From an uncultured SAR116 cluster alpha proteobacterium (GTDB lineage: Bacteria > Pseudomonadota > Alphaproteobacteria > Puniceispirillales > Puniceispirillaceae), in the NCBI GenBank assembly GCA_902518965.1, contig CABYIQ010000001.1, positions 1 to 64,000 on the forward strand: a stretch of 64,000 nt of DNA. Reading direction: 5' to 3'. Below, in pieces: positions 1-64,000 of this stretch. A program made the position numbers and the translations under genes. The stretch's first letter is position 1. Each line of letters begins with the position of its first letter. The notes under the pieces were generated by a model. It made no database searches. It was not told the origin of the DNA and worked only from the letters and a program-made list of their open reading frames with translations.

Positions 1-1165
1 GCAGTCGGACGATAATTGTGAAGACAATAATCGCCAAACCAAAATTCCCAAACATACCAAACAGCCAGGAGATGGCGTAAAAGAACGGCTTGGTCAAGAA
101 ATAGAACCAGCCAAAATCAATCGCCAGATCAAAATTTGTAATGTTCAAATCTTCAGCATATCGGTCAAGAGCCGTCACCTTTTTTGCTCCTGAAAACAGA
201 TAAGTCTGCCAACTGATCTGCTTGCCGGGATCAAGGCGCATAACCTCACCCAGCATATCTGTTTGATAGATATCTTGTAGCCCGGTCGGCGTTGCTGAAG
301 CAAATGAACGCATTGAAAAATAGGCTTTAGTAGACTGAACTGGCATCAAAGCGGCCAGCCAGTATTTGTCTGTAATTCCTATCCACCCTCCAGGTTGTTC
401 TGGCGAGAAGGTAAGGCCCTGACGCCCCGCATCACGCACATCATCATAATCCTCTTCAGAGAGGGTTTCATCAAAAACGCCAAGGGGGCCTTCATGTAAA
501 ATATAAAGTCCCAACGTATCCGGCGTATCAGAACGGCGCAGCAGGCTATAAGCACTAAGAGTGATTGAGTCACTCCGGTTAGATCTCACATTGTCTGTGA
601 CTGTAATTAGATAATCTTCATCAATGAAAAAAGTGCGGGAAAAAACCAGTCCTTCTTCATTATCATAGGTCAATGTGACTGGTGTATCTGGTGACAGAAT
701 TTGGCTACTGGCCTGCCACAAGGTGGTTTCATCGGGCAAAAGAATGGACTCACCAGAACTAGCAACCCAGCCAAATTCTGCAAAATATGGAGAGTCTGAA
801 TCAAAGCGCTTGAATAAGTGAATCTGACTGGCATCATCATCTTGGGTTTCGTAATAGCCTTTGAGAACAACATCATCAAGACGTCCACCCATCGTCGAAA
901 AAGAGCCGCTGAGCTGTGGGGCTTCTATTTTTATTCTGACCCCACTGTCCTGAGCAACCGTATCTGTTGAATTTTGTCCTGCTCCTACATCTCTTTGCGC
1001 CATCTGGCCTGTTGTGGCTGTCTGGTTCTTCTGGGCTTGCTGCTGCGCTTCATAAGCGGCGCGATCAGCCTGGAGATCAGGTTCAACAACATAAAGCTGC
1101 CAGCCAATCAGAATCGCTAGTGACAAAGACATAGCGGCAATAAGATTTCGTGTTTCAGGTGCCAT
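1..1165 (-). CDS. yidC: Membrane protein insertase YidC (C-terminus truncated by window edge)
   Basis: Manual reverse translation from ATG at 1165: MAPETRNLIAAMSLSLAILIGWQLYVVEPD...; periplasmic domain and ...FGNFGLAIIVFTI typical of YidC; next to yidD/rnpA/rpmH. Confidence 0.93.
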   Translation of the reverse strand, partial: MAPETRNLIAAMSLSLAILIGWQLYVVEPDLQADRAAYEAQQQAQKNQTATTGQMAQRDVGAGQNSTDTVAQDSGVRIKIEAPQLSGSFSTMGGRLDDVVLKGYYETQDDDASQIHLFKRFDSDSPYFAEFGWVASSGESILLPDETTLWQASSQILSPDTPVTLTYDNEEGLVFSRTFFIDEDYLITVTDNVRSNRSDSITLSAYSLLRRSDTPDTLGLYILHEGPLGVFDETLSEEDYDDVRDAGRQGLTFSPEQPGGWIGITDKYWLAALMPVQSTKAYFSMRSFASATPTGLQDIYQTDMLGEVMRLDPGKQISWQTYLFSGAKKVTALDRYAEDLNITNFDLAIDFGWFYFLTKPFFYAISWLFGMFGNFGLAIIVFTIIVRL

Positions 1166-1236
1166 TGTGCACTTTCCCTATTTTCACTTTTTCAAAAGCA
1201 GATATAATATGATCCGCTTCGTAAGCTTGATTTTTG

Positions 1237-1494
1237 TCAAGGTACTGGGTCATGCCCAGAACCACCAAACGGATGGCATCTGACAATACGTTTAACGGCT
1301 AACCATCCGCCACGCAATGCTCCATATTTTTCAGTAGCCTCTATTGTGTAGGCAGAACAAGTTGGTGTGAACCGGCAATTCACCCCAAGCAGAGGTGAAA
1401 TGAAATAACGGTAAATATATACAGGTGTAAGCAACACTCGTGCAAATAATTTTCTGAAGTACGATGAACCTGTTTTAGTGCCCAAGGGCTTCAC
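1237..1494 (-). CDS. yidD: Membrane protein insertion efficiency factor YidD
   Basis: [28 protein letters not shown]...[21 protein letters not shown] signature; overlaps rnpA stop. Confidence 0.96.
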
Positions 1495-1949
1495 TCCTGG
1501 GCCGCTGTTTTAATTAGTTTTTTATGGATGCGCTTTGCTGCTATGGAGAAATCTTCTAACAATTCTGTCCATGCTGCCTGAACAAGGCTGTGACGGGCCA
1601 CAAGCACATAATCCGTGCCAGATGGCGCATGGTCACACTCCAGCTTGCGGAATAGGGCCCGCATTCGTCGCTTTGCCCTATTGCGAGCCACCGCATTGCC
1701 CACTTTTTTTGAGGCTGTTACACCCGTTCTGTAACTAAGTGTTGGCTGAGATGCTGTTGAAGCTGGTTTTACAGCCGCCTGCAGAATGAAATGAGTCATC
1801 ACCTGACGGACGCCCTTATGCTGTACAAACAGAAAATCTCGACGCTGCCGCAACGCACCAGAAAGATGCCTTTGCGATTTATTTTCTGGTGTAAGATTGA
1901 TTTTGTCTAAACCGCCATCTGTCATAAGCTCGACCTGACCAAGCAGCAC
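1491..1949 (-). CDS. rnpA: Ribonuclease P protein component
   Basis: [24 protein letters not shown] motif; between yidD and rpmH. Confidence 0.93.
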
Positions 1950-1991
1950 TTAGCTTACTTTTATTTGTCAGCCGGACCAATCACAATCCTA

Positions 1992-2126
1992 TTAAGCAGA
2001 CAATTTTGCACGACCCTTGGCACGACGGGTGCGGATCACTCGACGTCCACCAACAGTAGCCATTCTTGATCTAAAACCATGGCGACGTTTACGCACAAGT
2101 ACGCTTGGCTGATAGGTGCGTTTCAT
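1992..2126 (-). CDS. rpmH: 50S ribosomal protein L34
   Basis: Manual translation: [44 protein letters not shown], absent from the ORF track because of its size. Confidence 0.97.
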
Positions 2127-2241
2127 TTTATCGCTCCTTTGTCTTTGGTTTCACTATTAATCAATGAGCGGTTGTCTTACGTTGCATCTAGTAAATTGTC
2201 AAGATTATTTAGCTGTTTTATCCCGAGATCTATCAGATTGA

Positions 2242-2724
2242 CTAAGGCTGATTGTCAACCAACGGCCGCGACGGCCGCGGTTCAAGATCCCAGGGAAAGA
2301 AAATCCAAGTGTCCTGAGAAACTTCAGTAATAAATGTATCCACCACAGGCCGGCCAAGCGGTTTTGCATAAACTGTTGCAAAATGCGCCTTTGGCAGCAT
2401 TTGTCGCAACATCTTGCCCGTCTCACCTGTGTCCACAAGATCATCAATGATGAGCCAGCCTTCTCCATCACTTGCCATTTCGGGGGCTTTCATTACCTCA
2501 ACTTCCCCTCTTTCTTGCGCTTGGTATGACGCAAGACAAGCTGTCTCTATAAGCCGAACCTCTAGCTCACGCGCTACAATCGCTGCCGGCACAAGCCCCC
2601 CTCTGGTCACCGCGATGATTCCAGTGAATGGGCCAAGCTCCAGTAAACGCCAAGCCAATGCCTTTGAAGTCCTATGTAATTCCTCCCAAGAGACCGGAAA
2701 ATTTTTGTTCTGATCATATGTCAC
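2242..2724 (-). CDS. gpt: Xanthine phosphoribosyltransferase
   Basis: PRPP motif [12 protein letters not shown] and [22 protein letters not shown]; typical XPRT length. Confidence 0.88.
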
Positions 2725-2895
2725 GCTTTAACCGCCTTTACCTCATTTAATTGGACTTTTCCTGTCAGAGCCTTTGTACAACCAAAGCTCCCATACTGTC
2801 CAAAATTTTATCTCAGAATTGGATCAAACGCTAAAATTAAAACTAGACAGACGGTCGCATTGTGGATTATCGTCCCCCAAACTTTCAAACAAGAT

Positions 2896-2972
2896 GCGCT
2901 CGTAGCTCAGCTGGATAGAGCACTAGACTACGAATCTAGGGGTCAGGGGTTCGAATCCTCTCGAGCGCGCCA
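2896..2972 (+). tRNA. tRNA-Arg (anticodon ACG), CCA encoded
   Basis: GCGCTCGTAGCTCAGCTGGATAGAGCACTAGACTACGAATCTAGGGGTCAGGGGTTCGAATCCTCTCGAGCGCGCCA; full cloverleaf, T-loop GGTTCGAATCC. Confidence 0.96.
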
Positions 2973-3036
2973 ATCTCGACAAATTATAGCCTCATTTTAG
3001 TTATCAGATACGCTAGCAATCTTTTTTACACAGACC

Positions 3037-3933
3037 ATGTTGATGCTTATGATAATACTAATTCGCATTATCACGTGCGGCATAATGATAATATTCACGA
3101 CCGTTTTACAAGCCCACGAAATTGCCAATTCCTCCACCAGTGCTTCTTTGATTTTGGCTAAAAACTTAAACAACCAAATGGATGTAAAACAAACCGCAAA
3201 TACAGTGAGCATAAAGTCTAACGGCATTCCCAATCATGAAACTGGGGACTTTCCTAGACGAGGAAATCCACACACAATAAAAGAACAATTACACATTTTG
3301 TACTTCACTAAAAAACCCAAAAAAACGGGCTATGTAACTCCAAGCAAGTTTTTTGGTGTCGCGGTGAATGGTGTCATGTTTGTACCCGGAACAGCAGAAT
3401 GCTGGAGTCCTGAAAAACAGCTAGCTCAATCAATAACAAAAAAGAGGTCTCCTGCTTTGAATAGACCCAGACCACGAACAAGATACAATGGACCGTGCAG
3501 TTGGCGTAAGGAAGCAATTGTATCATCCCAAAAAAGACTAGGCTTAGATATGAATAATGCACATGTTCAGCCAAATGGAATGTATCATTATCACGGCTTA
3601 CCCATAGGTCTAATTCAGACACAAAAAAAACCTGATGACTTAATTCATGTGGGATTTGCTGGTGATGGATTTAAAATTTTCGCATCTATGAAAAATAAGT
3701 TTAAATCAAGTTATAAATTGAAAAAAGGTTCAAGAAGCGGAGGGCCTGGTGGTTTGCATGATGGAACCTATACTCAGGATTTTGAGTTTGAAAATGGCGC
3801 TGGCGACTTAGATGAGTGCAACGGAATTGATACCGGTGAGCATGGATACATTTATTTAATTACAGAAGAATTTCCATTCATTCCAAGATGCTGGAAAGGC
3901 TCCCCCCACCCATCATTCAAATCCCGTCCATAA
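3037..3933 (+). CDS. YHYH domain-containing secreted protein
   Basis: NNAHVQPNGMYHYHGLP and DGTYTQDFEFENGAGDLDECNG...EFPFIPRCWKG typical of YHYH proteins; hydrophobic N-terminus; exact start uncertain. Confidence 0.85.
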   Translation: MLMLMIILIRIITCGIMIIFTTVLQAHEIANSSTSASLILAKNLNNQMDVKQTANTVSIKSNGIPNHETGDFPRRGNPHTIKEQLHILYFTKKPKKTGYVTPSKFFGVAVNGVMFVPGTAECWSPEKQLAQSITKKRSPALNRPRPRTRYNGPCSWRKEAIVSSQKRLGLDMNNAHVQPNGMYHYHGLPIGLIQTQKKPDDLIHVGFAGDGFKIFASMKNKFKSSYKLKKGSRSGGPGGLHDGTYTQDFEFENGAGDLDECNGIDTGEHGYIYLITEEFPFIPRCWKGSPHPSFKSRP

Positions 3934-4002
3934 AGGGGCCTTTTAAGCGTTTGTGTCCATCTGGCAATGAAAAGATGAAATTGCTCAGAGAGTCGTGAAA
4001 TA

Positions 4003-4067
4003 CAGCAGGATAGAGAGCTAGACTACAAATCTAGGAGTCAGGGGTTCGAATCCTCTCGAGCGTGCTA
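4003..4067 (+). pseudogene. Degenerate copy of tRNA-Arg (3' 65 nt)
   Basis: cagcaggatagagagctagactacaaatctaggagtcaggggttcgaatcctctcgagcgtgcta aligns without gaps to 2908..2972 with a few substitutions; the acceptor 5' strand is lost and the anticodon altered. Confidence 0.85.
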
Positions 4068-4131
4068 TTTCCTACCCTATCGCACCAACGATACCCTTGA
4101 GTAATATCAACAGGTTAGATAATTTCTACCG

Positions 4132-4152
4132 TGTGTCAACAGACACATTTTT
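4132..4152 (+). terminator. Small hairpin plus T-run (possible terminator)
   Basis: tgtgtc-aaca-gacaca followed by TTTTT. Confidence 0.35.
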
Positions 4153-4290
4153 ATACCGGGTGTTATACCAGTGTGAAACTCCTTGCTCGAAAGGCCAGTC
4201 CCGGTAGATGACGACAAACACTGCTTTCAAAAAGAAGCTAAAGGAACGGTTGGTTATTATTCGCGTTGTATACAATGACAACAAAAACTT

Positions 4291-4806
4291 TCAACGCTGG
4301 GCTAAAATGACAAGAAAAGCCAAACAGACAAAAAAGCCAATGCTTGAGCGAATGTAGTTAAATTTATTCCATCTAGCTTCAAACATTGAACGCTCTTGAT
4401 TGGCCGCTTGGTCATCCAATTTGTCCACTTGCAGTTTCTGAACATGATTATTTAAAGGAATATGAATAATGATGGTAACGCCCTGAGCACCAACAAGGTA
4501 GATAAAGCAGACGAGCAAGGTCAACGAAGCGTCTGGGAATTCAACATAGACTATTGAAGTAAATGTTGTAGTGATTACTGAGATTATTGAGCCAACCCAA
4601 ATTAGCATAAAAAGCGGCTGATTGTTTTGAATTATCTCGTCTGTCACCTGAAATGCGCGAAGAAAATTTTTGTCCGTGAGCTTCGCAAGGCCGGGCATCA
4701 CAACAACTGCATAGGTCAGAATAAATCCAGTTACAAGTCCACAGGATAATGCTGAGACGATTAATGAAGCATCAAACAAGTCTAAATTATGAATTAATGT
4801 AATCAT
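4291..4806 (-). CDS. DUF1772-like (anthrone oxygenase-type) integral membrane protein
   Basis: Four predicted TM segments, SALSCGLVTGFILTYAVVVMPGL pattern, conserved C-terminal FNYIRSSIGFFVCLAFLVIL. Confidence 0.6.
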   Translation of the reverse strand: MITLIHNLDLFDASLIVSALSCGLVTGFILTYAVVVMPGLAKLTDKNFLRAFQVTDEIIQNNQPLFMLIWVGSIISVITTTFTSIVYVEFPDASLTLLVCFIYLVGAQGVTIIIHIPLNNHVQKLQVDKLDDQAANQERSMFEARWNKFNYIRSSIGFFVCLAFLVILAQR

Positions 4807-4849
4807 TACCCGATATTACTCAGGGTCATCTTTGGTTAGCCCTTTTTTG

Positions 4850-4957
4850 TCAGATAATGTAGGGCAGTTTAACAGCTGCTATTATAATGGTACAAGCGAT
4901 AGCAACTAGGCTAAAACGTAATGTCCAGTTTATGTCTTCAGGTTGCTGTTTAGGCAT
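4850..4957 (-). CDS. Small single-TM protein (35 aa)
   Basis: Manual translation MPKQQPEDINWTLRFSLVAIACTIIIAAVKLPYII*; TM-like segment; no homology test possible. Confidence 0.35.
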   Translation of the reverse strand: MPKQQPEDINWTLRFSLVAIACTIIIAAVKLPYII

Positions 4958-5145
4958 TTTTAACCCCATCTATTGAGGGACAGTATAATCAGGCGTCGAG
5001 AAAACACAATATGTAGTGTTTTGAGGCGTGAGTAATGGTCACATGTGGTCAAAGCTACAATATTCTAGATAACGAGACTCTGCTTTTGTTTTATAGCTGT
5101 CTGTCTGTCGGCGCATGATTTAAAAATCAATGCATTCAATTTGAG

Positions 5146-7020
5146 TTAAGAATTGTTTAATTTTGATATTCGACGTTGTGCTGCTAACCTAAAGGGGGCA
5201 TTAGCTGCACCGAAACCGCGATAACCTGATCGTCGTTCAATGAATTCAAAGAACAAACCATTACCAAAGTTTGTGCTGTAAAAATGCAAGGCAGTTCCAG
5301 TTTCATCTTCATCATATAAAATGTTAAATTTACGAAGCAGTTCAAGTTCCGTTTCCGGCAAATCAAATCGAGCTGAAATATCCGCATAATAATTTTCTGT
5401 TTGAGGCAAGATCTGAAACCCTAGCCTTCTGAATTCACGAGCAAGCGATACCGCATCATCAGTTGCGAATGCTAAATGCTGGACCGAACCCCCGTGTCCA
5501 CCAGATGCAAATTGATGAGCGCTAGTGCGAGTGGCATCACTACCATTCAATGTGAGCTGTACCGAGTGGTCATAAGTAGACACAACCTGACTTTTAACAA
5601 CACCATCCGGATCAATCACATCTACCATTTTCGATTTATGCATTTCAAAAATGGTTGTGAAAAACAAAGTCCAACTAAGCATTTCGTCATAGCCCATAGT
5701 CTGGGCTATATGATCAATTGCTTTGATTGTAACAGGTTTGGTGCTGGTTGAACTTATCACGTTAAAATTGCTGCCCCACAGATCTAATTCAGAATCCACA
5801 AACCTTATGAGGCTGTCTGCTCCTCCCCGTATTGCGGGAAATTCACTCTCGGAAGAATCTGCAGGCAAAGTAATACACTCTGCGCCAAGCATAATCGCGC
5901 GCTTGAAAGCAGCGTTTGCATCATCAACAACAAAAGCAATCTCACTCACAACGACACCATGTTCACAGGCTGTTTTATACAACCGGCCCTGTTGATCACT
6001 ATTAAGTAAAATATTCACTTCACCCGACTGATAGCGTGAGACATCTTTTGACTTGTGCTGCCCGACATTAACGAAGCCCATCTTGGATAATAAGGCACCT
6101 AGAGTTTGCGCACTTACAGATGCACACGCAAATTCAACATAATGCACAGCAGTTGTGACTACATTATTAGGAAGAGCAGGGAGTGATTTTAATGGGCGGT
6201 CAGTGCGCCGCCTTACCTCATCCATTAAATAAATCAATGAACGATGACCATCCTGCGCAACCATTTTCGCATCACCGCGCCTGAACTGATCATTAAATAT
6301 CTCTAACGACAGAGGGCCGTCATATCCTGTAGCATAAACCGCATCCATAAATCCATTTAGGTCAAGATCTCCCTCACCAGGCATATTTCGAAAATGCCGT
6401 GACCAGTATAGCAAATCCATATCAATAGCTGGAGCATCGGCAAGCTGTACAAAGAAAATTTTATCTCCAGGTATCACTCGGATACTGTTAGGATCTATTC
6501 GACGCCCCAACGTATGAAAGCTATCAAGTATTAATCCAATATGACTATGCCCTGCACGCCGAACCACTTCCCATGCATCACGATGGTCATTTATAAATTT
6601 GCCCCAAGCTAACGCTTCATATCCGACGCGCACTCCATATTGTTTTGCAATATCTCCAAGAGCAGAAAAATCATCAGCACACCGGTCGATTCCTCCCAAT
6701 CCGGCGGGATGAAGAGATGAACACACCAGCATAAGATCTGTACCAAGCTTAACCATTAGGTCAAATTTATGCTGTGCCCGTGAAAAAGCGCGTTGTCTTA
6801 ATATCCCTTCGGGCAAACCCTCAAAATCTCGAAAAGGCTGAAACAAAGTGATCTCTAAACCATGGTCTGAGACCATGTTTTTTACATCAGTGGGATTAAG
6901 ATCGAAGCTGATAAAGTCCTGCTCAAAAATTTCAATCCCATCAAAGCCTGCTTTGGATATAGCATCGAGCTTTTCGCGTAAATCGCCTGAAAGTGACACA
7001 GTTGCAATTGAGGTTTTCAT
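5146..7020 (-). CDS. quiC: 3-dehydroshikimate dehydratase (QuiC-type; sugar-phosphate isomerase/epimerase domain fused to HPPD-like domain)
   Basis: N-terminal AP-endonuclease-like TIM barrel (MKTSIATVSLSGDLREKLDAISKAGFDGIEIFEQD) and C-terminal VOC/HPPD-like domain (HLAFATDD...FEFIERR); linked to lig operon. Confidence 0.9.
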   Translation of the reverse strand: MKTSIATVSLSGDLREKLDAISKAGFDGIEIFEQDFISFDLNPTDVKNMVSDHGLEITLFQPFRDFEGLPEGILRQRAFSRAQHKFDLMVKLGTDLMLVCSSLHPAGLGGIDRCADDFSALGDIAKQYGVRVGYEALAWGKFINDHRDAWEVVRRAGHSHIGLILDSFHTLGRRIDPNSIRVIPGDKIFFVQLADAPAIDMDLLYWSRHFRNMPGEGDLDLNGFMDAVYATGYDGPLSLEIFNDQFRRGDAKMVAQDGHRSLIYLMDEVRRRTDRPLKSLPALPNNVVTTAVHYVEFACASVSAQTLGALLSKMGFVNVGQHKSKDVSRYQSGEVNILLNSDQQGRLYKTACEHGVVVSEIAFVVDDANAAFKRAIMLGAECITLPADSSESEFPAIRGGADSLIRFVDSELDLWGSNFNVISSTSTKPVTIKAIDHIAQTMGYDEMLSWTLFFTTIFEMHKSKMVDVIDPDGVVKSQVVSTYDHSVQLTLNGSDATRTSAHQFASGGHGGSVQHLAFATDDAVSLAREFRRLGFQILPQTENYYADISARFDLPETELELLRKFNILYDEDETGTALHFYSTNFGNGLFFEFIERRSGYRGFGAANAPFRLAAQRRISKLNNS

Positions 7021-7029
7021 ATATCAGCC

Positions 7030-8073
7030 TTACTCACCAGCCTTGGTCCGGTGCTTGTAATCTTTAGGGTCCAAACGACTGAAAACACGTTTTGAATTTT
7101 CGGAAAATATGTCTCTTTTTGCAGCGGCGTCTAATGCTTCATTGGCGTCAATATAACGTTTGGTGTCATCAAAATAATGACCTGTGCGCGGGTCAACGCC
7201 TCGCACTGCACCAATCATTTCTGAAGCAAAAAGGATATTTTTAGTTGGAATAACGTCAAGTAGGAGGTCAATGCCATCTTGATGATACACACAAGTGTCA
7301 AAAAAAATATTGTTGAAAACGCGCTCATCCAGATCGCCAAGCCCCTTATCCTGAGCAATCCCGCGGAAACGTCCCCAATGATAAGGTACTGCTCCACCGC
7401 CATGAGGAATGATGATCTTCAGTTCAGGAAAATCTACAAATACATCTGAAAACATTAACTGGACAAATGCTGTAGTATCTGCCCCTAGATAATAGCTTGA
7501 GGTTGTATCTAGCGAATGATGACAAGCCCCGGAAACATGAATCATGGCCGGGACATCAAGTTCAACCATTTTTTCATAAAGAGGATACCAGAATTTATCG
7601 CCAAGGCGGGGATCTTTCCAGTAGCCACCAGAGGGGTCGGGATTCAAATTACAACCTACAAACCCCATCTCTCTAACGCATCTTTCTAGCTCTGCAACAC
7701 TCGAATCAATGCCTGCACCCGGACTTTGAGGTAGCTGACAAGCAGGCACAAAATTCTTTGGAAATAAATCACAGACTCGCCGAATAAGGTCATTTTGCTG
7801 TTCAGTCCAGGCCTGCGATGTGCTGGCATTTCCAACATGATGCCCCATCCAGCTCGCACGCGGTGAAAAAATAGTTACATCAGTCCCGCGTTCTTGCTGT
7901 ATTTTCAATTGGTTATTTACTATGGAGTCTCTTATTTCATCATCAGAGACATTAATGCTACCTTTCTCAAATATATGGTCTGGATTCGATTTTAGAATCT
8001 CTTTCTGGGCATTACGGTAGGCCTCAACAGGCGGAGGTGTAGTTGTATAGTGGCCATGGCAGTCAACAATCAT
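7030..8073 (-). CDS. ligJ: 4-oxalomesaconate hydratase (amidohydrolase family)
   Basis: MIVDCHGHYTTTP...HGGGAVPYHWGRFRG...LFASEMIGAVRGVDPRTGHYFDDTKRYID; lig operon context. Confidence 0.9.
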   Translation of the reverse strand: MIVDCHGHYTTTPPPVEAYRNAQKEILKSNPDHIFEKGSINVSDDEIRDSIVNNQLKIQQERGTDVTIFSPRASWMGHHVGNASTSQAWTEQQNDLIRRVCDLFPKNFVPACQLPQSPGAGIDSSVAELERCVREMGFVGCNLNPDPSGGYWKDPRLGDKFWYPLYEKMVELDVPAMIHVSGACHHSLDTTSSYYLGADTTAFVQLMFSDVFVDFPELKIIIPHGGGAVPYHWGRFRGIAQDKGLGDLDERVFNNIFFDTCVYHQDGIDLLLDVIPTKNILFASEMIGAVRGVDPRTGHYFDDTKRYIDANEALDAAAKRDIFSENSKRVFSRLDPKDYKHRTKAGE

Positions 8074-8802
8074 TTAATCCTCCTGCCAACAATTTATGCC
8101 GTTGAACTCGCCAAGATCGTTTAGTTCATCCACATACTCAAAACCTTCGGCTTCTAAGCGGGGTCGCATGTTGTAGAGATCAAGCCCTAGCTCACCTTTT
8201 GCAAGTTTAACTCGTTTTTCTTCTTCATCTTTCGTGCGTGCTTCTGCTGCGTTAAATACTGTAGCTGCACTCCGACGCGGCACTACACAGACACCATCAT
8301 CATCGGCAACAATCACGTCACCAGGAAACACCACTTGGCCAGCACAGATGATTGGCACATTTACCGACCCAAGGGTATTTTTGACTGTGCCTTTTGAAGA
8401 AATTGCTCTTGACCAGACAGGAAAATTCATCTTTTGGAGGTCAGCAACATCACGAACACCAGCGTCAATAATAAGTCCCCTCACACCACGCGCCTTAGCT
8501 GAAGTGGCCAAGAGATCACCAAAAAACCCATCAGTATTATCAGAAGTGCAAGCCACCACCAAAATATCCCCTGCCTGACACAGCTCTATAGCCACATGAA
8601 CCATCCAATTATCACCTGGTTGGGCCAAAATGGTCACTGCGGTGCCCCCAATCCTCGCGCCGGAGAATATAGGGCGCATATAAGGTTTCAGTAGTCCCGT
8701 ACGACCCTGCGCCTCATGCACTGTTGATGCTCCTAAGTCAGCTAATGAAGCGGCGAGATTAGCATCTGCTCGTTTTATATTTTTTACAGCAACAGTTTTC
8801 AT
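8074..8802 (-). CDS. ligK: 4-carboxy-4-hydroxy-2-oxoadipate aldolase
   Basis: RraA-like fold: [20 protein letters not shown]...[17 protein letters not shown]; operon context. Confidence 0.92.
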
Positions 8803-8814
8803 CAGATGTCTCCT

Positions 8815-9735
8815 TTATTTGCTATGAAAGCCATAGAGACGTGCCGGGTTGTCCACGAGTATCTTCTTCTGAAGTGAAGGGTCACGTGCCAGCAATGGAA
8901 CAAGATCGAGCAAATCCCCGTCATTTGGCATGAATGTTTTTATGTTAGGGTGTGGCCAGTCAGTACCCCATAAAACCCTATCAGGAGCGGTCTCAACTAA
9001 TTCTTGGGCGTATGGTACAGCATCATAAAAAGGCGGACCTGCTAATGAAATTCTCTCAGAACCGCAGATTTTTACCCACCAATTATCACGGTGAATAAAA
9101 TCTTTTAATATTTTAAAAGCTTCCTGCTCAATTCCAGCAGAAGTTGGAATGCGGCCCATATGGTCCACAATAATATCCATGTCAAATTCTAAAAAGAAAT
9201 CTTGAAACTTGATGATATCGTCAGCATTAACGTGAATCACCAGATGCCAGCCTAACGGCTTTACACGGTTAAGCACACGCCGCATCATATTGAGTTCTGG
9301 TGTTCCACCCAGATGGGTGACAAAATTAAAACGAATGCCGCGCACACCGCCAGCGTTCAAGTCAGCAAATTCCTCATCGGTAAAACTGTCATTTGCAATG
9401 CAAACACCGCGATAATTTTCTGGATTTGCAGCAATAGCATCCATCATTGCTCGATTGTCTGGGCCATGACAACTAGCCTGTACGATTACCGCACGGTCTA
9501 TTCCCAAGGTTTTGTGAAGCGCAGCTAGCGTTTCTTTGGGTCCATCAGGTGGGTGATAGGTGGATTTTGAATGATAGGGGAAAACCTCATGTGGCCCGAA
9601 TACATGACAATGCGAATCACAAGAACCTTGTGGGGCCTTAAACCGAGGCCTTTTTGTGTTTGGGTCTGGCGGCATACAACTTCTCATGCCAGTGAGGGGA
9701 TGTGTATATTCACTCATTAACTCTGTCCGTCCCAT
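8815..9735 (-). CDS. ligI: 2-pyrone-4,6-dicarboxylate hydrolase
   Basis: PQGSCDSHCHVFGP...DHMGRIPTSAG...VLWGTDWPHPNIK metal-dependent hydrolase signature. Confidence 0.92.
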   Translation of the reverse strand: MGRTELMSEYTHPLTGMRSCMPPDPNTKRPRFKAPQGSCDSHCHVFGPHEVFPYHSKSTYHPPDGPKETLAALHKTLGIDRAVIVQASCHGPDNRAMMDAIAANPENYRGVCIANDSFTDEEFADLNAGGVRGIRFNFVTHLGGTPELNMMRRVLNRVKPLGWHLVIHVNADDIIKFQDFFLEFDMDIIVDHMGRIPTSAGIEQEAFKILKDFIHRDNWWVKICGSERISLAGPPFYDAVPYAQELVETAPDRVLWGTDWPHPNIKTFMPNDGDLLDLVPLLARDPSLQKKILVDNPARLYGFHSK

Positions 9736-10814
9736 ACTGAGGCAGGCACATACACCTCGCCACTGCTAATCAGCCTAGTTGTACGCACAACACCTGCTCG
9801 CAAAATATCAATTTCTTTTTGATTCGGGTTTAGCTCGAGTTGGACGTCAAAAAACCCTGATGGATGCTCAATTCGCATGGTTTTGACATTTCCTTTTGGT
9901 ATTTCAGCCAAATCGTGTATCGCGCTATTCTCAAACAAGGCAGCAGTCGCCACCGAAACGGCCCCCAGCACGCCGATAGCCTGATGACAAACTTTTGGAA
10001 TGAAAGTTCGGGTACTTATATGACCGCCATTTATCGCTTTTGAAACAAGACACATTTTTGGCACCGCCATGTTTGATACATCGGCAAGCCCCATAGCTAA
10101 ACCGGCTTGGAGCCTAATGGCTTCAATCCTCTTTTTTAGCTTTTCATTTTTGTTGAGTTCATCTGGCGACTCTGTGCCATCTATCCCAAAATCCTCTGCC
10201 CGCAAACAAACAACAGGCATGCCATTATCAATACAGCTGACATAGACACCGTCAAATTCATTGCAAATATACCCTGTGGGAATTAAGTTTCCGCAAAGTG
10301 AGCCCGCCAGTTCATGGTATTGGCATGTCACGGGTGCAGCAGTTCCCATAACGCCATTGATCTTAGTATCGCCTTCGTAGACAGGCAATCCATCTTCAAG
10401 CTCAAAAATAAGATCACATTTTTTTTGACTATTGGCCATAAAGACACTGATTTCTGCACGCTCGCCCTCAATAGACATCATTCCCGTCTCGAGCGCAAAA
10501 GCTCCTACACCAGCCAAAATGTTCCCACAGTTCGGACTATCATCTAACCTGTCTTCGCCGACCATTGCCTGAATAAAATGAAAATCAATGTCGCACCCCG
10601 CATGGACCGATGGGCTCACTACAGCTATCTTTGAGGTAAGCGGATCCGCTCCTCCTAAGCCATCAATCTGACGGGGGTCGCCATATGCGCCCACAACCCA
10701 TTTCAGAACTGCGCTACGCACATCATGATCAGCGGGTAAATCAGTATTCTGAAAATAAATACCTTTTGAGCTGCCACCACGTAATTGCATATATGGAATC
10801 GCAGTCTGTCGCAT
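9717..10814 (-). CDS. ligU: 4-oxalomesaconate tautomerase (PrpF-like)
   Basis: MQLRGGSSKGIYF...DDSPNCGNILAGVGAFALETG; PrpF family; operon context. Confidence 0.88.
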   Translation of the reverse strand: MRQTAIPYMQLRGGSSKGIYFQNTDLPADHDVRSAVLKWVVGAYGDPRQIDGLGGADPLTSKIAVVSPSVHAGCDIDFHFIQAMVGEDRLDDSPNCGNILAGVGAFALETGMMSIEGERAEISVFMANSQKKCDLIFELEDGLPVYEGDTKINGVMGTAAPVTCQYHELAGSLCGNLIPTGYICNEFDGVYVSCIDNGMPVVCLRAEDFGIDGTESPDELNKNEKLKKRIEAIRLQAGLAMGLADVSNMAVPKMCLVSKAINGGHISTRTFIPKVCHQAIGVLGAVSVATAALFENSAIHDLAEIPKGNVKTMRIEHPSGFFDVQLELNPNQKEIDILRAGVVRTTRLISSGEVYVPASVWDGQS

Positions 10815-10816
10815 AG

Positions 10817-11773
10817 CTAATCAGTTAACTTTTTCTCAATTTCGTGCATTACCCGCATCGCTGGCAGACATTGAGAAAGAGAACCGTTTGGCTCACGCTT
10901 CTCAGAAATTGCAGCAATAAATTCTCGGTTGATTAACTCGATCCCGTTCATTGACACATCAACGCCTGAAACATCAATTTGCTGCTCATTGCCGTCAAAC
11001 AAATCATCATATCTTGCGACATATGTCCCATTATCACAAATATAACGGAAATAAGTGCCCAAAGGGCCGTCATTATTAAATGATAAAGACAATGTGCATA
11101 ATTTTGACGTGGGTGTTTTCATAAGAATCCCCATATCCATCGCAATACCAAGCTCGGGATGTTTTGGTCCCTGAACAGCGTGAACCTCAGATATGTTCTC
11201 ACCTGTTTGATACATAAACAAATCTATTGTGTGACACGCATGATGCCAGAGCAGATGGTCTGTCCATGAACGCGGCTCTCCTTTGGCATTAATGTTTTTG
11301 CGTCTAAAGAAATAAGTCTGAACATCCATCTGCTGAACAGAAAAGTCACCAGAAGTAATCTTGTTGTGCACCCATTGATGCGATGGATTAAAGCGGCGAA
11401 CATGCCCAGCCATGCCTACAAGCCCTGTTTCCGCTTGTTTAGCCACTAGGGCTTCTGAGTCTCTCAGATTATCCGCCATCGGTATTTCAACCAGCACATG
11501 CAACCCCGCATCCATTGCTTTAAGGCCCTGCTCAGCATGCATCTGTGTTGGTGTGGCTAAAATCACAGCATCGATTTCACCACTTGCCAGCATAGCGTCA
11601 TAATTGTCAAAGCGCTTTGACACTTCAAAATGGTCTGCAACGTCATTTGCTTTTGCCATGGTTGTAGCCATTACCGCATGGACATCTACCTCCCCAATCT
11701 GGCTTAGCGCTTCTAAATGTTTCGTGCCAAATGCACCATTTGCTCCAGCAACGCCTATTTTCAACCTAGACAT
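10817..11773 (-). CDS. ligC: 4-carboxy-2-hydroxymuconate-6-semialdehyde dehydrogenase
   Basis: Gfo/Idh/MocA Rossmann start KIGVAGANGAFGTKHL; HACHTIDLFMYQTGE; operon context. Confidence 0.88.
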   Translation of the reverse strand: MSRLKIGVAGANGAFGTKHLEALSQIGEVDVHAVMATTMAKANDVADHFEVSKRFDNYDAMLASGEIDAVILATPTQMHAEQGLKAMDAGLHVLVEIPMADNLRDSEALVAKQAETGLVGMAGHVRRFNPSHQWVHNKITSGDFSVQQMDVQTYFFRRKNINAKGEPRSWTDHLLWHHACHTIDLFMYQTGENISEVHAVQGPKHPELGIAMDMGILMKTPTSKLCTLSLSFNNDGPLGTYFRYICDNGTYVARYDDLFDGNEQQIDVSGVDVSMNGIELINREFIAAISEKREPNGSLSQCLPAMRVMHEIEKKLTD

Positions 11774-11787
11774 GAGTGAAATAACCC

Positions 11788-12633
11788 TTACTGATTTTCC
11801 AGAATAATGGCACCATAAGCGGTCGCTGATACAGGGATGTGATAGAATCTAAAAACTTCATCCACATGGTCACCCAGGGCACCGCGCATCACATTCCACA
11901 TGATCATTTCAACACCCTCTGACCCAGCTTCACGAATAAAGTCAGTGTGACTGTACGCAGTATTCGCCATCGGGTCTTGTGTAAGGTTATCTAAAAACTT
12001 CTGGTCAAATTCTGGATTTACAACACCTGCACGCTCACCACCTAGTTGATGCGACAGACCACCAGTTCCCCAAATTCCAACGGAGAGATCCTGATCAAAT
12101 TTGCTCACAGCGCGACCGATCGCTTGGCCAAGTTTGAAACACCGCAACGCAGAAGGTAGGGGATGTTGAATCACATTAACACATACAGGAACAACGGCGC
12201 TTGGCCATTCGTCAGGTTGGTCATAAGCAATAGACAAAGGAACGGTGAGGCCATGGTCAACATCAAGACTTCCAGCAACGGCCAAATCAAATTCCTCTGA
12301 CATGGCGCTTTCGACAATATGCCAAGCTAACTCAGGATGCCCCCTTACAATCGGCACTTTTCTTGGCCCCCAACCCTCGTCAGCAGGATTAAATTCTTCT
12401 GCAACACCAATGGTGAAAGTTGAATAGGCATCAAGGGAATAAAATGTTGCGTGATCGTTAAATACAATAATATTCACATCAGGAGTATTCTTTTTATGCC
12501 ATTCTCTTAATGGCTTGAGCCCCTGAAATAGTGGTCGCCAATAATCTTCCTCTGTCTTTCCATTATCAATTGCAGCACCTGCTCCAGGTACATGGGATGT
12601 CCCCATTCCACCAATAATTTTAGCCATCCCCAT
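11788..12633 (-). CDS. ligB: Protocatechuate 4,5-dioxygenase beta subunit
   Basis: GGMGTSHVPGAGAAIDNGKT...FNDHATFYSLDAYSTFTIG...GTGGLSHQLGGERAGVVN; extradiol LigB family. Confidence 0.95.
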   Translation of the reverse strand: MGMAKIIGGMGTSHVPGAGAAIDNGKTEEDYWRPLFQGLKPLREWHKKNTPDVNIIVFNDHATFYSLDAYSTFTIGVAEEFNPADEGWGPRKVPIVRGHPELAWHIVESAMSEEFDLAVAGSLDVDHGLTVPLSIAYDQPDEWPSAVVPVCVNVIQHPLPSALRCFKLGQAIGRAVSKFDQDLSVGIWGTGGLSHQLGGERAGVVNPEFDQKFLDNLTQDPMANTAYSHTDFIREAGSEGVEMIMWNVMRGALGDHVDEVFRFYHIPVSATAYGAIILENQ

Positions 12634-13045
12634 TCTCCTTCTTACTGCGAAGGCCTTCGATCGCCCGACCGCCGGACAACATCATTTGTTGAAATTCCTC
12701 GAATGTCAGTTCTGGATCGCTCATCTTGCCATACATTACCTGAGGTGGATGTCGATCGTGAGATACTAATTTGAATGCATAATAGACATTGGCTCCAAGT
12801 CTAAGCATATCGAGATAGCGTCGCTCGAGAACCGCAGACTTCTGCTCCTCATTGACGCCAAAAGCGTCCATATAACTTGTTTCATTTTCACTAAACGCAG
12901 CTCGAGCATCAGCTTTATTAAGGGACATTAAAAACATATTTAGCTTATAGCCCTGCCGATATGATCGGCTGTCCAGCACATATGTTCCGGGCACATCGTC
13001 ATAATCGCGTTCGTCTTTATTTGTCGGCATGTTGTAGACTTTCAT
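12620..13045 (-). CDS. ligA: Protocatechuate 4,5-dioxygenase alpha subunit
   Basis: DDVPGTYVLDSRSYRQGYKLNMFLMSL...MLRLGANVYYAFKL; ORF track extends to a TTG at 13093, ATG at 13045 or 13030 more likely. Confidence 0.9.
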   Translation of the reverse strand: MKVYNMPTNKDERDYDDVPGTYVLDSRSYRQGYKLNMFLMSLNKADARAAFSENETSYMDAFGVNEEQKSAVLERRYLDMLRLGANVYYAFKLVSHDRHPPQVMYGKMSDPELTFEEFQQMMLSGGRAIEGLRSKKENGDG

Positions 13046-13119
13046 TGATTTAGCGATTGACTTCAGATTAGGAGTGCCTTTATTTATGGACAATACTAAA
13101 AAATTAGGACAATTCGTCC

Positions 13120-14022
13120 ATGAAATGGGACATTAATGATATACCAGTATTTCTCTCTGTTTATAAAATGGGTGGAATTCGGGCTGCCGCTAAAAATTTA
13201 GGTATTCCAAAATCAACCGTAAGCCGGGTCATCACTCGGCTTGAGGAACAACTCGACACAAGATTATTTGACCGAAACACAAGGCAGTTTCGTCTGACTG
13301 ACGAAGGAGCTGTCTTCCATAGTTATGCTGAAACAATTGTTGATCACGCTAAACAAGCTGATGCCGCTATGGCTGGCATCAGACATTTGCCAACAGGTCA
13401 GTTGAAGATTTCCATGCCGATGGCATTTAGCCGTGAAGTAATTGGCGGCAGATTATCTGAATTTCATAAATCATTTCCCGAAATCACATTGGTTTTGCAG
13501 GTTACATCTGATGCGGTGAATGTACTTCGCGAAGATTTAGATGTCGCCTTTGTTGTGGAACCCGTGGAGTCTTCCGACCTAATACGACAGGTGATTTCTG
13601 ATACACCTCTAATTTGGGTGGCGTCTCCAAACTATTTAGACGATTTTGACATACCTGATTCACTGGAGGGCGTTATTCCCCATTTTAAGTTCTGTGAACA
13701 TCGCTATCGCAACAACAGATTAGAGGTCAACACACCTAAGGGACCACAAACCATTGATACATCTCCGCTATTGAGTATCAACGACCCTGTTATATTGCGG
13801 GATATTGCGCTCCAGGGAGGTGGAGTAGCTCTGCTGCCAGAATTATATTGTCGCAGGTTTCTTGCTAGCGGTGAGTTGAAGCAGATATGTCCAAATATCA
13901 GGCCACGTCAAAGGGCCCGCATTATAGCTCTGATGGCACACCGAAGGTTACAGCCTAAGAAAGCTCATATAATGCTTGATTTCGTCAAAGAGAGCCTAGA
14001 CTTCTACACAAAAGGTAACTGA
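13120..14022 (+). CDS. LysR-family transcriptional regulator, divergent from lig operon (LigR-like)
   Basis: N-terminal wHTH GGIRAAAKNLGIPKSTVSRVITRLEEQLDTRLFDRNTRQFRLTDEG; divergent position. Confidence 0.9.
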   Translation: MKWDINDIPVFLSVYKMGGIRAAAKNLGIPKSTVSRVITRLEEQLDTRLFDRNTRQFRLTDEGAVFHSYAETIVDHAKQADAAMAGIRHLPTGQLKISMPMAFSREVIGGRLSEFHKSFPEITLVLQVTSDAVNVLREDLDVAFVVEPVESSDLIRQVISDTPLIWVASPNYLDDFDIPDSLEGVIPHFKFCEHRYRNNRLEVNTPKGPQTIDTSPLLSINDPVILRDIALQGGGVALLPELYCRRFLASGELKQICPNIRPRQRARIIALMAHRRLQPKKAHIMLDFVKESLDFYTKGN

Positions 14023-14099
14023 TTCTGCTTCAGGAATAGTATTTTATCAACTTTTGAACAGCTGAAGTATCGGCATTAACCTGATGAAGCATGTTTGCA

Positions 14100-14900
14100 T
14101 TATGCATCCATTGCCGCCCGAATATCCTCATCAGCCATCTCGCGACCCAAATAGGCTTCAACAACGGCCGAGTCACCTTTTACGAATTCTGGGGTGCCTT
14201 CTGAAATCTTTTGGCCATGGTCAAGTACACTAATAGTGTCACAGGTTGACATAACAACCTTGAGAATATGCTCGACCACAATAATCGTGAGGTTATAGCG
14301 CTTCTTTAGCGTCATAATTGTCGACATTAGGTTATCTACATTTACAGGTGAAAGGCCGGCCCCTGGTTCATCAAGGAGCAACATTTTTGGACGCATCGCG
14401 ATAGCCCGCCCAAGTGCCAACAGTCGGCGTTGACCTCCTGACAATTCAGCAGCAGGAATCTCTGCATGTTCAGCAAGGCCTATAAATTCCAGCAGCTCCT
14501 CCATTTCTTCACGTACGGCTTTATCCTGTCGCCTCACCTCAGCGCCATTAATTAGTGGCGCTAGAGGCCCGTATTTTGTATGCGGATGGTAGCCCACCAT
14601 TACGTTGTCTAGGACGCTCAATTCGCCATATAGACGAAGAAGCTGAAATGTCCTAGCTAGCCCAAGTTCAGCAATGGTATGCGCCGGACTACTGGTAATA
14701 TCTATGCCATTAAAACTAATTTGGCTGCCTTCATCCGGTTGATAAACTCCGGTAAGAAGGTTGAAAAACGTTGATTTACCAGATCCGTTGGGCCCAATAA
14801 GTCCATGAACTGTGTTTGGCTCAACCTTCAGGCTCACCTTATCGATTGCCTGCAAACCTCCAAAACTTTTACTAAGATTACGAGTTTCTAGCAGTGCCAC
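14100..14900 (-). CDS. livG: Branched-chain-type ABC transporter ATPase (LivG)
   Basis: Walker A GPNGSGKST, LSGGQRRLLALGRAIA, LivG-type order with livM/H/F. Confidence 0.9.
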   Translation of the reverse strand: MALLETRNLSKSFGGLQAIDKVSLKVEPNTVHGLIGPNGSGKSTFFNLLTGVYQPDEGSQISFNGIDITSSPAHTIAELGLARTFQLLRLYGELSVLDNVMVGYHPHTKYGPLAPLINGAEVRRQDKAVREEMEELLEFIGLAEHAEIPAAELSGGQRRLLALGRAIAMRPKMLLLDEPGAGLSPVNVDNLMSTIMTLKKRYNLTIIVVEHILKVVMSTCDTISVLDHGQKISEGTPEFVKGDSAVVEAYLGREMADEDIRAAMDA

Positions 14901-15963
14901 CTAACTTCTCCTCACTTCTCTTAATAAATCTGCGGTTTCGAAGCACGCCCTCAAACCAGCCACCAATCCCCCTAGGCATAAATAGCACCAACAAAACCAT
15001 TGAAAGTCCGAAGACGAGCGGCTGAATTACTATGGGACGATCCATAAAATATACCACTAAATCTTTTGTCTGGTCATAGGCGATAGTCACAACGATTGCA
15101 CCTATAACACCGCCCCAAACATTACCAATGCCACCTAAGACTACCATGAGCAGTAAGGTCACCATTTCAATTACTGTAAAATTGTTATGGTGAAGGTAAC
15201 CTGGCGGCATATGCGCAAATAAAGCACCCGCGAGGCCTGCATAAATCGCGCTAAGTACAAATGCAAGCAGCTTGTATTTAATAACATTGATGCCGTTTAC
15301 TGAAGCAGCAATGGTATCCTCCCGTATTGCCTGAAATGCTCGTCCCGTAGCCGAGCGCAGGATCGAAAAAGAGAAATAGATCCCAACAAGGGCAGCTGTC
15401 ATTACCAAATAGTAATAGCTTGTAAAGGAGTCGAAAACAAAACTGCCAATACTTGGTGCAGGGATCATCATCAAGCCTGTACTAGAACCTAGTGCCGGTG
15501 TAACAGCAATAAAAATACGCACTGACTCGCCAAGCCCAAGTGTGGCTAGAGCCAAATATGCGCCCTCTAGCCGTACAGAAGGCAACCCAACGATGAGACC
15601 GGCAAAGGCCGTTACTAGAACTGCAATTGGAATTGATACCCAGACCGGAAGACCAAATCCAAGCGCTCCCCCAAAACCTCCGGGCTCAAGTGATAGCACA
15701 GCCGAAGTGACTGCGCCAATGGCGTAAAGACCAATATGGCCAACTGTAACTTGGCCGCAAAATCCTTTGACAATATTTAGGCCAACTGCAAGCAAAATAA
15801 ACAGACAAGACCGGTTTGCTAAGTCGATTAAATAACTGTTGAAAAAGGTCGACATAATGAAAGGCAGTGGAAGCAGCATTAAATATGCAATCAACCAAGG
15901 CAGAAGTCTATGACGACTTGCAAGCGCATCTATGAGGTCAGCAATACGCGATAGAAATACCAT
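14878..15963 (-). CDS. livM: Branched-chain-type ABC transporter permease (LivM)
   Basis: GLNIVKGFCGQVTVGHIGLYAIGA...LEGAYLALATLG; multiple TM segments. Confidence 0.9.
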   Translation of the reverse strand: MVFLSRIADLIDALASRHRLLPWLIAYLMLLPLPFIMSTFFNSYLIDLANRSCLFILLAVGLNIVKGFCGQVTVGHIGLYAIGAVTSAVLSLEPGGFGGALGFGLPVWVSIPIAVLVTAFAGLIVGLPSVRLEGAYLALATLGLGESVRIFIAVTPALGSSTGLMMIPAPSIGSFVFDSFTSYYYLVMTAALVGIYFSFSILRSATGRAFQAIREDTIAASVNGINVIKYKLLAFVLSAIYAGLAGALFAHMPPGYLHHNNFTVIEMVTLLLMVVLGGIGNVWGGVIGAIVVTIAYDQTKDLVVYFMDRPIVIQPLVFGLSMVLLVLFMPRGIGGWFEGVLRNRRFIKRSEEKLGGTARNS

Positions 15964-16016
15964 ATTGAACCGTTCCTTGCGGCAGATTTAAATATTAATA
16001 GCTAAAAATAAAAGAA

Positions 16017-16045
16017 AATGGTCGGGAACACGTTTCCCGACCATT
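16017..16045 (-). terminator. Strong hairpin between substrate-binding protein and livM (intra-operon terminator/attenuator)
   Basis: AATGGTCGGGAA-CACGT-TTCCCGACCATT, perfect 12-bp stem, 5-nt loop, U-rich on minus-strand exit (TTTTCTTTTATTTTT) and plus side (GATTTTTTT). Confidence 0.75.
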
Positions 16046-16058
16046 GATTTTTTTATGT

Positions 16059-17276
16059 TTACTCAAGTCCGAAATCAGGCTCCATCGTTACACGAGCAAG
16101 AACTTCAGTTTCAAAGTTTTCACCACCCTTGGTGTAACCAATGAGCACAGCAGTACGGTTACCATCACGGCACTGTGGGGTTGGAGCAGCGCAAAAGCTG
16201 ATTGGGCCTGAGGCCAAACCTTCATAGCCCTCTACGCTCGCAATTGCATCACGTATAGCAGTACGGTCATTAGCAAGTGACCACTGTTCTAATTTCAGAT
16301 CGGCGTTGTTCAGCGCAATTTCCATAATCCGAACAAGGTCATAAGCCTGTGAGAAATCATGGTCTGGCGCATGAATGCCATAACGCTTACGGGTCATCTC
16401 GTTAAACAATTTAGCGATTGGGCGATTGTCGGCGGCAGCATAGGCAGCTGTGAAGAATACACCCTTAGCAGCGTCACCTGCAATCTTTGGAACTGGCGCG
16501 TTAGAAGCTGAAGACGAACCAATACGGCGCACATCTTCACTAATGCCTGCTTCATAAGACTGTATGAGTGCTCGAGCCATAGTTTCAGCAAGAGCCGCAA
16601 CTAAAATACCGTCAACATTCATGGACTTGATCTTCTGCATGTGGGAGCGAAAATCCACTTCTTTTTCTTGCACATCGGCTCGGTAAGCAGGGTCGACCCC
16701 AAAGCGAGCGCGCATTTGCTTTTCCATGTTTGCGCAGTCACCCACAGAGGCTGCGTCAGCAGCACATATATAGGCTATCTTTGTACCAATGTTCTCACCA
16801 ACATATTTTGCATTGACACCTCCGTAGTAACGGCCTGACACCGGAATACGGAATACCCATTCACTTCCCTTTTGTGTAATTTTAGAGTTAGTGGAATGCG
16901 GGATCATTTGCGGAACGCCAGCCTTGGCTGTCACGTCAACAATCGGCAAAGATACAGACGAGCATGTTGAGCCAATAAGAAGATGAATATTTTCCTGGAA
17001 AATTAACTTATTCGCGTTTGCTACGCCTTTGTCAGACTTACATTCGTCATTCATAAGCGTGGCTTTGATCATATTGCCGTTAATGCCGCCAGATTCATTG
17101 ATCGCTTTGATCTCATCCATCACCATCTGGCCGTATGCTTGACCATTTTCACTTACCATTCGCATTGTTATCCCAACACGAATGTCACCGGCAAAAGCAG
17201 CGGTGGCAGCAAGACCAACACCTGTAGCTACTAAACCGGCGAAAACTTTATTCATTAGCTTCATGTTTTCCTCCAT
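16059..17276 (-). CDS. LIV-type ABC transporter substrate-binding protein
   Basis: Signal peptide MNKVFAGLVATGVGLAATAAFA; IRVGITMRMVSENGQ...; between livH and livM. Confidence 0.88.
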   Translation of the reverse strand: MEENMKLMNKVFAGLVATGVGLAATAAFAGDIRVGITMRMVSENGQAYGQMVMDEIKAINESGGINGNMIKATLMNDECKSDKGVANANKLIFQENIHLLIGSTCSSVSLPIVDVTAKAGVPQMIPHSTNSKITQKGSEWVFRIPVSGRYYGGVNAKYVGENIGTKIAYICAADAASVGDCANMEKQMRARFGVDPAYRADVQEKEVDFRSHMQKIKSMNVDGILVAALAETMARALIQSYEAGISEDVRRIGSSSASNAPVPKIAGDAAKGVFFTAAYAAADNRPIAKLFNEMTRKRYGIHAPDHDFSQAYDLVRIMEIALNNADLKLEQWSLANDRTAIRDAIASVEGYEGLASGPISFCAAPTPQCRDGNRTAVLIGYTKGGENFETEVLARVTMEPDFGLE

Positions 17277-17317
17277 TTAATTTTGGGCTTTGCCCTTATT
17301 CATAGCGAAACTAACCG

Positions 17318-18229
17318 CTATGCCTTTACTTTTGCCTCAACCCCAAACAAGCCTGATGGCCTGAACATCAAAACTAGGATTAAAAGCAAAAATGCGTAAA
17401 TGTCTTTATGACTCGCTGAAATGTAAGCGGCACCAAGATTTTCAAAAATGCCAACCATGATGCCGCCAAGTATCGCACCAGGAAGCGAACCAAACCCGCC
17501 AACAACAGCGGCAGCAAACGCTTTCATTAACATTAAGTAACCCATTTCCACCTGCACTGATTGCATCGGGCCAATCAACACCCCAGCAGCAGCAGCAAGA
17601 CCGCAGGCAAGGCCAAAAATCAGTGAAATCATCAAGGGCACATTTATGCCCATTAGATAAGCTATGTCCTTGTTATGAGCAACCGCACGAACAGCTAGAC
17701 CAGTCTTTGTGTGCCGCAAAAAATAATGTAGTCCAGTCATTAGCAAAACTGAGATAATCGCTGTTAATACATAGCTTTCAGGAACATTGATATCTCCTGG
17801 AAAGGTTAACCGCGGTATGTAGTCAAGATTGGCTCGAAAGGGCTCTGCTTCTGCGCCAAAGAAAAAATAAGCAGCATTAACTAGAGCGACTGACATACCA
17901 AAACCGCAGATGATCATTCCCATACCGGCAACCGTATATCCACCACCGGCACGTGTAAGTCTTCGGTAGAAAACTCTTTCCACTGCCATCCCGAGTATGG
18001 CCGTAAGTATCATTGCGCCAATTAGTGCAACCGGGTAAGGCACACCAACATTGTGTGCGAGGACAAGCCCAAAAAAGGCACCAAACATATACATTTCACC
18101 ATGAGCGAAATGCACAATATCTAATCCAGAATAAATCAGCGAAATTCCAAGCGCCACAATTCCGTATACAACTCCAATGGTGACACCAAAAATAATGAAA
18201 GCCAGCAACGAGTTAAAATCAAATCCCAT
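17318..18229 (-). CDS. livH: Branched-chain-type ABC transporter permease (LivH)
   Basis: GISLIYSGLDIVHFAHGEMYMFGAF...AAAVVGGFGSLPGAILGG. Confidence 0.92.
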   Translation of the reverse strand: MGFDFNSLLAFIIFGVTIGVVYGIVALGISLIYSGLDIVHFAHGEMYMFGAFFGLVLAHNVGVPYPVALIGAMILTAILGMAVERVFYRRLTRAGGGYTVAGMGMIICGFGMSVALVNAAYFFFGAEAEPFRANLDYIPRLTFPGDINVPESYVLTAIISVLLMTGLHYFLRHTKTGLAVRAVAHNKDIAYLMGINVPLMISLIFGLACGLAAAAGVLIGPMQSVQVEMGYLMLMKAFAAAVVGGFGSLPGAILGGIMVGIFENLGAAYISASHKDIYAFLLLILVLMFRPSGLFGVEAKVKA

Positions 18230-18255
18230 AATTTTTAATCCCTATAATATGCTGC

Positions 18256-19005
18256 CTAATTCCTGAGAGCTTTTGTGGTGTCAGAGACTGAACCACCAAG
18301 GAACGATTCCTTGACTGCTGGGTCGCTAATGAGCTCTTTTGCTTCACCTTGCATCATAATCACTCCATCGCGAATAATATAACCATATTGGGCTAATATC
18401 AGTGCCATCCTGACATTCTGTTCAACAACCAAGATCGTCACACCAGATTTTGCGATCCGGTTAATATTAGCAAAAATCTCCAGAACCACTTTTGGAGCCA
18501 AAGCAGCGCTTGGCTCATCAAGCATAAGCATCTTTGGAGATGCCATTAGGCCGCGGCCAATTACCAACATTTGCACCTCACCACCGGACAGCGTACCAGA
18601 TAGCTGCTTTCGTCGCTCGCGAAGAACTGGAAAAAAATCATAAACCTTTTGAAGATCGGCCTTTGTGGCTTCACGGTCTTTACGTGTGTAAGCACCAAGA
18701 ACGAGATTTTCTTCGACTGTCATAGCCGGGTAGGCTTCTTTTGCTTGTGTTACCTGAACAAGGCCGAGGCGCATGCGCTCGTGGGGCTTCAATTTCGAAA
18801 CACTCACGCCATCAAAAGTGACCTCACCTTCCATCAGAGGGATTAATCCTGAAATAGCTTTGAGAAGAGTAGACTTGCCCGTGCCGTTCCCCCCTAGGAG
18901 GGCAACAATACCGCCAGTTTGCACTTTCATATCTATACCACGCAGGATTTTTAGGTTGCCATATCCCGCATGCACACCTTTGATTTCAAGCAATATTTCC
19001 CCCAC
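18256..19005 (-). CDS. livF: Branched-chain-type ABC transporter ATPase (LivF)
   Basis: GGNGTGKSTLLKAISGL, LSGGEVQMLVIGRGLMASPKMLMLDEPSAALAP. Confidence 0.92.
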   Translation of the reverse strand: MGEILLEIKGVHAGYGNLKILRGIDMKVQTGGIVALLGGNGTGKSTLLKAISGLIPLMEGEVTFDGVSVSKLKPHERMRLGLVQVTQAKEAYPAMTVEENLVLGAYTRKDREATKADLQKVYDFFPVLRERRKQLSGTLSGGEVQMLVIGRGLMASPKMLMLDEPSAALAPKVVLEIFANINRIAKSGVTILVVEQNVRMALILAQYGYIIRDGVIMMQGEAKELISDPAVKESFLGGSVSDTTKALRN

Positions 19006-19176
19006 TTCGACTTCAAGCCAATGAAAACCTTTTTGACCTGTTAACGGCTTTATTCAAGGAAATCATTTAACTCTAAGAGTGAAATGATATGATACCTTTT
19101 CAGATACGCAAACACTTATTTGATGAAAAGTCATCATTATTTCACACATAGCTAACTCAGCTTTTTGTAATGTTTT

Positions 19177-20010
19177 TTAGAAAGCAGAGTTCATCCTTTG
19201 TATGATTTCCTCTATCATCTTTTCGGCTGGAGTCTTCCACCAACGGTCACGTGAAAAAATTTCGACTTCAACTGGGCCAAAATAGCCAGCTGCTTCCATC
19301 ATGTGGCGCCAGTCACAAAGCGCAATCTGGCCGTCGCCTGGCATTCCACGATCAAGCCGGAGGTCCCTTGTATCTGCAAGCCAATCGGAAACATGGTAAT
19401 TCAGAATACGATTACCAGCACGTTTCAACTTTTCCTGCAAATCATGTTCCCACCAAAGGGCATAGGTGTCGATGGCAAGGCCTATATCATGAGAATTATC
19501 CATTTGATCAAGAATATCGAGCGATTCTTGAAGAGTTGAGACAATTGACCGAAAGCCACAGACCATTGGGTGCAGGGGCTCAAAGGCCAGTCTGACACGA
19601 TAACTGTCAGCAAGCTCCGCTGCCAAAGCAAGCCGTTCAACTAATAAACTACGGGCATAATCAATATCACCATCGTGGCCTGCAGACTTCAGTGCTTCAA
19701 ATCCACCAGTAATGATCACAAGAGTTCGGGCACCAAACATATCCGAAAGATCAAGCTGCTCGCGAAGCAACGCTTCATCTTCGAAGAGGCATGCAACACA
19801 AAGAGACTCCGCCGTCATGCCAGCGCTATCCCATATCCGTTTGGCTTCGGAAATACCACAAGAGTTGATCATTGGCGTCCATAGCGCGGTTCTTTTGATG
19901 CCTGCATTTCGAAGCACTGCTAGTGAATTAGCGAAATCACATTGGCCTGAAAGTGTCACTTGATGCACGCAAAGATCATCAAGCTGCAGCTGACGAAGTG
20001 CGCTTACCAT
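19177..20010 (-). CDS. Sugar phosphate isomerase/epimerase (AP-endonuclease-like TIM barrel)
   Basis: VRLAFEPLHPMVCG...LAIDTYALWWEHDL...PGDGQIALCDWRHMMEAAGYFGPVEVEIF. Confidence 0.8.
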   Translation of the reverse strand: MVSALRQLQLDDLCVHQVTLSGQCDFANSLAVLRNAGIKRTALWTPMINSCGISEAKRIWDSAGMTAESLCVACLFEDEALLREQLDLSDMFGARTLVIITGGFEALKSAGHDGDIDYARSLLVERLALAAELADSYRVRLAFEPLHPMVCGFRSIVSTLQESLDILDQMDNSHDIGLAIDTYALWWEHDLQEKLKRAGNRILNYHVSDWLADTRDLRLDRGMPGDGQIALCDWRHMMEAAGYFGPVEVEIFSRDRWWKTPAEKMIEEIIQRMNSAF

Positions 20011-20792
20011 GTGGCTCTCCCGCCAGTCACATCAAAAATTTGACCGGTGGTAAAACTACATGCTGGAGAAGCAATAAACGCTGCTACACTGGCAATCTCT
20101 TCAGGTGTGCATAGACGCCCCATGGGGATCCGGCTTTTCTTATCTGCAATATATTCTGCGCTCATCTCATCAAGCAAGTCCGTCATTGCCATCGAAGGCG
20201 CAATACAATTTACCGTAATTTCTGATGGTAGCAATTCACGCGCCAGCCCCTTCGCAAGTCCTATGACGCCGGCTTTTGCTGCGCCATAGGGCACAGCACC
20301 TGGGTTACCTTCCTTTCCTGCAATAGAGGAAATAATGATAATCCGGCCTCGTTCTTGTTCCCTCAAATGACCAAGAGCGGCCTGCACAGTCAGAAACACC
20401 CCTGTCAGATCAACCGACATCACCATTTGCCATTCTGACAGCGAATAATCCCACAACGGTTTTGTTGGCCCATTCACCCCAGCATTTGCAATAACGCCAT
20501 CGATATTACCAAGAGCTGAGAGGCTGGCAGCGAACCCCTCCTTTGTCTGCAATGGGTTGGTAACATCAACAATCTGACTGTCAGCAAAAACCGGATTGTT
20601 CCTCATACCAGCATCATCGAGATCCCAACCAGAAACCTTTGCCCCTAGACTGTTAAAAAGCGAACTGATTGCTAAACCAATGCCTTTGGCTGCACCAGTT
20701 ACAATGAAGTTTTGACCGGCAATATCGACCAGACTTTTCAATTTGATCTCCCCATTTTGTGTTCCACTAGTGATTAGTTGTTCGGCACCCAT
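20004..20792 (-). CDS. Short-chain dehydrogenase/reductase
   Basis: TGAAKGIGLAISSLF, YGAAKAGVIGLAKGLARE, C-terminal FDVTGGRATW. Confidence 0.9.
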   Translation of the reverse strand: MGAEQLITSGTQNGEIKLKSLVDIAGQNFIVTGAAKGIGLAISSLFNSLGAKVSGWDLDDAGMRNNPVFADSQIVDVTNPLQTKEGFAASLSALGNIDGVIANAGVNGPTKPLWDYSLSEWQMVMSVDLTGVFLTVQAALGHLREQERGRIIIISSIAGKEGNPGAVPYGAAKAGVIGLAKGLARELLPSEITVNCIAPSMAMTDLLDEMSAEYIADKKSRIPMGRLCTPEEIASVAAFIASPACSFTTGQIFDVTGGRATW

Positions 20793-21205
20793 TGAAGAAT
20801 ATGGCTGGCAACCGCGACAAGCTCATCATTCTGATTCGTAACCTCAATACCAGCTGTCGACCGGCGCCGCACAACATCGATTTCGCTTACGGTATATGCG
20901 ACGGTAATCGTATCACCCAGGAAGACTGGCTTTAAAAATCTAACCTTGTCATACCCAACTGAGACCGGAGTTTCTTCTGCCTCACGACTATGAGCAATTA
21001 TCTGGGTCGAGACTGTAGACATAAATCCAACGATTAGAGCACCATGTGCCATCAACCGACCATAACTAGATTTTTCCATGTAAGCTTTATTGACATGGTT
21101 TGGTGAAAAATCACCTGTAATACCTGCAAACTGGTACACATCACTTTCTGAGACCGTCTTGGTGAAGCTAGTGGCATCGCCAATTTTTAGATAGAAATCC
21201 GTCAT
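20774..21205 (-). CDS. MaoC-like (R)-enoyl-CoA hydratase/dehydratase
   Basis: VYQFAGITGDFSPNHVNKAYMEKSSYGRLMAHGALIVGF hotdog hydratase-2 motif. Confidence 0.88.
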   Translation of the reverse strand: MTDFYLKIGDATSFTKTVSESDVYQFAGITGDFSPNHVNKAYMEKSSYGRLMAHGALIVGFMSTVSTQIIAHSREAEETPVSVGYDKVRFLKPVFLGDTITVAYTVSEIDVVRRRSTAGIEVTNQNDELVAVASHILQWVPNN

Positions 21206-21227
21206 ATTAGTTCCTCCTAAATTTCAT

Positions 21228-22268
21228 TTAATTTGAGAGTTGAATGCGCTTTCCACCCGTCGCTGCGCGCGCAGCTGCGAGAGTCGCATCAAGTGATCGG
21301 CTCCCATTTAGCGCATCGACAATAGGTGTTTCATAGCCGCGTGCAACAGCCCGCAAATGTTCGCACTGCGCCACATAGGCATCGATGAATGGGGCCTCAA
21401 TCACTTCAGGCACGATCTCCTGATGCCAGTCACCATTATTATCGGAATGTTTCCACAGCACCAGATTCGGAAATTCTAGCGCACCCTGGACACCCAAAAA
21501 GCGCATGCTATTCATGCCTGTCTTTGGAAATTTTACACTTTCACCAAGCGCCATTTCCCAGGTCCAGGGGGACGGCGTTCGATCCGAAAGCAAAAAACTT
21601 CCAACCGCCTGATTGGCAAATTTCAAGCTTATTGCAACCGCATCTTCCTTCTCAAAATTTTGATCATGATTAGTCATCTCAGCAGACACTGACGCGATGT
21701 CACCACATATAAAACGCAAGAGATCAATTTCATGAATTAAGTTGGTCAAAATTGGGCCAGCCTCGAAATTACGGCGCCACGCTGGAGCAAAATAGTCTTC
21801 ATCCTTGCGCGTTGTCCATTGACCACTTACCGCCATCAGCCTGCCGATGCGGCCGTTTTGAATAATATCTCGTGCTATTTGCGCGCAAGGGTAATATCGT
21901 CTCTGATGGCCAACAAGAACTTGGCATCCCTGTTCAGCTGCATAGTGAGTCACCTCGTCAGCCTCTTTCGTGGTCGCAGTAATCGGCTTTTCAACCAATA
22001 CCGTCTTGCGATACTTGAGAGCCATCATCAAATCAGCATGGTGACGCTCCGTTGGGGTGGCAATGATAACTGCATCAACATCTGTCTTTGAGAGCATGCT
22101 CTCAGCATCAGTAAAAGCCTCAAGGCCGCGAGATTCCGCAAGCTTTGCTGCTGCAGGCGCTGGGTCTGCAATAGCTACAAGCTCCATCAGCGCCAACTCA
22201 TCAATGGCCTTAATATGCCTCGTGCCAATCGAACCAGCACCAATCAGCCCAATTCTGAATACATCCAT
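21228..22268 (-). CDS. Gfo/Idh/MocA-family oxidoreductase
   Basis: FRIGLIGAGSIGTRHIKAI...VLVEKPIT...HEIDLLRFICGDI. Confidence 0.88.
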   Translation of the reverse strand: MDVFRIGLIGAGSIGTRHIKAIDELALMELVAIADPAPAAAKLAESRGLEAFTDAESMLSKTDVDAVIIATPTERHHADLMMALKYRKTVLVEKPITATTKEADEVTHYAAEQGCQVLVGHQRRYYPCAQIARDIIQNGRIGRLMAVSGQWTTRKDEDYFAPAWRRNFEAGPILTNLIHEIDLLRFICGDIASVSAEMTNHDQNFEKEDAVAISLKFANQAVGSFLLSDRTPSPWTWEMALGESVKFPKTGMNSMRFLGVQGALEFPNLVLWKHSDNNGDWHQEIVPEVIEAPFIDAYVAQCEHLRAVARGYETPIVDALNGSRSLDATLAAARAATGGKRIQLSN

Positions 22269-22285
22269 TGACGGTCCCCACTACA

Positions 22286-23815
22286 TCATTTTTTAAAATA
22301 ATTACTGTCCATTTCAGACAGAGGTGAATTCATGTTTGGTACAAACCCCATTCGGTCAAGCAGATCTGTTTGCAAGTCAATTCCTGGAGCGATCTCAATT
22401 ATGTGCAAGCCATCTTCGCGCAACTCAAAAACCGCGCGCTCAGTAATGTAAATAACTTTCTGACCCTGCAATAATGATTGGGGACCTGAAAAGGTTATCT
22501 GGTCGACCTTATCGACCAGCTTAGGGATCCGCCCATGCTCTGTCACTCGCATGACGCCAGAACCCACCTCAGTGCGGGCGCCACCTGTATCAAAAGTGCC
22601 GCAAAACACCACCTTGCGTGCGTTTTGGGCAATATCAATAAAACCACCCGGCCCAACGGTATTGCCACCGAGCTTGGAAACATTGACATTGCCGACAGCG
22701 TCTATCTCACCAAAACCAAGAAAGGCTATGTCCAGTCCACCGCCCGAATAAAAATCAAACTGCGAAGGGCCGTCGATCATACAACTTGGATTCATAGCAT
22801 ATCCAAACAGATCTCCATCCATTAACCTGCCGCCATAGGTGCCATGCTCAATAGTCTGAAAATATCGCGCCGATTTGCCGTCATGGTCGATCAACTTGGC
22901 AATCTGATCGGGAATACCAAAGCCAAAATTTATCACAGCATTATCATAAAGCTCCTGTTGCGCGCGGCGTGCTATGACCAAACGTGATGAAAACAACGGC
23001 TCAGGTTGAGCAAAACCCTCTCTACGTTTCTGACCAGACAACGCTGCGTCATAGACCACTTCGTAGCCCTGCTGCTGTGTTTCATCAACAACAACAGCAT
23101 CGACCAGCGCTCCCGGAATACGCACTTCGCGTGCCTTCATGCTATAGCGTGGTACCATTCCCCGTACCTGGAAAATTACTTTTCCACCACTGTTATGTGC
23201 CGCGGCGGCTATCGCATAAATGTCAAGATTAGCCGGCTCTTCCTCCAATGAAATATTACCCTCTTCATCAGCGTAACTACCACGAAGAAGTGCTACCGTT
23301 ACTGGAATTGGCAGATAGCGTAAATAATCTCTACCCTCTATAGTTATAATTTCCGTCAGATTTTGCTTTGCAGCCTCGTTCATGCGTCCACCATCTAGCC
23401 GCGGATCAACAAAGGTACCAAGCCCAACATGGGTGATTAACCCAGGACGACCAGCGGCTACCTCGCGCATCAATTGCATGATCACCCCGCCAGGCAGCAC
23501 ATAAGCCTCAATATCGTTATTCCGCGCCATCTGCTGCATCCGTGGTGACCACACCCAATGCCCTCCAATCACACGGCTGGTCATGCCTACATGAGCAAAT
23601 CGGTTCATGCCGCGCTCCTGCCTATCGCCGATACCAAGCGCATGAATGCAGGTTAAATTTCGAGGATGGCCCGTCTCAAGAAAACTTCGCTCCACAGCAG
23701 CATGTAGTGCGCTCGCCTCAACCAAACCGCCACCGCCACCAGCAAGACCAATCGTATCACCATCCTTAACCATGGCTGCAGCTTCGTCCGCAGAAAGGAA
23801 TTTTACCTTTGTCAT
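22286..23815 (-). CDS. Acyl CoA:acetate/3-ketoacid CoA-transferase (fused alpha-beta)
   Basis: DTIGLAGGGGGLVEAS...NFGFGIPDQIAKLI...TIEHGTYGG family I CoA-transferase features. Confidence 0.88.
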   Translation of the reverse strand: MTKVKFLSADEAAAMVKDGDTIGLAGGGGGLVEASALHAAVERSFLETGHPRNLTCIHALGIGDRQERGMNRFAHVGMTSRVIGGHWVWSPRMQQMARNNDIEAYVLPGGVIMQLMREVAAGRPGLITHVGLGTFVDPRLDGGRMNEAAKQNLTEIITIEGRDYLRYLPIPVTVALLRGSYADEEGNISLEEEPANLDIYAIAAAAHNSGGKVIFQVRGMVPRYSMKAREVRIPGALVDAVVVDETQQQGYEVVYDAALSGQKRREGFAQPEPLFSSRLVIARRAQQELYDNAVINFGFGIPDQIAKLIDHDGKSARYFQTIEHGTYGGRLMDGDLFGYAMNPSCMIDGPSQFDFYSGGGLDIAFLGFGEIDAVGNVNVSKLGGNTVGPGGFIDIAQNARKVVFCGTFDTGGARTEVGSGVMRVTEHGRIPKLVDKVDQITFSGPQSLLQGQKVIYITERAVFELREDGLHIIEIAPGIDLQTDLLDRMGFVPNMNSPLSEMDSNYFKK

Positions 23816-24993
23816 CTTGCTTGTTCATAGATGTCGAAAAGGCCGACATCCCCCTTCATCATCTGTCGCGCCATAACCATACGGTGAATTTCTGAAGTTC
23901 CGTCATATATCCGCGCGATGCGCGCATCTCTGTAATAACGCTCAATCGGCAAATCACAGCAATATCCAGCCCCACCATAGATTTGAACCGCTCGGTCAAC
24001 AACCCGCCCAAGCATTTCTGAAGCCTGCACTTTTAGCATCGATATCGCACCCCGCGCCTCTTCTCCAGCATCAATACGGCTTGCCGTCTGCCAGAGAGCC
24101 AGTCGGCAAGCGTTGATCTCCATCGCCGAGTCGGCAAGCATATGCTGGATCATCTGGAATTCCCCAATTGGTGAGCCAAATTGCCTCCTATCCTTAGAAT
24201 AACGAAGACAGCTATCGAGGATCATGCTGCTCCTGCCCACGGCTCGTGCGGACACCTGCGCTAACCGCACACGACCAAGAGTTGCTAGCGCCAACTTTAA
24301 ACCTTGTCCCTCCTTCCCAAGAAGGGAGCCTTCATTAAGTTTCACATTCTCGAAGTGCAGTTCTACGTGTGAAGTACCCTTTAGCCCCATCATCGGCTGA
24401 TCTCGACCAACGGTGAACCCTGCAAGCCCCTTGTCGAGAATAAATGTGGAAATTCCACGCGCACCTGCATCCGGGTTCGTGACTGCGGTAACAATGAAGA
24501 AGTCAGAATACAAACCATCCGAGATGAAATGCTTAGAACCGTTCAGCACCCAACCGTCATTCTTTCGGACTGCTCTAGTTTTTATAGCAGCAGCATCAGA
24601 CCCTGCCTCAGGTTCAGTGAAGGCTACAGAAAAGGTTCGCTCACCACGAACCGCAGGAATTAGATATGTCTCGATCTGCGCGTCAGTGCCTTCTAGCAAA
24701 ATTTCGTAAACATTGCCGAAGGCACGGCGAACCAAAATGTCACTAGTGCGGCCAAACTGTTCTTCGGCGATCATCCAGTCCAAGACCGATAGACCACCAC
24801 CGCCGTATTTAGTTGGAATATTAACTGCATAAAGACCGAGTTCCCGGGATTTAGCGCGGATCTCAGAGGCCACATCATCAGCAAGCCGACCTGTCTTTTC
24901 GATGTCTTCTTCTAACGGTCGTAACTCAGACTCAATGAAACCTCGGATGCTAGAAACAAGCAGATGCTGCTCCTCAGACAAAGAAAAATCCAT
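23812..24993 (-). CDS. Acyl-CoA dehydrogenase
   Basis: SVAFTEPEAGSDAAAIKTRA...WVLNGSKHFIS...RQFGSPIGEFQMIQHMLAD...GGAGYCCDLPIERYYRDARI.RIYDGTSEIHR. Confidence 0.92.
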   Translation of the reverse strand: MDFSLSEEQHLLVSSIRGFIESELRPLEEDIEKTGRLADDVASEIRAKSRELGLYAVNIPTKYGGGGLSVLDWMIAEEQFGRTSDILVRRAFGNVYEILLEGTDAQIETYLIPAVRGERTFSVAFTEPEAGSDAAAIKTRAVRKNDGWVLNGSKHFISDGLYSDFFIVTAVTNPDAGARGISTFILDKGLAGFTVGRDQPMMGLKGTSHVELHFENVKLNEGSLLGKEGQGLKLALATLGRVRLAQVSARAVGRSSMILDSCLRYSKDRRQFGSPIGEFQMIQHMLADSAMEINACRLALWQTASRIDAGEEARGAISMLKVQASEMLGRVVDRAVQIYGGAGYCCDLPIERYYRDARIARIYDGTSEIHRMVMARQMMKGDVGLFDIYEQAR

Positions 24994-25778
24994 TAAAAAT
25001 ACCCCTTTGTCGCGCCACCATCTACAGCAATGCCAGCACCATGTATATGGCGCGCCTCATTACTGCAGAGGAATGCAACAAGCGCTGCAGTATCCTCTGG
25101 TTGTCCAAGACGGCGAATGCCTTCGGCCTGCATACGCTCAGCTCGGACATCATCGACACTCCGATTCTCATCACGCGCCCGTGTCTCAAGAAGCTGTTGC
25201 AAGCGCTCGGTCTCAGTCTGGCCCGGATTAATCCAATTCACATTTACATCATCTTGAAGGCCTTGACCCGCTAGTGCCTTGCTGAAATTTGCAAGCGCCG
25301 CATTGACTGCACCACCAACCATAAATTTAGAATCGGGAGTGCGCGACGCGCCACCCACAATCATCACCACATTACCGCGCGCGGCAACAAGCGACGGCCA
25401 GAAGAGGCGTGACAGCCGGACCCCGGCATGGAATTTAAGCGCAAAACCATCAATGAAATCAGTATCGTCTTGGTCAGGGAATACACCACCCTTAGTCGCG
25501 CCTGCGCTGTGAACTAAAATATCACAAGAATTAAACGCTTTACTTTGCGCGTCGAACACAGCCTGGCACCCTTCAAGTGTTCGCAGGTCGGCAGCATAGC
25601 TCTCAACCCGGCCGCCAGAATTGGGAGCAATTCTCTTAACCGCTGCATCGCAATTGGATTGACTGCTGCCAGTAACCATAACACCTGCGCCTTCTCTTGC
25701 TAAACGCTCAGCGATTGCAAGCCCAATGCCCCTCGTTCCACCAGACACAAAGGCAGTCTTTCCTGTCAATAAACCCAT
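24993..25778 (-). CDS. Short-chain dehydrogenase/reductase
   Basis: FVSGGTRGIGLAIAERLAREGA; HGAGIAVDGGATKGYF; catalytic Tyr region atypical (MVGGAVNAALANFSKAL). Confidence 0.82.
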   Translation of the reverse strand: MGLLTGKTAFVSGGTRGIGLAIAERLAREGAGVMVTGSSQSNCDAAVKRIAPNSGGRVESYAADLRTLEGCQAVFDAQSKAFNSCDILVHSAGATKGGVFPDQDDTDFIDGFALKFHAGVRLSRLFWPSLVAARGNVVMIVGGASRTPDSKFMVGGAVNAALANFSKALAGQGLQDDVNVNWINPGQTETERLQQLLETRARDENRSVDDVRAERMQAEGIRRLGQPEDTAALVAFLCSNEARHIHGAGIAVDGGATKGYF

Positions 25779-25781
25779 TTT

Positions 25782-26780
25782 TTATCCTCCCTCGCGGTCG
25801 TATGAGCCGACATAATGTGTTTCAATACCCTTCACAAACCCATAAAGACTACGCAATGTTGGAACAGCGAGACCAGCCTCGTCAGCAAGCTGCAGTGGCA
25901 CGCCATAAATAAATTCGACTTCGCTAGGCCGGCGCGCCAACACATCCAAACAAAGAGAAGATTTGTTGTCACCGGTGCCACCCGGTGCTGTCATTAACTC
26001 AAGTCCTTTTACCACCACGTCGCGGTCAAGATTAATATCTTGAGAGCGCGCAATTGAAATTGCCTCGTCGAGCGCGGCATAACAGACCTTGCGAAGTGGA
26101 TCCAGTCTCAGGATTTCAACACTAGTCAGATTAGTTACTCCAGAGACAGCACTCATCGCCATATTGCCAATAAGCTTTTTCCAGATGTCCATTCTGATGT
26201 CAGCACTTGCATATGTCTCCAAACCGGCCGCCGTAAATGCAGCGGCGACCGCTTCAGCGCGCACTGAATTGCCGCCACCCCATTCACCAATGTAGGAAGG
26301 CACTCGGTCAAAATCGCGGACCTGCCCAGGACCTGTTTGAGCGCCAGCCATCGAGGTCAACCCGCCCAAGACATTCTCAAGACCAAGAACGTCCGCAAGA
26401 ACATCCTCGTTGCCTAGGCCATTCTGAAAACTTATAAAAACGGCACCTGCATCTGCAAGATGCGTCATAGCAAGCGCTGCCTGATGGGTTGCTGTTCCTT
26501 TACATTGTACAAGCACAATATCAGTTTGCTCAATCTGTTTAACGTCATGTGTTGCCTTCAGCATGAGCCGCCTGTTGTCGCCATATCCAGAGACCAGAAG
26601 TCCATTCTTTTGAATTGCATCGATGTGTTCGCGATTAGTATCCACAAGCGTTACTTCGAGACCCCCTTCAGAGAGGATTGCGCCAAACAGGGCCCCCATA
26701 CCACCAGCACCAATGACGGTCACATGATGAATTTGTTTTGTCATGTCATCTTCCCTTTCTGGACGAGCTAGTTCACTCAA
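25782..26780 (-). CDS. 2-dehydropantoate 2-reductase-like (ApbA/PanE family)
   Basis: VTVIGAGGMGALFGAILSEGGLEVTLVD...QNGLGNEDVLADVLG...WKKLIGNMAMSAVSGVTN. Confidence 0.85.
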   Translation of the reverse strand: MSELARPEREDDMTKQIHHVTVIGAGGMGALFGAILSEGGLEVTLVDTNREHIDAIQKNGLLVSGYGDNRRLMLKATHDVKQIEQTDIVLVQCKGTATHQAALAMTHLADAGAVFISFQNGLGNEDVLADVLGLENVLGGLTSMAGAQTGPGQVRDFDRVPSYIGEWGGGNSVRAEAVAAAFTAAGLETYASADIRMDIWKKLIGNMAMSAVSGVTNLTSVEILRLDPLRKVCYAALDEAISIARSQDINLDRDVVVKGLELMTAPGGTGDNKSSLCLDVLARRPSEVEFIYGVPLQLADEAGLAVPTLRSLYGFVKGIETHYVGSYDREGG

Positions 26781-27226
26781 GCCCCTTCTCTTTTTCGCAA
26801 GAGACGATGCACAGCATTAAGCCCCAAGTAAAAGGAGTCTGCACCAAACCCAACAACGCTGCCATCGCTGACTCCTGCTGTAAGGCTCACCTGCCTGAAT
26901 TTTTCTCGACTATCGTTGTTCGATAGATGCACCTCGACCTTAGGGCCATCAAACATTGCCAGCGCATCACGAAGTGCTATCGAAGTGTGCGTATAGGCAG
27001 CCAAGTTGAACAGAATCGACGTGGCTTTATCGCGCGCCTCCTGAATCGCAGTTACGAGAACTCCCTCTTCATTCGATTGTGTGATTTCTATACTCCGGCC
27101 TAGCCGCTCAGCTTCAACAGCAAGCTCTTTCAAAATATCAGCCATGCTATCTGCACCATAAATTTCCGGTTCACGTGTCCCGAGCAAATTCAGGTTGGGC
27201 CCAAAGATGACCAGTATATCAACCAT
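26777..27226 (-). CDS. aroQ: Type II 3-dehydroquinate dehydratase
   Basis: ILVIFGPNLNLLGTREPEIYG...QSNEEG...FNLAAYTHTSIALRDAL...VEVHLSNNDSREKFRQ. Confidence 0.95.
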   Translation of the reverse strand: MVDILVIFGPNLNLLGTREPEIYGADSMADILKELAVEAERLGRSIEITQSNEEGVLVTAIQEARDKATSILFNLAAYTHTSIALRDALAMFDGPKVEVHLSNNDSREKFRQVSLTAGVSDGSVVGFGADSFYLGLNAVHRLLRKREGA

Positions 27227-27255
27227 TTTACTTTTATCCCCACTTTGTATTCGGA

Positions 27256-28056
27256 TTATTCGAATGTTACTTTTATCTCGCCAAGCTCACCAAAATTAGC
27301 GTGTACATAATCTCCAGCTGAAAAGGGTTGTGGCACCGATGCAGCGCCCGTAGAGATAAAATCTCCTATCTGCAATTCGTAGCCACGCGACGCCAAATGA
27401 TTAACAAGATCGGCAGCGGCTTGCTCCGGAACGCAACGCATTTCCCCAAGGAAATTGTCAGCAGGCGTGCCATCACTCACCGTAAGTTCAATCGGATGCT
27501 GTCGATAATCTACCCCCTGCCAATCTTCTACAGGGTCGCCGAATATAAAACCTATGCCGCCACCATTGTCCGCAATTGTCATAAGCGAATTTTCTGCCTT
27601 TTTGGCATCTTCTAGTTTAAAGCGGTTACCAATAATCTCTATCGCTGGATGAAGCACCATCATGGTTTCCATCTCAGAGGCAGTCCAAGGCTTCTGGCGA
27701 AGATGCGGTTTGGCAGTCAGCTGGAAGGCGAATTCAGCCTCGGCTCGAGCACTGGGAAAATATTTAATTGGCAGGTTATGATAAACTCCAAAATAACTTC
27801 TGGACTGAAATATGCGGCCAGGAATTACATCCTCATGACCGTCAAGCTCACGCATTCTTGCGCTAGTCGCGCCAACCTTCCAACCAACCATGTCCTGTTG
27901 GAGCACCTCATACATACAATCCTGGACAAAATAGGCCTCTACTCGATTGAGTGGAAAAAAACGAGAATCAACATTGGCCAAGTTTCCTGGATCACGCCAT
28001 GAATTCGCCAGCATATTAGCTAACTCGACTAGTACGGGCTTACGCGTTTTTTCCAT
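27256..28056 (-). CDS. 2-keto-4-pentenoate hydratase-like (FAH superfamily)
   Basis: MVGWKVGATS...AEAEFAFQLTAKP...HPAIEIIGNRF...LASRGYELQIGDFISTGAASVPQPFSAGDYVHANFGELGEIKVTF. Confidence 0.85.
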   Translation of the reverse strand: MEKTRKPVLVELANMLANSWRDPGNLANVDSRFFPLNRVEAYFVQDCMYEVLQQDMVGWKVGATSARMRELDGHEDVIPGRIFQSRSYFGVYHNLPIKYFPSARAEAEFAFQLTAKPHLRQKPWTASEMETMMVLHPAIEIIGNRFKLEDAKKAENSLMTIADNGGGIGFIFGDPVEDWQGVDYRQHPIELTVSDGTPADNFLGEMRCVPEQAAADLVNHLASRGYELQIGDFISTGAASVPQPFSAGDYVHANFGELGEIKVTFE

Positions 28057-28182
28057 CTATTTACCTCCTCAACAACCTAAATGGCTGTCGATAGTAAACT
28101 TCAAACTTACAGGCAATGTTTTAAGCTAGAAAGAGCAAATATGATGAAATAACCTCATGAGGAAATATTCGCTTACAAATCA

Positions 28183-29217
28183 TCAAATGTTGTGTGCTAA
28201 AGGCAAGTTTTCTGAAGTATAAAATTGAAAATCAATATTTGCCGTATTTGTTTGAGTGACATATCCGTACTGTCTAGCAATAAAATCTACCGCCCCAAAA
28301 GCTTGTTGCATAGGATTTGAGTCAATCACCATGTCAATGAGACCAGACCTTAAATGCTCTTCAGAATAAGGGCTGAGATCATGTACAATCTTTGCCATTG
28401 ATTTGACGGATTTTTCGTATTGGCCGGACTCGATAAGGGCCTCTAATAGTTCATTGTTTGCTGGCCCATAGAGCACACGAAAATCATCTTGTTCACTGAG
28501 TGAAGCCAACAATTCCGATGCTGCGCCCTCATTAGTGGCCGGAGGCGTAAATAACTTTAGCTTATGCTCAATGCCCCTTTCCGAGAAAAATTCGCAAAAG
28601 CCCGTGAAACGATCCAAATTTGAACGTGCGCTTGTGCCAGGTTCAACAACGAGAATACGCCCCCCCTTTCGACAAATAGCTTCGCTAAGCTTTGCTGCCG
28701 AACGGCCAGCGTTGACATTGTTTATCCCAACATAACAATGTCTGCCACTCTCAGAGATATCAGTGCTAATCGTGACCATGAATGTCTTGTCGACTAAATC
28801 CCTAATTGCTTTTGCAATGACCGGAAGATCGCTTGCGAAAAGAATAATTCCGTCACGACGTTCAGCTGTAGCGTAAAGATGTGACACCAAACGGTCTGGG
28901 TCATCCGCGTCAAAATGTGACCTATAAATAGTGACTGGATAATCAACATGTTTGTTTACCGCTGTGAGGGACAAATTCAGCCGTTTTGAGTAAGCGGTTG
29001 CGTTGCGAGCAAACACTGCTTCAATCAAAAGCTGCCTCTGGTTACCAGTAGGCAGAATACGTTTACTTCCAAGTTGCCGCGCGCTCTCAAGAACACGATT
29101 AATTGTTTTTTGGCTAACGCCCCCGCGTTCATTAAGCACTCTGTCCACAGTTGCAAGGCCAACGCTTGCATGTTTTGCAATATCCTGAAGCCGCGCCTTT
29201 TTCGAATGCTTTTTCAT
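28183..29217 (-). CDS. LacI-family transcriptional regulator
   Basis: RLQDIAKHASVGLATVDRVLNERGGVSQKTINRVLESARQLG HTH plus periplasmic-binding-like sensor. Confidence 0.9.
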   Translation of the reverse strand: MKKHSKKARLQDIAKHASVGLATVDRVLNERGGVSQKTINRVLESARQLGSKRILPTGNQRQLLIEAVFARNATAYSKRLNLSLTAVNKHVDYPVTIYRSHFDADDPDRLVSHLYATAERRDGIILFASDLPVIAKAIRDLVDKTFMVTISTDISESGRHCYVGINNVNAGRSAAKLSEAICRKGGRILVVEPGTSARSNLDRFTGFCEFFSERGIEHKLKLFTPPATNEGAASELLASLSEQDDFRVLYGPANNELLEALIESGQYEKSVKSMAKIVHDLSPYSEEHLRSGLIDMVIDSNPMQQAFGAVDFIARQYGYVTQTNTANIDFQFYTSENLPLAHNI

Positions 29218-29783
29218 GACCTAAGGTCTGCAGGGCCTAATTCATCAATGGAAACTGCGACAGAGTCGAGACGATCTGCAGTCAATACCTCACTTGGCAC
29301 CGGACAGCGGTACCAACGAATTTGCAAAGTTTTACTAACCTCCCGCATCGGTGCCAATTTCACATCCTTTAATTTACTTGAGAGGAAAATCATTCAAGAA
29401 TGTTTTTCATCATTTCACTATATTCAAAGACCAACTTATTGATCGCAGAAGCAGTGCGCTGCATGGCATCCAAGCATCAACCCCTTCCCCACTACTTATC
29501 CAACAGGAAAAATACAGATTCTAAAAGTGAAAAATGATCGCAAGAAATCAAGTGATGTTTGGATCAGGCTTTCTTAATCAGGTAAATTAAATGAGTGGCC
29601 ATTCTTTATTAACGTCGAAGCCGCGAGATTAAGATGGCAAAAAATGAGACAAGTCCTGAACCCGAATTTTACAATTTGGGATTTATTCACTGCTCAAACC
29701 AAAACAGCTTGATTGCATCTATGGTTTTGATACCGTTGATGATGGAGAGCTTTTGCATCTGCGCAACAGCAATGAGGTAATTT

Positions 29784-31322
29784 ATGTCAGCTGCATTAGG
29801 CCCGCAAAAACACCGGCCAATTCATTTTATGCTCAACGGAGAGGCGCATGAAATTGAAAGACTACGCCCTGATACAACCCTACTGCAATTGCTGCGCGGT
29901 CCGCATAGCCTGACCGGCACAAAAGAGGGTTGTGCTGAGGGCGACTGCGGGGCTTGCACGGTTATGGTGGGACGGTTGCGAGCAGACCGGCTAATTTGGC
30001 AACCTGTAAACGCTTGCATACTGCTGCTCCCAATGGCTGATAAATCTGTCATCCGAACAGTTGAGGGTGTTGCAAAGGAAGACGGCACCCTACACCCGGT
30101 TCAACAGGCGATGGTAGACAATCACGGCTCACAATGCGGTTTCTGTACACCAGGTTTTGTGATGTCGTTATATGGTGGCTGGCTGAACAGATCCTCTTTT
30201 AGCGCCTCTGATCTTGATGATTTGCTTGCAGGAAATCTTTGTCGCTGTACTGGATATGGCCCGATTATTAAAGCTGGCCAATCACTGGCAGGACAACCTC
30301 TTGCTGAGTGGGAAACAGTTCGACTAGATAAAGAAAAAGCCTATTTAGACTCGTGCGAGGCTATGCCGGAGCTGTTCTATGCGGCAGAGGGGGCCTCCTA
30401 TATAGCTCCTTGTTCAAAAGATAGCTTCGCACAAGCCTATATAGAACAGCCTGAGGCACAGATTATCGCCGGGGCAACAGATATCGGCTTATGGATCACT
30501 AAGCAAAATAGGAAATTGCCTGCATTTATATCTGTTCAGGATGTGGATGGGCTGGATGATGTAACAGAGCAAAAGGACGGCTTTTATATTGGCGCCGCCG
30601 CTACACATCATAAAGCAGCTGATTTTCTGGCGGCACATTTTCCATCTTTAAAGGAATTATGGCGACGTTTTGGTTCAGTCCAAGTAAGGGCAAGTGGCAC
30701 GGTAGGCGGCAATATTGCCAATGGCTCTCCAATTGGTGACCTGGCACCTGCCTTCATTGCTCTGGATACCGACCTGCTTCTTCGACGGGGAAAAGAAGAG
30801 CGAAGGCTGAAACTAGAAGATTTCTTTTTGTCTTACGGTCAGCAGGACCGGCAACAAAGTGAATGGGTGGATGGCCTGTTTATTCCGAAATTATCAACGA
30901 ATTGGAAATTCAATTGTTACAAACTTTCCCGCAGGTTTGACCAAGACATTTCAGCCGTAATGGGAGCTTTTGCTCTGAAAATAGAGGACGGCAAGATTAC
31001 AGCTGCACGAATAGCCTTTGGGGGCATGGCCGGTGTTCCGCAACGCGCCCGCTCACTTGAAACAGCTCTTATTGGACAGGCTTTGGAGCCAGACAAGATA
31101 AATGAACCTAAAATCGATTCAGCCCTGGCAGATGATTTCACCCCGATAAGTGATGTCAGAGCCTCAGCAGAGTATCGATTGCTTGGCGCCCGCAATCTCT
31201 TACAGAAATGCCTTTTGGAAATGATAGCAGACAAGCCTGTAAGACTGGCAGGAGAGGGACTAGCATCGGCAGGGTTGTCCTTCTTGTGCAGCAACGCCTC
31301 CAGCGAGGCCAGACAACAATGA
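29784..31322 (+). CDS. xdhA: Xanthine dehydrogenase small subunit (2Fe-2S + FAD)
   Basis: GTKEGCAEGDCGACTVMVG, GSQCGFCTPGFVMSLYGGW, GNLCRCTGYGPII; FAD domain GSVQVRASGTVGGNIANGSPIGDLAPA. Confidence 0.95.
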   Translation: MSAALGPQKHRPIHFMLNGEAHEIERLRPDTTLLQLLRGPHSLTGTKEGCAEGDCGACTVMVGRLRADRLIWQPVNACILLLPMADKSVIRTVEGVAKEDGTLHPVQQAMVDNHGSQCGFCTPGFVMSLYGGWLNRSSFSASDLDDLLAGNLCRCTGYGPIIKAGQSLAGQPLAEWETVRLDKEKAYLDSCEAMPELFYAAEGASYIAPCSKDSFAQAYIEQPEAQIIAGATDIGLWITKQNRKLPAFISVQDVDGLDDVTEQKDGFYIGAAATHHKAADFLAAHFPSLKELWRRFGSVQVRASGTVGGNIANGSPIGDLAPAFIALDTDLLLRRGKEERRLKLEDFFLSYGQQDRQQSEWVDGLFIPKLSTNWKFNCYKLSRRFDQDISAVMGAFALKIEDGKITAARIAFGGMAGVPQRARSLETALIGQALEPDKINEPKIDSALADDFTPISDVRASAEYRLLGARNLLQKCLLEMIADKPVRLAGEGLASAGLSFLCSNASSEARQQ

Positions 31323-33637
31323 CCCCGCCTGCACAATCCACGCTTGTCCACGCAGCCCTGCGCCACGAAAGTGCCGCCCTTCATGTCACTGGGCAAGCTC
31401 GCTATGTAGATGATATGGCCCTACCAGAAAACTCTGTACATATTGCACTTGGGTTAAGTGATGTTGCGCATGGCCAGCTAATCTCAATTAATACTGAAAC
31501 TGCTTTGCGCATGCCAGGTGTACGGGCAGTGCTTACAGCAGCTGATATTCCCGAAAAAAACGACTGCAGCCCGGTAAAAGGTGATGACCCTATATTTGCC
31601 AAAGATGAGATTATGTATCACGGACAGACGCTATTCGCGGTAGTTGCTGATACACGAGCACAAGCCAGAGACGCAGTAGAACAGGTGAAGACTAAAATTA
31701 CACCGCTTGCCCCTATCTTAAGCATCGATGCAGCTATTGAGCAGGAAAGTTTTCTTGAAAAACCGCTGACTCTATCATCAGGACAGGTAGAAAATGCCTA
31801 TGCGGCAGCCCCCTACCAGCTGGCAGGAGAGCTGTATGCCGGTGGTCAAGAGCATTTTTATCTGGAAGGCCAGGCCGCCATTGCCCAAGCAGATGAAAAT
31901 GGAGGCATTCAGTTATTTGTATCTACACAGCATCCAAGTGAAATTCAGCATAAGGTTGCTGGCATGTTGGGGCTAACTTATGGTGATATTCAGGTTGATG
32001 TCAGACGGATGGGCGGAGGCTTTGGTGGCAAGGAAAGCCAGAGCAATCTAACCGCCTGCATTGCTGCACTTGCTGCTCATAAAACAGGGCGCCCAGCCCG
32101 CCTTGTCTATGACCGAGATGATGACATGCGGGTCACAGGTAAGCGCCATGATATTAAGTTGGTCTATAAAGTTGGCTTTGATCAGGATGGGCGATTGATC
32201 GCGCTAATTATTGACCAGTATCTGCGATGTGGAATGTCTTACGATCTGTCAAAGGCTATTGCCATCCGGGCGATGACACACGCTGAAAATGCCTACGCCA
32301 TCCCTCACACCCGCATTACCGCCCATTTATGCAAGACACATACCCCTTCGAATACAGCATTTAGGGGATTTGGCGGCCCACAGGGCATGATCGGTATCGA
32401 ACAGATCATGGATAAAATCGCTACTCATCTGAACATGGATCCAATCGCCCTCAGACAGCTGAATTACTATCCTGATTATGAGGCCGGCACGCCGTGCTGC
32501 ACACCCTATGGCCAGGTTGTCAAAGATGGGCTGCTTGGAAAGATAACAAAACAGCTCCTAGAAACCGCTGATTATCAAAACAGACGACAACAGATCGACA
32601 CCTACAACCAGACTAATCCGGTGCTAAGACGTGGCCTAGGGTTTGCGCCAGTTAAATTTGGAATCTCCTTTAACAGAACCATGTTGAATCAAGCTGGCGC
32701 TCTTGTTCATGTCTATTCAGATGGCTCAGTGCACCTCAATCATGGCGGCACTGAGATGGGCCAAGGGCTGCATACAAAGATCATCCAAATTGTAGCTGAC
32801 GTGTTTGGACTAGCACATGAAGATGTCCGAATTTCAGCCACGACCACAGGCAAAGTGCCAAACACATCTGCCACAGCGGCTTCATCCGGAACTGACCTGA
32901 ACGGGATGGCTGCTGCACGCGCAGCTGATGCCATCAAACAGCGCATGACCGCCCATCTAGCTGAGCTTTATCAGTGTGAAGCGGATAGGATTACTTTTCA
33001 GGATAGACAGGTCAACCTGCCTTCTGGTGAATATCTATCTTTTTCTAAAGCCGTCGGATTATGTTATGAGGGACGGGTCTCGCTCTCTGCAACAGGCTTT
33101 TATGCTACACCTGATATCCATTGGGATGATGCCAGCCTGACCGGCTCACCCTATTATTATTTTGCTTATGGTGCCGCATTATGTGAGGTCGCGATTGACA
33201 GGCTAACAGGTGAGTCTCGAATCCTACGCACAGATATTCTTCATGATGCTGGGCGTTCCATTAATCCAGCGCTTGATAAGGGCCAAATTGAAGGCGGGTT
33301 TGTTCAAGGCGCTGGCTGGCTGACCACTGAGGAACTTGTCTACGGACAGGATGGGGCGTTGCTGACGCATGCGCCATCCACCTATAAAATTCCAGCTTGT
33401 TCAGACAGACCTTATCTTCTCAACATCAACCTTTATGAAGGGGACGGTAATCGTTCAGAGACCATTCACAGATCAAAAGCTGTTGGTGAGCCTCCTTTCA
33501 TGCTTGGAATATCTGTTTTTCTTGCCTGCGGGGATGCACTGAGAGGCCTGAGCTCAACAAAAAGCTACCCTGATCTGCACGCGCCCGCTACTGCAGAACG
33601 TCTATTGATGGCTGCACAGGCGCAGCAAAAATTATGA
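31319..33637 (+). CDS. xdhB: Xanthine dehydrogenase molybdopterin-binding subunit
   Basis: RRMGGGFGGKESQ, NTAFRGFGGPQGM, GGTEMGQGLHTKI; ATGA overlap with xdhA (track start at 31208 too far upstream). Confidence 0.95.
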   Translation: MTPPAQSTLVHAALRHESAALHVTGQARYVDDMALPENSVHIALGLSDVAHGQLISINTETALRMPGVRAVLTAADIPEKNDCSPVKGDDPIFAKDEIMYHGQTLFAVVADTRAQARDAVEQVKTKITPLAPILSIDAAIEQESFLEKPLTLSSGQVENAYAAAPYQLAGELYAGGQEHFYLEGQAAIAQADENGGIQLFVSTQHPSEIQHKVAGMLGLTYGDIQVDVRRMGGGFGGKESQSNLTACIAALAAHKTGRPARLVYDRDDDMRVTGKRHDIKLVYKVGFDQDGRLIALIIDQYLRCGMSYDLSKAIAIRAMTHAENAYAIPHTRITAHLCKTHTPSNTAFRGFGGPQGMIGIEQIMDKIATHLNMDPIALRQLNYYPDYEAGTPCCTPYGQVVKDGLLGKITKQLLETADYQNRRQQIDTYNQTNPVLRRGLGFAPVKFGISFNRTMLNQAGALVHVYSDGSVHLNHGGTEMGQGLHTKIIQIVADVFGLAHEDVRISATTTGKVPNTSATAASSGTDLNGMAAARAADAIKQRMTAHLAELYQCEADRITFQDRQVNLPSGEYLSFSKAVGLCYEGRVSLSATGFYATPDIHWDDASLTGSPYYYFAYGAALCEVAIDRLTGESRILRTDILHDAGRSINPALDKGQIEGGFVQGAGWLTTEELVYGQDGALLTHAPSTYKIPACSDRPYLLNINLYEGDGNRSETIHRSKAVGEPPFMLGISVFLACGDALRGLSSTKSYPDLHAPATAERLLMAAQAQQKL

Positions 33638-34551
33638 AAATTGGCACTGTTTTGCAGAATTGGGCGCAGGCAGCGTTAGCGAAGCTTGACGAGGGCTATG
33701 TCTGTCTGGTTGCTGTTTGCGAAGCAAAGGGCTCTGCACCACGTGAAGCTGGGGCGGTCATGCTGGTATATAAGAACCATATTGATGGCAGTATTGGAGG
33801 CGGTGAGCTCGAGTTTCAAGCCATCAAAACTGCCCGGAAAGATATACCGGAAACAGCTTTTGCGCGCGAAGTGAGATCCTATCCTCTTGGGCCAGCGCTT
33901 GGCCAGTGCTGCGGCGGTCATGTCAAGCTAATGTTTGAATGGTATGGGCCGAGCAGCCAATCCGTTTTGGCGCAGCTTGCAACACAGAAACAGGGTTACA
34001 GCCTGCATCCAGCCACTGCACAAGACAACCCAATAATTGCAATACATCCATCTGAAGAGATGCTGTGTCTGCCCTTAGGCGCGCATCAGCAGCCTGTATT
34101 TTTATATGGTGCAGGTCATGTTGGCAGGGCTGTTGTTCAAATTGCCCGTCACCTGCCCTGCCAGATTTACTGGGTAGATACAGATGATGAACGTTTTCCG
34201 AAGGACATTGCTGAGGGGGTGACCAAACTGCCTGCGCGTCATCCAGAGACCATTGCACAACGCGCACCAAGTGACGCTATCCATCTTGTAATGACTTATT
34301 CCCATCAGCTTGATTTTGAAATTGTCTCCGCAGTATTAGGGCGCGGCAATTTTGCCAGATGTGCCCTGATAGGGTCAGAAACAAAGTCAGCGCGGTTCAA
34401 CAAACGTCTGAGAGATGCAGGTGTAAATTCTGATGCAGTAGAAAGGCTTACCTGTCCAATTGGTCTGCCTGAAATAAATGGCAAAAAACCTATTCAAGTT
34501 GCTTTATCGGTTACAGCACAACTTTCCAACTGGCTAATATCTTCAGATTAA
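33634..34551 (+). CDS. xdhC: Xanthine dehydrogenase accessory protein XdhC
   Basis: CEAKGSAPREAGAVMLV...GSIGGGELEF...LGPALGQCCGGHVKLMFE...YGAGHVGRAVVQIA. Confidence 0.93.
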   Translation: MKIGTVLQNWAQAALAKLDEGYVCLVAVCEAKGSAPREAGAVMLVYKNHIDGSIGGGELEFQAIKTARKDIPETAFAREVRSYPLGPALGQCCGGHVKLMFEWYGPSSQSVLAQLATQKQGYSLHPATAQDNPIIAIHPSEEMLCLPLGAHQQPVFLYGAGHVGRAVVQIARHLPCQIYWVDTDDERFPKDIAEGVTKLPARHPETIAQRAPSDAIHLVMTYSHQLDFEIVSAVLGRGNFARCALIGSETKSARFNKRLRDAGVNSDAVERLTCPIGLPEINGKKPIQVALSVTAQLSNWLISSD

Positions 34552-35303
34552 TCAGCCTGACGTTCTGCCCATCCTGCAAATATACGTTCCAAAAAGACGA
34601 CAACATAATAGAGTGCTATCCCCAAAATTGCCAAAGCAATCAGAACCGCAAACATAAGCGGATAATCTGAATTAGTTTTTCCACTGTCAAATAGAGCGCC
34701 TAAGCCTCTGCCGTGAGGCGAGACAATTTCCATCAAGTTTGTGCCAATAAATGCAAGGGTGACAGCGACTTTCAATGCTCCAAAAAATTCTGGAAGTGTT
34801 TTGGGCAGTGCAATTTTCCAGAAAATAGTAAATTTTGAAGCTCCAAGAGCACGCAGAATATCACGATATTCTGGTTCCAATGTAGACAAGCCAATAGATA
34901 CTGAAACAGCAATTGGAAAAAATGAAATCATAAAAGCGATCAAAACTGTATTCAGATCGTGCTGACCAACAAACATTAAAGCAACAATTGGGACGACAGT
35001 TGCTTTAGGAATAGCATTAAAACCAACAAGAAGGGGATAAAGTCCCTCCCGGACAACCTTTGAAAATCCCATAACCATGCCCAACAAAACACCGACTATG
35101 ATGGCAATAATTAACCCTAGGACAGTTCGCCATAAGGTTTCCCACCCAAAGGTAAAGAAAAGCCACTTGAAACGCCAAAAGGCAGGCCAGAGATCACTGG
35201 GGGAGGCCATTTTGTAATTGGGCCAACCATTTGCCCATACAAGCATTTCCCAAAACAAAAGAAACAGTATTATAGCAAATAAGGGAACAGCCAACTGTCT
35301 CAT
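34548..35303 (-). CDS. ABC transporter permease (SsuC/TauC-like)
   Basis: Six predicted TM segments; FNAIPKATVVPIVALMFVG...YRDILRALGASKFTIFWKIALPKTLPEFFGALKVAVTLAFIG. Confidence 0.9.
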   Translation of the reverse strand: MRQLAVPLFAIILFLLFWEMLVWANGWPNYKMASPSDLWPAFWRFKWLFFTFGWETLWRTVLGLIIAIIVGVLLGMVMGFSKVVREGLYPLLVGFNAIPKATVVPIVALMFVGQHDLNTVLIAFMISFFPIAVSVSIGLSTLEPEYRDILRALGASKFTIFWKIALPKTLPEFFGALKVAVTLAFIGTNLMEIVSPHGRGLGALFDSGKTNSDYPLMFAVLIALAILGIALYYVVVFLERIFAGWAERQAD

Positions 35304-36103
35304 AATTTGTCCTCTTCATCTTTACGGGCAATTTTTATCTGCTCACGAAGAATATTTAGAGTTTGAATAGCCTCAGGCGTATAGAGTTGGTCAAGACTTT
35401 TGGGCCCCCGCTGTTTTAATTTCTGACAATATTGAACAGTTGCTGGCCGTCCTGATAACACCACAACCTCATCAGCAAGAAAAATGGACTCACGCAAATC
35501 ATGTGTAATCAGAACACCTGTGAAGGGTTCTTCCTCCCGAAGTCTGTGCATCGTCTGCCATAGGTCTTCACGAGTGAAAGCATCAAGAGCACCAAAAGGT
35601 TCGTCCAGAATAAGCACTTCAGGCCGATGCACAAGTGCGCGGCATAAAGATGCACGTTGTCGCATACCGCCAGATAATTCAGACGGCCGTTTCTGTTCAA
35701 AACCAGACAATCCAACCAGTTTCAAAAGATCCTGCGCACGGGCCTCACGTTCTGCCGAACTCATCGCGTTTGGCACAATCTCAAGGGGCAGCATTACATT
35801 TTGCAATATTGTTCGCCATTCCAACAGAACAGGATTCTGAAAGGCCATACCAACAATATCCCGCGGCGTATTTACTTTCTGCCCTTGCAACCAGACCGTG
35901 CCTTTATCCGGCTTGAGCAGCCCTGCCACCAAACGCGTCACTGTTGATTTACCACAACCGGAAGGCCCAACAATTGCCGTGAAGCCATTTTTGGGCACAC
36001 TTAGCGTCAAATCGTTAAGTACTGGGAGAACGCCGGTATCTGTATGAAACGTATGTGAGACGTTTTCAATCCGAATAAGGCCTGTATTTTTTTTAACCGT
36101 CAT
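35300..36103 (-). CDS. ABC transporter ATPase (SsuB/TauB-like)
   Basis: GPSGCGKSTVTRLVAGL, LSGGMRQRASLCRALVHRPEVLILDEPFGALD; ATG at 36103 preferred to TTG at 36115. Confidence 0.92.
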   Translation of the reverse strand: MTVKKNTGLIRIENVSHTFHTDTGVLPVLNDLTLSVPKNGFTAIVGPSGCGKSTVTRLVAGLLKPDKGTVWLQGQKVNTPRDIVGMAFQNPVLLEWRTILQNVMLPLEIVPNAMSSAEREARAQDLLKLVGLSGFEQKRPSELSGGMRQRASLCRALVHRPEVLILDEPFGALDAFTREDLWQTMHRLREEEPFTGVLITHDLRESIFLADEVVVLSGRPATVQYCQKLKQRGPKSLDQLYTPEAIQTLNILREQIKIARKDEEDKL

Positions 36104-36121
36104 AAGACCAGCCAATCCATC

Positions 36122-36150
36122 AAAACAGCCTGCATTAAGCAGGCTGTTTT
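36122..36150 (-). terminator. Strong hairpin between substrate-binding protein and ATPase genes (intra-operon terminator/attenuator)
   Basis: AAAACAGCCTGC-ATTAA-GCAGGCTGTTTT, perfect 12-bp stem, 5-nt loop; T-run lies within the stem and is bidirectional. Confidence 0.7.
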
Positions 36151-36160
36151 GATGTTATTT

Positions 36161-37174
36161 TCAGTTTAAGGGTATGCCGCTGGCTGGCAGATACTCGTCT
36201 GTGAAATATAAAGCTGCATTTGGCGCTGCTTTATATTCATAAGTTTCACTGAGCTGCTCAATTGCTGCAGCGAAGCGCGAGGAGTCAACTCCACCCATGC
36301 CATTTGCCTTCACATAGTCTGTCAAGACATTTGCATCAATGGCCAATTGAAGACGTCTCTGTTCTAATGCTGCGTCAGCTGCCGGGTTACGTTTCACGAG
36401 TGCTGCTGCTGCTGCCTTTGGGTCTTTTATGGCATCTCTCCAGCCAGCCCCGATAGCGACAAGAAACTTTTTCACCATATCTGAGTTATTTTTTGCATAG
36501 TCAGTATTCACAATAACTGCATTGCCATAGAGTTTTAGGCCATGATCAGCCATCAGAATCGTTGAAATATCCTCTTCAGGTACGCCAAGACGGACAAGGT
36601 TTAGATAAGAAGAAAAGGAAAACCCTGTGACTGAATCAACCTTACCTTCAGCTAGCATGGGCTCTCTGGTTGGGAACCCAACTGGCTCGACTTTCACTTT
36701 ACTAATATCAATGCCATTTGCCTTAGCAAAAGATGGAAATTGAGCCCAAGCCCCATCAGGTGGAGGAGCGCCGAGAACCGAGCCTTCTAGGTCACCGGGC
36801 CCGCTTACACCTCTGGACTTTCTTCCAATCACAGCAAAAGGAGGCTTGTCATACACCATCATGACGGCTGTTACAGGCGCGCCTGGGTTCTGATCGAGAA
36901 ATTTGATAAGCGAATTAATATCTGCGAAGCCAAAAGGAAACGCCCCAGTGGCAACCTTAGGGATGGCGTCTAAAGAGCCCTTGCCCGGGGTAATTTCCAC
37001 ATCCATGCCCGCTGACCTGAAATGGCCTTTATCGATGGCAAGGAAGTAAGGTGCTGAGGGACCCTCAAATTTCCAGTCTAGAGCAAATTGCACTTTTGTA
37101 TCCGCATGACTTGAGGCAGCCATCAACATTGAAGCTACTCCAATCGCTAGATACTTAGTTATTTTATTTATCAT
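36161..37174 (-). CDS. ABC transporter substrate-binding protein (NMT1/THI5-like)
   Basis: Signal peptide; VQFALDWKFEGPSAPYFLAIDKGHFRSAGMDVEITPGKGSLDAIPKVATGAFPFGFADIN. Confidence 0.88.
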   Translation of the reverse strand: MINKITKYLAIGVASMLMAASSHADTKVQFALDWKFEGPSAPYFLAIDKGHFRSAGMDVEITPGKGSLDAIPKVATGAFPFGFADINSLIKFLDQNPGAPVTAVMMVYDKPPFAVIGRKSRGVSGPGDLEGSVLGAPPPDGAWAQFPSFAKANGIDISKVKVEPVGFPTREPMLAEGKVDSVTGFSFSSYLNLVRLGVPEEDISTILMADHGLKLYGNAVIVNTDYAKNNSDMVKKFLVAIGAGWRDAIKDPKAAAAALVKRNPAADAALEQRRLQLAIDANVLTDYVKANGMGGVDSSRFAAAIEQLSETYEYKAAPNAALYFTDEYLPASGIPLN

Positions 37175-37393
37175 AATGTTTCTCCTGTATTTACAGCGTC
37201 CGTCAAAACGGCACTATAGTATTGGCAAATACTGAAGCATAATTGTACAGCGTTGAAATAACAGCTGTATGCTGAATTTTTTGCATCAGCAACCCAATTT
37301 AATGAGTGTCTCCTAAAAATTATGAAATGTAAATGAATCGAGACAAATTCGAACGCTTCCTTAAATTCACTTATGCCTGTGATAAATTGAGCG

Positions 37394-37879
37394 CTAATCT
37401 GTGATAATATAGGTTTCCTCAAACCAGTATTCCTCAAGATTCGCCCCTGACCCAATTCTATCAATAACAGAAAATCGTCCAGGCTTAGATAGAGGTGTAA
37501 GTACACCGTGCCAAATGTTGGCATGATAATTTACACCCATGTAAGGTTCAGTCAGAAACGCTATAGGATGGCCAGGTCGGCCATTTTGGTCCTCAGCTAC
37601 AGTCACTAAAAAAGGTGCTTCGGTCATCGGCAAAAAGGCTTGTGAGCCGAGAGGGTGACGTTCCATCATTTCTAATCTGTAGGGCAATTGGCGAGGAGCA
37701 GAATCAAACAGGCTAATGCCACTCTGCCCATCAATATGAGTGACCTTGGCGCGATTATGAAAACGACCACACATACCCTGATTTATTATTTTGTCCGGTT
37801 TACCCGCAAAATCGAGGACATCGCCAAAAGGGGCAAAGCGAGTTGCTGTAAGCGCTTCTGCCTTAATCTGAACAGGCAC
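37394..37879 (-). CDS. allA: Ureidoglycolate lyase
   Basis: FAPFGDVLDFAG...MERHPLGSQAFLPM...GVNYHANIWHGVLTPL. Confidence 0.93.
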   Translation of the reverse strand: MPVQIKAEALTATRFAPFGDVLDFAGKPDKIINQGMCGRFHNRAKVTHIDGQSGISLFDSAPRQLPYRLEMMERHPLGSQAFLPMTEAPFLVTVAEDQNGRPGHPIAFLTEPYMGVNYHANIWHGVLTPLSKPGRFSVIDRIGSGANLEEYWFEETYIITD

Positions 37880-37882
37880 AGG

Positions 37883-38707
37883 CTAAAGCTCCAGCTTAGC
37901 ATGGCGGTTTACATCTTTGTAAAGCAGATAGCGAAATGGCTCTGGACCGGCAGCATAGCAGGCTTGCGGACAGAAGGCCCGCAACCACATATAGTCACCT
38001 GCCTCAACCTCTATCCAGTTCTGGTTTAAATGATAAACGGCCTTTCCCTGCAAAACATATAAACCATGTTCCATGACATGTGTTTCAGCAAAGGGGATCA
38101 CGCCACCTGGCTGGAAGGTGACAATATTCACATGCATATCATGGCGGATATCATCTGGTTCAACAAAACGGCTTGTTGCCCAGACACCATTCGTGTCCGG
38201 CATATCAACAGCTTTTACATCCTGGTCTGAACTCACAAACGCCTCTGGTCGATCAATGCCCTCTATGCTCTGATAACGTTTCCGGATCCAGTGAAATCGG
38301 CAAGGATGTGCAGAACGGTTTTGAACAGACCAGTCTGACCCGGAAGGAACGTAGGCATATCCACCTGTTTGCAGGTCATATAAATGACCATCAATAATTA
38401 CTTGAAGCTCTCCTGACACAATGAATATAACCGACTGAGCCTCACTGTCATTTTCAGGTTGCACGGAACCGCCACCCGCATCAACCACCATAATGTAATG
38501 CGAGAAGGTTTCCGCAAAACCAGTTAATGGCCGGGCCAATACCCACAACCGAGTTTTATCCCAAAACGGCAGGTAGCTTGTCGTAATGTCTGATAATGTG
38601 CCTTTTGGAATGAAGGCGTAAGCGTCTGTAAAAATAGCCCGGTCAGTCAGTAATTGTGACTGCGGCGGTAGGCCGCCATCTGGAGTATAATAAGGCGGTG
38701 AGGTCAT
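37883..38707 (-). CDS. allE: (S)-ureidoglycine aminohydrolase-like bicupin
   Basis: Two cupin repeats; YTPDGGLPPQSQLLTDRAIFTDAYAFIPKGTLSDI...FQPGGVIPFAETHVMEHGLYVLQG...DYMWLRAFCPQACYAAG. Confidence 0.88.
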   Translation of the reverse strand: MTSPPYYTPDGGLPPQSQLLTDRAIFTDAYAFIPKGTLSDITTSYLPFWDKTRLWVLARPLTGFAETFSHYIMVVDAGGGSVQPENDSEAQSVIFIVSGELQVIIDGHLYDLQTGGYAYVPSGSDWSVQNRSAHPCRFHWIRKRYQSIEGIDRPEAFVSSDQDVKAVDMPDTNGVWATSRFVEPDDIRHDMHVNIVTFQPGGVIPFAETHVMEHGLYVLQGKAVYHLNQNWIEVEAGDYMWLRAFCPQACYAAGPEPFRYLLYKDVNRHAKLEL

Positions 38708-38738
38708 ATGTTTATTATGTCTTGTCTATCTATTTTAT

Positions 38739-40199
38739 TTAGTTGATCTGCGCTGACATCTGGGCGAAAAAGTCATCCACACGCAATCGTGCTATTTTTT
38801 CAACCTGTTGGCAAGCCTCTGCAAATTCCTCTTCTTGTGTATTGTTTAGGCGTTGTTCAAAGATGGTTTGTATTTCCGGCGCTGACAGACCCCTCACAGC
38901 GATGATAAAAGGAAAGGAAAATCTTTGTTTGTAGGCGTCATTCAGATTCTTGAAAGCACCTTGCTGCTCTTGGGTTAATACGTCCAGACCAGCTGATGCC
39001 TGCTCAGCTGATGAAGCATCAGTCAGCTGTTTTGCTTTTGCAAGTTTGCCAGCAAGGTCAGGATGCGCATTCAACACCGCGAGGCGTTGTTCGGAAGAGG
39101 CTAGGCGAAACTGCCTGCATAAGACTGAATGCAAACCAGTGGCCGTGTCTATGGACGGGCTTATTTCCGTGTCATAAGCCTGTTCAGCAACCCAAGGGGA
39201 ATGTTCAAAAACAGACCCAAATGCTGAAACAAAATCTTTTTTTGACATTTGTGAAGGACGGTAGACTGGCTGATACGGATAAGCCGCTTGCCAGCATTCA
39301 GCAATAGACAGGCGACTTGCAAACCACACGCCTGTTTTCTGAGCAGCATAATCTATGAAGGATTGAACTGCCTGCAACCTGCCTGGCCTGCCAGCAAGCC
39401 GGCAATGTAGACCAATATTCATAATCCGAGCCTTACCAGCTATGCCTTCTGCATACAAAACATCGAATGTATCTTTTAAGTAGTCAAAAAACTGCTGTCC
39501 AGAATTAAAGCCCTGAGGTGTAGCAAAGCGCATATCATTCGCATCAAGCGTATAAGGAACCATCAGCTGTGGGCCTGACGAAGTGTCCTGATAATAGGGC
39601 AAATCATCCGCATAGCTATCTGCCTGGTAGGTACAGATGCCCTGTTCAGCAACTAAATCAACTGTGTTTTCTGAGCAACGACCTGTATACCAACCACTTG
39701 GTGGTGTGCCGACCACAGCTTCATGCATCCTTATCGCTTGCACAATTTCAGCTCGCTCTTCCGAAGGCGTATAGTCCTTGTAATCGATCCATTTCAGCCC
39801 ATGTGAGGCAATTTCCCAGCCGGCCTGCTTCATCGCTGCAACCTGTTCAGGGGCACGTGCAAGCGCGGTTGCCACACCAAAAACAGTGACAGGTATATTT
39901 TGAGCTGTGAACAAATCAAAGAGCCGCCAAAAGCCTGTGCGCGCCCCATATTCATATATAGATTCCATGTTCCAATGCCGCTGGCCAGGCCAAGGTGCAG
40001 CACCGACGATTTCTGACAGAAAGGCTTCTGATTCAGAATCGCCATGTAAAAGACAGCGCTCACCCCCTTCTTCATAATTGACAACAAACTGGACAGCCAG
40101 TTTTGCATCATCAGGCCAAGGCGGGGCAGGGACATGTCTGCCAAAACCTGTCATATCACGTGGATAATAAACCATTTCTGTCTTGTCCCTATCTGTCAA
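38739..40199 (-). CDS. puuE: Fused allantoinase (PuuE, polysaccharide-deacetylase fold) / OHCU decarboxylase (UraD)
   Basis: N-terminal PRDMTGFGRHVPAPPWPDDAKLAVQFVVNYEEGGE...; C-terminal FVSAFGSVFEHSPWVAEQA...LNAHPDLAGKLA...FKNLNDAYKQRFSFPFIIAVRG (OHCU decarboxylase). Confidence 0.93.
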   Translation of the reverse strand: MTDRDKTEMVYYPRDMTGFGRHVPAPPWPDDAKLAVQFVVNYEEGGERCLLHGDSESEAFLSEIVGAAPWPGQRHWNMESIYEYGARTGFWRLFDLFTAQNIPVTVFGVATALARAPEQVAAMKQAGWEIASHGLKWIDYKDYTPSEERAEIVQAIRMHEAVVGTPPSGWYTGRCSENTVDLVAEQGICTYQADSYADDLPYYQDTSSGPQLMVPYTLDANDMRFATPQGFNSGQQFFDYLKDTFDVLYAEGIAGKARIMNIGLHCRLAGRPGRLQAVQSFIDYAAQKTGVWFASRLSIAECWQAAYPYQPVYRPSQMSKKDFVSAFGSVFEHSPWVAEQAYDTEISPSIDTATGLHSVLCRQFRLASSEQRLAVLNAHPDLAGKLAKAKQLTDASSAEQASAGLDVLTQEQQGAFKNLNDAYKQRFSFPFIIAVRGLSAPEIQTIFEQRLNNTQEEEFAEACQQVEKIARLRVDDFFAQMSAQIN

Positions 40200-40322
40200 T
40201 TTTCATCAAACTGTTGATAATATTGAGACAGACCAGCGCCAGTCAATCAAGAAAAAGATAGAAACCAATGGTTAAAAACAGTTAAATGAGAACAATGAAA
40301 ATTGCAGCCTAAGGATATATCG

Positions 40323-40682
40323 ATGCAGACAGGTTTTTTGACTACCCATGTATTGGATACGGCACGGGGCAGTCCGGCAGGCGGCCTTCACATCACTTTA
40401 CTCAGACTGAATAACCACGAGTATAAAGCTGTCAGCACAGCAGTAACTAATGAGGATGGCCGCACAGACAGCCCTATCCTGACAACTGACGACTTTCAAA
40501 CAGGACAATACCGGCTGGTCTTTCATGCCGGATCTTATCTGAATTTGCATTTTTCTGATCTGCCAGAACCAAAATTCCTGTCAGATATCCCAATAGACTT
40601 CGCAATGGCAGATGCGGCGTCTCATTATCATGTTCCCCTGCTGCTCTCGCCTTTTGGCTATTCGACCTATCGCGGCAGCTGA
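40323..40682 (+). CDS. uraH: 5-hydroxyisourate hydrolase
   Basis: LTTHVLDTARGSPAGGLHI...FAMADAASHYHVPLLLSPFGYSTYRGS (YRGS C-terminus). Confidence 0.95.
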   Translation: MQTGFLTTHVLDTARGSPAGGLHITLLRLNNHEYKAVSTAVTNEDGRTDSPILTTDDFQTGQYRLVFHAGSYLNLHFSDLPEPKFLSDIPIDFAMADAASHYHVPLLLSPFGYSTYRGS

Positions 40683-40694
40683 TGGGGTTTTCAG

Positions 40695-41963
40695 ATGGAT
40701 GCTGAACTGATTTACCTTATTGGACTGGACTGGGCAGAATTCGCCTTACGATGGCTGCATGTTGTCACCGCCATTGCCTGGATTGGATCATCTTTTTATT
40801 TTATCGCTCTGGATCTGGGGCTGCGTAAGGACAGGACTTTGCCTGATGGCGTTCATGGTGAGGAATGGCAGGTTCATGGAGGCGGATTCTACCACATTCA
40901 GAAATATCTGGTTGCTCCAGCTGCTCTGCCTGAACATTTAACCTGGTTTAAATGGGAATCTTATGCGACCTGGCTGTCCGGCTTTGCGCTAATGGTTGTG
41001 GTTTATTATTTAGGCGCTGAGCTGTATCTGGTTGACCTAGACAAATCAGAGCTGCCTGCTTGGTCAGCCATTCTAATCTCGCTTGGCGTTCTAGCTGTTG
41101 GCTGGGTGGGGTATGATTTTTTATGTAAATCCAGCTTCGGCAAGCAAACAACAGCCCTGATGCTTACTCTATATATTCTACTGGTCATTATGGCTTATTC
41201 GCTGGATCAGATATTTACAGGACGGGCTGCCTTTTTGCATTTGGGCGCAGTTACCGCCACAATCATGTCTTTTAACGTACTGGTGATTATCATCCCTAAT
41301 CAGCGTATTGTTGTTGCTGATCTGAAAGCCGGACATGCGCCTGATGCTCGCTATGGCCAAATCGCAAAACAAAGGTCAACACATAATAATTATTTAACAC
41401 TGCCTGTTATTTTCTTTATGTTGTCCAATCATTATCCGCTGGCCTATTCAACAGATTATAGCTGGGTCATCGCTGCATTGGTGTTTTTGATGGGCGTATC
41501 AATCCGCCATTATTTTAACAGCCGTCACGCTCGCCAAGGCAATCCGCTCTGGACATGGGCCATAACCGCTGGCCTATTCATCGCCATCATTATCCTATCG
41601 CTAATGCCTGCCTTTATGGACAAGAATGAAGCAGAAAAGATAGCTTCAACCAAGCAACAATTTACAACTGAACAAATTACACTTGCCAGAGCAGATGAAT
41701 TTGAAGAGGTCAGGGATATTGTTCTTGGCCGCTGCAGCATGTGCCATGCGAGCGAGCCGTATTATGAGCGCATCCTCTGGCCACCAAAGGGAGTCATGCT
41801 TGAAACCGATCAGCAGATCATCACACAGGCAAAATCCATCATCATGCAGTCTGCCCTGTCCCATGCCATGCCACCCGCAAATGTCAGCTATATGGAACCA
41901 GAAGAACGCCGGACACTACTGCGCTGGTTTACAGCCAGCCTGTCATCACAAACTGCTCAGTAA
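40695..41963 (+). CDS. puuD: Membrane urate oxidase PuuD with C-terminal cytochrome c-like domain
   Basis: WLHVVTAIAWIGSSFYFIALDLGLR, HHxx-rich multi-TM, C-terminal GRCSMCHASEP heme motif. Confidence 0.93.
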   Translation: MDAELIYLIGLDWAEFALRWLHVVTAIAWIGSSFYFIALDLGLRKDRTLPDGVHGEEWQVHGGGFYHIQKYLVAPAALPEHLTWFKWESYATWLSGFALMVVVYYLGAELYLVDLDKSELPAWSAILISLGVLAVGWVGYDFLCKSSFGKQTTALMLTLYILLVIMAYSLDQIFTGRAAFLHLGAVTATIMSFNVLVIIIPNQRIVVADLKAGHAPDARYGQIAKQRSTHNNYLTLPVIFFMLSNHYPLAYSTDYSWVIAALVFLMGVSIRHYFNSRHARQGNPLWTWAITAGLFIAIIILSLMPAFMDKNEAEKIASTKQQFTTEQITLARADEFEEVRDIVLGRCSMCHASEPYYERILWPPKGVMLETDQQIITQAKSIIMQSALSHAMPPANVSYMEPEERRTLLRWFTASLSSQTAQ

Positions 41964-42151
41964 GGTGAGGATGCAGCGTGTTTTCATGGTGAGCCCACAA
42001 GCAAAAACAAAGCCTATACATGCATTTAAACGCGATTGCGCAGGCAGGACTACCCAAACTTGCACGGTGTTAAAAACAACACAAATAACACCAGAGCATT
42101 AGAAGACAGATCAGTGGTATTCAAGCTCAAACGCTCGCCTTCCACGCTCTA

Positions 42152-42319
42152 TTAGTTTTTAAGATTATTGTGATGATCACTCTGTTTCTTTTTCTGATTT
42201 TCATGCAGATATTCAACCAGATATACAAAGGCCATAACACCAATAAACCAGGCCACAAACTGGTCTTGCAGATGTTCTGTTAGCACTCGGTCATCTTTAC
42301 TATTCTGTTCAGGTGGCAT
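42152..42319 (-). CDS. Small single-TM protein
   Basis: MPPEQNSKDDRVLTEHLQDQFVAWFIGVMAFVYLVEYLHENQKK...; TM-like segment; overlaps the end of the GAF gene. Confidence 0.5.
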   Translation of the reverse strand: MPPEQNSKDDRVLTEHLQDQFVAWFIGVMAFVYLVEYLHENQKKKQSDHHNNLKN

Positions 42320-42779
42320 CTTCAGGCCTGGCGGCAAACAAATCGCGCAGCAGCCTGTCTAGCTGCTCTGCATATTGCTTGTTGAAAAAAGCACGTTGAT
42401 CAGAATCAATATCCAATACAGCAAACAACTGAGCTGACCTGTCAAAAATCGGCACCACCAATTCAGATCGGGTGCTGCTGGAACAAGCTATATGCCCGTC
42501 AAACTGGTCAACGTCATCCACAATCTGTGTCTGTTTAAATCTGGCAGCAGCACCGCAAACTCCCTTATCAAAGGGAATGACAAGACAGCCATGACCACCT
42601 TGATATGGGCCAATCTTCAGGATATTTTCATCAACAACTCGGTAAAAACCTACCCAATCAAAGCCCTCTATCTGCTGATATAAATGACATGAAATTGTCG
42701 CCATCAACGCAATTTCATCTGTCTCACCCGCACACAAAGCTCTGATTTCATCAATGGTCTGCTGAAAATCAATGGGCAT
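42309..42779 (-). CDS. msrC: GAF-domain protein, free methionine-(R)-sulfoxide reductase-like
   Basis: FDWVGFYRV...LKIGPYQGGHGCLVIPFDKGVCGAAARFKQTQIVDDVDQFDGHIACSSSTRSELVVPI. Confidence 0.88.
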   Translation of the reverse strand: MPIDFQQTIDEIRALCAGETDEIALMATISCHLYQQIEGFDWVGFYRVVDENILKIGPYQGGHGCLVIPFDKGVCGAAARFKQTQIVDDVDQFDGHIACSSSTRSELVVPIFDRSAQLFAVLDIDSDQRAFFNKQYAEQLDRLLRDLFAARPEDAT

Positions 42780-42803
42780 CTTCCTGACCTATTTTTGTTG
42801 CGC

Positions 42804-43163
42804 TTAATCAGGCTTCGACAAGGTCTTGGGGTTTGCCTGCCAGCGCCGGTGCATAACATCACTTTTTAAATCCTCACGCAACTTATCATGGGAAACACCG
42901 ATATCCTGTCTGTCCCGCAGGGCTTTTGCAAGCTGAGGACAGGAAAAGGGCTGACCTGACAACTTGAACCTAACATCAGCTTGTTCTCGGTTGTCCAGCT
43001 GCAAATGTGCCGCCAGTATTTCAAGGCTGCGTCTAATCATTGCAGCATTATATTTCTGATTTTCGGGCAACACAGATGCAATCTGACCTGTGAAGTCAGC
43101 ATAAAGCGCATCTATAAGCCCTTTTATCTGCGAAGATGTTCTGTCCAGTCCATTTTCCACCAT
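42804..43163 (-). CDS. DUF6285-like protein
   Basis: Small protein next to APH-type kinase and acyl-CoA dehydrogenase; family assignment from context and pattern AAHLQL...LREDLKSDVMHRRWQANP. Confidence 0.6.
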   Translation of the reverse strand: MVENGLDRTSSQIKGLIDALYADFTGQIASVLPENQKYNAAMIRRSLEILAAHLQLDNREQADVRFKLSGQPFSCPQLAKALRDRQDIGVSHDKLREDLKSDVMHRRWQANPKTLSKPD

Positions 43164-43180
43164 AACGCAAACTCCCTTTC

Positions 43181-44269
43181 TCAGCTGTCAAGATCCGCCC
43201 ATATGTCTTGCTCAATCTCATCAATCAAATTCAGCATATTCATTTCCATTTCTGGGACGAGATAACCTGACAAGGCCAATTCTAAGGATAATTCCTGTCC
43301 AGAATTGTTGCGGGCTGCCTGTTGCAGCGCAATAACTGCCCACCTTATTTCAGCCATAACCTGCCAATAACCGATTGCGGTTAAATTCAATGACTGCCCA
43401 CTTGCGGCTTCATAAGCTTTTTGGAAGGTTGAAAACGTGCCCAAGCCACCAACAGGCAGCTGATCATTACCAAACCGCCAACATCTAGCACACAGCCAAC
43501 CAATATCTTCATGCCGATCGCTCCAGCCAGCAAATTCCCAGTCAAGAAGGGCGGTACATTTCCCATCCTCAATCAGAAAATTACCTGTTCTGAAATCACG
43601 GTGACACAAAACTGGTGCAGCTGGGTCAGCCCAAATTGGGAGATGGTCCTCAAGCCAGTTCAAACTGTATTCCAAAACAGGGTGAGCTGTTCCTAAATTA
43701 TCAAGGGCCGCGCGCATCTGAGCGATTTGAAAACTGGCAGCAGACCCTTCATAGCGCGGCAGAAAAAACAGCAACTCTTCTGATCCTAATCCCTTTGTCT
43801 TAAACTTTGTCTGCGGCGTAATTGAGTGAAGCTTTGCCATAATATGGCCAAGCTGGACTACAAGCTCCAGGCCCTGTTCTGCAAGTCCCGGACTGCGGAC
43901 AAGCTTGCGGGCCTGTGCCTGACCAGGCATGGCTGTCATGATAAAAAATGGTCGACCCAGGACAGTATTATCAGAACAGAAATACAAGGGTTCAGGAACA
44001 GTTACCCCATGCAGAAAAGCTGCCTGCAATAAGCTGAATTCATTTGATCGGCTGTTAGATACTGCTACGCTTGATGCCGCATCTGTTCGCAGCACCCAAC
44101 TCTGGTGTCCGTCGTGTGCCCCCCCTGTAATCCGCAGCTGTAACAGCCAGTTTTCCTGAATCGCACCACCTGATAGTTTTTCAACGCGCAAACAGTCAAA
44201 TCTATCAGCGCCTGTTCGAGTCTGCAGCCATGCTAGGACAGGCCCACAATCCTCTGCCAAAGTGGTCAT
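43181..44269 (-). CDS. APH-type phosphotransferase (ACAD10/11 kinase-domain-like)
   Basis: VLCHRDFRTGNFLIEDGKCTALLDWEFAGWSDRHEDIGWLCARCWRF; start at ATG 44269 preferred to the longer track ORF. Confidence 0.88.
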   Translation of the reverse strand: MTTLAEDCGPVLAWLQTRTGADRFDCLRVEKLSGGAIQENWLLQLRITGGAHDGHQSWVLRTDAASSVAVSNSRSNEFSLLQAAFLHGVTVPEPLYFCSDNTVLGRPFFIMTAMPGQAQARKLVRSPGLAEQGLELVVQLGHIMAKLHSITPQTKFKTKGLGSEELLFFLPRYEGSAASFQIAQMRAALDNLGTAHPVLEYSLNWLEDHLPIWADPAAPVLCHRDFRTGNFLIEDGKCTALLDWEFAGWSDRHEDIGWLCARCWRFGNDQLPVGGLGTFSTFQKAYEAASGQSLNLTAIGYWQVMAEIRWAVIALQQAARNNSGQELSLELALSGYLVPEMEMNMLNLIDEIEQDIWADLDS

Positions 44270-44276
44270 ACCGATA

Positions 44277-45473
44277 TCAGCCCCATTGCCAGTAATCATT
44301 ACCCTGTTCAGCATAGTGACGTGCCAGCACCATCTTATGCACTTCATCAGCACCATCAACAAGACGAGCCTGACGGGCATAACGATAAATCCATTCCAGA
44401 GGTGTGTCTTTGGCATAACCCCGCGCCCCGTTCAGCTGTATCGCTGTATCCACTGCCTTATGCAGGGTATTAGCAACATGAATTTTTGCTGATGATATTT
44501 CCTTACGGGCAAAGTGACCCTGATCAAGGCTCCAGGCCGCATGCATCACTAAGAGCCGGCCAATCTGAATTTCATGTGCCAGCTCTCCCATTTTGATCTG
44601 GATAGATTCGCGCTCAGCCAGCTTGATGCCAAAACCTTCGCGATGGGCAATGTAATCTGCCGCAATTTCCATAGACCGCTTGGCGAGACCTAGCCAGCGC
44701 ATGCAATGGGTTAACCGCGCCGGCCCCAATCTGATTTGAGTGACTTTCAACCCGTCACCAACCTCCATCAGCCGATTTTCATCCGGAATTTCAAGTCCTT
44801 CAAAAATCAGTTCACAATGCCCACCATGCTCTTCAGGGCCCATAATTGGAATTCGCCGCTTGATATGCCATCCCGGCTGATCTTTGTGGAACAAAAAAGC
44901 GGTCAGGCCTTTTCGTCTGTCATTTGAGGTTCTGGCCACAAGAATGAAATGAGCCGCTTCTTCTGCACCGGTTATGTACCATTTATGGCCGTTTATAATC
45001 CATTTATCTCCTTTGTTTTCTGCCGTTGTTCGCATCATTGATGGATCAGACCCGCTGCCCGGTGCAGGCTCTGTCATGGCAAAAGATGACCTGACTTCCC
45101 CATCAATAACCGGCTGTAAAAACCAGTCCTTTTGAGCATCAGTTCCAATCTTGGACAACAGACTGATGTTACCATCGTCAGGTGCGGCACAATTCATGAT
45201 CACAGGCCCAAAAATTGATCTATTGGCCTCTTCATAAAAGGCTGCCCATGCGCTGACTGGCAAGCCAAGGCCACCTCTGTCCTTTGGAGCCTGCGGAGCC
45301 CAGAGGCCAGCTGCCTTTGCAGCAGCCCGCTTTTCTTTCAGAACAGGCAGTGCAATATTTTCATGATCATCATAATGCGCACGGTCTTCTTCCAGATAAA
45401 GAACCGCATCTCCAATAAAATTTCTGACCTGAGTGCGTAAATCTTCCCATTCAGGTTTGAGTGTAAAATCCAT
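44277..45473 (-). CDS. Acyl-CoA dehydrogenase (ACAD11-like)
   Basis: SFAMTEPAPGSGSDPSMMRTTAENKGDKWIINGHKWYITGAEEA...IQLNGARGYAKDTPLEWIYRYARQARLVDGADEVHKMVLAR. Confidence 0.92.
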   Translation of the reverse strand: MDFTLKPEWEDLRTQVRNFIGDAVLYLEEDRAHYDDHENIALPVLKEKRAAAKAAGLWAPQAPKDRGGLGLPVSAWAAFYEEANRSIFGPVIMNCAAPDDGNISLLSKIGTDAQKDWFLQPVIDGEVRSSFAMTEPAPGSGSDPSMMRTTAENKGDKWIINGHKWYITGAEEAAHFILVARTSNDRRKGLTAFLFHKDQPGWHIKRRIPIMGPEEHGGHCELIFEGLEIPDENRLMEVGDGLKVTQIRLGPARLTHCMRWLGLAKRSMEIAADYIAHREGFGIKLAERESIQIKMGELAHEIQIGRLLVMHAAWSLDQGHFARKEISSAKIHVANTLHKAVDTAIQLNGARGYAKDTPLEWIYRYARQARLVDGADEVHKMVLARHYAEQGNDYWQWG

Positions 45474-45533
45474 TCTCTTAATTCCTGTTAGTGCAATTGC
45501 ACCCTTTTCTTTCTATCTGGTTGATAATCCGAG

Positions 45534-46460
45534 TTAAAATCCAACCTTATCCGCCCCTTTTAGTTTAAGCATGCCTCGGGCTTCATCAGGAGTGGCAATT
45601 TCGAGCCCCATGCCTTCGATTAATTTCCGTACCTGTGTGACCTGTTCAGCATTTGATGTAGCCAGCTGTTTTGGTTTAATCCATAAACTGTCCTCAAGGC
45701 CAACCCGCACATTTCCACCCATGCCGGCAGCCATCGCCGCGATGCGCATCTGATGCCGTCCAGCCCCTAGGACTGACCAGTGAAACTGATCTCCAAACAA
45801 ACGATCGGCTGTACGTTTCATATGCATGACATCTTCAGAGTCTGTGCCTATGCCCCCCAGAATGCCAAAAACTGACTGAATAAAGAACGGAGGTTTAACA
45901 ATGCCCCGATCTGCAAAATGTGCCAGAGTATATAAATGGCCAATATCATAACATTCAATTTCAAAGCGGGTGCCGTTTTCTGCACAGGTGGTCAGAATAT
46001 ATTCAATATCAGCGAATGTATTTTTGAAAATCAGACTAGTAGAGCCCGCTAGATAGGGCTCTTCCCAATCATGTTTGAATTCACTGAACCGGCTGAGCAT
46101 GGGGTAAAGCCCGAAATTCATCGATCCCATATTCAATGAGGCTACTTCTGGCCTGAATTGTTCTGCAGGACGCACACGTTCCTGCACCGTCATTGTTGGG
46201 GCGCCGCCTGTGGTGATGTTGACAACTGCATCTGTTGCCTGTTTAACAACCTGCAAAATAGGTGCAAACGCCTCAGGGCTTTGATCTGGTCGACCCGTTT
46301 CCGGGTCACGAGCATGAATGTGAACAAGGGCTGCACCTGCTTCTGCAGCTTCAATCGCTGCTGTGGCAACCTGCTGCGGCGTGACAGGCAAATGCGGAGA
46401 CATGGAGGGGGTATGAATTGCGCCCGTAACCGCACAGGTAATCATCACTTTTTTTGCCAT
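45534..46460 (-). CDS. BKACE family (beta-keto acid cleavage enzyme, DUF849)
   Basis: MITCAVTGAIHTPSMSPHLPVTPQQVATAAIEAAEAGAALVHIHARDPETGRPDQ...GGNVRVGLEDSLW. Confidence 0.93.
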   Translation of the reverse strand: MAKKVMITCAVTGAIHTPSMSPHLPVTPQQVATAAIEAAEAGAALVHIHARDPETGRPDQSPEAFAPILQVVKQATDAVVNITTGGAPTMTVQERVRPAEQFRPEVASLNMGSMNFGLYPMLSRFSEFKHDWEEPYLAGSTSLIFKNTFADIEYILTTCAENGTRFEIECYDIGHLYTLAHFADRGIVKPPFFIQSVFGILGGIGTDSEDVMHMKRTADRLFGDQFHWSVLGAGRHQMRIAAMAAGMGGNVRVGLEDSLWIKPKQLATSNAEQVTQVRKLIEGMGLEIATPDEARGMLKLKGADKVGF

Positions 46461-46484
46461 GCATTCTCTCCTTCACCCGAGGCA

Positions 46485-47462
46485 CTATACCTCCTCTTGG
46501 TTACGTTGTTTTTTCCATGCCGACAAGCTGGCCAGACGTTCGTTCCGCCACGCGGTACGCCGCAGAATATCGTCCTTACCCAGCCTTGTCTTCCAGTTCT
46601 GGACAATGGTTTTGGTCACAGAAGGGTCGAACACTGTCTGCCCAGGAGGTTCTGCTGCCATATCGCGGAATAGACTGCAATAACGCTGAAAATAATCATC
46701 GGCCCCTTCAGGAGCATTCAATTCTATGGTTTCAAACGGACCCATAAAGGCCCAGCGCATGCCCAGACCATCTTTCATAGTTTTGTCCAAATCCTCAACA
46801 CTGATTACATCTTCATGCAGTAAGCGCAGGGCTTCTGCAAGCACAGCCCCTTGCAAACGGTTAAGTACAAAGCCCTGCTTTTCGGCTTTAATCCTGACAG
46901 GAACCATACCGCACTCTGCATAGATTTGATAAGCTTGTTCCAGTATATTTGATGATGTCCAAGGCGAGCCGCACAGTTCAACAAGTGGAACCAGATGCGG
47001 AGGATTCACCGGATGGCCCACAAAACATCTATGACGCCCAGATAAATTTTTTGTAAACTGAGATGCAATAATAGCAGATGTTGATGAGGCGATTGGTATA
47101 TCAGACGGGGCTAGCTGATCAAGCGCCTCAAACAAGCTGCGCTTTATTTCAATTCGTTCGGGACCATTTTCCTGTATAAAATCAGCCCCTGTCAGAGCTG
47201 AACTCAGATCACCAGTAATTGTCAGCTTTTCTCGAACAGATTGTGGGTCTGCCAACAGGCCATGCCGATACAAAATCGCTGCTTCCTGCATTACAGTGTC
47301 TGCTAGCTTATCTAGACAGGCCTCATCAGTATCCTGCAGCACCACCTGATGGCCTGCATGCGCAAAAACAACCGCCCATGAGCGCCCAATAAGACCAGAG
47401 CCAATGATTGCGATTTTCATCATCTGTTTATCCTTATCACCTGCCGCCTCCTCAGACTGCAC
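46485..47462 (-). CDS. 3-hydroxyacyl-CoA dehydrogenase family (carnitine/L-gulonate 3-dehydrogenase-like)
   Basis: KIAIIGSGLIGRSWAVVFAHAGHQVVLQD...GHPVNPPHLVPLVELCGSPWT...QGFVLNRLQGAVLAEALRL; ATG likely at MMKIAIIG. Confidence 0.88.
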   Translation of the reverse strand: MQSEEAAGDKDKQMMKIAIIGSGLIGRSWAVVFAHAGHQVVLQDTDEACLDKLADTVMQEAAILYRHGLLADPQSVREKLTITGDLSSALTGADFIQENGPERIEIKRSLFEALDQLAPSDIPIASSTSAIIASQFTKNLSGRHRCFVGHPVNPPHLVPLVELCGSPWTSSNILEQAYQIYAECGMVPVRIKAEKQGFVLNRLQGAVLAEALRLLHEDVISVEDLDKTMKDGLGMRWAFMGPFETIELNAPEGADDYFQRYCSLFRDMAAEPPGQTVFDPSVTKTIVQNWKTRLGKDDILRRTAWRNERLASLSAWKKQRNQEEV

Positions 47463-47577
47463 AACTGTCTCAGCTGATTGTCAACCATTTGACTTATGCC
47501 CGGCAAACAAACACATTGAGATTATCCTGTCAGACAGAACAGACATATAGAATACGAGAGGGAACAGGTACAAAGAT

Positions 47578-48354
47578 ATGAAACTTGGGCTAGAGGGACT
47601 AAAACTATTTATCACTGCAGGAGCAAGTGGAATTGGCCGCCAAATTGTTGAGGGCTTTCTATCTGAAGGCGCTGATGTGTCAACCTGTGACATTGACCAC
47701 ACTGCATTGGCTGAACTTAGGGCTGCACACCCGTCTGTCTCGACCCATCAATGTGATGTCTCCGACAGTTCAGCCATACAGGCCTTGATAAAGAGCGCAG
47801 CTGATGAGATGGGCGGGCTGGATTGCCTAGTGAACAATGCCGGAATCGCCGGGCCAACAGCCCGCATTGAGGATATTGATGATGAAGCATGGCATAATTG
47901 TGTCAACACCTGCCTAAGCAGCCAGTTTTACTGTATTAAGGCGGCTTTACCCTACCTGCGCAGCAGCAAAAATGCATCTATAGTCAATCTATCTTCTGCT
48001 GCTGGAAAATTTGGGTTTCCCCTGAGATCACCCTACGCCGCCGCGAAATGGGGAGTTGTTGGCCTGACCAAGACCCTTTCAATCGAACTGGGACAAGATA
48101 ATATTCGTGTAAATGCCATATTACCCGGGCTTGTGGACGGCGACAGAATCAGACGCGTCATTGAGGCAAAATCACAGCAGAGAGGGCTGTCATTTGCTGA
48201 TGTTGAGGCAGAAGCCCTGTCTTTTTCCTCAATAAAAGATTACGTCAGCCCACAGCATCTAGCTGACCAGATCCTGCTTCTAGCCAGCACAAGAGGGAGG
48301 ATGATTAGCGGACAGGCCCTGTCCATTGACGGGGATACAAAAATGCTAATGTGA
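47578..48354 (+). CDS. Short-chain dehydrogenase/reductase
   Basis: ITAGASGIGRQIVEGFL...LVNNAGIAGP...SPYAAAKWGVVGLTKTLSIELG. Confidence 0.92.
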   Translation: MKLGLEGLKLFITAGASGIGRQIVEGFLSEGADVSTCDIDHTALAELRAAHPSVSTHQCDVSDSSAIQALIKSAADEMGGLDCLVNNAGIAGPTARIEDIDDEAWHNCVNTCLSSQFYCIKAALPYLRSSKNASIVNLSSAAGKFGFPLRSPYAAAKWGVVGLTKTLSIELGQDNIRVNAILPGLVDGDRIRRVIEAKSQQRGLSFADVEAEALSFSSIKDYVSPQHLADQILLLASTRGRMISGQALSIDGDTKMLM

Positions 48355-48370
48355 AGCTTTTAATATGCTG

Positions 48371-48418
48371 TTTTACAAGCCTGTTATAGATCAATTTTAT
48401 AAGCCTGTTATAGATCAA
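48371..48418. repeat. Tandem 24-bp direct repeat (2 copies)
   Basis: ttttacaagcctgttatagatcaa / ttttataagcctgttatagatcaa, 23/24 identical. Confidence 0.9.
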
Positions 48419-48458
48419 TCCGTGCGCCGGCTTCTGACCAATTCGCGAAATCAAATAA

Positions 48459-48569
48459 TCAGGCCGAGCATGCCGAGCCATTTTGCTGAGGCATCAATGG
48501 AAGGCAGGCTAACAGCATAAGTCCTACACCCAAAAGGGCCCAATCTTGATGGCTATTCACATTATTCAT
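48459..48569 (-). CDS. Small (36 aa) hydrophobic protein, ATGA-overlap with PhyH gene
   Basis: Manual translation MNNVNSHQDWALLGVGLMLLACLPLMPQQNGSACSA*; start overlaps stop of 48566..49459. Confidence 0.35.
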   Translation of the reverse strand: MNNVNSHQDWALLGVGLMLLACLPLMPQQNGSACSA

Positions 48570-49459
48570 GTGATCAGATCAGAGGGGTTCATAGCCTTTT
48601 GTATTTCATAAATTGATTTATTCTTATCTGGTTGAGGCTGCGGTATGCGCAAATGGATATTTGAGAGACGCGGTTCAATAATTTTTTCACCGCAGAGTAT
48701 CTGTTGGTCAAAATGCTCCATATTCTTGAAAGCATCCATACTGCCAATAATTGGGAAAGCATCAGAGGCTGTCATCTCAAAAAACATAAGACGGCGAGAC
48801 CTATCAGACGTATTTTTTGCAGACCCATGCACAATACGGCCATGGTGAATAGACACCGAGCCGGCCGGACCCTTAAGCTCGACAGCGTCCTCCGACTTTA
48901 ATCCAGCATCTGAAACGCTCATACCACCTGCAAATACCCCATTAATGTGGTGGTTGTATATCGGCCCCTTATGCGTGCCTGGATAAACCATCAATGGTCC
49001 GTTTTTTGATTCCATATCATCGATAATAATACCTACCGCTAATACATCATCATTAGTATAGGGGTAGAAGGCCAAATCCTGATGCCACTCAATGGGTGCA
49101 CCATATTCAGCAGACTTCATGTTTAATTTTGTTGTGCGCAAACGGACATTTGGGCCAATCAGATCCCTAACAGGGGCTAGAATTGAATCTGAATATAAAA
49201 GCTCTTTGACAACATCACTTTGTGTATGCGGCAGCTTTATCCGCCGGATCCGTGGCACATCTGGCTTATGACTGTCTTCGAGATCAAACCTATCATCTGA
49301 TTCCGTCATGCCCACAGCTAGCAACTCCAGTCTAGCGATCTCGTCGCGAATATTCTGGATGACATCAAGTTCAAGGTGGTTTTCAAGAACAAGATAGCCT
49401 GTATCATTGTAAAGACTGATCTGTTCCGCAGTGAGACATTCGCGTCGCGTCTGTTTCAA
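48566..49459 (-). CDS. Phytanoyl-CoA dioxygenase (PhyH) family protein
   Basis: EWHQDLAFYPYTNDDVLAVGIIIDDMESKNGPLMVYPGTHKGPIYNH...IHHGRIVHGSAKNTSDRSRRLMFFEM. Confidence 0.9.
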   Translation of the reverse strand: MKQTRRECLTAEQISLYNDTGYLVLENHLELDVIQNIRDEIARLELLAVGMTESDDRFDLEDSHKPDVPRIRRIKLPHTQSDVVKELLYSDSILAPVRDLIGPNVRLRTTKLNMKSAEYGAPIEWHQDLAFYPYTNDDVLAVGIIIDDMESKNGPLMVYPGTHKGPIYNHHINGVFAGGMSVSDAGLKSEDAVELKGPAGSVSIHHGRIVHGSAKNTSDRSRRLMFFEMTASDAFPIIGSMDAFKNMEHFDQQILCGEKIIEPRLSNIHLRIPQPQPDKNKSIYEIQKAMNPSDLIT

Positions 49460-49516
49460 ATCTGCCTCCTACTCCTTTTATGAGTCTTTTCAGACAAACA
49501 AGCCCCCTTAAAAAAA

Positions 49517-51028
49517 CTACATCGTTGCACCAATTTGCCAAGGAACAAATTCGTAATCACCCAGTCCTTGTGCTTCAGATTTGGATTGCCGTCCAGAGGC
49601 AACATCCAGCAGAAGCTGATAAATTTCACATCCTTTTTCTTCAAGACTAAGATCTTCAGTCAACATGGCACCAGCGTTAATATCCATATCGTCTATTAAT
49701 CTTGAATACATTTCTGTGTTTGTGGCAATTTTCACGCAAGGAGACGGCTTTGAGCCAAAAGCAGAACCTCGCCCTGTAGTGAAGGTCACAAGATTACAGC
49801 CACTGGCAATTTGACCAGTGACAGACGCCGGATCATAACCTGGCGAGTCCATAAAGGTGAAACCTTTTGCAGTCACTGGTTCGGCATATTTATAGACACC
49901 ATTCAGCGGCGTTGTTCCCCCCTTTGCCGCTGCACCGAGCGATTTTTCAAGGATAGTTGTCAGCCCACCTCTTTTATTTCCAGGGCTAGGGTTATTATCC
50001 ATAGAGCCTTTGTTGCGGGCCGTGTAATCTTCCCACCATTTAATCAGCTGGATCAATTTCTCACCTGTTTTTTCATCACAGGCACGCCTTGTAAGTAAAT
50101 GTTCCGCACCATAAATTTCAGGAGTTTCCGCTAAAACAGCCGTACCACCCTGTGCCACTAGCAGATCGCACGCATATCCAAGAGCTGGGTTGGCTGTGAT
50201 CCCTGAAAGCGCATCAGAACCGCCACATTGCAAAGCCACCATAAGTTCAGATACTGGGCATGGCTCGCGTTGGCGTTTGTTTGCTTCAGGCAGCATAGCC
50301 CTGACCATTTCAATACCGGTTTCAACTGTTTTAGCAAAACCCTCAGTGTCCTGAATATTCATCGCCTTGAACAAAGGGCCCTGCTTCAAACCATATGCTT
50401 CCAACAGCCAGTCTATCTGGTTCATCTCACACCCCAGCCCAACCATTACAATACCAGCATGGTTCGGGTTGCGAGCGTAGCCCCATAACACCCTCTGCAG
50501 CGCGTCAAAACCCTCACCTTGACCAGCCATGCCGCATCCTGTGCCATGAACAAAGGCAACAACACCGTCAACATTTGGATAATTTGCCATCTCTTCCGAG
50601 CCAAAAGCAGAGGCAATCATCCGGGCGGCTGTTGCCGAACAATTCACAGATGTCAAAATGCCAATATAGTTTCGGGTGCCAACTCTTCCATTTTCCCGGC
50701 GATAGCCCATAAAGGTGTCTCTGGCCGGTTCAGACACAACATCCACAGGCTTCAGATCTGTGGCAAATTCGTAATCAGCCGAAGTATTTCGAAAGTCTAC
50801 ATTATGTGTATGCACGTGTTCACCTGGCCGGATATCTCTGCTGGCATATCCAATGATTTGCGCATATTTGCGCACAGCTTCACCCTGTCTAATTTCAGCT
50901 GTTGCTATTTTATGTGAGCACGGCACAAGAGCCGATGTTTTCACCTGCTCAACCTCTACACCCGAATCAAGCTCAGCTGTAACAGTCACCACATTATCTA
51001 TTTCACTAAGACGGATAAAGTTTTTCAT
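49517..51028 (-). CDS. UxaA-family altronate/galactarate-type dehydratase
   Basis: GYRRENGRVGTRNYIGILTSVNCSATAARMIA...GCGMAGQGEGFDALQRVLWGYARNPNHAGIVMVGLGCEMNQI...LQCGGSDALSGITANPALGYA. Confidence 0.92.
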   Translation of the reverse strand: MKNFIRLSEIDNVVTVTAELDSGVEVEQVKTSALVPCSHKIATAEIRQGEAVRKYAQIIGYASRDIRPGEHVHTHNVDFRNTSADYEFATDLKPVDVVSEPARDTFMGYRRENGRVGTRNYIGILTSVNCSATAARMIASAFGSEEMANYPNVDGVVAFVHGTGCGMAGQGEGFDALQRVLWGYARNPNHAGIVMVGLGCEMNQIDWLLEAYGLKQGPLFKAMNIQDTEGFAKTVETGIEMVRAMLPEANKRQREPCPVSELMVALQCGGSDALSGITANPALGYACDLLVAQGGTAVLAETPEIYGAEHLLTRRACDEKTGEKLIQLIKWWEDYTARNKGSMDNNPSPGNKRGGLTTILEKSLGAAAKGGTTPLNGVYKYAEPVTAKGFTFMDSPGYDPASVTGQIASGCNLVTFTTGRGSAFGSKPSPCVKIATNTEMYSRLIDDMDINAGAMLTEDLSLEEKGCEIYQLLLDVASGRQSKSEAQGLGDYEFVPWQIGATM

Positions 51029-51180
51029 TTAACAAACTTCCTTAATAGTAATGTGACCAAGTTTGTCGCATTTAATTTGCATACTATCACATTATGATTG
51101 AAGCTACCCATTCAACGCTTCAATAAAACTATTTTTGAGGCATGAGAAATCTTCACCGTTTCCTTTTTAAATGAAGGAAA

Positions 51181-52176
51181 TTAATTAAATCTCTCAAGAA
51201 ACTTTGGTAAATCATCTTCAAGATAAATGCGAATAATTTGCTCAAAATTTGTTTCACTTTTAAATCCAAAACTGTGCGCGCGATCCGTCTGAAAATCACG
51301 AGGCCAACCCGCAACAATCTTGACAATCCGTTCATCAAGTTCAGGCTTAATCAGCTTCACCACATCATTTCCAGCGACTGACCGTAGTGCCTCAATCTGC
51401 TCAGCAACGGTACAAGACACACCAGGCATGTTCAGTGCCCGCCGGCTGCCCAGAGCGTCCAAATCAAGCGTTGCGGCATGCGTCAAAAACTGCGCTGCAG
51501 AACGGGGCGAGGCATGCCAATGACGCACATCATCGCTGACTGGCAAAATTGCTTCAACACCATTAAGCGGTTCACGGATAATTCCAGAAAAAAAGGACGA
51601 GGCTGCCAGATTTGGCTTGCCGGGACGCACACAGATAGTGGGTAGGCGAATGGAAAGTGCATCAATAAAGCCCTTTCGGCTGTAATCAGAAAGCAACAAC
51701 TCAACAATTGCCTTTTGCGCGCCATATGATGTCTGCGGTGTGCAGAAAAACTCATCTGTTATCCTTGCAGGAAAGGGCGCCCCAAAAACCGCAATAGATG
51801 ATGTGAATATTAGTTTTGGCCTGTAGCTGCCCCCGGATTGGTCGTGGTGAACACGCAAAGCTTCTAGAAGTGACCAAGCGCCAGACATATTAATCTGCCA
51901 GCCTTTTTCAAATTCCAGCTCAGCCTCTCCTGACACAATCGAAGCGAGATGAAAAATCAGGTCAGGCTTTAAGTCTGCAAGTTTCTTAGCTTCAGCTGGG
52001 TCAGCAACATTGCCAACTAGAACAGAACAGCCATCTGCACCAGAAGGCACATGAGCAGAAACAATATCGTGAAGGTAAAGTTCAGATGAGCTATCTATTC
52101 CTGATTCCCCGGAAAGAATACGGTTCAGTAATTTCTGACCTACCATTCCTGCAGCACCCATAATCAATACACGCAT
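51181..52176 (-). CDS. NAD-dependent epimerase/dehydratase (DenD, D-erythronate dehydrogenase-like)
   Basis: MRVLIMGAAGMVGQKLLNRIL...SSIAVFGAPFPARITDEFFCTPQTSYGAQKAIVELLLSDYSRKGFIDALSIRLPTICVRPGKPNLAASSFFSGIIREPLNG. Confidence 0.88.
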   Translation of the reverse strand: MRVLIMGAAGMVGQKLLNRILSGESGIDSSSELYLHDIVSAHVPSGADGCSVLVGNVADPAEAKKLADLKPDLIFHLASIVSGEAELEFEKGWQINMSGAWSLLEALRVHHDQSGGSYRPKLIFTSSIAVFGAPFPARITDEFFCTPQTSYGAQKAIVELLLSDYSRKGFIDALSIRLPTICVRPGKPNLAASSFFSGIIREPLNGVEAILPVSDDVRHWHASPRSAAQFLTHAATLDLDALGSRRALNMPGVSCTVAEQIEALRSVAGNDVVKLIKPELDERIVKIVAGWPRDFQTDRAHSFGFKSETNFEQIIRIYLEDDLPKFLERFN

Positions 52177-52359
52177 TTATCTTTCCTTTTAATCATCAAA
52201 TAATCACTGACAGAGCGAATTACTATTTTCAATTCATGTCATTGTGTCATTATGTTTTTGCCAGTAGGCCCTACAATAGAAATTTATTCCGTAATAGGTA
52301 GCATGAGTCAACTTGACTGATGAGAAAGCAACTTAAAGGCGCAAACAGGGCATAAAGTT

Positions 52360-52554
52360 ATGGACGCATCACGAACAGGAAAGAGGCTGGCAGGAAAGAC
52401 CACCCTTGTAATCACAGCAGTTCAGGGCATCGGCACGGCATCTGTGCTGGCGATGGTAAAGAAAATCATCGTGCTTCTGCTATGTCTGGCCTTTGGCAAA
52501 AGTGCCTTCACAACAAGGCAGGCGCGCATAATTGACGGCGGTTGTTCAGACTGA
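52360..52554 (+). pseudogene. Internally deleted short-chain dehydrogenase remnant
   Basis: MDASRTGKRLAGKTTLVITAVQGIG (SDR N-terminus) runs directly into ...SAFTTRQARIIDGGCSD (SDR C-terminus); about 64 aa instead of about 250. Confidence 0.78.
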
Positions 52555-52617
52555 TAAGCCAAACAAAGAGAAGAGTTTAAACTATATTCAGACATACAAA
52601 AGCGAGTGGATAAGGCG

Positions 52618-54423
52618 ATGACAGACCGCAAAATCAAAACTGAAAATCTGCGTTCGCGCCTCTGGTTTAACAACCCAGATGATGCGGAAATGACAGCACT
52701 ATATACAGAGCGTTATCTAAATTACGGACTAACAAGGGATGAGCTGCGCGCAGGCAAACCCATTGTTGGCATTGCACAGACCGGGTCTGATTTATCACCC
52801 TGTAACCGTCACCATTTAGAACTGGCCAAGCGTGTGCGTGACGGGATCATTTCTGCTGGTGGCGTGCCGATGGAAATTCCGGTTCATCCTATCCAGGAAA
52901 CTGGCAAGCGTCCCACAGCGATGCTCGACAGGAATCTGGCCTATCTCAGCCTGGTTGAGAGCCTCTATGGCTATCCGATTGATGGTGTCGTGCTAATGAT
53001 AGGGTGTGACAAAACCACTCCGGCGCTTTTGATGGCAGCTGCCACTGTGGATATACCAGCGATTGCCCTGTCTGTCGGGCCAATGCTAAATGGCTGGCAT
53101 GAAGGTGAGCGAACAGGGTCTGGTACAATTGTCTGGAAGGCTCGTCAGTTAATGGCAGCTGGAGAAATTGATGATGACGGATTTCTTGACCTTGTAACCT
53201 CCTCCACACCCTCAACTGGCTATTGTAATACAATGGGTACAGCCACCACGATGAACTCGCTTGCTGAGGCTTTGGGTATGCAGCTGCCGGGATCAGCAGC
53301 GATACCTGCCCCTTATCGTGAACGGGGACAGATCTCTTATGAGACCGGAGCCCGCATTGTCAATATGGTTTGGGATGATCTGAAGCCATCTGACATCATG
53401 ACACGTCATGCTTTTGAAAATGCAATTGTGATCAATTCGGCTATTGGCGGATCAACAAACGCCCCAATTCATCTCAACGCCATTGCCCGCCATCTTGGTG
53501 TAGCGCTGGACAATGATGACTGGCAGGCAGTTGGCCATCATGTGCCGTTGTTAGTTAACCTTCAGCCTGCAGGTGATTATCTGGGTGAAGATTACCATCG
53601 CGCAGGTGGGGTGCCCGCGGTTGTTGCTGAACTGATGCGCCATAATCTGCTGCCGCATCCGCAAGCCATCACAGCAAACGGACAGTCTATTGGCGTGAAT
53701 TGCGAAGCTGCAAAAATCAAAAATTCAGACGTAATTTTCACTGTTGATAAGCCCATGAAGCAATCAGCGGGCTTTGTGAATCTTAAAGGCAATCTGTTTG
53801 ATAGTGCTATTATGAAAACAAGTGTAATCAGCCCGTCCTTTTCAGAACGTTACCTATCAAATCCTGATGATCCGAATGCATTTGAAGGCACAGCCTTTGT
53901 GTTTGACGGGCCAGAAGACTTCCATAAACGGATTGATGATGAAAGTCTGAATATGGATGCACAGTCCATTCTTGTGATGCGTGGGGCAGGGCCGATTGGC
54001 TATCCTGGCGGTGCAGAGGTGGTGAATATGCGCCCGCCTGCTTATCTGATTAAGCAAGGCGTATCAGAACTGCCCTGCATTGGTGACGGCAGACAGTCAG
54101 GGACATCAGGTTCACCGTCAATTCTAAATGCATCGCCAGAAGCAGCCGCCGGGGGAGGTCTCGCGCTGTTGCAGACAGGGGACCGCATCCGCGTGGATAT
54201 GAATAACTGCAGTGCAGATATACTGGTCAGCGATGATGAACTTCAGACCCGTGCAGAAAAGCTGGCCGCAGATGGCGGCTTTCCTTCACCGGAAAGCCAG
54301 AGCCCATGGCAGCAATATTTCCGCGAAATGGTCAAGCCTTTTTCAGAAGGTATGGTTCTGCGTGATGCTCCAAATTATAAATTTATCGCACGCACTAAAG
54401 GTGTGCCACGTGATAATCATTGA
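52618..54423 (+). CDS. IlvD/Edd-family sugar-acid dehydratase (L-arabonate/L-fuconate-type)
   Basis: [56 protein letters not shown]...[23 protein letters not shown]...[34 protein letters not shown]. Confidence 0.93.
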
Positions 54424-54477
54424 GTTATTCAGAACTAAGTTTCGAACGGAAAGATAAATTCGAAGGAGAACAATTGA

Positions 54478-55326
54478 ATGAAACTGGTAAGATATGGAAA
54501 TGAAGGGCAGGAAAAGCCCGGTCTTATAGATTCAGACGGTCAGTTACGAGATCTTTCCGGCCATGTGGCTGATATCAATGGTCCGGCGCTGTCAAAGGAC
54601 AGTCTGAAAATGCTTTACGGAATTGACCCGACCAGCTTGCCTGCTGTCAGCGGCACTCCCCGACTTGGAGCCTGTGTCGGTGACATTGGAAAATTCATGT
54701 GCATCGGCCTGAATTATTCTGATCACGCTGCCGAGACAGGTGCAGACATTCCTGAACATCCCATTTTGTTTATGAAGGCCACATCTGCTGTGGTGGGGGC
54801 AAACGATATTGTTATGCTGCCCCGCGGTTCCACCCATACAGATTGGGAAGTTGAACTTGGCGTTGTGATTGGTACTCCTTGTAAATACGTTTCTATCGAA
54901 GAGGCCCTCGATTATGTGGCTGGGTATTTTGTTTCAAACGATGTTTCCGAACGTCATTTCCAGACTAAGCTGACCGGCCAATGGACCAAAGGTAAATCCT
55001 GTGACACTTTCGGGCCAATCGGTCCGTGGCTAGTCACCTCAGATGAAATTTCAGATCCGCAGAATCTGGATATGGGTCTGGATCTAAATGGCCAGCGTAT
55101 GCAGACCGGGAACACGTCAACCATGATCTTCACAGTTGCTGAATGTATCTCTCATCTCTCGCAGATGATGACCTTACAACCAGGGGATGTGATATCAACA
55201 GGCACGCCGCCAGGTGTGGGCATGGGCATAAAGCCTAACCCAATTTACCTAAAAGAAGGTGATGTTATGGATGTGTGGATTGAGGGTCTTGGCCAGCAGA
55301 GACAGACTGTTGGACAGGACAAATAA
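54478..55326 (+). CDS. Fumarylacetoacetate hydrolase-family protein (2,4-diketo-3-deoxy-L-fuconate hydrolase-like)
   Basis: CIGLNYSDHAAETGADIPEHPILFMKATSAVVG...DWEVELGVVIG...TWTKGKSCDTFGPIGPWLVT-like...ISTGTPPGVGMG. Confidence 0.9.
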   Translation: MKLVRYGNEGQEKPGLIDSDGQLRDLSGHVADINGPALSKDSLKMLYGIDPTSLPAVSGTPRLGACVGDIGKFMCIGLNYSDHAAETGADIPEHPILFMKATSAVVGANDIVMLPRGSTHTDWEVELGVVIGTPCKYVSIEEALDYVAGYFVSNDVSERHFQTKLTGQWTKGKSCDTFGPIGPWLVTSDEISDPQNLDMGLDLNGQRMQTGNTSTMIFTVAECISHLSQMMTLQPGDVISTGTPPGVGMGIKPNPIYLKEGDVMDVWIEGLGQQRQTVGQDK

Positions 55327-55381
55327 ACCTTCACAGACCTAGCGGATAAAATTTAACTTTTAGACCAAACGGAACAAACCT

Positions 55382-56266
55382 ATGTCTTCAACTGCAAAAA
55401 TTGCCTTTCTAGGTACAGGCCTTATGGGAAGCCATATGGCCCGCAATATATTAAAAGCCGGATTTTCGTTAACAGCCTGGAACCGCACCCTAGCCAAAGC
55501 ACAAGCCCTGATAGCTGATGGCGCAGATGTGCCGGCAACAGCAGCAGAAGCCATCGCGGAGGCTGATATTGTGATAACAATGTTGAGTGACGGGCCAACT
55601 GTACATGATCTTCTGTTTGATCAGGAACTTGCCGCAGCCATGAAAGCAGGGACACTCCTGATTGATATGAGTTCGATCAAGCCAAGTGAGGCCCGCACAC
55701 ATGCCGCGCTGATGCGCGAGCGGGGCCTGCATCATCTGGATGCACCAGTATCCGGCGGAACAAAAGGTGCTGAAGCAGGCAGTCTAGCTATTATGGCTGG
55801 CGGAGATGAAGCAGTCTTTACTAGAGCTGTGTCTGTTCTCAGTGCCATGGGGAGGCCTGTTCGAGTTGGTCCTGACGGGTCAGGCCAACTATCTAAACTG
55901 GCAAATCAAACCATTGTGGCTGTCACCATTGGGGTGGTTGCTGAAGCGATGTTGTTGGCTGAAAAAGGTGGTGCTGACCCTGCTGCTATTCGTGATGCGT
56001 TAAAAGGCGGTTTTGCTGATTCAGTTATCCTGCAACAGCATGGCGAGCGGATGACTACAAGTAATTTTGAGCCAGGAGGCCTGTCACGCATGCAGCTTAA
56101 AGATATCAATAACGCGCTGGAGGAAGCAGGTCAGCATGAGCTTATCCTGCCACTGACCGAGCAGGTGAAAACGCGTTACACTACCCTCATCGAAGAGATG
56201 AACGGAGCAGATACAGATCATTCAGCTCTGTATCTTGAATTGCTACGGCAGAATGGTCTTTTATAG
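55382..56266 (+). CDS. 3-hydroxyisobutyrate dehydrogenase/tartronate semialdehyde reductase family
   Basis: IAFLGTGLMGSHMARNILKAGFSLTAWNRT...DAPVSGGTKGAEAGSLAIMAGGDEAVF...GPDGSGQLSKLANQTIVA. Confidence 0.92.
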   Translation: MSSTAKIAFLGTGLMGSHMARNILKAGFSLTAWNRTLAKAQALIADGADVPATAAEAIAEADIVITMLSDGPTVHDLLFDQELAAAMKAGTLLIDMSSIKPSEARTHAALMRERGLHHLDAPVSGGTKGAEAGSLAIMAGGDEAVFTRAVSVLSAMGRPVRVGPDGSGQLSKLANQTIVAVTIGVVAEAMLLAEKGGADPAAIRDALKGGFADSVILQQHGERMTTSNFEPGGLSRMQLKDINNALEEAGQHELILPLTEQVKTRYTTLIEEMNGADTDHSALYLELLRQNGLL

Positions 56267-56294
56267 GCGCTAGACAAAGTTTTAGGAAGTTGCC

Positions 56295-57257
56295 ATGAAA
56301 CCAGTTCTGTTAATCATTGGGGAGATCACACCGCGTATGGCAGAACGCTTTTCCGCTGCCTTTACCTGCCATTACCTTGATAAAATTGCAAATACAGAAC
56401 GTTTCCTAGCAGCAAACGGGCCATCTATTCAGGCAATAGCCACATCGGGGCATGACGGTGTACCAGATGACCTACTTGACAGCCTATCTAATCTAAAGAT
56501 TATTTCCAATTACGGGGTTGGGTATGATGCTATCAATGTAGATAAGGCAGTAAGCAAAAATATTCTTGTCACCCATACACCTGATGTACTGAATGAGGAG
56601 GTTGCCACAACTGCGCTGATGCTGCTGATGGCAGTAAGCCGCGAGCTGATTGTGAATGACAGCTATATCCGAAAAGGTAACTGGTCAAAAAAAGGAAACA
56701 CACCGCTGAGTAGAGCTGTAGATGGCATGTCTGTTGGAATATTGGGCTATGGACGTATAGGGCAAGCGATTGCCCGTAAACTGGAGGCTTTTAACTGTCA
56801 GATTTCTTATCATGCCCGGTCAGAACGAAAAGACAGCCCACATCGCTACTATGATAATCTGATCCGTTTGGCAGATGATGTAACCGCCCTTATTGTGATT
56901 ACACCAGGTGGTCAGTATACACATCACTTGGTAAACGCCGATGTAATATCAGCACTAGGCTCTGAAGGTATCCTTGTGAATGTGGCCCGCGGGTCAGTTG
57001 TGGATGAAGATGCGCTGATTGCCGCGCTTCAAGATGGAAGTCTGGGAGCTGCAGGGCTAGATGTTTTTGCTGCAGAACCATATGTGCCTGAAGTTTTGTT
57101 CACGATGGATAATGTTGTCCTGACCCCGCATATCGGTTCAGCTACGGTTGAAACCCGCCGCGCAATGGGGGACCTGACTGTTGATAATCTGGTCCAGTAT
57201 TTTTCTGATGGCCAAGTAATCACACCAATCCCAGAATGCCTTTCTTTGATTGGCTGA
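56295..57257 (+). CDS. D-isomer-specific 2-hydroxyacid dehydrogenase
   Basis: KIISNYGVGYDAINVDKA...GILGYGRIGQAIARKLEAF...LVNVARGSVVDEDALIAAL...NVVLTPHIGSATVETRRAM. Confidence 0.93.
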   Translation: MKPVLLIIGEITPRMAERFSAAFTCHYLDKIANTERFLAANGPSIQAIATSGHDGVPDDLLDSLSNLKIISNYGVGYDAINVDKAVSKNILVTHTPDVLNEEVATTALMLLMAVSRELIVNDSYIRKGNWSKKGNTPLSRAVDGMSVGILGYGRIGQAIARKLEAFNCQISYHARSERKDSPHRYYDNLIRLADDVTALIVITPGGQYTHHLVNADVISALGSEGILVNVARGSVVDEDALIAALQDGSLGAAGLDVFAAEPYVPEVLFTMDNVVLTPHIGSATVETRRAMGDLTVDNLVQYFSDGQVITPIPECLSLIG

Positions 57258-57289
57258 ACAGACCAGCTTTTTGCTCAGGCCCCCTTTGA

Positions 57290-58069
57290 TTAAACCGTCA
57301 CAGTCATACCGCCATCAACGTAGAGAACCTGCCCATGCATGAAGTCAGAGGCAGGAGAGGAAAGATAAATAGCGGCGCCAACCAGATCGTCAACCTGACC
57401 CCAGCGACCAGCTGGAGTTTGAGCAATTAGCCAGTCACTGAAGGCCTTATCCTCAAACAGAGGCTGGGTGAGTTCTGTTGAAATATAGCCAGGGCCAATT
57501 GCATTACAATTGATTCCATACCCTGCCCATTCAGCTGTCATTGCTCTGGTTAAGCCGCCCACAGCAGCCTTTGCAGTCACATAAGCCCCAACGTGATGGC
57601 GGGCCATTTTCGTCATGATAGAGGCAATATTTATTATTTTGCCATGCCCGCGCTGCTTCATATGCCGTGTCACTGCCTGCCCAAGGTAAAACAGAGCCGT
57701 GGCATTGGTGTTCATTACATCCTGAAATTTGTCAGAAGCAAAGTCTTCTAAAGACTGTCTGTGCTGAATACCGGCATTATTGATAAGAATGTCAATCGAC
57801 CCGTCTGCAGATTCATAATTGTTTATGGCCTTTTGTACTGCTGGCTGGTCACGCACATCAAAACAGAGGGTCTGTGCAGACACATCCTGCAGGCGCAACC
57901 TGTCAGTCGCCTCTGCCAACTTTTCCGGGTTTCTGCCATTCAGAATGATTTTTGCCCCAGCCTGTGCCAGGCCCGCTGCGAGACCAAACCCTATACCACG
58001 TGTTGCTCCTGTAATCAGGGCTGATCGTCCCGTCAAATCAAAATACTGCATTGCGGCTTTTGTCATCAT
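57290..58069 (-). CDS. SDR, gluconate 5-dehydrogenase/KduD-like
   Basis: ALITGATRGIGFGLAAGLAQAGA...ILINNAGIQHRQSLEDF...GAYVTAKAAVGGLTRAMTAEWAGYGINCNAIGPGYISTELT. Confidence 0.9.
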   Translation of the reverse strand: MMTKAAMQYFDLTGRSALITGATRGIGFGLAAGLAQAGAKIILNGRNPEKLAEATDRLRLQDVSAQTLCFDVRDQPAVQKAINNYESADGSIDILINNAGIQHRQSLEDFASDKFQDVMNTNATALFYLGQAVTRHMKQRGHGKIINIASIMTKMARHHVGAYVTAKAAVGGLTRAMTAEWAGYGINCNAIGPGYISTELTQPLFEDKAFSDWLIAQTPAGRWGQVDDLVGAAIYLSSPASDFMHGQVLYVDGGMTVTV

Positions 58070-58114
58070 ATCCCCTTATCCTTTTCATCAAGCTGCTCAG
58101 TTCAGAACGCCTTG

Positions 58115-58978
58115 TCAGGCAAAGTGCTGTTTGAACACTTCAATTCCAGCCCTAAACCCGTCTTCAAAATTTCCATTGCCGGGGTGATAAACACTTTCAA
58201 ATGAAATTACACCATCATAGCTTATCTCCCGCAGGCCACCTGCCATAGGGGCAAATAAATCCGCAAGCTGCCCTGTGCCCATTTGCCGAACTTCCAGTGT
58301 TGCCTTTGGAGTATCCACCTGAACGTCCTTGATATGGATATGTCCTAAATATCCATCTTTTGCCATTTCAAACCCGTCTGGAAAGGCCAGCTCATGACAC
58401 CAGCAATTATTTGCCGGATCCCAAAGAACCTTCAGCACATCTTTTGCATCCAGCTCATCGATCAGTTTCACCGCTGTATAGTTTGAATTCACCATTGTGC
58501 CATTGCCAGTTTCAACAACCAGCGTGACCCCTTCTGTGCGGGCCAGATCGACAGCTGGGGCAATCAGGGGCGGCAAGGTATCCCAAGCCCCCTTTGCCAC
58601 GTTCCAGTGTTCTGCTCCGTTCATACCCCACAAGATTTGTTCCTTTTTTGAAGTCATAATGCGCACTAAAGGGCAATTCAGCTGATGCGCCATTTCAATA
58701 ACACGTTTCAGATAATCCATGTGGCGCGAATGGTCCTTATCCCCTGCTTTTGACGCTGTTGTCAGCCCAGCAAAAATATGTCGGGACAAGCAAGACACAG
58801 GCTTGTTATGTGTATTCAGGAGCTCTTTGATTTGTGCAATTTCAGACGCATCATGATCCCCAACTTCCTTGTCCCAGACAAACTGCAACTCAGCATAATC
58901 AAGGCCAAATTCATCCATAACCCTCAGCGCATGATTCAAATCGCGACTGATCCCATCACAAATTACACCCAGTTTCAT
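58115..58978 (-). CDS. Sugar phosphate isomerase/epimerase (TIM barrel)
   Basis: MKLGVICDGISRDLNHALRVMDEFGLDYAELQFVWDKEVGD...VLWDPANNCW...GHIHIKDV...SFESVYHPGNG. Confidence 0.88.
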   Translation of the reverse strand: MKLGVICDGISRDLNHALRVMDEFGLDYAELQFVWDKEVGDHDASEIAQIKELLNTHNKPVSCLSRHIFAGLTTASKAGDKDHSRHMDYLKRVIEMAHQLNCPLVRIMTSKKEQILWGMNGAEHWNVAKGAWDTLPPLIAPAVDLARTEGVTLVVETGNGTMVNSNYTAVKLIDELDAKDVLKVLWDPANNCWCHELAFPDGFEMAKDGYLGHIHIKDVQVDTPKATLEVRQMGTGQLADLFAPMAGGLREISYDGVISFESVYHPGNGNFEDGFRAGIEVFKQHFA

Positions 58979-59001
58979 GTCTTCACCTCCTTAAGTTTTA
59001 A

Positions 59002-59928
59002 TTAGCGGTGCAGCTCCGCACTAACGATGTCTTCTAAAACCCGGGTCACAACCCAATTGTCACCATTAGGATATTTTGTCTTTCCGGCATGAAACAATTG
59101 CATGGCTGTTGCGGCTGTATGCATCGGCACGCCAAGCTCCTCAGCAAAGCCCAGAGATATCGTCAAATCCTTATGCATGGTAGCAATGTGACTGCCTGTA
59201 CCTTCAAACTGACGATCAATTATATTTTCAAGAGCTGTATTGGCCACACCGCAACCGGCCCCTGAGGTTGAAAAGACGTCAAATAAAGTCTGACCAGAAA
59301 TACCAGCTTTCGCTGCCAAAACAGAAGCTTCAAATGTAGCCGAAAAGACTGAACCAATAAGAGACTGCAAACAGGCTTTCACAATCTGGCCCTTTGGTGC
59401 AGCCTCACCAACATGATGAATTGTTTTTGAGACAGCCTGCATAATATCACTGCAGTTTTTCATATCCGTATCACTGCCGGCAGCCATCATCGTTAGCGAA
59501 CCAGACTGCGCACCGGGAAACCCGCCACTGACCGGGCTGTCAATGAGGGATAGGCCACGTTCACTAAGAGAGTCATGAATTTCAGCAGCTTCAGCAGGTT
59601 TTATAGTGGCGGTCAGAATAATAACACTGCCTGACGGAAGATGATCTGCTAGTCCATTTTTACCTAAAATTACCTGTTTGGCCTGGTGGCCAGTCATGAC
59701 CATAACAAACACGGCACGTGCATTCGCTGCGACTTCTCCCAAATCTGGGGCCGCTATCCCTCCCATCGCTGTAAAAGCGTTCGTGCGGTCAGGATCCAGA
59801 TCGAACCCACATACATCAAACCCTGCTTTCAGCAGATTTTTGGCTAGGCCGCTGCCCATATCCCCAATCCCGACAAGCCCCACTTTATTTTTATCTACTG
59901 TCATCTGCCTCTCCTTGACAGAACACAC
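59002..59928 (-). CDS. 3-hydroxyisobutyrate/L-threonate dehydrogenase-family oxidoreductase
   Basis: VGLVGIGDMGSGLAKNLLKAGFDVCGFDLDP...DSPVSGGFPGAQSGSLTMMAAG; ATG probably MTVDKNK. Confidence 0.9.
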   Translation of the reverse strand: MCSVKERQMTVDKNKVGLVGIGDMGSGLAKNLLKAGFDVCGFDLDPDRTNAFTAMGGIAAPDLGEVAANARAVFVMVMTGHQAKQVILGKNGLADHLPSGSVIILTATIKPAEAAEIHDSLSERGLSLIDSPVSGGFPGAQSGSLTMMAAGSDTDMKNCSDIMQAVSKTIHHVGEAAPKGQIVKACLQSLIGSVFSATFEASVLAAKAGISGQTLFDVFSTSGAGCGVANTALENIIDRQFEGTGSHIATMHKDLTISLGFAEELGVPMHTAATAMQLFHAGKTKYPNGDNWVVTRVLEDIVSAELHR

Positions 59929-60135
59929 TCTGGTGCTGTCTTTGCTTGTTTTTCTTCACTTTTAACTAAATAAGGCCATATATCCTCATCAAAAGACAAA
60001 CAAGAAACCGTATCAATAAAAAAATAAAATCTTGAAAGGCTAGTCTGTTTGTCTATTTCTGGGGTAAACAGGCACAGTATCAACAAAACTGGACAAATGG
60101 CCAGCTTACGATCATAAGGCAAAAGAAAGACTGCA

Positions 60136-60648
60136 GTGAACCTCATGCATACCCAACCAGACATAAAGAACTTTGATCAGTCAGCCTTTCGCAAAGCTCT
60201 GTCCTGTTTTCCTACAGGCGTTGGTGTCGCCACAATCGTGTCAGCAGATGGACAGCCCCATGGCATGACCATCAGCTCATTCAATTCTGTTTCAATGAAT
60301 CCACCGCTGATTTTATGGAGCATCGGTCTTGAGGCTGCATGTCTTGATGATTTTAGACAAGCAGAAGCCTTTGCAATCAATATTCTGGCGGCTGATCAAA
60401 AACCAATCAGCCAGCAATTTGCCCAAACCAAACCAAACCGTTTTGCAGGTCTTGACTGGCATTTGTCTCCAACTGGTCTGCCACTGCTTGACGGAGCCGC
60501 GGCCACACTCAGCTGCAGGGTCTGGAGTCGCTATCCGGGCGGTGATCATGAAATCATTGTTGGTGAGGTTTATGAGCTGACCTGCAGTGACAAAACACCC
60601 CTGCTTTATGGTTTAGGCCAGCTCACATCATTTCCAAAAGAACTGTAG
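60136..60648 (+). CDS. Flavin reductase-family protein
   Basis: FRKALSCFPTGVGVATIVSADGQPHGMTISSFNSVSMNPPLILWSIG...FAINILAADQKPISQQFA. Confidence 0.9.
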   Translation: MNLMHTQPDIKNFDQSAFRKALSCFPTGVGVATIVSADGQPHGMTISSFNSVSMNPPLILWSIGLEAACLDDFRQAEAFAINILAADQKPISQQFAQTKPNRFAGLDWHLSPTGLPLLDGAAATLSCRVWSRYPGGDHEIIVGEVYELTCSDKTPLLYGLGQLTSFPKEL

Positions 60649-60680
60649 CAATCCAATTAAAGTTGTTTGAACGGCTGAAC

Positions 60681-61685
60681 TTACAGCCCGGTTTCGATCA
60701 AGGTAACGCCTGTTGTTTTCCGGGCTGTCAAAGCGCGAAACGCATCAGCTGTCTGGTTCAAATTAAATCGCTGATTAATGGAAACTTTTATTTTTTCAGC
60801 GCGCAGCATGGAAAATAAATTTTTTGCTGAAGCCGCTAGCTGTTTTTCTGTAGCAATGTACGTCGCTAATGTTGGGCGCTGCGCATATAGAGACCCGTTT
60901 GCAGCCAGGTCACCAAGCTTAAAGTCTGATGCGAGGCCACTCGACTGGCCAAATGAGATAAAATGACCGAGATTTTCGATCACTTTAAGCGACCCCGGAT
61001 AGGTGTCTTTACCAACTGAATCATAGACGGCCCGAACGCCTTTACCGTCTGTAATTTCCATGACCACATCCACAAAATCCTCATCTGTATAATTGATAAC
61101 ATGCGCATAGCCTGCCTGTTTTGCCAATTCGACTTTTTCAGCTGTCCCGGCCGTTCCGATTGCTGTTACGCCCATAGCGTTCATCCACTGTCCTGCCAGT
61201 AAACCTACCCCGCCTGCTGCCGCATGAAACAGCACCGTGTCACCAGCCTGTAAAGGTACAGACTGATTCAGAAGGTATTCTACCGTCATGCCCTTTAGTA
61301 GTGAGGCAGCTGCCATATCATCACTGATATCGTCAGGCAGTTTGACAACCCGGTTTGCTGGGATTGCCCGTTCTTCAGCAAAAGCTCCTACATGCATCGG
61401 ATAGCCCACCCGATCTCCTTCAGACAGGTCTGAGACCCCTTCGCCAACAGCGATCACGCGGCCAGCTGCTTCATTCCCTGGCACAAAAACATCGTTTTCT
61501 GGAAACGGATAAACACCAGATGTCTGATAAACGTCCAGAAAGTTTAACCCCATTTTTGTCTGTGAAACAACAATCTCACCAGCACCAGCGGTTGGGGTTG
61601 ATCTATCCCTGACTTCCAAAACATCTGCATTTCCCGGTGTTGCTGCGCAAACAAAACGTCCCATATTGACCTCTTTTCCTTGCAT
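60681..61685 (-). CDS. NADPH:quinone oxidoreductase (QorA-like, MDR family)
   Basis: VSQTKMGLNFLDVYQTSGVYPFP...FVPGNEAAGRVIAVGEGV...LFHAAAGGVGLLAGQW; start likely MGRFVCAATP. Confidence 0.92.
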   Translation of the reverse strand: MQGKEVNMGRFVCAATPGNADVLEVRDRSTPTAGAGEIVVSQTKMGLNFLDVYQTSGVYPFPENDVFVPGNEAAGRVIAVGEGVSDLSEGDRVGYPMHVGAFAEERAIPANRVVKLPDDISDDMAAASLLKGMTVEYLLNQSVPLQAGDTVLFHAAAGGVGLLAGQWMNAMGVTAIGTAGTAEKVELAKQAGYAHVINYTDEDFVDVVMEITDGKGVRAVYDSVGKDTYPGSLKVIENLGHFISFGQSSGLASDFKLGDLAANGSLYAQRPTLATYIATEKQLAASAKNLFSMLRAEKIKVSINQRFNLNQTADAFRALTARKTTGVTLIETGL

Positions 61686-61884
61686 GTCTGTTATGCTTAA
61701 ATGCTATCTTATGCATTAAAATATAGGCTCAGGGGCTGAAAAGTCACGAGCAAAATGCACCATCTTTCGTTTCATTCCCAAATCTCTTTCGACAGGCTTT
61801 TTACTTGTCATAACAGCATTTTATTCGGCACACTGAGCGTCATAATCTTCATAATTTAGCAGGCCAGGTGAGACAAACATAAAT

Positions 61885-63060
61885 ATGCAACAGACTAGTG
61901 AACGTGCTCATCATCTGAAATCCAGCCTGATAAGAGATGTAGCTGAAAAAGGCATGCAGATGCAGGACATTCTGCCCCTGTGGTTTGGAGAAGGACAATG
62001 GCCGACATCACAGATAGCGATCGAGGCAGTCCAGAATGCCCTTCAGACAGGGGATCATTTCTATCAGCCAAATAATGGCAAGCCTCGACTCCGGTCTGCG
62101 CTGGCGCATTATATGAACGGATTTTACGGCACGAGTAAAACTAAACAGAACATCACTGTAACCGCTTCTGGCATGCAGGGTCTGGCCCTGACCGCCCTTG
62201 CTCTCATAGACAGTGGTGACCGTGTTGTGTGTATTGACCCAGTCTGGCCAAATCTGGGCGAAAGTTTCAAAATTGCGGGAGGTCAGATTGACTCAACAAC
62301 CTTGATTGCACGTGATGGGCGTTGGCATCTGGACATGGAACAGCTTCTAGCAAAGCTGACTAATAAAACCAAGGTGCTTTTGATTAACTCACCAAACAAT
62401 CCTACAGGTTGGGTCTGCTCTGCTGAGGAACAAAAGATCATTTTAGATCATTGCCGCAAACAGGGAATTTGGATTGTGTCTGATGATGTATATGCACGGC
62501 TTTATCAACATGGTTCTCTAGCGCCAGGGTTTCAGCATCTGGCCAATGCGGATGATTTGCTCATTTCAATCAACAGTTTTTCAAAAGCTTGGTCAATGAC
62601 AGGCTGGCGTCTAGGTTGGATAACCGCGCCAGCTGCCCTTGAAAAGACTTTTGCTCATCTGACTGAATTTAACATTGCCTGTCCGGCCGGTTTTATTCAG
62701 GAGGCAGGTCTTGCGATGATCGAACAAGGAGAGGCAGAGGTCAGCCTGCTGCAACACAGGTTAAGTAAAGCACTCACGCTCACCCGTTCCCGCCTGAAAC
62801 ACTTAGCGGGTGTTTCATTTATTGAGCCCGACGGTGCGTTTTACTGTTTTTTTTCTGTACGAGGCTTAACAGACAGTCTGGCTTTCGCGCATGCTATCCT
62901 AGAACAGACAAAGGTAGGGCTAGCCCCCGGGCTCGCTTTTGGGCCGGCTGGTGAGGGATATCTGCGGCTGTGTTATGCGCAAGATGAACAGATCCTGAAT
63001 GAGGCTTTTGACAGACTGGACAAAGGTTTTAACGCAGTCAGAAACTCGCTACTGGAGTGA
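61885..63060 (+). CDS. Class I/II PLP aminotransferase
   Basis: ILPLWFGEGQWPTSQIAIEA...LINSPNNPTGWVCSAEE...SFSKAWSMTGWRLGWITAP. Confidence 0.93.
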   Translation: MQQTSERAHHLKSSLIRDVAEKGMQMQDILPLWFGEGQWPTSQIAIEAVQNALQTGDHFYQPNNGKPRLRSALAHYMNGFYGTSKTKQNITVTASGMQGLALTALALIDSGDRVVCIDPVWPNLGESFKIAGGQIDSTTLIARDGRWHLDMEQLLAKLTNKTKVLLINSPNNPTGWVCSAEEQKIILDHCRKQGIWIVSDDVYARLYQHGSLAPGFQHLANADDLLISINSFSKAWSMTGWRLGWITAPAALEKTFAHLTEFNIACPAGFIQEAGLAMIEQGEAEVSLLQHRLSKALTLTRSRLKHLAGVSFIEPDGAFYCFFSVRGLTDSLAFAHAILEQTKVGLAPGLAFGPAGEGYLRLCYAQDEQILNEAFDRLDKGFNAVRNSLLE

Positions 63061-63094
63061 TGAATAATATATATTTGGAAAAAATGAGTCACAG

Positions 63095-64000
63095 ATGCTG
63101 ATTAGAGTAAATGAAATAACATCCTGGTTGACAGACATCTTTGCAACAGCTGGCTGTCCTAATGAAGAAGCATGTCTTATTGCTGTCCACCTTGTTGATG
63201 CGGATGCAAGCGGCCATCCCAGCCACGGCATTGTCAGGGTTCCCCGCTATATTGATTATATCCATGCGGGAACAGTCCGCCCTGTTTGTGCATATAAAAC
63301 TTTGGTTGACTCCGAAACGCTATGTCTTATTGATGGTCAGTACAGCTTTGGTCAGGTACTAGGTCATCATGTGGTCAACCGGGCAGAGAATATGTGCCAA
63401 AAAAATGGTCTTGGCATCATTGCGCTGCGTAACGCGGGTCATCTGGGGCGGATAGGCGGCTGGGCAGAACTGCTGGCAGATAAAGGTCTTATCTCTATTC
63501 ATTTTGTCACTGTCGCAGGTTCAAGAATTGTTGCCCCTTTTGGCGGTAAGCAGGCGCGCATTTCAACCGCACCTGTGGCGATTGGTGTGCCGCATCAAGC
63601 AGGGGATAATGAGACACAGCATTTTATTCTTGATTTTGCCACCAGCCGAGTTGCTGAGGGGAAAATATTGGTCAGCCAAAAAACCGGATCAACTTTGCCA
63701 GCAGACGCTATGGTTGATGAAACAGGCGCAGATTCAAAAATTCCAAAAACCATTTATGGCGCAACAGCTACAACAGATGTCCCAGATCCGCGTGCAGGCA
63801 AAGGTGCAATTCAGACATTCGGTCAGCATAAGGGGTCTGGTCTTGGGCTGGCCTGCGAGCTACTAGCAGGTGCTTTAACAGGCGCCGGAACAAACGCCTG
63901 TGACCGGCCATTTTGTAATGGCATGCTGTCCATTATTCTTGACCCAGAAAAGCTTAACACAGATGACCAGATCGCTGCTGAAATATCAGATTTCATTACC
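63095..64000 (+). CDS. Ldh/MDH-family (YiaK/AllD-type) oxidoreductase, C-terminus beyond window
   Basis: Manual translation MLIRVNEITSWLTDIFATAGCPNEEACLIAVHLVDADASGHPSHGIVRVPRYIDYIHAGTVRP...LRNAGHLGRIGGWAELLADKGLISIHFVTVAGSRIVAPFGG; ORF open at window end. Confidence 0.93.
   Translation, partial: MLIRVNEITSWLTDIFATAGCPNEEACLIAVHLVDADASGHPSHGIVRVPRYIDYIHAGTVRPVCAYKTLVDSETLCLIDGQYSFGQVLGHHVVNRAENMCQKNGLGIIALRNAGHLGRIGGWAELLADKGLISIHFVTVAGSRIVAPFGGKQARISTAPVAIGVPHQAGDNETQHFILDFATSRVAEGKILVSQKTGSTLPADAMVDETGADSKIPKTIYGATATTDVPDPRAGKGAIQTFGQHKGSGLGLACELLAGALTGAGTNACDRPFCNGMLSIILDPEKLNTDDQIAAEISDFIT

Follow-up and report, generated by a model that had tools for sequence, protein, structure and literature searches.

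The 64,000-nt stretch of SAR116 DNA analysed here (the window) carries ten open reading frames (ORFs) on the minus strand and a LacI gene at 19177-29217. The coordinates that an earlier note had given for these genes were verified, as were the overlaps between adjacent ORFs (20004/20010, 20774/20792, 23812/23815, 24993 and 26777/26780). The genes lie in the order FAH-AroQ-PanE-SDR1-ACAD-CoAT-Gfo-MaoC-SDR2-TIM, followed by a LIV-type ABC transporter. The features are as follows.

28183..29217, minus strand: LacI-family regulator (LacI HTH and Peripla_BP_4; ORF and domain search)
27256..28056, minus strand: FAH-superfamily protein (FAH), far from 2-keto-4-pentenoate hydratases, hydratase motifs retained
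26777..27226, minus strand: AroQ, type II 3-dehydroquinate dehydratase, the genome's second copy
25782..26780, minus strand: PanE/ApbA-family oxidoreductase, ketopantoate-reductase-like
24993..25778, minus strand: SDR1, short-chain dehydrogenase fold lacking the catalytic Tyr/Lys
23812..24993, minus strand: acyl-CoA dehydrogenase (ACAD), Asp364 replacing the catalytic Glu
22286..23815, minus strand: YdiF-type family I CoA-transferase (CoAT), catalytic Glu323 retained
21228..22268, minus strand: Gfo/Idh/MocA dehydrogenase, inositol-2-dehydrogenase-like
20774..21205, minus strand: MaoC-type (R)-hydratase, Asp/His dyad retained
20004..20792, minus strand: SDR2, FabG-like dehydrogenase, catalytic residues intact
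19177..20010, minus strand: AP_endonuc_2 TIM-barrel isomerase (TIM), metal ligands retained
18256..19005, minus strand: LivF-type ABC ATPase, part of the conserved unit
17318..18229, minus strand: LivH-type ABC permease
16059..17276, minus strand: LIV-type substrate-binding protein
14878..15963, minus strand: ABC transporter subunit, LivM position
14100..14900, minus strand: ABC transporter subunit, LivG position
13120..14022, plus strand: LysR-family regulator between transporter and lig genes; in G077 in the same place before ligA
7030..13093, minus strand: lig-type genes, protocatechuate 4,5-cleavage; adjoining the operon in G077 too
5146..7020, minus strand: QuiC, two-domain 3-dehydroshikimate dehydratase
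59002..59928, minus strand: HIBADH/threonate-dehydrogenase-like enzyme (by its orthologue's family match); orthologues border the operon in other genomes
58115..58978, minus strand: TIM2, second AP_endonuc_2 TIM barrel; orthologues border the operon in other genomes

The operon is real and conserved. The same ten-gene order, ABC transporter included, is found in other SAR116 genomes, a recurrence far outside what chance would give. The conserved neighbourhood anticipated in the earlier note is therefore present, but the ten-gene unit proposed there was too small: it also takes in the five genes of the ABC transporter (14100-19005), and the dehydrogenase/TIM-barrel pair at 58115-59928 lies next to the operon in other genomes. 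The LacI gene precedes FAH at most SAR116 loci and was not found at L033 and L067, and QuiC or lig genes often adjoin the SAR116 operon, in several differing arrangements. The frequency of promoter-like sites did not exceed that in shuffled sequence. Reshuffled versions of the operon are present in SAR324, SAR202, other alphaproteobacteria and gammaproteobacterial MAGs, with a crotonase in the SAR324, G119 and G340 versions.

Domain searches agree with the families first assigned to these genes: an AP_endonuc_2 TIM barrel, SDRs, MaoC, Gfo/Idh, a YdiF/FadX-type CoA-transferase, a short-chain-type ACAD, PanE/ApbA, a type II dehydroquinate (DHQ) dehydratase, an FAH-superfamily protein resembling 2-keto-4-pentenoate hydratases, and LacI. 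Sequence alone assigns every core enzyme to a superfamily, and catalytic residues are retained in nearly all of the operon enzymes. The CoA-transferase, a fused two-domain chain, matches YdiF (2ahu) over its full length with 435 bits, and its Glu323 is invariant. The FAH protein matches no Pfam family and scores only 45-57 bits against NCBIfam hydratases (best 57, cut-off 351); although it misses the curated-family cut-off, it retains the catalytic motifs of hydratases. For TIM2, no PDB relative was found by sequence. The Asp that takes the place of the catalytic Glu in the ACAD is conserved, and this enzyme scores 233 bits against the cyclohexane-1-carbonyl-CoA dehydrogenase model (cut-off 650). 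It also retains the Tyr that precedes the catalytic base, a position reported to be smaller in ACADs whose substrates are alpha-substituted, cyclohexane-1-carbonyl-CoA among them (PMC11659651), and this counts against the hydroaromatic reading given below.

AroQ matches Pfam PF01220 above the cut-off and NF003806 with 180 bits (cut-off 171), and falls under the TIGR01088 equivalog cut-off (158 versus 170). Its invariant residues are N11, R18, Y23, N74, H80, E98, H100 and R111, which we take to be the known active-site residues. The suggestion that this AroQ is not the biosynthetic copy was borne out, since the same genome has a second, housekeeping AroQ at G000:C4, beside accB/accC, and the operon AroQs of SAR116 form a clade of their own in the tree, separate from the housekeeping enzymes. 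AroQ is a member of the operon in the window and in other SAR116 genomes, but several operons of the CoAT clade lack it and have FAH directly next to PanE, ruling it out as the operon's heart. AroQ is thus accessory, not the core of the operon, and according to the tree the AroQs of SAR116 and of G340 were recruited separately. The QuiC-type enzyme that had been placed at 5146..7020, next to the lig genes, proved to be a full-length, two-domain protein that retains its metal ligands and scores 503 bits against P. putida QuiC1 (5hmq); it lies under the NF042435 equivalog cut-off (574 versus 1200 bits). Lig-type genes follow it in the window.

A link between the operon and dehydroquinate/dehydroshikimate (DHS) chemistry is well supported. 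The CoA-transferase tree contains a supported clade of 36 rows (99/96), and 22 of these 36 loci have an AroD, AroE, AroB, AroQ or QuiC-type neighbour; outside the clade a shikimate-type gene is found for one of nine rows, which is E. coli ydi. Beyond SAR116, a CoA-transferase of the same clade adjoins AroE with AroQ and/or QuiC at L097, L098, L101 and L112; on plasmids of Shinella and Bosea its neighbour is a gene annotated as shikimate dehydrogenase, and in SAR324 and two gammaproteobacterial MAGs it lies beside a second AroB and a type I AroD. The two types of DHQ dehydratase, I and II, are non-homologous, indicating that the tie of this clade is to the reaction. The tie to the DHQ/DHS-to-protocatechuate route, as first proposed from the window, thus recurs independently in other lineages. 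In a set of 43 high-quality genomes from this order, a QuiC match was found in 5/5 genomes with this CoA-transferase versus 9/38 without it (hypergeometric p about 0.002, uncorrected for phylogeny). Clade loci with no DHQ/DHS gene nearby are SAR324 L103-L106, SAR202 L057, L061 and L062, L064, and L162 of Azoarcus KH32C; some of these contigs are short.

On balance, the operon is probably dedicated to the catabolism of a hydroaromatic acid, with a CoA-thioester stage ahead of the dehydroquinate-dehydroshikimate-protocatechuate route. The candidate substrate is a cyclohexane- or cyclohexene-carboxylic acid that bears hydroxyl groups, of the type of quinate, shikimate or dihydroshikimate. Such an acid would be imported by the LIV-type ABC transporter and loaded with CoA on its ring carboxylate by the YdiF-type CoA-transferase, the catalytic Glu of which is present. 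The ACAD, with Asp as its base, would then dehydrogenate the ring carbons beside the thioester, MaoC may add or remove water, and SDR2, Gfo/Idh, PanE and the TIM barrel(s) may oxidise and isomerise the ring hydroxyls. The ring would join the DHQ/DHS pool, its CoA passing to the next acid; we infer both this feeding of the pool by the CoA-dependent half and the sequence of the reactions, including where CoA is released. From there, family knowledge and the presence of the active-site residues of AroQ and QuiC predict conversion of DHQ to DHS by AroQ and of DHS to protocatechuate by QuiC, and ring opening by the lig enzymes. Shikimate or quinate may be an additional entry point, since AroE takes the place of AroQ or accompanies it in relatives.

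Counting against a hydroaromatic substrate, the operon has neither a BadI-like ring hydrolase nor a CoA ligase, and the core FAH, PanE and HIBADH-like families normally use open-chain 2-keto or hydroxy acids. The CoA genes might instead degrade another, open-chain hydroxy or keto acid in the manner of beta-oxidation, with AroQ, QuiC and lig as neighbours that serve ordinary quinate/shikimate use. The dispensability of AroQ agrees with this, as do the closest likeness of the CoA-transferase and ACAD, which is to short-chain enzymes, the fit of the FAH, PanE and HIBADH-like families to 2-keto and hydroxy acids and of the LacI and TIM/Gfo genes to sugar-like substrates, and more distant CoA-transferases that adjoin TIM, SDR and hydratase genes without a shikimate-type gene. 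However, several lineages have recruited shikimate-type enzymes of differing families beside the CoA-transferase clade, and these genes are interleaved in the operon (AroQ between FAH and PanE; AroE-AroQ directly after Gfo), making a mere neighbourhood of this kind rather unlikely. The earlier note had also offered the splitting of a conjugate, for example a hydroxycinnamoyl quinate, in which the CoA enzymes would shorten the acyl side chain and AroQ and QuiC would take the ring acid. This would account for CoA enzymes and quinate enzymes in a single operon, and the CoA-transferase, ACAD, MaoC and SDR could together carry out one turn of beta-oxidation. It found no specific support, as neither the operon nor its relatives contain an esterase, thiolase, feruloyl-CoA synthetase or hydroxybenzoate hydroxylase and the roles of Gfo, TIM, PanE and FAH are left unexplained, and we consider it highly improbable.

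The hydroaromatic pathway can be compared with four known systems. The qui/qsu quinate/shikimate operons (P. putida QuiC1, C. glutamicum qsu and R. jostii RHA1) place a DHQ dehydratase and a two-domain DHS dehydratase near protocatechuate ring-cleavage genes, as is found in the window. To our knowledge, the qui/qsu route involves no CoA-transferase, ACAD, MaoC, FAH or PanE. Unlike those operons, the window has no recognisable AroE-type quinate/shikimate dehydrogenase; there is one AroE-type match elsewhere in the genome (76% complete) and one in the complete G077 genome, and an extra AroE in G119 and other alphaproteobacterial relatives. In R. jostii the DHS dehydratase gene adjoins an extra DHQ dehydratase gene (PMC10558750). 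The bad-ali pathway for cyclohexane carboxylate shares CoA activation, an ACAD, hydration and oxidation by a dehydrogenase, and employs the CoA ligase AliA, the hydratase BadK and the ring hydrolase BadI (PMC9795900), whereas the window operon has a CoA-transferase and MaoC in place of these three and additional Gfo, PanE, TIM, FAH and AroQ genes. ThnP and ThnO are likewise a CoA-transferase and ACAD pair for cyclohexane carboxyl-CoA, acting on cyclohexane dicarboxylic acid in anaerobic naphthalene degradation, but ThnP is a Cat1-like intramolecular CoA-transferase and ThnO has the ordinary catalytic Glu (PMC11659651). In E. coli, ydiN-ydiB-aroD-ydiF-ydiO places a quinate/shikimate dehydrogenase, DHQ dehydratase, YdiF CoA-transferase and acyl-CoA dehydrogenase consecutively. 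These differ in that the CoA-transferase (42% identical) falls outside the clade, and the ACAD YdiO (30% identical) has Gly at the position of the window enzyme's Asp. E. coli aroD is a biosynthetic enzyme.

No description of such an operon was found in the literature searched, which covered few subscription journals (CoA-dependent quinate/shikimate metabolism, ydiF/ydiO, gut conversion of quinate to cyclohexanecarboxylate, and hydroaromatics in SAR116/SAR324). We tentatively put forward, as possible rather than probable, that several phyla harbor an undescribed CoA-thioester-dependent pathway for hydroaromatic acids to which shikimate-type enzymes were recruited modularly, E. coli ydiB-aroD-ydiF-ydiO being a distant version. 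If so, uncultured ocean bacteria (SAR116, SAR324 and SAR202) would share a CoA-thioester route from ring hydroxy acids to the DHQ/DHS and protocatechuate pool, a new entry in marine organic-carbon turnover, about ten orphan enzymes would gain functions, and there would be a testable idea of why quinate/shikimate dehydrogenase, dehydroquinate dehydratase, CoA-transferase and acyl-CoA dehydrogenase genes are adjacent in E. coli.

The SAR324 and gammaproteobacterial versions raise a further reading, modelled on a proposal for cyclohexanecarboxyl-CoA starter units, in which AroB and AroD (or AroQ) would supply DHQ/DHS, to be reduced and incorporated into a cyclohexane-type CoA ester for a product. 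In SAR324 and the two gammaproteobacterial MAGs, a second true AroB and AroD, a PRISE-type protein and a phosphatase lie beside the CoA genes. In the SAR116 unit, in contrast, a LacI regulator, QuiC and lig accompany an ABC transporter of the importer type, with neither an AroB nor a biosynthetic megasynthase next to the unit, so that a biosynthetic role appears improbable. The AroB of the SAR324 and gammaproteobacterial versions suits synthesis more than catabolism, which counts against the hydroaromatic catabolic reading. The SAR202 AroB frames (~550-590 aa) show 33-35% identity to a phosphatase-AroB fusion, an assignment that is unsupported; they are suspected to be a shikimate-kinase/AroB fusion.

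The operon is set among the following features of the window:

5146-7020, QuiC, a 3-dehydroshikimate (DHS) dehydratase
7030-13093, lig-type protocatechuate 4,5-cleavage operon
14100-19005, LIV-type transporter genes (LivF, LivH, binding protein, two more ABC subunits)
19177-28056, minus strand, ten genes: FAH, AroQ, PanE, SDR1, acyl-CoA dehydrogenase (ACAD), CoA-transferase, Gfo, MaoC, SDR2, TIM
28183-29217, LacI gene
58115-59928, dehydrogenase/TIM-barrel (HIBADH/TIM2) pair, orthologous to pairs found beside the operon elsewhere (64% and 70% identity)

The coordinates and overlaps that an earlier note gave for the ten genes and the LacI gene are borne out, and domain and family searches agree with its family assignments. 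The conserved neighborhood that it asked for in relatives exists: the complete order, from LacI through FAH, AroQ, PanE, SDR1, ACAD, CoA-transferase, Gfo, MaoC, SDR2 and TIM to the five transporter genes, recurs in loci L035, L039, L040, L041 and L056 (L048 and L050 are second handles for L040 and L039), and in L033 the identical order starts at FAH, with no LacI gene at the usual place. The transporter is adjoined by QuiC in L035 and L040, and is followed in L041 by an MFS gene, LysR and lig; the arrangement in the window is QuiC-lig-LysR-transporter. Since the transporter and protocatechuate genes recur beside the operon, they have to be considered with it, and the ten-gene unit proposed earlier is too small. 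Within the order, a homolog of the CoA-transferase (E below 1e-100) is found in 14 of 136 genomes, with 73-100% identity in 13 of them and 40% in one.

QuiC comprises both domains in full and scores 503 bits against P. putida QuiC1 (PDB 5hmq); its alignment reveals conservation of the Glu/Asp/Gln/Glu metal ligands and of the active-site His. LigK and LigU score above their curated cut-offs and LigB above that of the class III extradiol dioxygenase beta-subunit model, while LigA is recognizable just under its equivalog cut-off. Among 43 high-quality genomes of the order, a QuiC match is present in 5/5 with the window-type CoA-transferase versus 9/38 without it, one of these 14 matches spanning the HPPD-like domain only (p about 0.002, hypergeometric, kinship of genomes ignored). 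The operon-adjacent QuiC of L040/L048 (genome G072) is shortened, retaining the dehydratase domain and lacking most of the HPPD-like domain.

The operon AroQ, a type II 3-dehydroquinate (DHQ) dehydratase, had been read as probably catabolic in the absence of other shikimate-biosynthesis genes around it, and a second AroQ is found in the same genome at G000:C4:45059-45481. There it sits in a common housekeeping setting, followed by genes whose products, read by eye, are biotin carboxyl carrier protein and biotin carboxylase. Nearly every operon-bearing SAR116 genome checked has two AroQs. Maximum-likelihood analysis places the 11 operon AroQs of SAR116 in one group (92/90) separate from the housekeeping copies, and the operon AroQ of genome G340 in another alphaproteobacterial group, which implies two or more recruitments of AroQ. 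All the known catalytic residues are retained in the window AroQ. AroQ is accessory to the operon, as FAH directly adjoins PanE in L042, L051, L055, L058 and L064.

A single collection-wide genome scan, together with several whole-genome searches, supplied further loci. The window CoA-transferase belongs to a clade of 36 rows (support 99/96, at least 57% identity to the window protein) from SAR116, SAR324, SAR202/Dehalococcoidia, several other alphaproteobacteria, Shinella and Bosea plasmids, Azoarcus sp. KH32C, and two gammaproteobacterial MAGs, of Mycale sponge origin judging by isolate names only. A DHQ-, DHS- or shikimate-type gene lies within 12 kb in 22 of these 36 loci versus one of nine rows outside the clade, that of E. 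coli ydi. Which enzymes were recruited varies: SAR116 has AroQ and QuiC; G340 has AroE, AroQ and QuiC; G511 has AroE and AroQ; G260 has AroE and QuiC; and a Hyphomicrobiaceae MAG, Shinella, Bosea, G417 and G496 have AroE. Near the CoA-transferase of SAR324 and both gammaproteobacterial MAGs lie a second AroB (343-350 bits; cut-off 305) and a type I AroD, along with a histidine phosphatase and a PRISE-type protein. Type I and type II DHQ dehydratases have unrelated folds, and what recurs is therefore the reaction from DHQ to DHS, not a single traveling gene. The main alternative, a modular island whose CoA genes act on another acid, is made less likely by this repeated recruitment of different DHQ/DHS enzymes beside them. 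The phosphatase/AroB/PRISE-type/AroD block occurs at L089, L090, L091 and L092; in the gammaproteobacterial MAGs, phosphatase and AroB form a fusion, and AroD is broken into two frames at L090.

E. coli K-12 carries the row ydiN-ydiB (quinate/shikimate dehydrogenase)-aroD-ydiF (CoA-transferase)-ydiO (acyl-CoA dehydrogenase). YdiF and YdiO are 42% and 30% identical to their window counterparts, and YdiF forms a long branch outside the clade. We count this cluster as a parallel rather than a member, one that opens the idea to tests in a laboratory strain. Another E. coli cluster (L166, 7556-13605, CP054241), between ytfB and rplI, encodes an SDR, a TIM isomerase, an enoyl-CoA hydratase, a CoA-transferase 51% identical to that of the window and a fumarate-reductase-like flavoprotein; it is apparently a chromosomal segment, though filed as a plasmid.

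Gene content, conservation, the second-copy status of AroQ, the repeated DHQ/DHS-enzyme association and the active-site residues are the observed basis for the best-supported reading, in which a hydroaromatic acid would be imported and CoA transferred onto its carboxylate. The ring would then be dehydrogenated, with hydration or dehydration, ring-hydroxyl oxidation and isomerization following, before release into the DHQ/DHS pool for AroQ, QuiC and lig. The CoA-transferase keeps its catalytic Glu within a clade-specific motif, IEHGTYGG, and the MaoC Asp/His dyad, the TIM-barrel E/D/H/E ligands and the Gfo EKP motif are likewise kept, as is Ser-Tyr-Lys in the window SDR2 (Ser is Ala in some relatives). 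Acyl-CoA dehydrogenases usually have a catalytic Glu, and the Tyr preceding it becomes smaller for alpha-substituted substrates such as cyclohexane-1-carbonyl-CoA (PMC11659651). The operon ACAD has Asp364, constant in 9/9 orthologs, versus Glu in five PDB relatives and Gly in YdiO, and retains the preceding Tyr (Phe in L060); its active site thus appears altered, differently from the published Tyr change. SDR1 (24993-25778) retains the nucleotide-binding motif, but its catalytic Tyr and Lys are missing from each ortholog examined, from SAR116 to SAR324 and G340; it may act as something other than an ordinary dehydrogenase. We infer the substrate, the order of steps, the reaction of each CoA enzyme and the point of CoA release. 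Dihydroshikimate, a known bacterial product according to a reference listed in PMC10558750 on quinic acid reduction by lactic acid bacteria, would be the simplest substrate needing an ACAD ahead of shikimate/DHS, and leaves FAH, PanE, SDR1 and MaoC unexplained. A literature search, with most subscription journals outside its scope, found no description of such an operon, which is a new combination relative to qui/qsu and bad-ali.

The dehydrogenase/TIM-barrel pair adjoins LacI-FAH in L048, L050 and L056, ACAD in L052/L053, FAH in SAR324 loci L103/L105/L106, and QuiC with an extra AroE-like gene in G119; the window pair is probably part of the operon's system. The G119 gene (L157, 16111-16896, SAR116), beside the pair and QuiC, scores under every curated shikimate dehydrogenase cut-off. 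Elsewhere in the window, a perfect 12-bp hairpin with T-rich tails (16017-16045), separating the binding-protein gene from the following ABC gene, could by its placement raise binding-protein expression. A purine/ureide catabolism block (29784-40199) encodes xanthine dehydrogenase subunits, XdhC, a nitrate/taurine-type ABC transporter, ureidoglycine aminohydrolase and an allantoinase fused to OHCU decarboxylase, and a sugar-acid-type cluster (52606-57257) encodes an IlvD/EDD dehydratase, an FAA hydrolase, a HIBADH-like protein and a 2-hydroxyacid dehydrogenase.
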